Assembly: GCF_013815995.1 (NCBI RefSeq)
Contig: NZ_JACDFE010000013.1
Location: 1-36,388 of the forward strand
DNA from: Sporichthya sp.
GTDB lineage: Bacteria; Actinomycetota; Actinomycetes; Sporichthyales; Sporichthyaceae
Length of the DNA: 36,388 bases
Direction: 5' to 3'
Shown: piece after piece, positions 1-36,388 of the stretch
Numbering within the stretch: position 1 is the stretch's first letter
How the letters are laid out: each line of letters starts with the position of its first letter
Translations under genes and position numbers: made by a program
Notes under the pieces: generated by a model
The model's input: only the letters and a program-made list of their open reading frames with translations
Databases searched by the model: none
Told to the model about the DNA's origin: nothing

Positions 1-2
1 GG

Positions 3-125
3 GCCGAGCACTGGAACACCGACCCGAAGCCCTTCATCTGGAAGGCGACCGCGGAGGAGATCATCGCCAAGGTCCGTCGCGGGCGTGAGGTCCTCAACCA
101 GATCAATTCGCAGACGGACCACTAG
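3..125 (+). CDS. IS630-family transposase, C-terminal end (gene runs off the left edge)
   Basis: The first 40 codons of an open frame entering from outside the window end at TAG 123-125. They read A-E-H-W-N-T-D-P-K-P-F-I-W-K-A-T and continue to a basic helix (K-V-R-R-G-R-E). This is the conserved C-terminal tail of IS630-type DDE transposases found in many actinomycete IS copies; the catalytic DDE residues would lie to the left. Whether the whole transposase is intact cannot be judged. It sits beside a broken sigma factor gene, so an IS insertion or deletion may have contributed to decay here. No terminal inverted repeat was recognised after the stop. Confidence 0.75.
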   Translation, partial: AEHWNTDPKPFIWKATAEEIIAKVRRGREVLNQINSQTDH

Positions 126-244
126 GAAGGGGCAGACGGGCCATCCGGGCGGGGTCGAACCCGCGATGTGACATCGCACGTCACGATGCGAGGGCGGGCA
201 CCGGCCGCATCGGGCCGAGTTGGACCGCGGGTGCGGTCGCCGGC

Positions 245-853
245 TCAGGTGGCCGCCAGCGGGGAATCCCGGAGCCGGAGCAGCCCGTCGCGGATCCGCG
301 TCTTGATCGTGCCGGCGGGCTCATCAAGGCGCTCGGCCACCTGGCGGTAGGTGAGTCCACCGAAGTACGCCAGCGTTATCGCCTCGCGCTGCCGGGGGGT
401 CAGTACCGAGAGCGCGGCCCGAACAGCCTCGCCCTTCAGTCGCAGTTCCACTTCGGCTGCGACCGAATCGAACTCAATGCACATGTTGCGCACGGCATAG
501 GCCGCATCGCATGTGGTCGTCACCCGCGCAGTACGCACGCGATCAACCGCGCGCCGATGCGCAAGCGTCATCACCCAGGTCATGGTGGTGCCCCGGTTCT
601 CATCGAACCGCGGGGCGTTCTGCCACATGGACCTCCTGGCAAACTTCCTCGGACTGCGCCGAATCGCGGAGGACGTGCAGGACTAGGCCGTAAACCGGCC
701 CGGCCACGCGACCGTAAAGCCGGTCGAAGCCTGCTGGTCGCCGGTCGCCACCCAGGCGAGCAGATTCTCGACCCGCTCACCTGCGCAACCGGGGTCCAGG
801 TCCTTCCCAGGCAGGCTCGAACCGTCATCGGGCGCGGTCCACGACGTCGACAC
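245..853 (-). pseudogene. SigK-like ECF sigma factor, broken by two frameshifts
   Basis: Three minus-strand frames join into one ECF sigma-70 protein. Segment 1 (start perhaps GTG 853) gives V-E-N-L-L-A-W-V-A-T-G-D-Q-Q-A. Segment 2, after about one missing base near 729, gives F-D-R-L-Y-G-R-V-A-G-P-V-Y-G and R-D-S-A-Q-S-E-E-V-C-Q-E-V (region 2.1-2.2). Segment 3, from about 628, gives M-W-Q-N-A-P-R-F-D-E-N-R-G (region 2.3-2.4), then region 4 with L-T-P-R-Q-R-E-A-I-T-L-A-Y-F-G-G-L-T-Y-R-Q-V-A. The second join lies at about 629-634 and is roughly eight bases short of the family spacing. The order and motifs match the SigK group, whose anti-sigma factor RskA is normally adjacent; none is present. 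The longest surviving frame (245-628) lacks the core-binding helices, so it is probably non-functional. Confidence 0.8.
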
Positions 854-1021
854 GCGGCCACCGATCGAGTCATGATCAGGCGGCTAGAGAACGCGGGGTC
901 CGGACAATCCCAGCCAAAGATGTCTAGAGCCGGAGTATGGCAGCGATCCGACATTCCGTCGCTGTTGCTTTTCTCAGTACCACCCGGATCGAGGGCCCAT
1001 CGATCCTGACTCTGACTCCGA

Positions 1022-1903
1022 ATGACGAGCGTGAACAACGCGATTCGTCGGCCGGCGCACGTGACTGGCGATCTCGATGTGGTGCGCGTGTTGCTCGAGC
1101 GACGCGCCGCGCGCAGCGTCCCCGGGGCACGGCGCGACCCGCACCAGATCGCTCTGGTGGTGGGCGGCGGCGGCATGCGCGGGGCCTACGTCGCGGGGAT
1201 GCTCCGCGCGCTCGAACGCGAAGGACTGCGGGACGCGTTCGACGAGGCGTACGCCTCCTCCTCCGGCGCAGCCAGCGCCGCGGCCTTCCTCACCGGCTCC
1301 GCGGATTCCGGAGCCGCGTGCTTCCCCGAGGACCTTGCCAGCCGACGCTTCATCGACACCCGGCGACTTGTGGCCCCCGGGCCGGTGGTGTCCCTGGACT
1401 ACTTCATCGACAAGGTCCTCGGCGTGCGCAAACCCCTGCGGTGGGAGGCGCTGGTCGACTCCCCCGCGCCCCTGCGCGTCGTCGCCACCGATGTCGATGA
1501 TCTGACGGCCTGGGAGCTGTATCCGCAGACGGTGCCCGACTGGAAGCTCGCGATCCGCGCCAGCGCGACGATCCCCCTGTCCGCCGGCCGAGCGGTGCCG
1601 TTCGCCGGCCACCGCTGGGTCGACGGGTCGGTCGCCGAACCACTGGCGACCGCCCGCGCCCTGGCCGGCGGCGCGACGCATGTGCTGGTGATGCTGTGCC
1701 GGGGCGAGGGCGAACTCGACCCCCGACCCATCGCCGCTCTGCCGTGGTGGAATCGCCTGGCCGATCGCCTGGTTCCTGGGCTGGGAACGCTCGCCCAGGG
1801 CACGCGCCGCTACACGGCAGAACTGGCGATCATCGACAACCACATCACCGGCGGGGCACCACGCGGCGAGCACCTGCTGGCCATCGCCGCTCCTCGGGGG
1901 TGA
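1022..1903 (+). CDS. Patatin-like phospholipase; C-terminus probably cut by a frameshift
   Basis: The 293-residue product is a patatin-family lipid acyl hydrolase. The glycine-rich oxyanion loop G-G-G-G-M-R-G is at residues 48-54. The nucleophile elbow reads A-S-S-S-G at 78-82, so the first Gly of G-x-S-x-G is Ala and the likely nucleophile is Ser80. The dyad Asp is in V-D-G-S (Asp202). The frame stops at 1901-1903 just after a run of five G. One extra G would continue the reading into 1904-2028 (V-T-S-L-C-I-D-P-D-P-V-G-R-A-V-E-I-G), which resembles the usual patatin C-terminal helix. The gene has therefore lost about 42 residues, or the G-run was miscalled. The catalytic core is complete and may still be active. 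No signal peptide is seen. It stands alone between a sigma pseudogene and a relaxase remnant. Confidence 0.8.
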   Translation: MTSVNNAIRRPAHVTGDLDVVRVLLERRAARSVPGARRDPHQIALVVGGGGMRGAYVAGMLRALEREGLRDAFDEAYASSSGAASAAAFLTGSADSGAACFPEDLASRRFIDTRRLVAPGPVVSLDYFIDKVLGVRKPLRWEALVDSPAPLRVVATDVDDLTAWELYPQTVPDWKLAIRASATIPLSAGRAVPFAGHRWVDGSVAEPLATARALAGGATHVLVMLCRGEGELDPRPIAALPWWNRLADRLVPGLGTLAQGTRRYTAELAIIDNHITGGAPRGEHLLAIAAPRG

Positions 1904-2073
1904 CCAGCCTGTGCATCGATCCCGACCCGGTGGGACGGGCGGTCGAGATCGGCGACGAGTCCATAAGCCTGCTGCTCCACACTACCCACACGACTTCCAC
2001 CAGCAGCGCGGCGACCGACACGAGCTAGAGAGCCCGTTGGGGGGAGCAGTCGCGGCGGACGACACAGCCCCCT

Positions 2074-2622
2074 GTGTGCTCCGACGCCACCTTGAATCAC
2101 CTGACGGACCATCACGGACGACCGCGGTCCCTGGCGGACCCTGGCGGCGGACGTAGCCGCGCTGGCAAACGTGCCGACTCCTGCGCCACCGTCCGCCTGC
2201 CTGCCGACCTACGTCCGCGACCACGTCGAGCTCGGCTACACGATGACGATCCACTGCGCAGAGGGGACACCGCCGACACGACCCATGTGATCGCCAGAGA
2301 GGGCATGAGCCGCGAGGCGCTCTACGTCGGATTGACCCGCGGCCGCGACGCCAACCACGCCTACGTGGTCACCGAGTCCGGCCACTCCGAGATCCACCTC
2401 GCCGATGATCCACCGACGGGGCGTCAGATTCTCGAGGCCGTACTGCGATCGCCCAGTAGCGAGGCCTCGGCAACCAACATGCTGCGGCGGCTTCAGGCTG
2501 AGCACCTGCTGTCGTTGTCCCGCGCAGGCCACTGGCCGCCAGCTCCGGATGCGGAGGCGACCCGGCCGACCTCTGCCGCGGGTCCGCACCGACCACCTCG
2601 ACCACCTGGCCTGACCCGATGA
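2074..2622 (+). pseudogene. MobF/TraA-type conjugative relaxase-helicase, C-terminal remnant with compensating frameshifts
   Basis: The last part of a TrwC/TraA-like relaxase is visible. The series is A-T-V-R-L-P-A-D (frame of 2074, ending about 2208), then Y-V-R-D-H-V-E-L-G-Y-T-M-T-I-H in the next frame (about 2210-2267), then T-A-D-T-T-H-V and G-M-S-R-E-A-L-Y-V-G-L-T-R-G-R-D-A-N back in the first frame. The block T-M-T-I-H...G-T and the L-T-R-G-R-D motif are the late UvrD/RecD-type helicase motifs V and VI of this family. An extra base near 2210 and a missing base near 2268 cancel, so about 19 codons are mistranslated inside an otherwise open frame. The relaxase domain and Walker A region are absent. 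It is a remnant of an integrative or conjugative element. Confidence 0.8.
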
Positions 2623-2678
2623 CCTCGCCCGCCCATCCGCTGGTTCACCGATCGTCCGCCACTTCCCTGGAGACCCAC

Positions 2679-2896
2679 ATGAACGTTCCACGGCACGACA
2701 GGCTCACCATGGCCGAGGCGACCGCATACACCGGCTGCAGCGAGCGCACCCTGCGGCGCTACGTCAGCGCCGGTCGGCTGCCTGCCTACCGACTAGGGCT
2801 TAGGGATCACGCCGACTGGCATTCCGTCTGGTGGATCTGGACGCGCTGGTTCAGCCGGTTCCCACGGTAAGCATCTCCGGCCGCCCCGGTCGGTAG
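2679..2896 (+). pseudogene. Excisionase / MerR-like helix-turn-helix protein broken by an 8-base insertion
   Basis: From ATG 2679 the frame reads R-L-T-M-A-E-A-T-A-Y-T-G, then S-E-R-T-L-R-R-Y-V-S-A-G-R-L-P-A-Y-R-L-G. This is the small helix-turn-helix fold of excisionases (HTH_17), which bind attachment-site DNA. After that the frame is lost and stops at 2868-2870. Removing eight bases (gggcttag, a near-duplication around 2798) restores S-R-R-L-A-F-R-L-V-D-L-D-A-L-V-Q-P-V-P-T, the expected family end, with a stop at 2894-2896. It directly follows the relaxase remnant, as excisionase genes do in actinomycete integrative elements. An ATG at 2619 would add 20 poorly conserved residues; the later ATG fits the family better. 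Confidence 0.75.
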
Positions 2897-2957
2897 GTGG
2901 TCCTTGGCCGGTGGGCAGGCTGAGGCGGCACCGGCGACATTCTCGGCGGTGGAGTCG

Positions 2958-3518
2958 CTACTCGCCGAATGGGCGCACCGGCAGGTAGTTCGCCAGGTCA
3001 CTGGGTTCGCGGTGCACGTCGAACTGCTGGAGCAACTCGACGTATCGCCGCTTGTCGAAACCGTCGAAGTGCCAGTCGTACTGGTCGAGGACATCGTCTT
3101 GAGCGGACAGAAACACGAGGTCCCGAGGAGTCGCGTCGTGCGTCCGTTCCCGTCAGCGAATGGGTGGACGCGGACCGATTCGGCGTGCGCAGCGATCCCA
3201 AGCTGCCGGGGAGTCCAGTGGCCGAGCGACCATCGATACCGAATCGTCTCGAACGACTGCACGAGGTCGGGGCCGATGTTCCAGGGAACGACGCCGATGC
3301 TCGGTTCCCGTGTGCGGTAGCCACCCGCCCAAGCCCAGATGTCGCCGTAGAGCCGCTCGTGCAGCTCCCTCAGGAACTCGTCCGACAAGAGTTCGCTCAA
3401 GGTCGTACACCGCTGCCTTGGTGAGTGGCGCCCCGAGCAGCTCACGAGCCCGCGGCGTGAGGGCCGATTCATCCTCGGCGGAGACCGGCGTCTGCCCGTA
3501 CGCCGGCGTCAGCGACAT
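2958..3518 (-). pseudogene. Fic-family AMPylating toxin, broken by two frameshifts
   Basis: The toxin begins at ATG 3518 (M-S-L-T-P-A-Y-G-Q-T-P). It shifts frame near 3394 into E-L-L-S-D-E-F-L-R-E-L-H-E-R-L-Y-G-D-I-W, and carries the catalytic Fic loop H-P-F-A-D-G-N-G-R-T-T-R (consensus H-x-F-x-D/E-G-N-G-R-x-x-R). It shifts again near 3122 into D-L-V-F-L-S-A-Q-D-D-V-L, ending R-P-F-G-E at 2958. Fic proteins transfer AMP to target proteins and act as toxins when unpaired. The intact length would be about 185 residues. Each shift is one or two bases. The surviving frames separate the N-terminal part from the catalytic loop and the C-terminal helices, so no active enzyme is expected. The start overlaps the antitoxin stop (TAATG), the usual toxin-antitoxin layout. 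Confidence 0.85.
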
Positions 3519-3673
3519 TAGGCTCGCGGCCGCCGGCCATCAAGGAACTTCTGCACCTTGGCCGACCGGACGAAGCCGTCGGGCACCGTTCGGCTTTCCA
3601 GCGCCGCGGACGCCTTCGTGGACCTGGCAGCGAACCGCTCCACGGCTTCCTTGCTCACAACGCGCCGGTCCAC
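3518..3673 (-). CDS. Putative VbhA-like antitoxin of the Fic toxin
   Basis: This small frame ends at TAA 3520-3518, sharing bases with the toxin ATG. Its C-terminal half reads K-A-S-A-A-L-E-S-R-T-V-P-D-G-F-V-R-S. The S-A-A-L-E-S stretch resembles the inhibitory helix motif [S/T]-x-x-x-E-[G/N] of class I Fic antitoxins such as VbhA, where the Glu blocks ATP in the Fic site; here the last position is Ser. Position immediately upstream of the toxin fits class I pairs. Starts GTG 3673 (51 residues) and GTG 3658 (46 residues) are possible; neither has a good ribosome-binding site. The open frame continues further upstream antisense to the methyltransferase, so the true N-terminus may have been removed at the junction near 3,700. 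Confidence 0.5.
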   Translation of the reverse strand: MDRRVVSKEAVERFAARSTKASAALESRTVPDGFVRSAKVQKFLDGRRPRA

Positions 3674-3706
3674 GACGGGCGCCAGGAACCCGACGACGGC
3701 CGTGTA

Positions 3707-4402
3707 GTGGGCACGCCGTCGTTCGGGGTCACGGCCGCGGGTGCCGAGGTCATGGACAAGCTCTCCCGCGGTCTGATGGACGGTCAGCTCCTGACCGGGA
3801 TCCTTCCGGGTGCGGGCGACCTCGCGGGCCGTCTGGCCGCCGGGGCCCGCGCCGCCGATGTCGGGTGCGGTACCGGACACGCGCTCAACCTGATGGCGCG
3901 CGCCTTCCCGGCGTCCGAGTTCCGGGGCTACGACTTCTCCGCCGAGGGGATCGCCCGCGCCCGCGCCGAGGCGGCCGAGTGGGGGCTCGGCAACGTGGAG
4001 TTCGAGATCCTGGATGTCGTCGAGCTCGCCGCGGACCCGCCCTTCGGCGTGGTGTTCGCCTTTGACGCCATCCACGACCAGGTGGACCCGGTCGGCGTCC
4101 TCGCCGCCATCCACCGTGCCCTCGAACCCGGCGGCCTGTTCCTGATAATGGACACCAAGGCGTCGAGCAGTCTCGAGAACAACCTGGAGAACCCCCTCGC
4201 CCCGATGTTGTACGCGGTCAGCACGCTGCACTGCATGACCGTCTCGCTCGCCCACGGCGGAGCGGGTCTCGGGACGATGTGGGGGGAGGAACGAGCCCGA
4301 CAGATCCTCGCTGACGCGGGCTTCGACCTGCTCGACGTCTACGACGTCCCCGACGACCCTATGGACTCGGTCTACCTCAGCCAGAGGCCGCCGACCGCCT
4401 GA
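3707..4402 (+). CDS. Class I SAM-dependent methyltransferase, N-terminal third missing
   Basis: The product is the catalytic half of a class I (Rossmann) methyltransferase. Motif I is A-D-V-G-C-G-T-G-H-A-L-N-L. The acidic loop is in G-Y-D-F-S. Motif IV is F-A-F-D-A-I-H-D-Q. The late block is C-M-T-V-S-L-A-H-G-G-A-G-L-G-T-M-W-G. Full-length relatives carry about 110-130 more residues at the N-terminus (a winged-helix dimerisation domain), absent here because the sequence turns into the antitoxin on the opposite strand. Start GTG 3707 is the earliest; ATG 3752 is another choice. The SAM site looks intact, but without the N-terminal domain substrate binding and dimerisation are doubtful. The substrate is unknown. 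Confidence 0.7.
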   Translation: MGTPSFGVTAAGAEVMDKLSRGLMDGQLLTGILPGAGDLAGRLAAGARAADVGCGTGHALNLMARAFPASEFRGYDFSAEGIARARAEAAEWGLGNVEFEILDVVELAADPPFGVVFAFDAIHDQVDPVGVLAAIHRALEPGGLFLIMDTKASSSLENNLENPLAPMLYAVSTLHCMTVSLAHGGAGLGTMWGEERARQILADAGFDLLDVYDVPDDPMDSVYLSQRPPTA

Positions 4403-4466
4403 CTCCATGGGCGAATCCGGGGTTCAGCCAAGGTAAGGCCAAAAGCCACAACGAAGCGATCCGGGG

Positions 4467-4700
4467 TCACGGGGTGGCTTTGTCGGGACCCCGTGGCGGG
4501 CTGCACCCCGGGCACAGTGTCACCGCCCCGACCCGCCACCCGCGGGCGGTCAGCCACCGCGCGACGACGCCGCCGCTGACGTCGATGTCCGGACCGCTCA
4601 GCAGCGGTCCGTCCCCGCAGCCCGCGCAGGCGATCTCGGTGACCGGACCGCGCGGCGCGCACGCCCGCCCCAGTCGCCCGCGCGACGGACGGCGCCCCAT
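4467..4700 (-). CDS. Small CxxC...CxxC protein, possible zinc ribbon
   Basis: A 77-residue frame with two cysteine pairs: C-A-G-C about residue 25 and C-P-G-C about residue 63. They are separated by V-S-G-G-V-V-A-R-W-L-T-A-R-G-W-R-V. This spacing suggests a four-cysteine metal site and resembles short actinobacterial zinc-ribbon proteins, but no family could be named. The N-terminal 20 residues are Arg-rich and may be untranslated; GTG within V-T-E-I-A is an alternative start. It lies between convergent and divergent genes with no partner. No obvious ribosome-binding site, so existence is moderately uncertain. Confidence 0.4.
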   Translation of the reverse strand: MGRRPSRGRLGRACAPRGPVTEIACAGCGDGPLLSGPDIDVSGGVVARWLTARGWRVGAVTLCPGCSPPRGPDKATP

Positions 4701-4951
4701 CGGACGGGTCGGTAGCCCGCACTACGCCGGTCGAGATCGTACCGCCCCGCCCCCGCGGCAAGACCCGGGTAGAGCTGGTCTGGAAGGCGGATCGGCCCGT
4801 GACAGGCCCGAGGCGTGGATCGCGATGATCGACGTCGACACCGTCGTCGTGAAGGGTTTGGGCGGGCAGGCGGCGGGCAGGGCGGGAGTTGCAAAGGTCA
4901 TTCTTCCTTGTGGCCCACGGCCGCAATGCCAGCTTACCAGAGAGAACCCAG

Positions 4952-5587
4952 ATGCCCCAGCTTCGTCGCCACCTCACCCGCGGGATTCTCATCGGCCTCA
5001 CCGCGGTCCTCGCACTACCAGGCACTGTGGCCGCCGCTAGCCCCACATCCGCCGCGGCACCCAAGAAGTGCACCCAGAAGATTACCGGCCAGAACGACGC
5101 CGTCCTCAGCGTGGCCAAGGGGGAGAGGCTGTGCCTGGTCGGCGCGACGCAGGTGGGTGCGGTGAACGTTGCCCCCGGCGGTTCCCTGTCGGTGACCCGC
5201 TCGACCATCACGGGGGTGACCACCTTGAACGCGGGCTTCCGCAGCCTGCGCTTCTGCGGCAGCAAGACGGTCGGCGCCATCACGGTCACCGGTGGCAAGA
5301 ATGCTGTTGTCATCGGCGGTAGCAAGAGGAACTCGTCATGTCGAGCCAACACGATTGAGGGTGCCGTGACGCTGGACGCGAACCGGGCCGGCGTCATGCT
5401 CGGCCTCAACCGGATCATGGGCGCGGTGACCGCGAGCGCCAACCAGGGGGGCACGATCATCGCTGGCAACCGGATCAGTGGCGATCTCACCTGCACCACC
5501 AACAAGCCGCGCCCGAAGAACGCTGGCAGCAAGAACGAGGTCGGCGGGACCAGGTCCGGGCAGTCCTGCGCCAGCAGCGCGTTCTAG
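4952..5587 (+). CDS. Secreted repeat protein, probable right-handed beta-helix
   Basis: From ATG 4952 the 211-residue protein has a signal peptide (basic R-R-H-L-T-R, then a hydrophobic stretch, likely cut after V-A-A-A-S or S-A-A-A). The mature part repeats a short unit of about 18-22 residues with G-A-V-x-V/T at each turn: V-G-A-V-N-V, I-T-G-V-T-T-L, V-G-A-I-T-V, E-G-A-V-T-L, M-G-A-V-T-A, S-G-D-L-T-C. N-x-I and G-N-R-I turns lie between. This is the look of a parallel beta-helix. Cysteines (six in the mature chain) are spaced so that disulfides are likely. No catalytic motif was seen; function unknown. AGAGA upstream may be a weak ribosome-binding site. A start at 4889 would put 21 residues before the signal and is less likely. 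A hairpin follows the gene. Confidence 0.7.
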   Translation: MPQLRRHLTRGILIGLTAVLALPGTVAAASPTSAAAPKKCTQKITGQNDAVLSVAKGERLCLVGATQVGAVNVAPGGSLSVTRSTITGVTTLNAGFRSLRFCGSKTVGAITVTGGKNAVVIGGSKRNSSCRANTIEGAVTLDANRAGVMLGLNRIMGAVTASANQGGTIIAGNRISGDLTCTTNKPRPKNAGSKNEVGGTRSGQSCASSAF

Positions 5588-5671
5588 CGGGTCCTCGACA
5601 CCGCCAGGCCACCCTGCCCCTTACACCTGGTCGCGAACATGTCTCACCGAATCGGCAACCCCGCTTCACCC

Positions 5672-5706
5672 TGACGCCCCGCCAGTGCAACTCTGACGGG
5701 GCGTCA
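5672..5706. terminator. GC-rich hairpin after the secreted repeat protein
   Basis: Arms tgacgccccgccag (5672-5685) and ctgacggggcgtca (5693-5706) pair at 13 of 14 positions around a 7-base loop. There is no T-run, which is common for actinobacterial terminators. It lies 84 bases after the stop at 5587. Confidence 0.6.
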
Positions 5707-6102
5707 GCGTATGTGACGGGAGTTGCCGTGATGGCGCCCACGATGACTCCAATGGATCTGGCCCTCGGCAGCCGATGGCGATCGAGGTGATCTTGGCGAC
5801 GCCACGCGCTACGAGGCCCTACCACATTCGGGCGTGCGGCGCGTCAGGTAGACGCGTCGATTTCCGATTTCTGTGTGTCCGGGCCTCGACGAGCTCTGCA
5901 TTGAATGTTGGAGAGGGTCTGCTTCTCGCGGGTTCACCCCGACGTGATCGTGAGATCATCCACGGGGTGCAGGTCGTTCCACAGGTGCAAGGATTCAGCT
6001 ACATCCCTTGTGTCAGCGCCGCCTGAACGCTGACCCCGTGTCGCCTGCTGCTTCAAGCGGTCAACGCAACGCGGGGCTCGCTGTAGCCGTGGCTGGTTCT
6101 GC
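5707..6102. other. Non-coding stretch between the repeat protein and the IS remnant
   Basis: No frame here has recognisable protein similarity or a plausible start. Parts near 6,000-6,100 may be further-decayed sequence downstream of the transposase remnant, but no family residues could be aligned. No tRNA, hairpin with T-run or repeat was seen. Confidence 0.4.
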
Positions 6103-6275
6103 TCATTTTGGGTCTTTCGCGCGCTGTCGATGCTCACGTTGGAGCGCGTCATGTTCGTGGAGCTTGAGGTTCCGGCCGGCCTCGCGGTGTACTGAGCGCG
6201 CAGGGGACAGTCGCGGCAGGCTGCTCCGAACGTCGCGACCCGGGTCTTGCTGAGCTTGCGGGTGACACCGGCCGT
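6103..6275 (-). pseudogene. IS1182-type transposase, C-terminal remnant with a frameshift
   Basis: Two minus-strand frames join near 6186. The first reads T-A-G-V-T-R-K-L-S-K-T-R-V-A-T-F-G-A and C-R-D-C-P-L-R-A-Q. The second reads G-R-N-L-K-L-H-E-H-D-A-L-Q-R-E-H-R-Q-R-A. In order they match the zinc-finger-like C-x-x-C-P-L block and following helix of IS1182 (DDE superfamily) transposases. Everything before T-A-G-V-T-R and after the K-D-P-K stop is unrecognisable, so only about 57 codons remain. It abuts the 3' end of the phosphatase gene. Confidence 0.7.
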
Positions 6276-6412
6276 GGTGCTCGTAGAAGCGCGCGGCTTT
6301 GTTGTGGAGCGCATCGCCAACGACGCCGAGTCCCGCCACCAGGCGAGACGCCTCCACCGCCCGGCCGAGGGCGTCCGCGAGCAGCACACCGTCGAGGTGG
6401 GGTGCCTGCAAG

Positions 6413-9163
6413 TTACGGTCCAGAGCGAGCCGACCCTCTGGTGTCGTTTGGCAGGGTGCGTTCGACGGTGTCCCCTGTCGGTGCGTTGTCGTCATGTGAA
6501 TGGACCGGCTGGTGTTGGGCTGGGAGTCGCACGGCGATGAACGCGACGTCGTCGTCAGCCGCCGGCTTCATCCGCAGTAGTAGCTCGTCGCACAGCTTGT
6601 CGAGTGGGAGGTTGGCTAGCTCTCTGAGGGTGTCACGGAGCCTGGCCAATCCGGTGTCGAGGTCCTCCCCGCGGTGCTCGATGAGCCCGTCGGTGTAGAG
6701 CAGGACGGTGGCTCCCTGATCGAGGGTGATCTCGGACTGGATGCGGGAGGTCCGCGGTTCGAAGCCGAGCAGCAGGTCGACCTCGGATCCGGGGAGGATG
6801 ACAACGTTCCCGTCGGCGTCGATGGCCATCGGCGGCGGATGTCCGGCGTTTGACCAACGCAGCCGTGTGGCACCTCGTTCGCGTTCGCTCGGGGTTTGCT
6901 CGAGGCGGGCGACGATAGCGGTCGCGGTGGTGGCGACTTGTAGTCCCTCGATTGCGGCGTCGACACCTCGCAGGACCTCAGCCGGTCCGGACCCGGTGTG
7001 CCAGGCGATGCCGCGAAGCAGTCCGCGAACCTCGACCATCGCGGCAGCGGCGGCGGTGTCGTGTCCGACGACGTCGCCGATGACGAGTGTGGTGGCGCCG
7101 TCGGGCTGGCAGAACGCGTCGAACCAGTCGCCGCCGACGGCGGCAAGCTCAGCGGCCGGGACATAGCGCACGGCAATCTCGCCATGGTTGGACTCCGGAG
7201 GGTCGGCGAGCACGAGGCGTTGCAGGCCTTCGGCGAGGCTGCGTTGTTCCGCGTACAGGCGGGCGTTGTCCAGTGCCAGTCCGGCGCGGGCTGCCACCTC
7301 ACCTGCGGTGGTGATCTCCTCGTTCGACATCAACGGCCGGGCGGCGCCGCGGCACAGGGTCAGCACTCCGAGCACCGTGTGGTGCGCGACGAGAGGGAGG
7401 ACCACGGAGGACTCCGGTGCCAGCTGCGTGATCGCGGCAATGGCCGCCGGTGACTGCAGGACGTCGAGAGCAAGTGCCATGGCGCCGTGTGCCGTGATGA
7501 CCGGCTGGCGGGACCTTCTGGCCCGATGGACCGCCGCGGGCTGCTCGACATCTTCGAGGCAATGGGCAGCAAACGCCTCGACAGCGGGCAGGAGATCAGG
7601 GTCAACATGCCAGCAGCCGACGTGCCGCAGACTGCCGTCATCGTCGACCAGCGACACCAGACACCAGTCGGCGAGCGCTGGGACAACGAGCCGAGCCAGG
7701 GCGGCCACGGCAGCATCGGTCTCGAGCGCGGCGGTGGCGAGTCCGGAGCTGACCGTGGCGACCAGTTCGAGCAACGTGGTGGCCGCCTCGGCGCGCTGCC
7801 GGTCGGCCCGCCGGGCGGTGATGTCCAGCAGGTAGAGAGCCATCCCGTCGGGGGCCGGAACCGCTCTGACCTCATACCAGCTGTCGACGTGGGGGTAGTA
7901 CGACTCGAACTCGACGGGCTCGCCCGTGGCGGCGGCGCCCTTGCACTGGAGCCCGAACTCGAGCCCCTCGAGATCCGGGAAGGCCTCCCACAGCTCGCGA
8001 CCGACCAACTCCTGCGCGGTCATCCCGACCGCGCGCTCACCGGCTGCGTTGAGGTGGGTGACGACCCACTGGCCATCCACCGACAAGAACCCGGTAGCCA
8101 TGGTGGCACGCAGGTGCGCCGCCTGGTCCCGGCCGGTGCGGACCTCAGTGATGTCATAGGCCGTACCCAGCAGCTGAACCGACGGCCCGGAGGTGCTCGG
8201 CACGGCTCGGCCGCGCACGACCAGCCACCGCTGCTGGCCACCCGGCAGATTTACCCGGAACTCAGCGCGGTAGTCCCCGACAGCTTCGACAGCCGCGGCG
8301 ATCGCTGCGTCGACCGTCGGTCGGTCCTCGGGGTGGATGCGGCTGAACGCGGCGGTGATGTGCGGAACGAGCTCGCCCGGCGCGTACCCGAACAGGGTTT
8401 GCAGCCGCTCGTCCATGCTGACGCGATCGGTGCGCAGGTCCCAGTCGAATGAGCCGAGACCGGTAGCGTCGCTGGCGAGGTCCCAGAGCAGCCGGCTGGC
8501 CTCGTAGTCCACCGACAGCGCCGACAGCTCCAGCTCGGCGATCACCGCACCGGCAAGCTGTTCGAGCAGTGCCACGTCGTGGTCCGACCAGGGCCGTGCC
8601 GAGTCGTCGAACACGCACAGCGCACCCACGGCTGCACCGCCACCGACGGTCAGCGGCACCCCGAGGTAGGCTCCCACCGCACCTGAGGCGATCGGTGGCA
8701 GATCAGCGACCCGAGCGTCGTCCTTCGCGTCGCTGATCACCAGCGGCCCACCGAACGCCGCGGCAGCGGCGCACAACGACACGTCCAACGGACCTTCGCT
8801 GCCGATGGAACCTTCGGGTAGCCCGGCTCCCCCAGCGACGATCTCGACGTCGGTCAGCAGCGAAAGTTGCACTGACGGGACGAGCAGCAAGCGAGCCACC
8901 CGTTCACACAGCCGGGCCACGGCGGCGTTCCCACCGGCCGCGGGGAGCAACCGCGCCGCCGCGGCCGTTCGGGGTAGGTCAGCCACGAGGGCACGCTTGG
9001 CCTGTTCGGCCAGGTTGTCACCCTCCGGGCCATGCGCCGCCCTCGGCCCTCGCGGGCTCGCTGAAGTCAACTGGTGCGCGGCTTGGGCATGACACTGATC
9101 CTGCCACCGCGACGAGCACGCCGCCAAGGACGACGCCCGATTAGCTGCCTGGCGCCCTGCCAT
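6413..9163 (-). CDS. Multi-sensor SpoIIE/RsbU-type PP2C phosphatase (GAF-PAS-PAS-GAF-PP2C)
   Basis: A soluble serine/threonine phosphatase of the kind that dephosphorylates anti-anti-sigma factors. Going from the N-terminus: a GAF domain (L-C-E-R-V-A-R-L-L-L to W-S-D-H-D-V-A-L-L-E-Q-L); a PAS domain (F-D-W-D-L-R-T-D-R-V, then the PAC part R-A-E-F-R-V-N-L-P-G-G); a second PAS (G-F-L-S-V-D-G-Q-W-V-V-T-H-L-N-A-A-G); a second GAF (A-D-W-C-L-V-S-L-V-D-D-D to A-R-L-Y-A-E-Q); and a C-terminal PP2C domain. Metal motifs are G-G-D-W-F-D, I-G-D-V-V-G-H-D, L-L-Y-T-D-G-L-I-E and D-D-D-V-A-F. No membrane segment. ATG 9163 is used. GTG 8986 is a strong alternative because sequence before it is low-complexity; the frame remains open to 9445, but that would cross the tRNA terminator. 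No anti-sigma kinase is adjacent. Confidence 0.85.
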   Translation of the reverse strand: MAGRQAANRASSLAACSSRWQDQCHAQAAHQLTSASPRGPRAAHGPEGDNLAEQAKRALVADLPRTAAAARLLPAAGGNAAVARLCERVARLLLVPSVQLSLLTDVEIVAGGAGLPEGSIGSEGPLDVSLCAAAAAFGGPLVISDAKDDARVADLPPIASGAVGAYLGVPLTVGGGAAVGALCVFDDSARPWSDHDVALLEQLAGAVIAELELSALSVDYEASRLLWDLASDATGLGSFDWDLRTDRVSMDERLQTLFGYAPGELVPHITAAFSRIHPEDRPTVDAAIAAAVEAVGDYRAEFRVNLPGGQQRWLVVRGRAVPSTSGPSVQLLGTAYDITEVRTGRDQAAHLRATMATGFLSVDGQWVVTHLNAAGERAVGMTAQELVGRELWEAFPDLEGLEFGLQCKGAAATGEPVEFESYYPHVDSWYEVRAVPAPDGMALYLLDITARRADRQRAEAATTLLELVATVSSGLATAALETDAAVAALARLVVPALADWCLVSLVDDDGSLRHVGCWHVDPDLLPAVEAFAAHCLEDVEQPAAVHRARRSRQPVITAHGAMALALDVLQSPAAIAAITQLAPESSVVLPLVAHHTVLGVLTLCRGAARPLMSNEEITTAGEVAARAGLALDNARLYAEQRSLAEGLQRLVLADPPESNHGEIAVRYVPAAELAAVGGDWFDAFCQPDGATTLVIGDVVGHDTAAAAAMVEVRGLLRGIAWHTGSGPAEVLRGVDAAIEGLQVATTATAIVARLEQTPSERERGATRLRWSNAGHPPPMAIDADGNVVILPGSEVDLLLGFEPRTSRIQSEITLDQGATVLLYTDGLIEHRGEDLDTGLARLRDTLRELANLPLDKLCDELLLRMKPAADDDVAFIAVRLPAQHQPVHSHDDNAPTGDTVERTLPNDTRGSARSGP

Positions 9164-9404
9164 GAACCTGCCATGAACCTGGCAGGGCCGCGTGACGGGG
9201 ACGTCCCCAATCACAAGGACGCCGCGATGCGCGCCAGGAAGTGACTCGCAGGCCCGCAACGCATCCCGGTAAAGCGAGAGCTCGTGCGTCGGCGCGAACC
9301 GTCGGCCAGGCCTCGGTCGTTCGGTGTCGACCCATTTGCAGCGCCACGTCGACAACTCTGCCACGAGGTGGCCACCGTTCTGTGGACCCTCGCGGGTTTG
9401 GCAC

Positions 9405-9436
9405 AAAAAAGGCGAGAGGCCCCCGAAGGGGCCTCT
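9405..9436 (-). terminator. Intrinsic terminator of the tRNA cluster
   Basis: On the minus strand agaggcccc and ggggcctct form a perfect 9-bp stem capped by TTCG, followed after cgcc by six T. It begins 17 bases after the 3' end of tRNA-Val. This is the clearest Rho-independent terminator in the window. It should insulate the phosphatase gene from tRNA transcription. Confidence 0.9.
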
Positions 9437-9453
9437 GACCTGCATCTTTCTAG

Positions 9454-9525
9454 TGGGCGTTGCAGGGATTGAACCTGCGACCTCTTCCGTGTCAGGGAAG
9501 CGCTCTCCCGCTGAGCTAAACGCCC
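9454..9525 (-). tRNA. tRNA-Val (anticodon GAC)
   Basis: A full cloverleaf of 72 bases. The acceptor arms are gggcgtt / aacgccc with discriminator A. The D-arm contains agctcagcgggagagc. The anticodon loop is ctgacac, giving GAC, which reads GUC/GUU valine codons. The T-loop is ttcaatc. CCA is not encoded. It is the last of three co-oriented tRNAs; its 3' end points toward the decayed island. Confidence 0.95.
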
Positions 9526-9539
9526 GGGTGGTGGTGTCG

Positions 9540-9611
9540 AGGCCGGAGCGGGAATCGAACCCGCGTACAGGGCTTTGCAGGCCCTTGCCTAAGCCACTCG
9601 GCCATCCGGCC
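9540..9611 (-). tRNA. tRNA-Cys (anticodon GCA)
   Basis: Acceptor arms ggccgga / tccggcc pair perfectly. The discriminator is U, an identity element of tRNA-Cys. The anticodon loop is ctgcaaa. T-arm cgggttcgattcccg. Length 72 bases. It lies 14 bases before tRNA-Val in transcription order. Confidence 0.95.
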
Positions 9612-9650
9612 AGGGTGTTGGGCCCTGGGGCAGCCGATCGGCCACCTTCG

Positions 9651-9723
9651 AGCGGACGACGGGATTCGAACCCGCGACCCTCACCTTGGCAAGGTGATGC
9701 TCTACCAACTGAGCCACGTCCGC
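9651..9723 (-). tRNA. tRNA-Gly (anticodon GCC)
   Basis: Acceptor arms gcggacg / cgtccgc pair perfectly with discriminator U. The anticodon loop is ttgccaa, giving GCC. T-arm cgggttcgaatcccg. Length 73 bases. It is first in the Gly-Cys-Val cluster, an order common in actinomycetes. No CCA is encoded. Confidence 0.95.
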
Positions 9724-9838
9724 GCGAGCCGCTCGATCCGAAGATCTTCGCGGTGCAGGTCGAAACAATAGCCCATCCTCAGGACCGCTTCACCGCGATT
9801 GACGCGCCGGCGGGCGGGTCGATGAGGAGGGAAGTAGG

Positions 9839-10903
9839 TTGCCGCAGGTGGACGCCGCCGAGGAGCCGCTGTTCAGCGGCGGTGGGCTGCTCGCCCGGGG
9901 GCTGCTGGACCTCACCGATGATCCGGCCGCTCTGGACTCGGGCGGCTTCTGGGCCGTCCTAGCCAGCTTCGAAGGCGCGCTGACCTGCGCCAAGTTCGCC
10001 GACGTCCGTCCCGGCACGCCGGATCCGGCCCCCTGGCGCGGGCCGCTCCGCGAGGACTGGACGAGCACGCTGGATCGAGCCGGCTACGTCGGGGCCGTCG
10101 AGGCGATCCGGACTCGGATCGCGAGCGGCGAGGTCTACCAGGCGAACCTCTGCCGGATCCTGTCCGCGCCGCTACCTGACCCCGATCGGGCGAATGTGGC
10201 CGGCCTGGCGGCTCTGCTGGCGGCCGGCAACCCGGCTCCGTACGCCGGCCTGCTGCGGCTGCCCAAGGACGGCGTGCACGTCGCGAGCGCCTCGCCCGAG
10301 CTGTTCCTGCGCCGGGCCGGGCGAGTGGTCGAGTCCGGGCCGATCAAGGGCACCGGCCGGGGGCGGGCGGACCTGCAGGACAAGGACCGCGCGGAGAACG
10401 TGATGATCGTCGACCTGGTCCGCAACGACCTCAGCCGGGTCTGCGCCACCGGCTCGGTCACCGTCCCGGCCCTGTGCGCCGTCGAACAGCACCCCGGCCT
10501 GGTGCACCTGGTCTCCACCGTCCGGGGCGAACTGCGCCCGGACGCCGGGTGGGCGGATCTGCTCGGGGCCACCTTCCCGCCCGGCTCGGTCACCGGCGCG
10601 CCCAAGCTCGCGGCCCTGGACGTCATCGCCGACTACGAGCCGGTGCCCCGCGGCCCCTACTGCGGCGCGCTCGGGTGGGTGGACGCCGACGCCGGCACCG
10701 GGTGCCTGGCGGTCGGGATCCGGACCTTCTGGCGGGAGGGCGACGTGCTGCGCTTCGGCACCGGGGCCGGCATCACCTGGGCGTCGGACCCGGCCGCGGA
10801 GTGGGCCGAGACTGAACTCAAGGCCGACCGGCTATTGAGCCTGGCGGCCGGCCCCCTCTCTTGCGTCAGCGAGAACGGTGGCTATGACGACCGATATCGC
10901 TGA
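9839..10903 (+). CDS. pabB: Aminodeoxychorismate synthase component I (PabB)
   Basis: This chorismate-utilising enzyme converts chorismate plus ammonia to 4-amino-4-deoxychorismate in p-aminobenzoate/folate synthesis. The TrpE/PabB signatures are present: G-E-V-Y-Q-A-N-L-C-R, S-P-E-L-F-L-R, G-P-I-K-G-T-G-R-G, E-N-V-M-I-V-D-L-V-R-N-D-L-S-R-V, G-S-V-T-G-A-P-K and G-P-Y-C-G-A-L-G-W. The K-G-T loop has the PabB/TrpE general-acid environment. The 354-residue length fits a stand-alone synthase subunit without an amidotransferase domain. TTG 9839 is chosen because GAGGAGGGA ends six bases before it. The gene is 30 bases from pabC. The last 18 residues are encoded by a 50-base inverted repeat, so the C-terminal tail is probably not native to the family. 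Confidence 0.9.
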   Translation: MPQVDAAEEPLFSGGGLLARGLLDLTDDPAALDSGGFWAVLASFEGALTCAKFADVRPGTPDPAPWRGPLREDWTSTLDRAGYVGAVEAIRTRIASGEVYQANLCRILSAPLPDPDRANVAGLAALLAAGNPAPYAGLLRLPKDGVHVASASPELFLRRAGRVVESGPIKGTGRGRADLQDKDRAENVMIVDLVRNDLSRVCATGSVTVPALCAVEQHPGLVHLVSTVRGELRPDAGWADLLGATFPPGSVTGAPKLAALDVIADYEPVPRGPYCGALGWVDADAGTGCLAVGIRTFWREGDVLRFGTGAGITWASDPAAEWAETELKADRLLSLAAGPLSCVSENGGYDDRYR

Positions 10904-10909
10904 CGCAAG
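10860..10909. repeat. Perfect 13-bp inverted repeat spanning the pabB stop codon
   Basis: cttgcgtcagcga (10860-10872) is the exact reverse complement of tcgctgacgcaag (10897-10909). The 24-base interior holds a further CGGT/ACCG pair. The pabB TGA (10901-10903) lies inside the right arm. It could be a small mobile palindrome, an operator for pabC, or an attenuating hairpin; there is no T-run. Confidence 0.8.
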
Positions 10910-10933
10910 GGGCGATCTCGTGGGGGACAGCGC

Positions 10934-11755
10934 ATGAAGGTCTGGCTCAACGGGGCGATGGTCGAGCGCGACGCCGCCCGGGTCTCGGTGTTCGATCACG
11001 GCTTCACCGTCGGGGACGGGGTCTTCGAGACCACCAAGGTGGTCGAGGGCCGCCCGTTCGCCCTGACCCGCCATCTGGCCCGCCTGACAACCTCCGCAAG
11101 CACCATGGGTCTGCAAGCTCCGGATCTGGACCTGGTCCGCGCGGCGGTGGAGCAGGTGGTGGAGCAACTCGGAGACACCCTCGGCCGCGTCCGGATCACC
11201 TACACCGCCGGGGAGGCCCCGCTCGGATCAGGCCGTGGGGACGCCGAGCCCACCCTGGTCGTGGCCGCCTCGCCGATGACGCCGTGGGCGGCCACCGAGT
11301 CGGTGGTGGTGGTCCCGTGGGTACGCAACGAGCGCTCCGCCGTCGCCGGGGTGAAGACGACCGCCTATGCGGAGAACGTGGTCGCGCTCGCCCACGCCAA
11401 AGCGGCCGGTGCCGGCGAGGCGTTGTTCGCCAACACGGCGGGGGAGTTGTGCGAGGGCACCGGCACCAACGTCTTCGTGGTGCGGGACGGCATCGTCCGT
11501 ACGCCGGCCCTGGAGGCCGGCTGCCTGGCCGGGATCACCCGCGCCCTTGTGCTCGCCTGGTGCCCGCAGGTCCGCGAGGAGCGGCTCACGCCGGCGGACC
11601 TCGCCGGCGCGGACGAGGTCTTCCTCACCTCGGCTACCCGCGACGTCCAGGGCGTGCACGCCGTCGACGGCCGTTCCCTCGGGAACGGGCCCGTCACCGT
11701 GTCCATTGCGGACACCTTTGTGAGGAATGCACGACTTGACCCGGATCCGATCTGA
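10934..11755 (+). CDS. pabC: Aminodeoxychorismate lyase / class IV aminotransferase (PabC)
   Basis: A PLP enzyme of fold type IV (273 residues). The Schiff-base lysine is Lys141 in A-G-V-K-T-T-A-Y-A-E-N. Other family marks are F-D-H-G-F-T-V-G-D-G-V-F-E-T near the N-terminus, the phosphate-binding L-C-E-G-T-G-T-N-V-F loop and T-S-A-T-R-D-V near the C-terminus. With pabB directly upstream its job is inferred to be release of pyruvate from aminodeoxychorismate to give p-aminobenzoate. Branched-chain or D-amino-acid aminotransferases share the fold and cannot be excluded on motifs alone, but the operon decides. ATG 10934 follows a weak GGGGGA. A strong hairpin follows the stop. Confidence 0.88.
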   Translation: MKVWLNGAMVERDAARVSVFDHGFTVGDGVFETTKVVEGRPFALTRHLARLTTSASTMGLQAPDLDLVRAAVEQVVEQLGDTLGRVRITYTAGEAPLGSGRGDAEPTLVVAASPMTPWAATESVVVVPWVRNERSAVAGVKTTAYAENVVALAHAKAAGAGEALFANTAGELCEGTGTNVFVVRDGIVRTPALEAGCLAGITRALVLAWCPQVREERLTPADLAGADEVFLTSATRDVQGVHAVDGRSLGNGPVTVSIADTFVRNARLDPDPI

Positions 11756-11805
11756 AAGATCGATATCTGAGCATTCGTCACAAGATCGACTTGTCAGGCA
11801 TAACG

Positions 11806-11837
11806 ACGGTGGGGCGTCCCGAAGGACGCCCCACCGT
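11806..11837. terminator. Bidirectional hairpin between pabC and ssgB
   Basis: acggtggggcgtcc and ggacgccccaccgt form a perfect 14-bp stem around CGAA (TTCG when read on the minus strand). It separates two convergent genes, 50 bases past pabC and 34 bases past ssgB. No T-run on either side. Confidence 0.85.
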
Positions 11838-11870
11838 GGGTTCTCAGCGCGGGCCGGACCCGCGTTGGTG

Positions 11871-12287
11871 CTAGCTCTCGGCGATCAGCTGGGTCAGGGC
11901 CGCGTCGATGTCCAGGTGGACCGACTCGGACCCGGCCGGCACCGTCGCGTAGGTGCGGTCCAGGAACGTGGACAGCTCGGGGGCCGGAGCCTCCAGGAGC
12001 GCCTCGCCCTCGGGGGAGCTCAGGGAGATGTAGACGACCTGAACACCCGCCTCGCTGGACGGCCACACGCGGACGTCGCCGAGCCCGGCGTCGTCACGCA
12101 GGCCCGCTGCGAGCAGGTCGCGGGCGAAAACCCACTCGACCGTGTCGCCGGCCGCGTGGAACGTGGCGTGGATGGCGTAGGGATCTGCAAGGTCGTACCG
12201 CAGCGCCGCGGGGACCGGCAGGGCTGCGTCGCCTGCGACCAGAAGTCGCAAGCGAAGCTCGCAGGTGACCGAAGACTCTGCCTTCAT
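11871..12287 (-). CDS. ssgB: SsgB-type sporulation septum-site protein
   Basis: A 138-residue SsgA-like protein (SALP). Recognised by its near-standard blocks: V-T-C-E-L-R-L-R-L, P-V-P-A-A-L-R-Y-D, D-P-Y-A-I-H-A-T-F-H, V-E-W-V-F-A-R-D-L-L, D-V-R-V-W-P-S, L-S-S-P-E-G-E-A-L-L-E-A-P and the C-terminal I-A-E-S. SsgB is the archetype of the family: in Streptomyces it localises with SsgA and recruits FtsZ to future sporulation septa. Its presence argues for a sporulating or morphologically complex host. ATG 12287 is preceded by GAGAGAGG at a suitable distance. It is monocistronic, as in Streptomyces. A small GNRA-loop hairpin lies in its leader. Confidence 0.93.
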   Translation of the reverse strand: MKAESSVTCELRLRLLVAGDAALPVPAALRYDLADPYAIHATFHAAGDTVEWVFARDLLAAGLRDDAGLGDVRVWPSSEAGVQVVYISLSSPEGEALLEAPAPELSTFLDRTYATVPAGSESVHLDIDAALTQLIAES

Positions 12288-12863
12288 CTGCGTGCCGTAC
12301 CTCTCTCGAATGTGCTCGGCGGTTTGCCCGGCCTCACTGGTGGGCTGCGTTTCCGCAGCTGGCCCGCCAGGGAGTCAAACCTCGCCGTGCGTGGTGGTTC
12401 TCGTTTTCTCGCTGTACAACGTCCGTCGCAACCTCAGGTCACTGTGTATCGCCATGATTCTTCGAGGGCAACGGGCGCGGGGAATCGCAATGTCCGGGCA
12501 ACGTCGGGCGGCGCGGCTCCGTTCAAGATCTATTCCCGCTACCGCGTGACATCGAACGTGTCCGATTTGTGCCGCATTGTCCTGCGTGAATACGGACGCA
12601 CCTGGCATGACGTGCTTGCGGAGGGTGCGCGGGGGCCCTCCGGTCGAACTCCGCGGCAGGGCGCTAATCGGGCAGTTGGGCGAACGCCCTAACGATCATG
12701 GTCGCGCGAAGTTTGAACTCCGCTTGGCGTGTGGAATCCAGTGCCATTGTCATGACCGCCGACGCGCCGACCGACACTTCTCGGCCACGGGGAGCACCCG
12801 TGGTGGGGGGTCCGCGCGCGCACTGCGCGCCCAAGGCTCCGGTAGGGTTGCGCTCCGCATCCC
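12288..12863. other. Long intergenic region upstream of ssgB
   Basis: No gene is supported in these 576 bases. The ssgB leader contains a 6-bp stem with a GAAA tetraloop on the minus strand (gctgcg/cgcagc, 12344-12359). The rest presumably holds the developmental promoter of ssgB, but no binding site could be recognised by eye. Short frames here have no family features. Confidence 0.5.
12843..12848 (+). promoter_or_regulatory. Possible -10 box of tRNA-Val(CAC)
   Basis: TAGGGT ends 15 bases before the mature tRNA, so transcription would start about 8 bases upstream of it. The -35 region (about 12820) is a poor match, so support is modest. Confidence 0.35.
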
Positions 12864-12935
12864 GGGCGATTAGCTCAGCGGGAGAGCGCCCCGCTCACAC
12901 CGGGGAGGTCACTGGTTCGAACCCAGTATCGCCCA
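12864..12935 (+). tRNA. tRNA-Val (anticodon CAC)
   Basis: Acceptor arms gggcgat / atcgccc with discriminator A. D-arm tagctcagcgggagagc. The anticodon stem is ccccg/cgggg with loop ctcacac, giving CAC for GUG codons. T-arm ctggttcgaacccag. Length 72 bases, no encoded CCA. It is the second valine tRNA of the window. Confidence 0.95.
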
Positions 12936-12941
12936 CTGCTT

Positions 12942-12969
12942 CACCCCACCAGCTCCACCCCACCAGCTC
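12942..12969. repeat. 14-base tandem duplication
   Basis: caccccaccagctc occurs twice head to tail just after tRNA-Val(CAC). It is non-coding and probably replication slippage. Confidence 0.7.
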
Positions 12970-13058
12970 CAGCAGTTCCATCTCGACGGGCACGACGGTC
13001 AAGCAGCGGGCCGCCCCGGGGCTCCACATCGACCGCTGCCGACATTGCGAGGCCTCGG

Positions 13059-14000
13059 GTGAGTGACTCCGTGGACGCGGCGTTAAGACCGCCGACGGCG
13101 GCGACTGCCTATGACCCGAAGATGCAAATCGTCCTGATCGAGGACGACCCGGGCGACGCGACGCTCGTGCGCGACATGCTCGACGAGGTCGAGCCGGACC
13201 TGTCGCTGACCTGGGTCCGGTCCATCGCCGAGGCTGGGCCGGCCCTGTCCGCCGAGACCCGCTGCGTCCTGCTGGACCTCGTGCTTCCGGATGCGACCGG
13301 CTTCGACGGGTTGCAGCGGGTGCTGGCGCAGGCCCCGAACGCCGCCGTGGTCGTCCTGACCGGCTTCTCCGACTCCGACAAGGGCGTCGAGGCCGTGTCC
13401 CGCGGCGCCCAGGACTACCTCAACAAGAGCCAGATTGATCCGGAGCTGCTCAGCCGCGCGGTCCGCTACGCGGTCGAGCGCCGCGCCGCGCAGGACACCG
13501 CCCGCGAACTCGCGCAGGCCGAGTCCCGCGCGGCGGAGAACACCCGCCTGGAACGCGGCCTCCTCCCGAAGCCCCTGTTGTTCGACGCGAATCTCGCCGT
13601 CGTCCAGCGCTACCGCCCGGGTCGCGACCGCGCGCTGCTCGGCGGCGACTTCTACGACGTCGTGGAGTGCGCCGACGGAGTCCTGTACGCGGTGATCGGT
13701 GACGTCAGCGGGCACGGCCCCGACGAGGCGGCGCTGGGGGTCTGCCTGTGCTCGGCAGCTCGCCGCGGGTCACCGCGGAGCTGGACGAGATTCAGGCGGC
13801 CGGGGAGCGGTGGCGCGCGGACTACGCGAGCGTGTCGATCGCCGCGGTCGCGGCGACCCCCGCCGACCAGAAACTGGAGAAGCTGCCCGAGAAGCTGGGC
13901 CGGGAGCGCTTCAATGCGGTCCGCGCCCGCGTCGACGAACTGGCCGCGTCCCTGGCGGGCGAGCGCGTCCTGGCCCGGGACCGGGTCCTGGACGAGATGA
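13059..14000 (+). CDS. Response regulator fused to PP2C (RsbU-like) phosphatase, C-terminus lost
   Basis: Residues 22-145 form a CheY-like receiver: acidic pocket I-E-D-D, phospho-acceptor Asp73 in L-L-D-L-V-L-P, Thr101 in V-L-T-G, Lys123 in L-N-K-S. Residues about 165-230 begin an SpoIIE-type PP2C domain with G-G-D-F-Y-D-V-V and I-G-D-V-S-G-H-G-P-D-E-A-A-L-G-V-C-L. Homology stops sharply at residue 230 (base 13748). The remaining 83 residues are Arg/Ser/Trp-rich and read the histidine kinase gene in the wrong frame. More than half the phosphatase domain, including the late D-D and T-D-G metal motifs, is missing, so enzymatic activity is unlikely. The receiver could still be phosphorylated. 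GTG 13059 is the annotated start; ATG 13122 (M-Q-I-V-L-I-E-D-D) is possible. Confidence 0.8.
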   Translation: MSDSVDAALRPPTAATAYDPKMQIVLIEDDPGDATLVRDMLDEVEPDLSLTWVRSIAEAGPALSAETRCVLLDLVLPDATGFDGLQRVLAQAPNAAVVVLTGFSDSDKGVEAVSRGAQDYLNKSQIDPELLSRAVRYAVERRAAQDTARELAQAESRAAENTRLERGLLPKPLLFDANLAVVQRYRPGRDRALLGGDFYDVVECADGVLYAVIGDVSGHGPDEAALGVCLCSAARRGSPRSWTRFRRPGSGGARTTRACRSPRSRRPPPTRNWRSCPRSWAGSASMRSAPASTNWPRPWRASASWPGTGSWTR

Positions 14001-15061
14001 CCCGGATCCGGGTCATCGCGGCCGGCGCGCTGTTGGCGGCGATCCTGGCCGGGCTCGCGGTGTGGCTGAGTTTGCGCCGGCTGGTCCTGGGGCCCTTGGA
14101 CCGGCTCGGCACCGAGACCCGGGTGGTGGCCGGCGGCGAGTTCGGCCGGCCGGTGACCGTCGACGGGCCGATCGAGGTCCGCCGACTGGGCGGCGACGTC
14201 GAGGCCATGCGCCGGCAGCTGGCCGAGTCGCTCGTCGAGGCGCGGCGGGCCGAAGAGGAAGCGCGGCGGGCCGAGGAGGAGGTGCGGGCCCAGGCCGAGA
14301 TGCTGGTGGCCCAGACCGACGACCTGCGCCGGTCCAACGAGGAGCTCGAGCAGTTCGCCTACGTCGCCTCGCACGACCTGCAGGAGCCGCTGCGTAAGGT
14401 CGCCAGCTTCTGTCAGATGCTGCAGCGCCGCTACCAGGGACAGCTGGACGAGCGGGCCGACCAGTACATCGAGTTCGCCGTCGACGGCGCCAAGCGGATG
14501 CAGCAGCTGATCAACGATCTGCTGGCCTTCTCCCGGGTCGGGCGCGCCACGGAACGCCTGGTGCCGGTGGACACCGGGCTCGCCGCCCAGCACGCTCTGG
14601 ACGCACTGGGCGCGGCGACCGAGGAGACCCAGGCCGAGATCGAGATCGGGCCGCTGCCGACCGTGCCCGGCGACGACGCGCTGCTGACCCAGGTGTTCCA
14701 GAACCTGATCGGCAACGCCATCAAGTTCCGCGCGCCGGACCGGTCCGCCAAGGTGTCGATCACCGCGGAACAGGAGGACGAGTTCTGGCACTTCCGCTGC
14801 GAGGACAACGGGATCGGGATCGACGCGCAGTACGCCGATCGCATCTTCGTCATCTTCCAGCGGCTGCACGCCAAGGAGGAGTACACCGGGACCGGGATCG
14901 GCCTGTCCCTCTGTAAGAAGATCGTCGAGTACCACGGTGGGCGGATCTGGCTGGACACCGAACGCAACGGTGACCCGGGCAGCGTCGTGCACTGGACGTT
15001 GCCAGTCGCACCAGCCCCCGTCAGCCTCGCGACCACTGCGGTCGCCGAAAGGAAGGTGTGA
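13748..15061 (+). CDS. Sensor histidine kinase, HAMP-HisKA-HATPase, N-terminally truncated
   Basis: Residues 1-85 are the tail of a CHASE3-like extracytoplasmic sensor (P-R-V-T-A-E-L-D-E-I, R-W-R-A-D-Y-A). One membrane helix is at 87-107, then HAMP, a coiled coil rich in A-E-E-E/A-R-R (163-200) and HisKA with phospho-acceptor His209 in A-S-H-D-L-Q-E-P-L. The HATPase_c N box is Q-N-L-I-G-N-A-I-K-F, G1 is D-N-G-I-G-I and G2 is G-T-G-I-G-L-S-L. Relatives have an N-terminal membrane helix and a full CHASE3 domain; both are missing here. GTG 13748 is preceded by GGGGG at 7 bases. The gene is three bases from the response regulator, its likely partner. The kinase core is complete and may be constitutively active or mislocalised. 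Confidence 0.82.
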   Translation: MLGSSPRVTAELDEIQAAGERWRADYASVSIAAVAATPADQKLEKLPEKLGRERFNAVRARVDELAASLAGERVLARDRVLDEMTRIRVIAAGALLAAILAGLAVWLSLRRLVLGPLDRLGTETRVVAGGEFGRPVTVDGPIEVRRLGGDVEAMRRQLAESLVEARRAEEEARRAEEEVRAQAEMLVAQTDDLRRSNEELEQFAYVASHDLQEPLRKVASFCQMLQRRYQGQLDERADQYIEFAVDGAKRMQQLINDLLAFSRVGRATERLVPVDTGLAAQHALDALGAATEETQAEIEIGPLPTVPGDDALLTQVFQNLIGNAIKFRAPDRSAKVSITAEQEDEFWHFRCEDNGIGIDAQYADRIFVIFQRLHAKEEYTGTGIGLSLCKKIVEYHGGRIWLDTERNGDPGSVVHWTLPVAPAPVSLATTAVAERKV

Positions 15062-15064
15062 CCC

Positions 15065-15499
15065 ATGGTTGCCGACCTGATCGAGGTCCTGCTCGTCGAG
15101 GACGACCCGGGCGACGTGCTGATGACGAAGGAAGCCTTCGCCGACAACAAGGTGAAGAACAACCTCAGCGTGGTCACCGGCGGCGTGGAGGCGCTGGCCT
15201 TCCTGCGCCGCGAGGGCAGGTACTCCGACGCGCCGTACCCGGACATGATCCTGCTCGACCTCAACCTGCCCAAAAAGGACGGCCGGGAGGTTCTGGCGGA
15301 GATCAAGGCCGACCCGAAGCTCGCGCACATCCCGGTGGTCGTGCTCACCACCTCCGGCGCGCACGAGGACATCCTGGGCAGCTACCGCCTGCACGCGAAC
15401 GCCTACGTCACCAAGCCGGTCGACTTCGAGCAGTTCATCAAGGTGGTACGTCAGATCGATGACTTCTTCGTAGGCGTCGTCAAGCTGCCCAGGCCCTGA
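15065..15499 (+). CDS. Single-domain response regulator (Rcp1/CheY type)
   Basis: A 144-residue receiver without an output domain. Acidic pocket V-E-D-D (12-14), phospho-acceptor Asp65 in [11 protein letters not shown], Thr/Ser in L-T-T-S about 95-97, Lys117 in V-T-K-P. The D-L-N-L-P-K-K-D-G form is typical of the Rcp1-like regulators encoded beside H-D-L-Q-E-P-L kinases. It begins three bases after the kinase stop and should be co-transcribed. It probably relays phosphate or acts through protein contacts. No terminator is seen before thrS, 95 bases on. Confidence 0.9.
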
Positions 15500-15594
15500 C
15501 CCCAGAAAGTCGGGAGAGGAGCCCGGGCCGACCTGGATAGCATCGGTGGCTGCCCGGAACTCCGGGTGACCAGCTGAGTAGTCAGGAGCACGCC

Positions 15595-17571
15595 GTGTCC
15601 GAGGTCAGCATCAGCATCATCGATGGGGCCGCCGGAGCGCAGCGATCGGTGCCGGCCGGGACGACCGCGGCCGAGCTCTTCGCCGAGGACCGGGCGGTGA
15701 TCGCAGCCCGGGTCAACGGCGCGCAGCGCGACCTGGCCCACGTGCTCGACGCGGGCGACGAGGTCGCCGGGATCCGCAACGACGAGCCCGACGGGCTGGC
15801 GATCGTGCGGCACTCCGCGGCGCACGTGCTCGCGCAGGCCGTGCAGGAGCTGTTCCCGAAGTCCAAGCTCGGCATCGGCCCGCCGATCGAGAACGGCTTC
15901 TACTACGACTTCGACGTCGAGACCCCGTTCACCCCGGACGACCTCAAGCGCATCGAGAAGCGCATGCAGGAGCTCATCAAGGCGCGGCAGACCTTCAGCC
16001 GCCGTGAGGTCTCCGACGACGAGGCGCGCGCCGAGCTTGCCGACGAGCCGTACAAGCTCGAGCTGATCGGGCTCAAGGGTTCCGGCGCGGGCGATGCGGG
16101 CGAGGGTGCCGAGGTCGAGGTCGGCGCCGGCCAGCTCACCATCTACGACAACCACCGCAAGGACGGCTCGCTGGCCTGGAAGGACCTGTGCCGCGGACCG
16201 CACGTGCCGCAGATGGGCGACATCCCGGCGTTCAAGTTGATGCGCAGCGCCGCCGCCTACTGGCGCGGCAGCGAGAAGAACCCGATGCTGCAGCGCGTCT
16301 ACGGCACCGCCTGGGAATCCCGCGACGCGCTCAAGGACTACCAGACCCGCCTCGAGGAGGCGGCCAAGCGCGACCATCGCAAGCTCGGCGCCGAGCTGGA
16401 TCTGTTCTCCTTCCCGGACGAGATCGGCTCCGGCCTGGCCGTCTTCCACCCCAAGGGCGGCACCATCCGCCGGGTCATGGAGGACTACTCGCGTCAGAAG
16501 CACATCGAGGGCGGCTACGAGTTCGTCAACACCCCGCACATCACCAAGGCCCAGCTCTTCGAGACCTCAGGTCACCTCGAGTGGTACGCCGAGGGCATGT
16601 TCGCGCCGATGCAGATGGACGGCGCCGACTACTACCTCAAGCCGATGAACTGCCCGTTCCACAACCTGATCTTCCGCTCGAGCGGGCGGTCGTATCGCGA
16701 GCTGCCGCTGCGACTCTTCGAGTTCGGCACCGTGTACCGCAACGAAAAGTCCGGCGTCGTGCACGGCCTGACCCGGGCCCGCGGTTTCACCCAGGACGAC
16801 GCGCACATCTACTGCACCCGCGGGCAGATGCGCGACGAACTCACCACCACGTTGCGCTTCGTGCTCGACCTGCTGCGCGACTACGGGCTGAACGACTTCT
16901 ACCTCGAGCTCTCGACCAAGGACCCGGTCAAGTTCGTCGGCTCCGCCGAGGACTGGGCCGAGGCGACCGAGGTGCTGCGCGAGGTCGCGGTCAGCGAGGG
17001 TCTCGAGCTGGTGATGGACTCCGGTGGCGCCGCGTTCTACGGGCCGAAGATCTCGGTGCAGGCCAAGGACGCGATCGGGCGCACCTGGCAGATGTCGACC
17101 ATCCAGTTGGACTTCAACCTGCCCGAGCGCTTCGAGCTGGAGTTCCAGTCCGCCGACGGCTCGCGGCAGCGGCCGGTCATGATCCACCGTGCGCTGTTCG
17201 GGTCGATCGAGCGCTTCTTCGGGGTGCTCGTGGAGCACTACGCGGGCGCGTTCCCGCCCTGGCTCGCGCCGGTACAGGCTGTCGGCATCCCGATCGCCGA
17301 CGAGCACCTGCCCTACCTGCGGGAAGTCGCGGCCCAGTTGCGCGCGCAGGGCATCCGGGTCGAGGTCGATGACGCCGACGACCGGATGCAGAAGAAGATC
17401 CGCAACGCGCAGAAGCAGAAGATTCCGTTCATGATGCTGGCCGGAGACGAAGACGTGGCTGCCGGCGCGGTCAGCTTCCGGTACCGCAGTGGCGAGCAGA
17501 AGAACACCGTCCCGGTGGCCGACGCGATCGCCGAGATCGTCGCGGCCGTGCGGGACCGCGTGCAGGTATGA
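15595..17571 (+). CDS. thrS: Threonyl-tRNA synthetase
   Basis: A class II synthetase of 658 residues that charges tRNA-Thr. Order of domains: TGS (1-60); the second, editing domain (tRNA_SAD) with its H-S-A-A-H-V-L-A motif and the later C-R-G-P-H; catalytic core with M-N-C-P-F-H and [12 protein letters not shown]-terminal anticodon-binding domain from P-P-W-L-A-P-V-Q. Zinc ligands are the Cys of M-N-C-P-F, the His of V-V-H-G-L-T-R-A-R and the His of M-I-H-R-A. Start GTG 15595 has AGGAG seven bases upstream. It opens the conserved block with the HIT gene 13 bases downstream. No T-box was recognised in the 95-base leader. Confidence 0.97.
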
Positions 17572-17584
17572 ACGGTCAGGCCTG

Positions 17585-18145
17585 ATGGAGCGTCAGGAGC
17601 AGGACGGGGCCGGCGTCGCTGATTCGTTCGGGCGGCTGTGGACTCCGCACCGGATGGCCTACATCAAAGGCGAGAACCGGGCGGAGGGGCACGAGCCCGA
17701 GGGCTGCCCGTTCTGCCGTATCCCGACCCTGACCGATGACGACGGGCTGATCCTGCGGCGCGGTAAGACGGCCTACGCGGTGCTCAACCTGTACCCGTAC
17801 AACCCCGGGCACCTCATGGTGGTGCCGGTCCGCCACGTCGCGGACTACGCCGAGCTGGACGCGGCCGAGTCGGCCGAGGTGGCCGAGTTGACCCGCCAGG
17901 CGCTGGTCGCGCTGCGGACCGCCACCGGCGCGCACGGGTTCAACGTCGGGATGAATCTGGGCACGGTGGCCGGCGCCGGCATCGCCGCGCACCTGCACCA
18001 GCACGTGGTGCCGCGCTGGGGCGGGGACACGAACTTCATGCCGGTGGTCGGGCACACCAAGGTGCTGCCACAACTGCTGGGGGAGACCCGCGAGATCCTC
18101 GCCGCCGCCTGGCCGGTCGACGACACCACCGCCTGGGGTCCCTGA
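17585..18145 (+). CDS. HIT-family nucleotide hydrolase/phosphorylase (Ap4A-type)
   Basis: A 186-residue histidine-triad protein. The triad is H-L-H-Q-H-V-V at residues 136-142, with His138 the expected nucleophile. C-P-F-C at 41-44 may take part in metal binding or structure. N-L-Y-P-Y-N-P-G-H-L-M-V-V-P is the usual substrate-binding segment. It matches the mycobacterial Rv2613c group, described as Ap4A phosphorylase, which also lies next to thrS and pgsA. The substrate is inferred from that group. ATG 17585 is used; longer starts would overlap thrS. Probably co-transcribed with thrS. Confidence 0.88.
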   Translation: MERQEQDGAGVADSFGRLWTPHRMAYIKGENRAEGHEPEGCPFCRIPTLTDDDGLILRRGKTAYAVLNLYPYNPGHLMVVPVRHVADYAELDAAESAEVAELTRQALVALRTATGAHGFNVGMNLGTVAGAGIAAHLHQHVVPRWGGDTNFMPVVGHTKVLPQLLGETREILAAAWPVDDTTAWGP

Positions 18146-18155
18146 CCGCGCCCGC

Positions 18156-18199
18156 CCACAACGGATGTCATCCGCAGCTGCCACAACGGATGTCATCCG
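18156..18199. repeat. Two 19-base direct repeats, each with a GGATG-T-CATCC palindrome
   Basis: ccacaacggatgtcatccg occurs at 18156-18174 and 18181-18199, a 25-base period. Each copy contains the odd palindrome GGATGTCATCC. They lie 88-131 bases ahead of the wax-ester synthase start and upstream of a candidate -10, the place of a tandem operator. The cognate regulator is unknown. Confidence 0.75.
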
Positions 18200-18252
18200 G
18201 AGCGCACCAAGATGGTCACAAGGGTGTTACTGGGCCGTCACTCTGCGGAGCC

Positions 18253-18258
18253 TAGGGT
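18253..18258 (+). promoter_or_regulatory. Candidate -10 box of the wax-ester synthase gene
   Basis: TAGGGT is followed by a purine start about seven bases on (18265), then GGAAGGGGG and GTG 18287. The upstream TTACTG (18227) is 20 bases away, longer than ideal, so activation via the repeats at 18156-18199 is plausible. Confidence 0.4.
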
Positions 18259-18286
18259 GGGAGATCGGATGGAAGGGGGCACCGCC

Positions 18287-19702
18287 GTGGCGAACTGGGC
18301 GCTGAGTCCCCTCGACATCTCGTTCCTCACCGTCGAGTCCGCCGCCATCCCGATGACCATCGGCGCGGTCGCCGTGCTGGCCGCCGAGCCCGAAGGCGCC
18401 ACCGACCGTTGGCCGCTGATCGAACTGCTCCGGACCCGGGCGACCGAGATTCCCCGGCTGCGCCGCAAACTGCGATCCGAGCTGTTCCCGCCGGTGAGCG
18501 CCAGCTGGGCCGAGGATCGCGCTTTCCGCGCCGATGCGCACGTGCGCCTTCATCACACGGTGGGCGGGGGCGGGTCGGAGGAGTTGAACTCCTGGATCGC
18601 CCGGATCATGAGTCAGCGGCTGGACCGCTCCCGGCCACTCTGGGAGCTCCACGTCCTGGACGGGCTGGCCGACGGCCGCGCGGCCATGCTGCTCAAGGTG
18701 CACCACGCGTTCCTGGACGGCCTTGGGGTCGGCGCGCTGGCGTATGCCCTGGCCGACGGCGGGTCGCCGGACAAGGTGCCCGCACCGGCCGGAACCAACG
18801 GCACGGCCAACGGTTCCGCCGGCGGGAACGGTCACCACGGCTTGCCGAGGTTCGACCCCGGCAAGCTGCTGGGCCCGTTGGCCGGGCTCGCGGACCCGCC
18901 GGCCCTGGCCCGCACGGCGGCTCGGGCGCTGTCCACCGCGACCGGCGTCATCACCCACATGAGCACTGCGGGGCCAGGCTTCCCGTTCGACACCGTGGTC
19001 TCTCCTGCCCGCGGCTTCGCGACCAGTTCGGTGGCCCTGGAGGACCTGCGCGGGCTGCGGACGCTGTGCGGGGGCAGTGTGAACGACATCGGCATCGGCG
19101 TCCTGTCCGGCGCCCTGCGGTCGTGGCTCGAGCTGCATCATTACCGGCCCGATGACACGCGGCTCCGCGCGCTGGTCCCGGTCGGCCGGGCGCGCTCAGG
19201 CAACGACGGCTCGGGCAATCACTTCTCCGCGTTCCTGCTGCACCTGCCGGTGCACCTCGCCGACCCGATCGAGCGGTTGCGCTTCGTGGCCGGGGAGATG
19301 GCCCGACACCGGGCCGCCGGTGCTGAGGGCGGTGCCGGTGCGCTGGCCGGGCTGACCAACCTGATGCCGGCCGCGGCAGTCCGTCTCGGCGGCCCGATGC
19401 TGGCCGGCGCCGCCTCGAAGCTGTTCGACATGCTGGTCACGACGGTGCCGGTGCCGCGTCCGCTCGCGATCGGTGGCTGCGCAGTCAACGAGATCTACGC
19501 GTTGACTCCGCTCGGCCCGAACCAGCCGCTCGCGATCGGCTGCTCCAGCTACGCCGGCCGGATGCACTACGGCTTCACCGTCGACCCGATCGTGGTACCC
19601 AACCCGGAACAGCTGGCCGCGGCGATCCCCGCCCAGCTGGCCGTCGTGCGCACCATCGCCGGCCTGCGCGCCCCCGCCGTCAAGGTTCCCGCCCCGCGCT
19701 GA
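18287..19702 (+). CDS. Wax ester synthase / diacylglycerol acyltransferase (WS/DGAT)
   Basis: This acyl-CoA-dependent acyltransferase esterifies fatty alcohols or diacylglycerol, making storage lipid. The catalytic motif H-H-A-F-L-D-G is at residues 139-145 of the GTG 18287 form. The usual surrounding blocks are also there: L-S-P-L-D at the N-terminus, R-P-L-W-E-L-H before the motif, and S-V-N-D-I-G-I-G-V-L-S-G-A-L-R in the second half. Length 471 residues is normal. A Gly/Asn-rich linker (about 168-184) separates the halves. GTG 18287 is preferred because GGAAGGGGG lies 8 bases upstream; ATG 18269 is an alternative. It sits between the HIT gene and the EF-G2 gene, inside a block where other actinobacteria have thrS-HIT-pgsA directly, so it was probably inserted here. 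Confidence 0.9.
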   Translation: MANWALSPLDISFLTVESAAIPMTIGAVAVLAAEPEGATDRWPLIELLRTRATEIPRLRRKLRSELFPPVSASWAEDRAFRADAHVRLHHTVGGGGSEELNSWIARIMSQRLDRSRPLWELHVLDGLADGRAAMLLKVHHAFLDGLGVGALAYALADGGSPDKVPAPAGTNGTANGSAGGNGHHGLPRFDPGKLLGPLAGLADPPALARTAARALSTATGVITHMSTAGPGFPFDTVVSPARGFATSSVALEDLRGLRTLCGGSVNDIGIGVLSGALRSWLELHHYRPDDTRLRALVPVGRARSGNDGSGNHFSAFLLHLPVHLADPIERLRFVAGEMARHRAAGAEGGAGALAGLTNLMPAAAVRLGGPMLAGAASKLFDMLVTTVPVPRPLAIGGCAVNEIYALTPLGPNQPLAIGCSSYAGRMHYGFTVDPIVVPNPEQLAAAIPAQLAVVRTIAGLRAPAVKVPAPR

Positions 19703-19714
19703 ACGGCCGCGGTG

Positions 19715-19746
19715 TCCGCGCATCCATGAGCTCATGGATGCGCGGA
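19715..19746. terminator. 32-bp perfect palindrome between convergent genes
   Basis: tccgcgcatccatgag is followed directly by its exact reverse complement ctcatggatgcgcgga, no spacer. A 13-base copy of the right arm (tcatggatgcgcg) recurs at 19792-19804, with a cgcatgcatgcg palindrome between. It lies 12 bases after the wax-ester synthase stop and 69 bases beyond the EF-G2 stop. It probably terminates both transcripts, but the extra copies are unexplained. Confidence 0.65.
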
Positions 19747-19815
19747 ACCGCGCGACACGCCGGGAAATGCCGCGCATGCATGCGGGTGTGGTCATGGATG
19801 CGCGAAACGGAGGAG

Positions 19816-21969
19816 TTAGTCCGCGGCGCGCACCTTCTCCGCGATGTGCGAGGGCATCGGCTCGTGCCGCACGTAGGTGCGGCTGAACGTGCCGGTGCCG
19901 TGCGAGAGGGAGCGCAGGTCGACGGCGTAACGGGACATCTCCAGCTGCGGCACCTCGGCCATCACCTTGGTCCGTCCGCTGCTGCCGACCGGTTCGCTGC
20001 CGAGCACCCGGCCGCGCCGGGTCGAGAAGTCGCCCATGATGGCGCCGACGTAGTCGTCGGCGACGATCACCGCGACCTCGTCCACCGGCTCCAGCAACGA
20101 CACGTTGCCCTTCTCGGCGGCGTCCTTGAGCGCCAGGGCGCCGGCGGTCTGGAACGCCATGTCGGAGGAGTCGACGCTGTGCGCCTTGCCGTCGTGCAGG
20201 GTCACCCGGATGTCCTGCACCGCGTACCCGGCGACGACGCCGCGCTCCATCTGCGCGCGCACGCCCTTCTCCACCGACGGGATGAACTGGCGGGGCACCG
20301 AACCGCCGACGACCTTGTCGACGAACTCGAAACCCGCGCCCGAGGGCAGCGGCTCGACCTTGATGTCGCAGACCGCGTACTGGCCGTGCCCACCGGACTG
20401 CTTGACGTGGCGCCCGTGCCCGCCGGCCTCCGCGGAGAACGTCTCGCGCAGCGCCACCTTGACCGGGACCGTGTCCACCGCGACGCCGTACCGGTTCGTG
20501 AGGCGATCGAGCAGGACGTCGAGGTGTGCCTCGCCCATGCACCAGAGCACCAGCTGGTGGGTGTCGACGTTGTGCTCCAGGCGCAGCGTCGGGTCCTCGG
20601 CGAGCAGCCGGTTCAGGCCCTGGGAGAGCTTGTCCTCATCGGCCTTGGAGTGCGCCACCACCGCGATCGGGAGCAGCGGCTCGGGCATTGTCCACGGCTG
20701 CATGAGCAGCGGCGCGTCCTTGTCCGAGAGGGTGTCGCCGGTCTCGGCCCGGGTCAGTTTCGCCACCGCGACCACGTCCCCGGCCACCGCGGACTGGATC
20801 ACCCGCTGCGTCTTACCCAGCGGACAGGTCAGGGCGCCGATCTTCTCGTCGACGTCGTGGTCGTCGTGCCCGCGGTCGGAGAGGAAGTGCCCGGAGACGT
20901 GGACGGTGGCGTCCGCGGTCAGCGTGCCGGAGAAGATCCGGATCAGCGAGATCTTGCCGACGTAGGGGTCGGACGTGGTCTTCACGACCTCGGCCACCAA
21001 CGGGCCGTTCGGGTCGCAGCTCAGTTCCGGGCCCGCGGTGCCGTCGAGGGCGGTGACCGAGGGAACCCGGTGCTCCAGCGGCGAGGGGAAGGCCTGGGTC
21101 ATGATCTCGATCAGTTCGGCCATGCCGACGCCGTTCATCGGGTTCACCGGGAGGACCGGGTAGAAGGATCCGCGGGCCACCGCGGTCTCCAGGTCGTCGA
21201 TGAACACCTTGAGGTCGATGTGCTCGCCACCGAGGTAGCGGTCCATCAGGGTCTCGTCCTCGCTCTCGGCGATGATGCCCTCGATGAACGCGTTGCGGGC
21301 GTCATCGATCTCGAGCTTGAGATCGTCGGACGCCTCGGAAGAGGTGCGCTTGCCGCCGGAGTAGTCGTAGACGCACTGCGAGAGCAGACCGACCAGGCCC
21401 GTCTGCACCCCGTCCGCGCTGAGACGCGGGAGGTAGGCGGGCAGCACGTTGTCACCGAATGCGTCCTGGCACATGGCCAAGACCCCGTCGTAGTCGGTGC
21501 GCCCGTTGTCGAGCTTGGTGACGACGACCGCCCGGGGCACTTCCACGGCGGCGCACTCGTCCCAGAGCATCTTCGTGGTGCCGTCGATGTCCTCGGCGGC
21601 GGAGATGATGAAGACGGCCGCGTCCGCGGCCCGCAGGCCCGCGCGCAGGTCGCCGACGTAGTCCGCGTACCCGGGGGTGTCGAGCAGATTGACCTTGATC
21701 GCGCCGTCGGCCTGGTCGACCAGGATCGGCTCGAGGGAGAGGTTCACCGAGCGCTGCTGGCGGATCTCGGCCTCGTCGAAGTCGCTGACCGTGGTGCCGT
21801 CCTCGACCCGGCCCTGCCGGCTGAGATTGCCGGTGAAGAGGAGCAGGGACTCCACGAGAGTCGTCTTTCCTGACCCGGTATGGCCGACCAGGACCACGTT
21901 GCGGATCTTGCCCGGCTGGTCGGCCTCCGGTGCCCTGCCGGAGTTCGGGTTGTTCGACTTGTCGGCCAT
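19816..21969 (-). CDS. Elongation factor G-like protein EF-G2 (FusA2 type)
   Basis: A translational GTPase of 717 residues. G1 P-loop is G-H-T-G-S-G-K-T at 29-36; G3 is D-T-P-G-Y-A-D-Y; G4 reads T-K-L-D instead of N-K-x-D. Domains II-V follow, with the domain IV block G-G-H-G-Q-Y-A-V-C-D and the C-terminal G-T-G-T-F-S-R. The switch I segment around D-F-D-E-A-E-I-R-Q-Q-R-S is divergent from true EF-G. All this matches the actinobacterial EF-G2/FusA2 group (Rv0120c), whose physiological role is poorly defined and which does not replace EF-G. Start ATG 21969 has AGGAGG seven bases upstream. It is transcribed against the wax-ester synthase and divergent from pgsA. Confidence 0.92.
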   Translation of the reverse strand: MADKSNNPNSGRAPEADQPGKIRNVVLVGHTGSGKTTLVESLLLFTGNLSRQGRVEDGTTVSDFDEAEIRQQRSVNLSLEPILVDQADGAIKVNLLDTPGYADYVGDLRAGLRAADAAVFIISAAEDIDGTTKMLWDECAAVEVPRAVVVTKLDNGRTDYDGVLAMCQDAFGDNVLPAYLPRLSADGVQTGLVGLLSQCVYDYSGGKRTSSEASDDLKLEIDDARNAFIEGIIAESEDETLMDRYLGGEHIDLKVFIDDLETAVARGSFYPVLPVNPMNGVGMAELIEIMTQAFPSPLEHRVPSVTALDGTAGPELSCDPNGPLVAEVVKTTSDPYVGKISLIRIFSGTLTADATVHVSGHFLSDRGHDDHDVDEKIGALTCPLGKTQRVIQSAVAGDVVAVAKLTRAETGDTLSDKDAPLLMQPWTMPEPLLPIAVVAHSKADEDKLSQGLNRLLAEDPTLRLEHNVDTHQLVLWCMGEAHLDVLLDRLTNRYGVAVDTVPVKVALRETFSAEAGGHGRHVKQSGGHGQYAVCDIKVEPLPSGAGFEFVDKVVGGSVPRQFIPSVEKGVRAQMERGVVAGYAVQDIRVTLHDGKAHSVDSSDMAFQTAGALALKDAAEKGNVSLLEPVDEVAVIVADDYVGAIMGDFSTRRGRVLGSEPVGSSGRTKVMAEVPQLEMSRYAVDLRSLSHGTGTFSRTYVRHEPMPSHIAEKVRAAD

Positions 21970-22202
21970 GCGCCACCTCCTCGTGTCAGGGGGCGCGCAG
22001 TCCTTCCGGAGCTGGTGTCGGGGGCACCTTTCAGTGGAACAACGCGCCCGCGCGTCCTGTCACCTTCCTCCGAGATCCGGAGCGGGACAAGGGGGTCGGG
22101 GGCGATTTCCGCAGGTAAGGACGTGCGGGCGGCGTGGCCGTCCGGCCCCCGGGAGTCCGCTGACTACGATTGACGAGGCCGCGACCCCTTTCCGGGAGAA
22201 CA

Positions 22203-22850
22203 ATGCTCAACAAGTACGCGCGAGCGTTGTTCGGCCGGATCTTCACGCCGGTCGCGCGCGCTCTGGTGCGCGCCGGGATCAGCCCGGACGTGGTCACCAT
22301 CGTCGGCACCCTGGGCGTGATGGCCGGTGCCCTGCTCCTGTTCCCGCAGGGCGAGTTCTTCTGGGGGACGATAGTGATCACCGCCTTCGTCTTCTCCGAC
22401 ATCGTCGACGGGCTGATGGCACGGATGACCGAGCGCTCCTCGACCTGGGGCGCCTACCTGGACTCGACCCTGGACCGGTTCGGCGACGCCGCGGTCTTCG
22501 GCGGCTTGGCGATGTGGTTCGCCGGCGGCGGGAACAACGACCTGCTCTGCGCGCTGGCCCTGTACAACCTGGGCGCCGGGTCGATCGTCTCCTACGCCAA
22601 GGCCCGGGCCGAGGGTCTCGGGATGACCGCCAACGTCGGCATCGCAGAACGCTCGGACCGCCTGGCGCTCATCCTGGTCGCGACCGGCTTCCAGGGCATC
22701 GGGGTTCCCGGGGTGCAGCGCGCGGCGCTGATCATCCTGGCCGTCGCCAGCACCATCACCTTGTTCCAGCGGATCCTGATGGTGCGTAAGCAGGCACTGG
22801 CCGCCGAGCAGGCCTCCGATTCGAGCGCCTCCGATGCGGGTGCGGCATGA
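22203..22850 (+). CDS. pgsA: Phosphatidylinositol phosphate synthase (CDP-alcohol phosphatidyltransferase)
   Basis: A membrane enzyme of 215 residues that joins CDP-diacylglycerol to inositol phosphate, giving the lipid base of PIMs. The CDP-alcohol motif is complete: Asp69-Gly70-x2-Ala73-Arg74-x8-Gly83-x3-Asp87-x3-Asp91. Around it lie about six hydrophobic helices. Its place before a PIM acyltransferase and pimA decides the inositol-type over glycerol-type activity. ATG 22203 has GGGAGAA five bases upstream. The stop overlaps the next gene's start by four bases (ATGA), so translation is likely coupled. Confidence 0.93.
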   Translation: MLNKYARALFGRIFTPVARALVRAGISPDVVTIVGTLGVMAGALLLFPQGEFFWGTIVITAFVFSDIVDGLMARMTERSSTWGAYLDSTLDRFGDAAVFGGLAMWFAGGGNNDLLCALALYNLGAGSIVSYAKARAEGLGMTANVGIAERSDRLALILVATGFQGIGVPGVQRAALIILAVASTITLFQRILMVRKQALAAEQASDSSASDAGAA

Positions 22851-23791
22851 GCCTGGGTGCGCGGGCCGGCGCCGCCGCCTACCTGACCGGGTGGCGGGTG
22901 ATCCGGCACGTGCCGGAGCGGCTGGCCCGGGCCGGGTTCCGGCAGGCCGCCGACCTCGCCTGGCGCAAGCGCGGCCGTAGCGTGGTTCAGCTCGAGCGAA
23001 ATCTGGCGCGGGTGCTCGGCGTGGAGCCGACCGACCCCGCGGTGCGTGAGCTAAGCCGCGAAGCCATGCGTTCCTACCTGCGCTACTGGTCCGAGGCCTT
23101 CCGGATGCCCACCTGGGGCAGCGCGGACGTCTTCGCCCGGATCCGCGTCGAGGGCGAGGAGTCGCTGCGCGCCGAGTACGCCCTCGGGGTCGGCGTCGTG
23201 CTGGCGTTGCCGCACATGGCCAACTGGGACCACGCCGGTGCCTGGGTCGCTGCGGCCGGCATGCCGTTCACCACCGTCGCGGAGAAGCTGGATCCGCCCG
23301 AGCTCTTCGAGGCCTTCGTGGCCTATCGCAAGGGGCTGGGCATGGAGGTCCTGGCGCTGGACAAGGACTCCGGCGTGGCGGCCATCGCGACCCTGGCGCG
23401 GCGTCTGCGCGACGGCAAGCTGATCGCCCTGGTAGCCGACCGGGACCTGACCGACGCCGGCCTCGAGGTCGAGTTCTTCGGCCATCCGGCGAAGATGCCG
23501 GGCGGGCCCGCGGCGCTGTCGGTGAGCACCGGCGCCGGCCTGATTCCGGTCACCCAGTGGTACCACGAGGACCACATGCACTTGCGGATCCACCCGAAGA
23601 TCCATCAGCCCACGCACGGCAGCCGGCAGGCCCGGATCGCGTCGATGACCCAGTCCCTGGCCGGGGTGTTCGAAGCGGCGATCCGGGCCAACCCGGCCGA
23701 CTGGCACATGCTGCAGCGGCTGTGGTCGGACGATCTGAGGCTGCGTCACCATGCTGTGTCCTCCGGCCGTCCGTCGGCCAGGAACCCCTGA
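22847..23791 (+). CDS. Phosphatidylinositol mannoside acyltransferase (PatA-like, LPLAT family)
   Basis: A 314-residue acyltransferase of the lauroyl/LPLAT superfamily that acylates the mannose of PIM1/PIM2 at the inner membrane face. The catalytic H-x4-D is H-M-A-N-W-D at 123-128. G-P-A-A-L-S-V-S-T-G-A-G-L-I-P-V is the phosphate/glycerol-binding block. A short N-terminal hydrophobic stretch (about 5-20) may associate with the membrane. It overlaps pgsA by four bases and pimA by one base, so the three are one operon. The symbol patA is used in mycobacteria; it is left blank because the same letters name other genes. Confidence 0.9.
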   Translation: MSLGARAGAAAYLTGWRVIRHVPERLARAGFRQAADLAWRKRGRSVVQLERNLARVLGVEPTDPAVRELSREAMRSYLRYWSEAFRMPTWGSADVFARIRVEGEESLRAEYALGVGVVLALPHMANWDHAGAWVAAAGMPFTTVAEKLDPPELFEAFVAYRKGLGMEVLALDKDSGVAAIATLARRLRDGKLIALVADRDLTDAGLEVEFFGHPAKMPGGPAALSVSTGAGLIPVTQWYHEDHMHLRIHPKIHQPTHGSRQARIASMTQSLAGVFEAAIRANPADWHMLQRLWSDDLRLRHHAVSSGRPSARNP

Positions 23792-24975
23792 TGCGGGTCG
23801 GGTTGGTCTGTCCGTACGCCTGGGAGGTCCCGGGTGGGGTGCAGGCGCACGTACGCGACCTGGCCGAGGCGCTGCTCGCGCTCGGCCACGAGGTCTCGGT
23901 GCTGGCGCCCGCGGATGAGGATGCCGTCGACCTGCCGCCCTACCTGGCCTCCGGTGGCCGCGCGGTCTCGGTGCCGTTCAACGGTTCGGTGGCCCGGGTG
24001 GCGTTCGGTCCGGTGACGAGGTCGCGGGTGCGGCGCTGGGTCCGCGACGGCGGCTTCGACGTGCTGCACGTGCACGAGCCGGCGGTGCCCAGCCTGTCGG
24101 CGCTGGCGCTGTTCTGCGCGACCGGCCCGATCGTGGCGACCTTCCACATGTCCACCCCACGCTCGCGGGCGATGGCCGCCGTGCACGGGATTGCGCAGCC
24201 GGCCCTGGAGAAGCTCTCGGCCCGGATCGCAGTCTCGGAGCCGGCCCGCCAGACCCTGGTCGAGCACTTCGGCGGTGACCCGGTGCTGATCCCGAACGGG
24301 GTGGCGCTCGCCCGCTTCGCCCGGGCCCGGCCGATGCCGGGCTGGCCGGGCTCCACGACCAAGGGTGGCGGGACGCTCGGCTTCCTCGGCCGCTTCGACG
24401 AGCCGCGCAAGGGCTTCGAGATCCTGACCGCCGCGATGGAGCAGCTCGTCGCCGACCGGCCAGGTCTGCGCCTGCTGGTCGCCGGCCCGGGGGACATCGA
24501 GGCCGCCCTGGCCGCGATGCCGGCGGCGGTGGCGGCGCGGATCACCATGCTCGGCCTGATCAGCGAGGCCGAGAAGGAGCAGATGCTGCGCTCGGTAGAC
24601 CTCTACGTCGCGCCGAACACCGGCGGGGAGAGTTTCGGGATCATTCTGACCGAGGCGATGTCGGCCGGCACCCCGGTGGTGGCCAGTGACATCGACGCTT
24701 TCCGCCGGGTGCTGGAGGACGGGACCTGCGGGGCACTGTTCCCGGTCGGCGACGCCGACGCCCTCGCGCTCACCCTGGCCGATCTGCTCGACGATCCGGC
24801 CCGGCGCGCAGTCCTGCGCGGGGAGGCCGCCCGCACGGTGGCCCGCTACGACTGGAGCCAGGTGGCCGCCGACGTGGTCGCGGTCTACGAGACCGTCACG
24901 GCCGGCGCGACCGGCGTCGCGGAGGACACCCGTACCCAGCGCCTGGCCCGGCTGGTCGGGCTCGCCGGTGCATGA
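23791..24975 (+). CDS. pimA: Phosphatidylinositol mannosyltransferase PimA
   Basis: A GT4 (GT-B fold) glycosyltransferase of 394 residues that moves the first mannose from GDP-mannose to phosphatidylinositol. N-terminal P-G-G-V-Q-A-H-V-R-D-L is the PimA acceptor-side loop; H-V-H-E-P and F-H-M-S follow. The C-terminal donor site has G-R-F-D-E-P-R-K-G-F and the E-x7-E motif in G-E-S-F-G-I-I-L-T-E-A-M. ATG 23791 is fixed by the one-base overlap with the acyltransferase stop (TGATG). Together with the two preceding genes it forms the start of PIM/LM/LAM-type glycolipid synthesis. Confidence 0.94.
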   Translation: MRVGLVCPYAWEVPGGVQAHVRDLAEALLALGHEVSVLAPADEDAVDLPPYLASGGRAVSVPFNGSVARVAFGPVTRSRVRRWVRDGGFDVLHVHEPAVPSLSALALFCATGPIVATFHMSTPRSRAMAAVHGIAQPALEKLSARIAVSEPARQTLVEHFGGDPVLIPNGVALARFARARPMPGWPGSTTKGGGTLGFLGRFDEPRKGFEILTAAMEQLVADRPGLRLLVAGPGDIEAALAAMPAAVAARITMLGLISEAEKEQMLRSVDLYVAPNTGGESFGIILTEAMSAGTPVVASDIDAFRRVLEDGTCGALFPVGDADALALTLADLLDDPARRAVLRGEAARTVARYDWSQVAADVVAVYETVTAGATGVAEDTRTQRLARLVGLAGA

Positions 24976-25001
24976 CCCCGGCGCGTGACGATGTCTGAGC
25001 C

Positions 25002-25538
25002 GTGACGGACGTCCTCTGGTTCGTCCTCGCGCTTCTGCTGGCCGGGGTCTACCTGAGCTGGACCGCGGGGCGGCTGGACCGGCTGCACGCCCGGGTGGAC
25101 GCCGCCCGGGCCGCGCTGGACGCCCAACTGGTGCGCCGTTCGGCGGTGTCGATGGAGTTGGCCACTTCCGCCCTGCTGGACCCGGCTTCCGCGTTGCTGA
25201 TCGCGGACGCTGCGCACGCCGCGCGTCAGGCCGAGGGGGAGGCCCGCCCGCAGGCCGAGAGTGACCTGTCCCGTGCCCTGCGAGCCGCCCTGGACCAACC
25301 CGAGCAGCTCGAGGAACTCACCGGGCCGGTTGAGGGCCGCCAGCTGGTCGAGGAGCTGGAGGGCGCGGGTCGGCGGGTGGTGATGGCCCGGCGCTTCCAC
25401 AACGATGCGGTGCGCGCGGCCCGGGCCCTGCGGACCAAACGGCACGTGCGCTACCTGCGCCTGGCCGGGCATGCTCCGCCGCCGCCGACCTTCGAGTGCG
25501 ATGACGCCCCGCCGGAGTGTCTGGCCCGCGAGCTCTAG
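25002..25538 (+). CDS. Conserved small membrane protein (LemA-like)
   Basis: A 178-residue protein with one N-terminal membrane helix (V-L-W-F-V-L-A-L-L-L-A-G-V-Y-L) followed by a long alpha-helical, Arg/Ala-rich cytoplasmic part: L-D-R-L-H-A-R-V-D-A-A-R-A-A-L-D-A-Q-L, later H-N-D-A-V-R-A-A-R. This is the conserved gene that commonly follows pimA in actinomycetes and resembles LemA-like helical bundles. No enzymatic motif is seen. GTG 25002 starts 26 bases after pimA. Its TAG shares the CTAG tetranucleotide with the stop of the convergent acyltransferase gene. Confidence 0.75.
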   Translation: MTDVLWFVLALLLAGVYLSWTAGRLDRLHARVDAARAALDAQLVRRSAVSMELATSALLDPASALLIADAAHAARQAEGEARPQAESDLSRALRAALDQPEQLEELTGPVEGRQLVEELEGAGRRVVMARRFHNDAVRAARALRTKRHVRYLRLAGHAPPPPTFECDDAPPECLAREL

Positions 25539-27931
25539 CGGCGCGAGGAGGTCACTGGCGGTACGGCGACCGACTGGACCGATCCCGGCGGGACGTCGGA
25601 GGCCGGGGTCGGGGTCGGTATGGGCGCCGGCGGGGGAACCGGCGGGGGAAGCGGAGTCGGCGTGGGCGGCGGCGGTTCGACCGGGGTCGGGACCGGCGGC
25701 ACCGGAGTGGGTTCCGGCGTCACCGCAGGGGTAGCGGCGGGAGTCGGCGCCGCGGTCGGGGCCGGGGTTGGCGCCGGTGGCGGCACAGGGGAGCGCGCTT
25801 CGGCGTAGATCAGGATCGGCTCGAGTACCGGGGTCAGGTACTTGGAGAAGGTCCTGGTGATGTGGTTGGTGTCCCGGTACACCAGCAGGTTGCCGACCAC
25901 CGACGGGCACCGCTCCGCGCCGCAGATCCAGTCCGTGGTCGGAACCAGGTCGAACCCGCCGGACTTGAGGGCGGCGCCCAGGACGGCCTGCCGCTCCGGC
26001 TGTGCCCGGTAGCCGACGGTCCGGGTGTAAGTGCAGGGCTGGACGTCCTTGAGGTGCTCGGCGACGCAGGCGACCGGATCCTGCGGGGCGGTCGGGTTGT
26101 CCCCGAGCACCACGACCAGAGCGCCGCTGGCCCGCAGGGCGAGCAACGTCTCGACGGTGGCTGCGGCCCACTCGTCGTCCTTGACGCTGATGCCCGGGAC
26201 GACGTCGGCCTGCCCGACGACGATGAGCGCGGGGCCGAGCTTGACGAGTTCCTCGACCCGGTCCTTCCGCCAGTCCGAGCACTCGGTGTAGCTGCGCCGC
26301 AGGGAGTCCGACTGCGGGGCGATCTTGGCGGCCGGGCAACCCGACTTGGTGCGCTGCAGCAGCTTCCAACCGCGCGCCTCGGACAGGTCCTTGAGGGGAG
26401 CGAACCACTGGGCGGCGTGCGAGTCACCGAAGAGCACCATCGTGCGGGCGGCGGGGGCATCGGCCTTGCCGAACGCGCAGGCGGGCTGACTGACCGTCAG
26501 GAAGTCCAGATGGCAGCCGTTGGCGTAGTCGTTGTCCTTCTCCGCGTCCTGCAGTTTCGGGGTCAGGTTGCTCGGCACCGCGACGGTTCCCAGTCCGGCT
26601 TCCAGCGCCGCCGACACCGTGGTCGCCTGGGACTTACCTGCGGCGGCGGCGACCGGAGCAGCCTCCGCGGGCACCCCGGTGCCGTTGAGGGCGGGCAGGG
26701 TGGCGGCGAACACCAGCGCGGCGGCCGCGGTCGCCGCGGACAACCCCAGCCCGGGGGCGAGCCAGATCGGCGTGCGCATGCTCAGCTCGCGGATCGGGCT
26801 CTCGACCAGCTTGTAGGTCAGTATCGACAGGACCAGCGAGATCGCGATCGCGGTCAGCGTCCAGCCGGTGTTCATCGGCTTGTCGAGGGCCAGGGGCAGG
26901 AAGACCAGCACCGGCCAGTGCCACAGGTAGAGCGAGTACGAGAGTTTGCCGATCCACTGGGCGGGCCCGCTCCCGAGCAGGCTCTCGGCCCCCATGGTGT
27001 GCTCGCGCGCGCCGCCCGCGATGACCAGGGCGGCGCCGACGACGGGGACCAGGGCGGCGCTGCCGGGGAAGGCGGTCTGGTTGTCGTAGGCGATGCCGGC
27101 GAAGGCGATCAGGGCGACGCCGAGCCAGGAGCCGGCGATCGCGACGAGGCGCGGCACCTTGAGCATGGCGGGCGCGAACAGCGCGATCAGGCCGCCGATG
27201 CCGAACTCCCAGGCCCGGGTGCTCAGCGAGTAGTAGGCGTCGACCCCGTTGTCCGGGGTCATCGTGATCGAGCGCAGCAGCGAGACCACGACCACCAGGC
27301 ACAGGGCGCCGATCAGGGCCACCCGGCGGTAGGTCCGGTTGACCAGCACCAGCGCGAGCACCAGCAGAGGCAGGCCGAGGTAGAACTGCTCCTCGATCGA
27401 GAGCGACCAGTAGTGGATGAGCGGAGAGACCGCGTCGTCGGACTTCAGGTAGTCGTTGCCCTCGGAGGCGAGGTGCAGGTTCATCGCGTAGAGGGCGCTG
27501 AAGACAGCGTCGTCGGCGACGTTCTCCTTCTCGAGCGGCCCGCTCCACAACCGGGCCGCGACCAGGACCGAGAGGGTGACCAGCGCGGCGGCCGGCAGCA
27601 GCCGTTTCATCCGCCGGACGTAGAACTCGACCAGCTGGACCCGGCCGTGGCGCCGCTGGGACTCGAAGAGCAGGCGGGTGATCAGGAAGCCGGAGATGAC
27701 GAAGAAGACGTCCACGCCGACAAAGCCGCCGGAGATCCACAGCAGGTCCGCGTGGTACGCGAGCACCAGCAGGATCGCCACCGCCCGGAGACCCTCGACG
27801 TCCGGGCGAAAGCTGCGCTCGGACGCGAACACCTCGGCAGTACCTCTCGTGGAGATCGGGGCCCAGCCCCGTGCACGGGCCACCGAAGATCGACGGTAAC
27901 CGCGGCGGGCGCCGTTGCGGTAAGCATTCAT
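25535..27931 (-). CDS. OafA-type acyltransferase fused to an SGNH esterase-like domain, with a Pro/Thr tail
   Basis: A 798-residue membrane protein. Residues about 40-400 are an acyltransferase-3 domain with about ten helices: F-R-P-D-V-E-G-L-R-A-V-A-I, F-F-V-I-S-G-F-L-I-T, and W-S-L-S-I-E-E-Q-F-Y. The proposed catalytic His lies in the first helix (L-A-Y-H-A-D). After a linker the extracytoplasmic SGNH domain has G-D-S-H-A-A-Q-W (nucleophile Ser) and D-T-N-H-I-T (Asp/His). Such fusions O-acetylate surface glycans or lipids. The last 90 residues are P-T-P-A-P-T-like repeats, typical of wall-spanning or exported tails. ATG 27931 is used; a later start near F-A-S-E-R-S-F-R-P-D is possible. It is transcribed away from the TetR gene and shares its upstream region. 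Confidence 0.88.
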   Translation of the reverse strand: MNAYRNGARRGYRRSSVARARGWAPISTRGTAEVFASERSFRPDVEGLRAVAILLVLAYHADLLWISGGFVGVDVFFVISGFLITRLLFESQRRHGRVQLVEFYVRRMKRLLPAAALVTLSVLVAARLWSGPLEKENVADDAVFSALYAMNLHLASEGNDYLKSDDAVSPLIHYWSLSIEEQFYLGLPLLVLALVLVNRTYRRVALIGALCLVVVVSLLRSITMTPDNGVDAYYSLSTRAWEFGIGGLIALFAPAMLKVPRLVAIAGSWLGVALIAFAGIAYDNQTAFPGSAALVPVVGAALVIAGGAREHTMGAESLLGSGPAQWIGKLSYSLYLWHWPVLVFLPLALDKPMNTGWTLTAIAISLVLSILTYKLVESPIRELSMRTPIWLAPGLGLSAATAAAALVFAATLPALNGTGVPAEAAPVAAAAGKSQATTVSAALEAGLGTVAVPSNLTPKLQDAEKDNDYANGCHLDFLTVSQPACAFGKADAPAARTMVLFGDSHAAQWFAPLKDLSEARGWKLLQRTKSGCPAAKIAPQSDSLRRSYTECSDWRKDRVEELVKLGPALIVVGQADVVPGISVKDDEWAAATVETLLALRASGALVVVLGDNPTAPQDPVACVAEHLKDVQPCTYTRTVGYRAQPERQAVLGAALKSGGFDLVPTTDWICGAERCPSVVGNLLVYRDTNHITRTFSKYLTPVLEPILIYAEARSPVPPPAPTPAPTAAPTPAATPAVTPEPTPVPPVPTPVEPPPPTPTPLPPPVPPPAPIPTPTPASDVPPGSVQSVAVPPVTSSRR

Positions 27932-28022
27932 GCTTTCGCGAAGGCATCTTTGCCGCCACGCGGACGAGATTTGCGCTGGTTGTCTGAGTTTCCCCTGCCG
28001 GCTACCTGCGCTGCTTGCCGGG

Positions 28023-28066
28023 CCAACCTGAACCGTGATTCACTCGCGAATAGCGGTTCAGGTTGG
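28023..28066. promoter_or_regulatory. 44-bp near-perfect palindrome upstream of the TetR gene (operator candidate)
   Basis: ccaacctgaaccg (28023-28035) and cggttcaggttgg (28054-28066) are exact reverse complements. Between them ATTC...GAAT adds four more symmetric pairs around a short centre. It ends 11 bases before the TetR start and is 92 bases from the divergent acyltransferase start. TetR repressors bind such palindromes in their own promoters. Confidence 0.75.
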
Positions 28067-28077
28067 GAGGTGGTCGG

Positions 28078-28683
28078 GTGCCGACGACATCGAGCCCGAA
28101 GGTGGCCGCCCGGCTGGCCGACAGCCGCCGCCGGATCCTGGAAGCGGCGCGCGTGGTGGCCGCCGATCAGGGCTTCGCGGCCGCCCAGGTTGCCGTGGTG
28201 GCCGCGGTCGCCGGGGTCGCCACCGGTTCGGTCTACCGGCACTTCCCGTCCAAGGCCTCGCTGTTCGCCGAGATGCTGCGCGACGTCTGCGAGCGCGAAC
28301 TCGCGGTGGTCCGCGCCATCGCGGCCGAGCCGGGCCGCAGCGCCCCGGACCGGATCGGCACCTGCGTCGAGGCGTTCGTCGACCGGGCGCTGCGCGGCGA
28401 CAACCTGGCCTACGCCGTCATCGTCGAACCGATGGACCCGGAGGTCGACCAGGTCCGGCTGGAGGCGCGGGCCGCCCTCGCCGCGGTCTTCACCGCCCTG
28501 ATCGTCGAGGGCGTCGCCGCCGGCGAACTGCCGCCGCAGGACGCCCAGGTGCGCGGGGCAGCGATCGTCGGCGCCTACCTGGAGGGCCTGGTCACCTCGC
28601 TGGCCGATCGGGCGGACCATCCGCCGGACCGCGCCGCCGTCGCCGTCGAGCTCGCCCGTTTCTGCCAAGGAGCCGTCCGATGA
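28078..28683 (+). CDS. TetR-family transcriptional regulator
   Basis: A 201-residue repressor-type protein. The N-terminal helix-turn-helix is standard: R-R-R-I-L-E-A-A-R, then V-A-A-V-A-G-V-A-T-G-S-V-Y-R-H-F-P-S-K-A-S-L-F. The C-terminal ligand domain contains a hydrophobic pocket and no recognised signature. GTG 28078 has GGGAGG seven bases before it. The stop overlaps the start of the acyl-CoA dehydrogenase (ATGA), so regulator and enzyme are co-translated. The ligand is likely an acyl-CoA or related lipid (inference from the partner). It probably binds the palindrome at 28023-28066 and could also affect the divergent acyltransferase gene. Confidence 0.9.
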   Translation: MPTTSSPKVAARLADSRRRILEAARVVAADQGFAAAQVAVVAAVAGVATGSVYRHFPSKASLFAEMLRDVCERELAVVRAIAAEPGRSAPDRIGTCVEAFVDRALRGDNLAYAVIVEPMDPEVDQVRLEARAALAAVFTALIVEGVAAGELPPQDAQVRGAAIVGAYLEGLVTSLADRADHPPDRAAVAVELARFCQGAVR

Positions 28684-30353
28684 CCCACGCCCTGCCTTCG
28701 CGGTCTCTGCCGGCCGCGCCGACCGGCAACCTGGTGCCCGACCTGACCGGGGTCGACGCCTTCGCCGGCGACGCGCTGATCTCGGCGGCGGTGGCCGAGA
28801 ACGCGCCGTGGAGCCGCGACCGGATCAGCGCGCTCGGTCAGGAGGTCTGGGCGCCGGAGACCCTCGTCGCGGCCCGGGACGCGCACCGGCACCTGCCCGA
28901 GCTGCGCGCCTTCGACCGGCTCGGCAACCGCAGCGACACCGTCGAGTTCCACCCCGCCTACCACCAGCTGATGGCGCAGGGCTTCGGGCACGGCGTGCAC
29001 GCGCTGGCCTGGACCGCGGGGGAGCCGGGGGCGCACCTGGCCCGGGCCGCGCTCTCCTACCTGTGGAACCAGGTCGACGGTGCCACCGCGTGCCCGACCG
29101 GAATGGCTTACGCCGCCGTCCCGACCCTGCGGGACACCCCGGAGCTGGCCGCCTTCGCCGAGCGCACCGCGGTGCACGGGTACGACCCGTCCTTCCGGCC
29201 TGTGCAGGAGAAGTCTGCGGCCACCATCGGCTACGCGATGACCGAGAAGCAGGGCGGTTCGGACCTGCGGGCGAATGTGACGCTGGCTCACCCGGTCGGG
29301 TCCCGTGGCCCGGGGGAGGCGTACCTGCTCAACGGGCACAAGTGGTTCTGCTCCGCGCCGATGAGTGACGGCTTCTTCACCGTCGCGCGCACCGAGGCCG
29401 GCCCGTGCTGCTTCTTCGTCCCGCGCTGGCGACCGGACGGCCGCGGGAATTGGGAAGTCAACGGCATCGTCATCAACCGGCTCAAGGACAAGCTCGGCAA
29501 CCGGGCCAACGCGTCCTCGGAGATCGAGTACCACGATGCGTGGGCGATCCTGGTCGGTGAGGAGGGCCGCGGGGTGCGGACCATCCTCACCTCCTCGGAC
29601 TACACCCGGTTGGATTTCGCCATCGGCTCGGCCGGGCTGATGCGGGCAGCGCTCTCGCAGGCGCTGTACTACAACGACCACCGCTCCGCGTTCGGCGCGC
29701 GGCTGTCGGACCTTCCGGTGCAGAACGCGGTGCTGGCCGACCTCGCGCTGGAGTGGGCCGGGGCGACGGTGCTGGCGCTGCGCCTGGCCCGCACCTTGGA
29801 CCACCACGACTCCCCCGATGCAGTCGAGCAGCGCCTGCTCGGGCGCATCCTGACCCCGGTCGCCAAGTACTGGAACTGCAAGCGGGCCCCGCTGGTCGCG
29901 GAGGAGGCCATCGAGTGCATAGGTGGGAACGCCTACATCGAGGACCACCCGCTGCCGCGCTACTACCGCGAGGCGCCGCTCAACGCGATCTGGGAAGGCA
30001 CCTCGAACATGATGGTGCTCGACGTCGAGCGCGTCCTGGCCCGCGAGCCGAAGGCGGTCGAGCCGCTGCTGGACGAGATCCGTGACGCCGCCGCCGGCGA
30101 AGGGCGGCTGACCGCCGCCCTGGCCGATCTGGAGACCTCCGTCACGTCCCCGGACGCCGGTGGGCGACGCCTCGTCACCAAGCTCGCCCTGACCATGCAG
30201 GCCGCGTTGCTGGTCCGGCACGCCCCGCCCTGGGTGGCGGATGCGTTCTGCGCCTCCCGCCTGGACGGGGACTGGGGGCCCACCTTCGGGACGCTGCCCC
30301 GCAGCGCCGACGCCGCCGGGATCATCGCCTTCGCCCGCCTAGAATGGGCGTGA
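28680..30353 (+). CDS. AidB-like acyl-CoA dehydrogenase family flavoprotein
   Basis: A 557-residue FAD enzyme. Family marks are [15 protein letters not shown] (FAD/substrate), [32 protein letters not shown] and [11 protein letters not shown]. The longer N-terminal part and the K[10 protein letters not shown] block are features of the AidB branch, known in E. coli for binding DNA and protecting against alkylation; Actinobacteria use relatives for lipid catabolism. Which applies here is unknown. ATG 28680 overlaps the TetR stop by four bases. Its stop is adjacent to the candidate promoter of pdxS. Confidence 0.88.
30340..30345 (+). promoter_or_regulatory. Candidate -10 box of pdxS
   Basis: TAGAAT, a good -10, lies inside the last codons of the acyl-CoA dehydrogenase. 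It predicts initiation near 30352-30353, exactly at an in-frame ATG (30353), so a leaderless message is possible as well as one using TTG 30395. Confidence 0.45.
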
Positions 30354-30394
30354 TGCCGCACGAGAGCGCAGCCCCACGCGAGCGAAGGAACCCC

Positions 30395-31318
30395 TTGTCC
30401 AGCCCCGCGAACCGCGAGTCCAGCACCGGCCTGAGCACCGGCACGGGTACCGCGCGCGTCAAGCGCGGCATGGCCGAGATGCTCAAGGGCGGCGTCATCA
30501 TGGACGTCGTGACGGCCGAGCAGGCCAAGATCGCCGAGGACGCCGGCGCGGTCGCCGTGATGGCGCTGGAGCGGGTTCCGGCCGACATCCGTGCCCAGGG
30601 CGGGGTCTCGCGCATGTCCGACCCGGACATGATCGACAGCATCATCCACGCGGTTTCCATCCCGGTGATGGCCAAGACCCGGATCGGGCACTTCGTCGAG
30701 GCGCAGGTCGTGCAGAGCCTGGGCGTGGACTACATCGACGAGTCCGAGGTGCTCACCCCGGCCGACTACGCGAACCACATCGACAAGTGGGCGTTCACCG
30801 TGCCCTTCGTGTGCGGGGCGACCAACCTGGGCGAGGCGCTGCGCCGGATCACCGAGGGCGCGGCGATGATCCGGTCCAAGGGCGAGGCCGGCACCGGCGA
30901 CGTCTCGAACGCGGTTACCCACATGCGCACCATCGGCGGCGAGATCCGCCGGTTGACCTCTTTGCGCGAGGACGAGCTCTACGTCGCGGCCAAGGACATG
31001 CAGGCCCCCTACGCGTTGGTCTGCGAGGTGGCCGCGGCCGGCAAGCTGCCGGTCGTGCTGTTCACCGCCGGCGGTATCGCGACCCCGGCCGACGCGGCGA
31101 TGATGATGCAACTCGGCGCCGACGGGGTGTTCGTCGGCTCCGGCATCTTCAAGTCCGGCAATCCGGCCCAGCGCGCCGAGGCCATCGTGAAGGCCACCAC
31201 CTTCTACGACGACCCCGACGTGATCGCCAAGGTCTCCCGCGGGCTCGGCGAGGCCATGGTCGGGATCAGCGTCGCCGACATCCCGGTGCCGCACCGGTTG
31301 GCCGAGCGGGGCTGGTGA
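30395..31318 (+). CDS. pdxS: Pyridoxal 5'-phosphate synthase, synthase subunit PdxS
   Basis: A 307-residue TIM barrel that condenses ribose 5-phosphate, glyceraldehyde 3-phosphate and ammonia into PLP (DXP-independent route). Marks: [21 protein letters not shown] with Asp37; K-T-R-I-G-H-F with Lys94, the first Schiff-base residue; [29 protein letters not shown] ends four bases before TTG 30395, giving the usual short N-terminus. ATG 30353 would add 14 residues and is the alternative if the transcript is leaderless. It overlaps pdxT by four bases, so the two are co-translated. Confidence 0.96.
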
Positions 31319-31908
31319 CCGCTCCGCGGATCGGTGTCCTCGCGCTGCAGGGTGACGTCCGGGAGCACCTGCGTCTGCTGGAGTCCCTGGGCGCTCGCGG
31401 GGTCCTGGTGCGGCGCGAGGCCGAGCTCGCCGGCCTCGACGGTCTGATCCTGCCCGGCGGGGAATCCACCACGATCATCAAGCTCGCGGCCGCCTTCGAC
31501 CTGCTGGAGCCGCTGCGCGCGGCGGTCAAGGAAGGCCTGCCGGTCTACGGATCCTGCGCCGGGATGATCCTGCTCGCCGACCGCATCGCGGACGGCATCG
31601 AGGGCCAGCAGACCATCGGCGGCCTTGACGTCCTGGTGCGCCGCAACGCCTTCGGGCGCCAGGTGGATTCCTTCGAGTCCGACCTGGAGGCGCCCGATCT
31701 GGCCGAGCCCGACCGCCCGCTGCGAGCGGTGTTCATCCGCGCGCCGTGGGTGGAGGAGGTCGGGCGGGAGGTCACCGTGCTGGCCCGGGCAGGGGAGCGC
31801 GTCGTGGCCGTACGCCAGGGCCCGTTGATGGCCACCTCGTTCCATCCCGAACTCACCCGCGACGACCGCGTCCACCGGTACTTCCTGGACCTTGCCAGGA
31901 ACCATTAG
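31315..31908 (+). CDS. pdxT: Pyridoxal 5'-phosphate synthase, glutaminase subunit PdxT
   Basis: A class I glutamine amidotransferase (197 residues) that supplies ammonia to PdxS in a 12:12 complex. The start of the chain is [14 protein letters not shown]. The glycine strip is L-P-G-G-E-S-T-T-I. Nucleophile Cys81 is in G-S-C-A-G-M-I, and the His/Glu pair is in S-F-H-P-E-L near the C-terminus. GTG 31315 overlaps the pdxS stop (GTGA). The stop codon lies inside a hairpin. Confidence 0.96.
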
Positions 31909-31928
31909 GCGTGACACGCCTCATGGTT
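31900..31928 (+). terminator. Hairpin over the pdxT stop codon
   Basis: aaccat/atggtt and ggcgtg/cacgcc form two stacked 6-bp stems with a one-base loop and a small internal loop (ta/tc). The TAG is in the left side. No T-run. Likely ends the pdxST message. Confidence 0.55.
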
Positions 31929-31951
31929 CGGGTCGGGCTGCTCCGAGCTTC

Positions 31952-31966
31952 CTGACGGTTCGTCAG
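31952..31966. terminator. Small hairpin at the end of the protease gene
   Basis: ctgacg/cgtcag with loop gtt; it includes the protease stop codon (31963-31965, minus). It may contribute to termination between these convergent genes. Confidence 0.4.
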
Positions 31967-34923
31967 CAGGACAAGGTGGTGTCCCGGCCGGCTCCGCCGC
32001 TGCAGGAGTCGCGGCCCGCGCCGCCCCTGAGGGCGTCCCGGCCGGCGCCGCCGTAGAGCTTGTCGTTGCCGCCGTTGCCCTTGAGGGTGTCGTTGCCGTT
32101 GCCGCCGCAGATGACGTCGTTGCCGCCGCGGCCGGCGACGGTGTCGTTCCCGCCGCGGGCATCGATGACATCGGCGCGCCTGGTGCCGCGCAGGGTGTCG
32201 TTGCCGGCGGTGCCGACGATGGTCGCCTTGCGGCCGCCGCAGGAACCCGACGGCGCGGACGGCGGCGCCGGGGGAGCCGGGACGAATGGCGGCACGACGG
32301 TGATCGCGCGCGCGGCCTGCGGGGCCGGGTTGAACAACGAGCTCCCGGCCTGATCGGCCGTCAGCGTGCAGGTGCCGGCCGCCAGGTAGCTCACCGTGTT
32401 GCCGGCCAAACTGCACACCCCGGCCGAGCCGGGCGCGACGTTGAGGGTGACGGTCAGGCCGGAGGAGGCGCTAGCGCTCACCGAGCCATTGCCGCCGACG
32501 GTGCCACTCGAGGGTGCGGCGAAGGAGATCGTCTGCGACTGTTTGGTGACCGTGACTGCGCGGGCGGCCTGGGTGGCCGCGGCGAAGATCGCGGTGCCCG
32601 CCTGATCGGCGCTGAGGGTGCAGGTGCCGGGGGCCGCGTAATTCAGCGTCGTCCCGGCGAGGGTGCAGATGCCGGCGGAGGCCGGGGTCAGGGCCAGGGT
32701 GACCGGGAGCCCGGAGGAGGCGCTCGCGCCGGCCGGTGCGCTGGCTCCGACGAAGCCGGACGTGCCCAGGCTGAGGTGGATCGACTGGACCTGCTTGGCG
32801 ACGGTCACGAGCACGGTGACCGGGGACGCGGGGTCGTAGCCGCCACCGCCGGCCTGGTTCGCGTGCAGGGTGCAAAGGCCGTTCGTCAGGTAGGTGACGG
32901 TGTTGCCGGCCAAGAAGCACACCGTCGTCGAGGCGGCGTCCACGGTCAGCGCGACGGGCCGGCCGGAGGACGCGACCGGCGTCAGTTGGGTGCTGGTGCC
33001 GGCGAGCGCGGCCGCCGGGGCGTCGAAGCTGATGGTGTTGTCGGGTGCGCTCAGTGCGGCGGCCAGAGGCATCCGGGCGGCAGCAGCGTCGATGAGGCCG
33101 GCTCCCTCCACCAGCGGGTCCAGACCCTGGTCGACCGCGGTCGTGCGCATCGCGGTGATCACCAGGTCCTGCACCTGCACCGGCGTCGCCGCGGGGTGGG
33201 CGTCGGTGAGCACTTCGCTCAGGACGACGGCGACGGCGGCGGCGTGCGGGGCGGCGGCCGAGGTGCCGCAGAACCGGTACGGGCCCGGGGAAGGAGAACC
33301 GAAGAAGGTGTTCAGGCCGCAGTCGCTGGCGGTGAGATCCGGCTTGGCCAGCACCCGCGCGGCGCCGAGCGCTGCGGCCGCCGTGGTTCCGCTGACCGGG
33401 GCGAACAGGTGGGTCACCGGGCCGTGGGAGGAGAAGTTCTGCACCGTCGAAGCCAGCACGCTGCGCGCGCCCACGGACACCGTGTCGGCGCCGCCGTTGT
33501 GGCCCATGATCGTCGGGCCCATCACGTCCCCACCCGATCCGGTCGTGTAGTCCATGGTGGCGAACATGTCCGGGTCGCCGAAGAAGACGAACTTCATCCG
33601 CGGGGTATCCGAGCCGCTGAAGCGCCCGATCACGACCCGCAGGTCCTGGCTGGAGGCGGTGTCGTTCTCGTAGCTGAGCACCTCGACCGGCTTCTTGCTG
33701 GACAGGTTGGGATCGATCGACTTCTCGATCACGTTGCCGGCGCCGTCGAGCAGGTAGAGGTCGATGTCGTTGGTGACCCCGAAGTGCGGTTGGGCCCACT
33801 GCAGGTCGAGCACGAATTTCCGGCCCGGCTTGAGGCGGACCTTGAAGTCGCTGTCGGCGCCGGGTCCGGGATCGAAGTCGTGGCAGTCGTCGAGGATGTC
33901 GACGCTCGGGATGGCCATCACCGGACACGGAATGGGCCGGTAGGCCATCGCCTCATACGACCCGACGTCGTTCCCGCCGAGCACGACGTTGCTGTTCCCT
34001 GCGCTGCTGAAGTACTGCACACCCGTGGCGGTGACGTCGGCGATCGCGTTGTCGATGATGCCGGGTTGGTAGAAGGGCTCCTCGAAGTAGCTGACGTCGT
34101 CCACGATCACGTCCGCGCCGGCGGCGGCGAGGTCGGCGATGTTGTCGGCGAACTCGCTCTCGCCGCTGAAGGCGGTCGCGAAGGACAGCGCGGCGCCCGG
34201 GGCGAGGTCGTGCACGACCTGGGCCATCGCCCGGCCCTCGTCGACCTCGTCCTGCTCGCTGTCGTCCAGAACGGTCACCGGGGTTGCGCAGGTGTTCCCG
34301 GGCCCGGGCAGGTTCCCGGTGGCGACGTCGCCGGAGGCGTGCGTGGGAGCGCCACTCCACTGGTCGAAGGAGTCGGAGAGCACCCCGACGCTCAGGCCCG
34401 TCCCGTCGGCGCCGGTCGCGGAGCGCAGGTCGTCGGCGTGCAGCTCCTCGTCGCCCTCGCTCACGATCCCGGTCGCGCAGGCGGCGTGCGTGATCGGGGT
34501 CAGGATGTCCGCGACGTACTCGACACCCTCGACATCCGCGACGTTGTCCAGCTGGTCGGGCTTCACGCCGGCCGTGACCAGGCGCAGCTCCGGGTTCTCG
34601 TGCGTGACGATCGCCCCGGCCGCGGTGATCCGGTCCAGGACGTCCTCGGTGAACTCGGCCACCCGGATCTCGACCAGGTAGCGCTGGTCGTCGTACCTGA
34701 GCAGGCTGCCCGGCCCGTCGGGGGGCGTGGAGGTCTCGTCGGCGACCTCGCGGGTGGTCACCTCGGGTTCGGCGTTGACCTCCTGCAGGCGCGAGGACAG
34801 CACCGCGTCCTGGCGGCTCTCGGGCTTGGGGTCGGCGGCCGACGCGATCGGGGCCGGCAGTGCGGTCAGGGCGCCGACGGCGAGGGCCCCGGCCAGGACC
34901 AGCGCAAAGCGAGGCGTCGGCAC
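31963..34923 (-). CDS. Secreted subtilase-like protease with Ig-like repeats and C-terminal RTX calcium repeats
   Basis: A 986-residue exported protein. Signal peptide 1-29 (V-L-A-G-A-L-A-V-G-A-L-T, cut after A-S-A). The peptidase S8-like part has V-G-V-L-S-D-S-F-D (Asp184), D-E-V-D-E-G-R-A-M-A-Q-V-V-H (Glu229 where His is usual), S-S-A-G-N-S-N (Asn310) and C-G-T-S-A-A-A-P-H (Ser555). The D-E-G-R-A-M form with Glu recalls the Ser-Glu-Asp sedolisin arrangement. An insert (about 340-470) carries L-D-L-Q-W. Three repeats of about 80 residues (S-S-G-x-x-V-T-L ... C-T-L-x-A-D/N-Q-A-G) follow, then a Pro-rich linker and about eight RTX nonapeptides (G-G-N-G-N-D-T-L-K) from 905 to the end. RTX repeats bind calcium after export. 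GTG 34923 has GGAGGGGG at 11 bases. Substrate unknown. Confidence 0.85.
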   Translation of the reverse strand: MPTPRFALVLAGALAVGALTALPAPIASAADPKPESRQDAVLSSRLQEVNAEPEVTTREVADETSTPPDGPGSLLRYDDQRYLVEIRVAEFTEDVLDRITAAGAIVTHENPELRLVTAGVKPDQLDNVADVEGVEYVADILTPITHAACATGIVSEGDEELHADDLRSATGADGTGLSVGVLSDSFDQWSGAPTHASGDVATGNLPGPGNTCATPVTVLDDSEQDEVDEGRAMAQVVHDLAPGAALSFATAFSGESEFADNIADLAAAGADVIVDDVSYFEEPFYQPGIIDNAIADVTATGVQYFSSAGNSNVVLGGNDVGSYEAMAYRPIPCPVMAIPSVDILDDCHDFDPGPGADSDFKVRLKPGRKFVLDLQWAQPHFGVTNDIDLYLLDGAGNVIEKSIDPNLSSKKPVEVLSYENDTASSQDLRVVIGRFSGSDTPRMKFVFFGDPDMFATMDYTTGSGGDVMGPTIMGHNGGADTVSVGARSVLASTVQNFSSHGPVTHLFAPVSGTTAAAALGAARVLAKPDLTASDCGLNTFFGSPSPGPYRFCGTSAAAPHAAAVAVVLSEVLTDAHPAATPVQVQDLVITAMRTTAVDQGLDPLVEGAGLIDAAAARMPLAAALSAPDNTISFDAPAAALAGTSTQLTPVASSGRPVALTVDAASTTVCFLAGNTVTYLTNGLCTLHANQAGGGGYDPASPVTVLVTVAKQVQSIHLSLGTSGFVGASAPAGASASSGLPVTLALTPASAGICTLAGTTLNYAAPGTCTLSADQAGTAIFAAATQAARAVTVTKQSQTISFAAPSSGTVGGNGSVSASASSGLTVTLNVAPGSAGVCSLAGNTVSYLAAGTCTLTADQAGSSLFNPAPQAARAITVVPPFVPAPPAPPSAPSGSCGGRKATIVGTAGNDTLRGTRRADVIDARGGNDTVAGRGGNDVICGGNGNDTLKGNGGNDKLYGGAGRDALRGGAGRDSCSGGAGRDTTLSC

Positions 34924-35034
34924 CTACAGATAGTCCCCCTCCGCCCCCGGGGCACCTAACACCTTGGCCTCATCGGGTGAGTCGGCGACTAAGCTCACCG
35001 CGATTGGGACGTAGAGGTAGTGGAGAGCACTGGC

Positions 35035-35790
35035 ATGTCGGGTCATTCCAAGTGGGCGACGACCAAGCACAAGAAGGCCGTCGTCGATGCGCGTCGCGGA
35101 AAGATGTTCGCGAAGCTGATCAAGAACATCGAGGTCGCGGCCCGCACCGGGGGCGGGGACATGGCCGGCAACCCGACGCTGTTCGATGCCGTCCAGAAGG
35201 CGAAGAAGTCTTCGGTCCCCAACGACAACATCGACCGCGCGGTCAAGCGCGGCTCCGGCGCCGAAGCCGGCGGAGCGGACTACCAGACGATCATGTACGA
35301 GGGCTACGGCCCGAACGGCGTCGCGGTCCTCATCGAGTGCCTCACCGACAACCGCAACCGGGCGGCCTCCGACGTGCGCGTCGCGGTCACGCGCAACCAC
35401 GGTTCGATGGGTGACCCGGGCTCGGTCGCGTACCTGTTCAACCGCAAGGGCGTGGTGATCGTGCCCAAGGAGAACGGCCTGACCGAGGACGATGTCCTCG
35501 GCGCAGTGCTCGATGCCGGCGCCGAAGAGGTCAACGACCTCGGCGAGGCCTTCGAGGTGATCAGCGAGGCGACCGACATGGTCGCGGTGCGCACCGCCCT
35601 GCAGGACGCGAAGATCGAGTACGACTCCGCGGACGCCTCGTTCGTCCCGAGCATGAACATCTCGCTCGACGTCGAGGGCGCGACGAAGGTCTTCAAACTG
35701 ATCGACGCCCTCGAGGATCTCGACGACGTCCAGAACGTGTACTCCAACGCCGATATCTCCGACGAGGTCCTCGCGCTCCTCGACGCGTAG
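35035..35790 (+). CDS. yebC: YebC/PmpR-family regulatory or translation-associated protein
   Basis: A 251-residue protein of the YebC/PmpR/TACO1 family. The N-terminus [13 protein letters not shown] is diagnostic, followed by R-G-K-M-F-A-K-L-I and [17 protein letters not shown]. The middle [20 protein letters not shown] and the acidic end [10 protein letters not shown] are also standard. The family has been proposed as a transcription regulator and as a ribosome-associated factor for proline-rich stretches. ATG 35035 follows GGAGAG. In many actinobacteria it follows pdxT and precedes ruvC; here the protease intervenes and a lipoprotein gene follows. Confidence 0.96.
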
Positions 35791-35799
35791 GCGGACGCG

Positions 35800-36369
35800 A
35801 TGTCCCCTTGGTCCCGCCGGCCCGGTGCGGCAGCGGCGTTGTGCGTGGTGCTGGCCTCGGCCGTGCTGTCGGCCTGCGGCGGTTCGGATTCCGACTCCGG
35901 GGCCGCGCCGGCCGGCACCGTGCCGGCGGAGTCCTACCGGCAGGCGTTCTGCGGGGCGCGGACTTCGTTCCAGTCCCTGGTGCAGACCATGGGCGCCCGG
36001 GGGTCCGCACCGCTGAACCAGACCGACCTGACATCGGACCAGCAGACCCGTCTCGTCTTCGTCGACGGTCTGGTCGACGCCGCCGGGCAGATCGTGACGG
36101 CCCTGACCGCCGGCGGTGCCCCGGACGTCCAAGGCGGCCGAGCAGGCGCGGAGGCGACGGTCGAGGTGTACCGGGCCGTCGAGGACGAGTTCGCCGCCGC
36201 CCGCAAGGACTTCGCCGACGCCGCGGTGGGGGACCGGGCGGACTACCTGGCGGCCGTCAAGAAGCTGCAGGCTGCCCTGGTGGCAGCGGCGAACAGCCTC
36301 GGCACCGCGGCGGGCAAAGAAGTCAGCGAGATCGACCCGGCGTTCAACGCGATCCTGCACTGCCCCTGA
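35800..36369 (+). CDS. Lipoprotein of unknown function
   Basis: A 189-residue protein with a lipoprotein signal: basic W-S-R-R, hydrophobic A-A-L-C-V-V-L-A-S-A, lipobox L-S-A-C with lipidation at Cys26, then a Gly/Ser/Asp spacer. The mature part is alpha-helical, with two further Cys (C-G-A-R near residue 50 and the C-terminal H-C-P) that may form a disulfide. No family recognised. It begins 10 bases after yebC and may be co-transcribed. ATG 35800 is the earliest and fits the signal peptide. Confidence 0.8.
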   Translation: MSPWSRRPGAAAALCVVLASAVLSACGGSDSDSGAAPAGTVPAESYRQAFCGARTSFQSLVQTMGARGSAPLNQTDLTSDQQTRLVFVDGLVDAAGQIVTALTAGGAPDVQGGRAGAEATVEVYRAVEDEFAAARKDFADAAVGDRADYLAAVKKLQAALVAAANSLGTAAGKEVSEIDPAFNAILHCP

Positions 36370-36388
36370 AACGCGTTACGTCCGGCCC

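Follow-up and report, generated by a model that had tools for sequence, protein, structure and literature searches.

A probable recent deletion joining the phosphatase and kinase genes of an RsfR-RsfS-type operon out of frame in an actinobacterial draft genome

The window, which is the whole 36,388-nucleotide stretch of DNA analyzed here, is contig C42 of a 4.5-Mb actinobacterial draft assembly in 383 contigs, and it contains an open reading frame in which a phosphatase gene runs into histidine kinase DNA. The question raised by this locus is whether the junction is a real deletion and, if so, whether the operon was destroyed or rewired by it. The initial annotation had proposed an internal deletion that fused the two genes out of frame and gave a rewired signalling operon. 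The first ORF (13059-14000, with the start of the phosphatase remnant perhaps at GTG 13071, as in the same-genus genome G001) consists of 230 native residues and 83 out-of-frame residues, and Pfam Response_reg was matched at residues 24-132. The phosphatase remnant is 82% identical to residues 1-230 of the G001 protein. The features of the locus are listed in Table 1.

Table 1. Features of the operon and its neighbours in the window (G001 and G002, two genomes of the same genus).
Feature	Position	Strand	Remarks
tRNA-Val(CAC)	12864..12936	+	upstream of the operon
RsfR-like phosphatase gene remnant	13059..13748	+	receiver domain, linker and first ~45 PP2C/SpoIIE residues
GGGGG, Shine-Dalgarno-like	13736..13740	+	7 nt 5' of GTG 13748
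Deletion junction	13748..13749	.	shorter than G001 by 837 bp and than G002 by 825 bp
Truncated RsfS-like histidine kinase ORF, 437 aa	13748..15061	+	frame open throughout
Out-of-frame kinase DNA	13749..14000	+	forms the last 83 aa of the broken phosphatase ORF; TGA stop at 13998-14000
In-frame kinase ATG	13997..13999	+	overlaps, as ATGA, the stop codon of the disrupted phosphatase ORF
Single-domain response regulator, operon gene 3	15065..15499	+	intact; Pfam Response_reg; pN 0.047 vs G001
thrS, threonyl-tRNA synthetase (presumed)	15595..17571	+	downstream neighbour, kept by synteny

In G001 and G002, the intact three-gene operon was found at the same site, 5' of the gene which we take from its translation to be thrS, in the order receiver-PP2C phosphatase, CHASE3 histidine kinase and single-domain response regulator. 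The flanks in the window are collinear with both genomes at approximately 80% identity on each side, and the breakpoints coincide. Positions 9447-13751 and then 13749-27956 of the window were aligned to positions 4194827-4199123 and then 4199958-4214040 of G001, respectively. The break sits between 13748 and 13749, with ...GGGGTCTGCCTG on its left and TGCTCGGC... on its right, so the phosphatase homology ends at residue 230 and the kinase homology starts at the same base, as the initial annotation had stated. The phosphatase and kinase of G001 are 402 and 531 aa long, respectively, and their genes overlap by GTGA. The G001 phosphatase is intact (Pfam Response_reg and positions 2-189 of the 192-position SpoIIE profile), and the kinases of both relatives carry CHASE3 between two transmembrane (TM) helices, HAMP, HisKA and HATPase_c, with hydropathy peaks at residues ~17 and ~189 in G001. 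What the window lacks is phosphatase residues ~231-402, the overlap of the stop and start codons, and kinase residues 1-103. The phosphatase and the kinase are encoded in different frames, and the loss of 3 x 279 bp therefore does not bring them into register. The comparison with relatives carrying the full operon, which had been suggested beforehand, thus bore out an internal deletion with an out-of-frame fusion.

The distribution of the lesion was assessed in 95 loci (80 from genome contigs, 3 from plasmids and 12 from whole-genome relatives, a few of them redundant). The phosphatase lay directly upstream of the kinase in 83 loci, and all three genes were present in 79. In every one of the 83 actinomycete loci with an upstream phosphatase, the phosphatase alignment ran past residue 230, to at least residue 290, and the same deletion was seen in none of them. 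The genes were full length in both same-genus genomes and in same-family genomes. The missing 837 bp had no good match on any other contig of the assembly, and relocation of the missing piece was rejected on this ground. The missing phosphatase half likewise had no good match in its own genome, where other SpoIIE proteins were only about 30% identical, so a compensating paralogue of the operon was not found. The insertion of a transposon or island at the site was also rejected, because the native gene sequence continues to the very base of the junction on either side.

The initial annotation had put the loss in the phosphatase at half of the protein; 57% of it remains, yet only positions 2-32 of the 192-position PF07228 profile are matched, below the cut-off, in an incomplete PP2C domain from which the late metal-binding motifs are deleted. 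Studies have shown that SpoIIE-type phosphatases require metal-coordinating aspartates equivalent to D628, D746 and D795 (PMC5468089). The window phosphatase keeps the D628 equivalent only, and we infer that it is dead because two of the three aspartates, the D746 and D795 equivalents, were lost with their motifs. In the kinase, 57 of the ~127 CHASE3 residues (~45%) are gone. Most of the sensor domain had been thought lost, which overstates the length removed, although the remainder no longer scores as CHASE3 (no match at E<=0.1 in the Pfam profile search). The first membrane helix is indeed missing, as had been claimed: the window kinase has a single hydrophobic peak at ~89, and the counterpart of the G001 peak at ~17 is gone together with the native start. 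The C-terminal ~55% of CHASE3, TM2, HAMP, HisKA and HATPase_c are left, with all catalytic motifs in an open frame of 437 codons, which is also compatible with retained kinase function.

The window differs from its relatives elsewhere as well. Relative to G001 and G002, the coiled coil that links HAMP to HisKA is longer by one heptad (seven residues), owing to a 21-bp in-frame insertion at 14224-14290 that resembles a tandem duplication. A GAF-PAS-PAS-GAF-SpoIIE phosphatase of 1010 aa, whose SpoIIE domain is complete, is encoded 4 kb upstream of the operon (6413-9445, minus strand), within a block of ~5.8 kb (3677-9446) that is missing from the collinear G001 region and ends beside a tRNA-Val/Cys/Gly cluster. 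Its matches in same-family genomes are only 28-37% identical, and the block is possibly a tRNA-adjacent acquisition. Another block missing from G001 (3.1 kb, adjoining a yebC-like gene) contains a 986-aa protein with RTX-type calcium-binding repeats (31963-34923, minus strand).

We believe that an RsfR-RsfS-type operon has probably lost about 840 bp here through a real and recent deletion, with loss of function as the result; that the deletion itself is real, we hold to be quite likely. The main competing explanation, to which we give a clearly smaller but appreciable chance, is an assembly or binning artefact, in which the operon is intact in the organism and two ends approximately 840 bp apart were brought together by the assembler or by a chimeric read. 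The draft state of the assembly and the intact operon in every relative favour this, and so does the very high GC content of the missing coding DNA, which could have dropped out. A chimeric or mis-scaffolded join is possible. However, the sequence at the join speaks against a simple collapse. GCCTG (5 bp) is present at both ancestral breakpoints in G001, and the window join consists of GCCTG and an extra TG; a search of the breakpoints gave no in-register direct repeat above 5 bp and no inverted repeat of at least 9 bp, and a 101-bp segment spanning the junction is single-copy in the genome. A k-mer collapse is therefore unlikely, since the breakpoints share no k-mer and the junction is unique. 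The absence of the missing 837 bp from all other contigs also weighs against the artefact. Recombination between repeats was rejected, the microhomology being at most 5 bp.

A control comparison, of 0.72 Mb of the genome against 1.2 Mb of G001, yielded an alignment of ~160 kb. Indels of at least 100 bp numbered 7 deletions in the genome of the window and 6 in the opposite direction. Apart from the operon, they lay mostly at gene ends or between genes, and one (locus L230) was probably inside a small gene. No second junction fusing two genes was found in the ~160 kb, which argues against an artefact. Among the ~99 sampled orthologues, 83 were full length, 3 were split and 13 were partial, the two operon genes being 2 of these 13. 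An assembly full of such joins was rejected within the ~160 kb, though a few genes are partial or split, for example at L230 2300-3500 (G000:C16). That site has a split gene and a partial one compared with G001, with a 46-bp overlap at the junction, and is possibly another place of local decay or recombination.

The age of the lesion was estimated from pairwise pN/pS and relative-rate counts between the window and G001 copies, with two same-family outgroups; synonymous sites were near saturation against the outgroups, and the relative counts alone were used. The unique changes in the window and G001 were 2 and 2 with one outgroup and 1 and 3 with the other in the PP2C stub, 10 and 10 and 11 and 10 in the CHASE3 remnant, and 11 and 8 and 6 and 7 in the kinase core, respectively. 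The relative-rate counts against G001 thus gave no relaxed selection or excess amino-acid change in the remnants, and an old pseudogene was rejected. Because the remnants change no faster than in G001, the deletion either took place long after the species split or is not real; that the remnants evolve like intact genes is also a point for the artefact. The argument for a real deletion is further weakened by a draft of one isolate, in which the lack of excess change fits a very recent event and an artefact equally.

If the deletion is real, double-strand break end joining would be the likely route, because microhomology at the junction does not exceed 5 bp, 2 extra bases are present there and two Ku proteins are encoded in the genome, so that end joining may be available to the host. 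Intragenic deletions made by Ku/LigD end joining in actinobacteria similarly show little or no microhomology and additional bases where the ends meet, in hosts with Ku genes; here, there is one event.

Judged from its genes, the intact operon matches the RsfR-RsfS type, which is already known. In Mycobacterium smegmatis, the operon rsfR-rsfS-MSMEG_6128 encodes RsfR, a phosphatase of the receiver-PP2C type whose substrate is the phosphorylated anti-anti-sigma factor RsfB and which thereby controls SigF, and phosphorylation by the CHASE3 kinase restrains RsfR (PMC10950880). Both the kinase-to-receiver phosphotransfer and the control of STAS dephosphorylation have been shown in that species (PMC10950880). 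The gene order and the CHASE3 kinase with two TM helices are shared with the ancestral operon of the window; unlike in M. smegmatis, the phosphatase and kinase are both truncated, the operon lies between tRNA-Val and thrS instead of beside rsfB-rsbW2, and gene 3 is receiver-only, whereas MSMEG_6128 is described with a helix-turn-helix. As a stand-in for the M. smegmatis proteins, we used a Mycobacterium aquaticum locus (L126), which aligns with G001 over the full length at ~44-47% identity. At 7687-8528 (minus strand) of L126, rsbW2-like and STAS (rsfB-like) genes, assigned by inspection of their translations, converge on the same three-gene operon; this linkage matches the published M. smegmatis layout and is absent at the operon of the window. 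The RsbK-RsbY pair of Bacillus cereus likewise has a CHASE3-containing kinase that controls a receiver-PP2C phosphatase acting on an anti-anti-sigma factor (PMC10950880). By domain make-up, RsbK differs in being a hybrid kinase that also contains GAF and receiver domains, and RsbY is activated when phosphorylated (PMC10950880). The genome of the window encodes STAS proteins on contigs C323, with an adjacent anti-sigma-like ORF, and C256, and three SigB/F/G sigma factors above the cut-off, so a target for a partner switch exists, although none of the STAS and sigma factor genes is adjacent to the operon.

The next explanation is a functional rewired operon, in which a signal-blind kinase constitutively phosphorylates the gene-3 regulator and the receiver remnant serves as a phosphate sink. 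We consider it very unlikely. It had been suggested that GGGGG before GTG 13748 may permit a kinase start, and this part held up well. The GTG was created by the junction itself, with G from the left side and TG from the right, and its anti-Shine-Dalgarno duplex of -9.1 kcal/mol is equalled at 5% of the 60 start codons nearby and is as good as that of the native G001 kinase start (-9.4 kcal/mol). The kinase motifs and the response regulator are intact, and the ATGA overlap at 13997 offers a second start. The duplex at ATG 13997 is an ordinary -5.0 kcal/mol, and the overlap is fortuitous, because this ATG is conserved among relatives as an internal Met. Translation could begin at either codon, and re-initiation at ATG 13997 would possibly yield a TM2-HAMP-kinase protein. 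Neither product has TM1, and correct membrane insertion is doubtful for a single helix behind an N-terminal tail of ~85 residues without a leader. The ancestral GTGA coupling of the two genes is also gone. In M. smegmatis, a CHASE3-less RsfS with only the kinase domain gave partial complementation, which favours a rewired operon, yet the response was lost, and the deletion of MSMEG_6128 had no effect on SigF (PMC10950880). No signature of selection for the retention of the broken form was found by pN/pS or relative rates, and the formerly extracytoplasmic segment is neither accelerated nor newly constrained. The deletion of rsfR abolished most SigF induction in a cytochrome aa3 oxidase (respiratory) mutant (PMC10950880). 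Because of the rsfR and truncated-rsfS phenotypes in M. smegmatis (PMC10950880), loss of function is predicted instead of a useful rewiring, and the proposal of a rewired signalling operon was not supported. Slightly more improbable still is a real, fixed and functional allele in which the sensor-less RsfS feeds only the gene-3 regulator and another phosphatase, such as the SpoIIE protein at 6413-9445, dephosphorylates the anti-anti-sigma factor.

A receiver-kinase fusion protein made by -1 frameshifting, or by an unrecognised 2-bp sequence error at the junction, is hardly credible: the kinase is read in frame -1 with respect to the phosphatase, there is a G5 run a short way upstream and, from the breakpoints, pure GCCTG recombination would keep the frames aligned, but inspection of the sequence revealed no tandem slippery heptamer, TGA at 13700 closes the kinase frame and confines slippage to a short stretch, and cytoplasmic domains would flank one membrane helix on both sides.

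We therefore return to loss of function by a recent deletion. On this reading, the deletion took away the catalytic majority of the phosphatase as well as the native start, first TM helix and front part of CHASE3 from the kinase, leaving the genes in different frames. The kinase would be made weakly or not at all and, from GTG 13748 or ATG 13997, would be signal-blind; if it is made, the gene-3 regulator may receive unregulated phosphate. The net effect would be the loss of regulated anti-anti-sigma dephosphorylation in a partner switch of the SigF/BldG type, a stress-response circuit that has most likely been shut down, and by analogy with M. smegmatis, this branch is expected to be uninducible whatever the kinase does.

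A single lesion in one draft genome carries small weight: either the module is one that a cell can do without, or the draft is wrong at this point. The lesion is probably a recent null, or else an error of assembly, in a signalling operon of known type. The operon was identified as the widespread RsfSR type, which is held together in dozens of the examined actinomycete loci, and the window presents a natural double-truncation allele that is comparable with the engineered rsfR and rsfS truncations.
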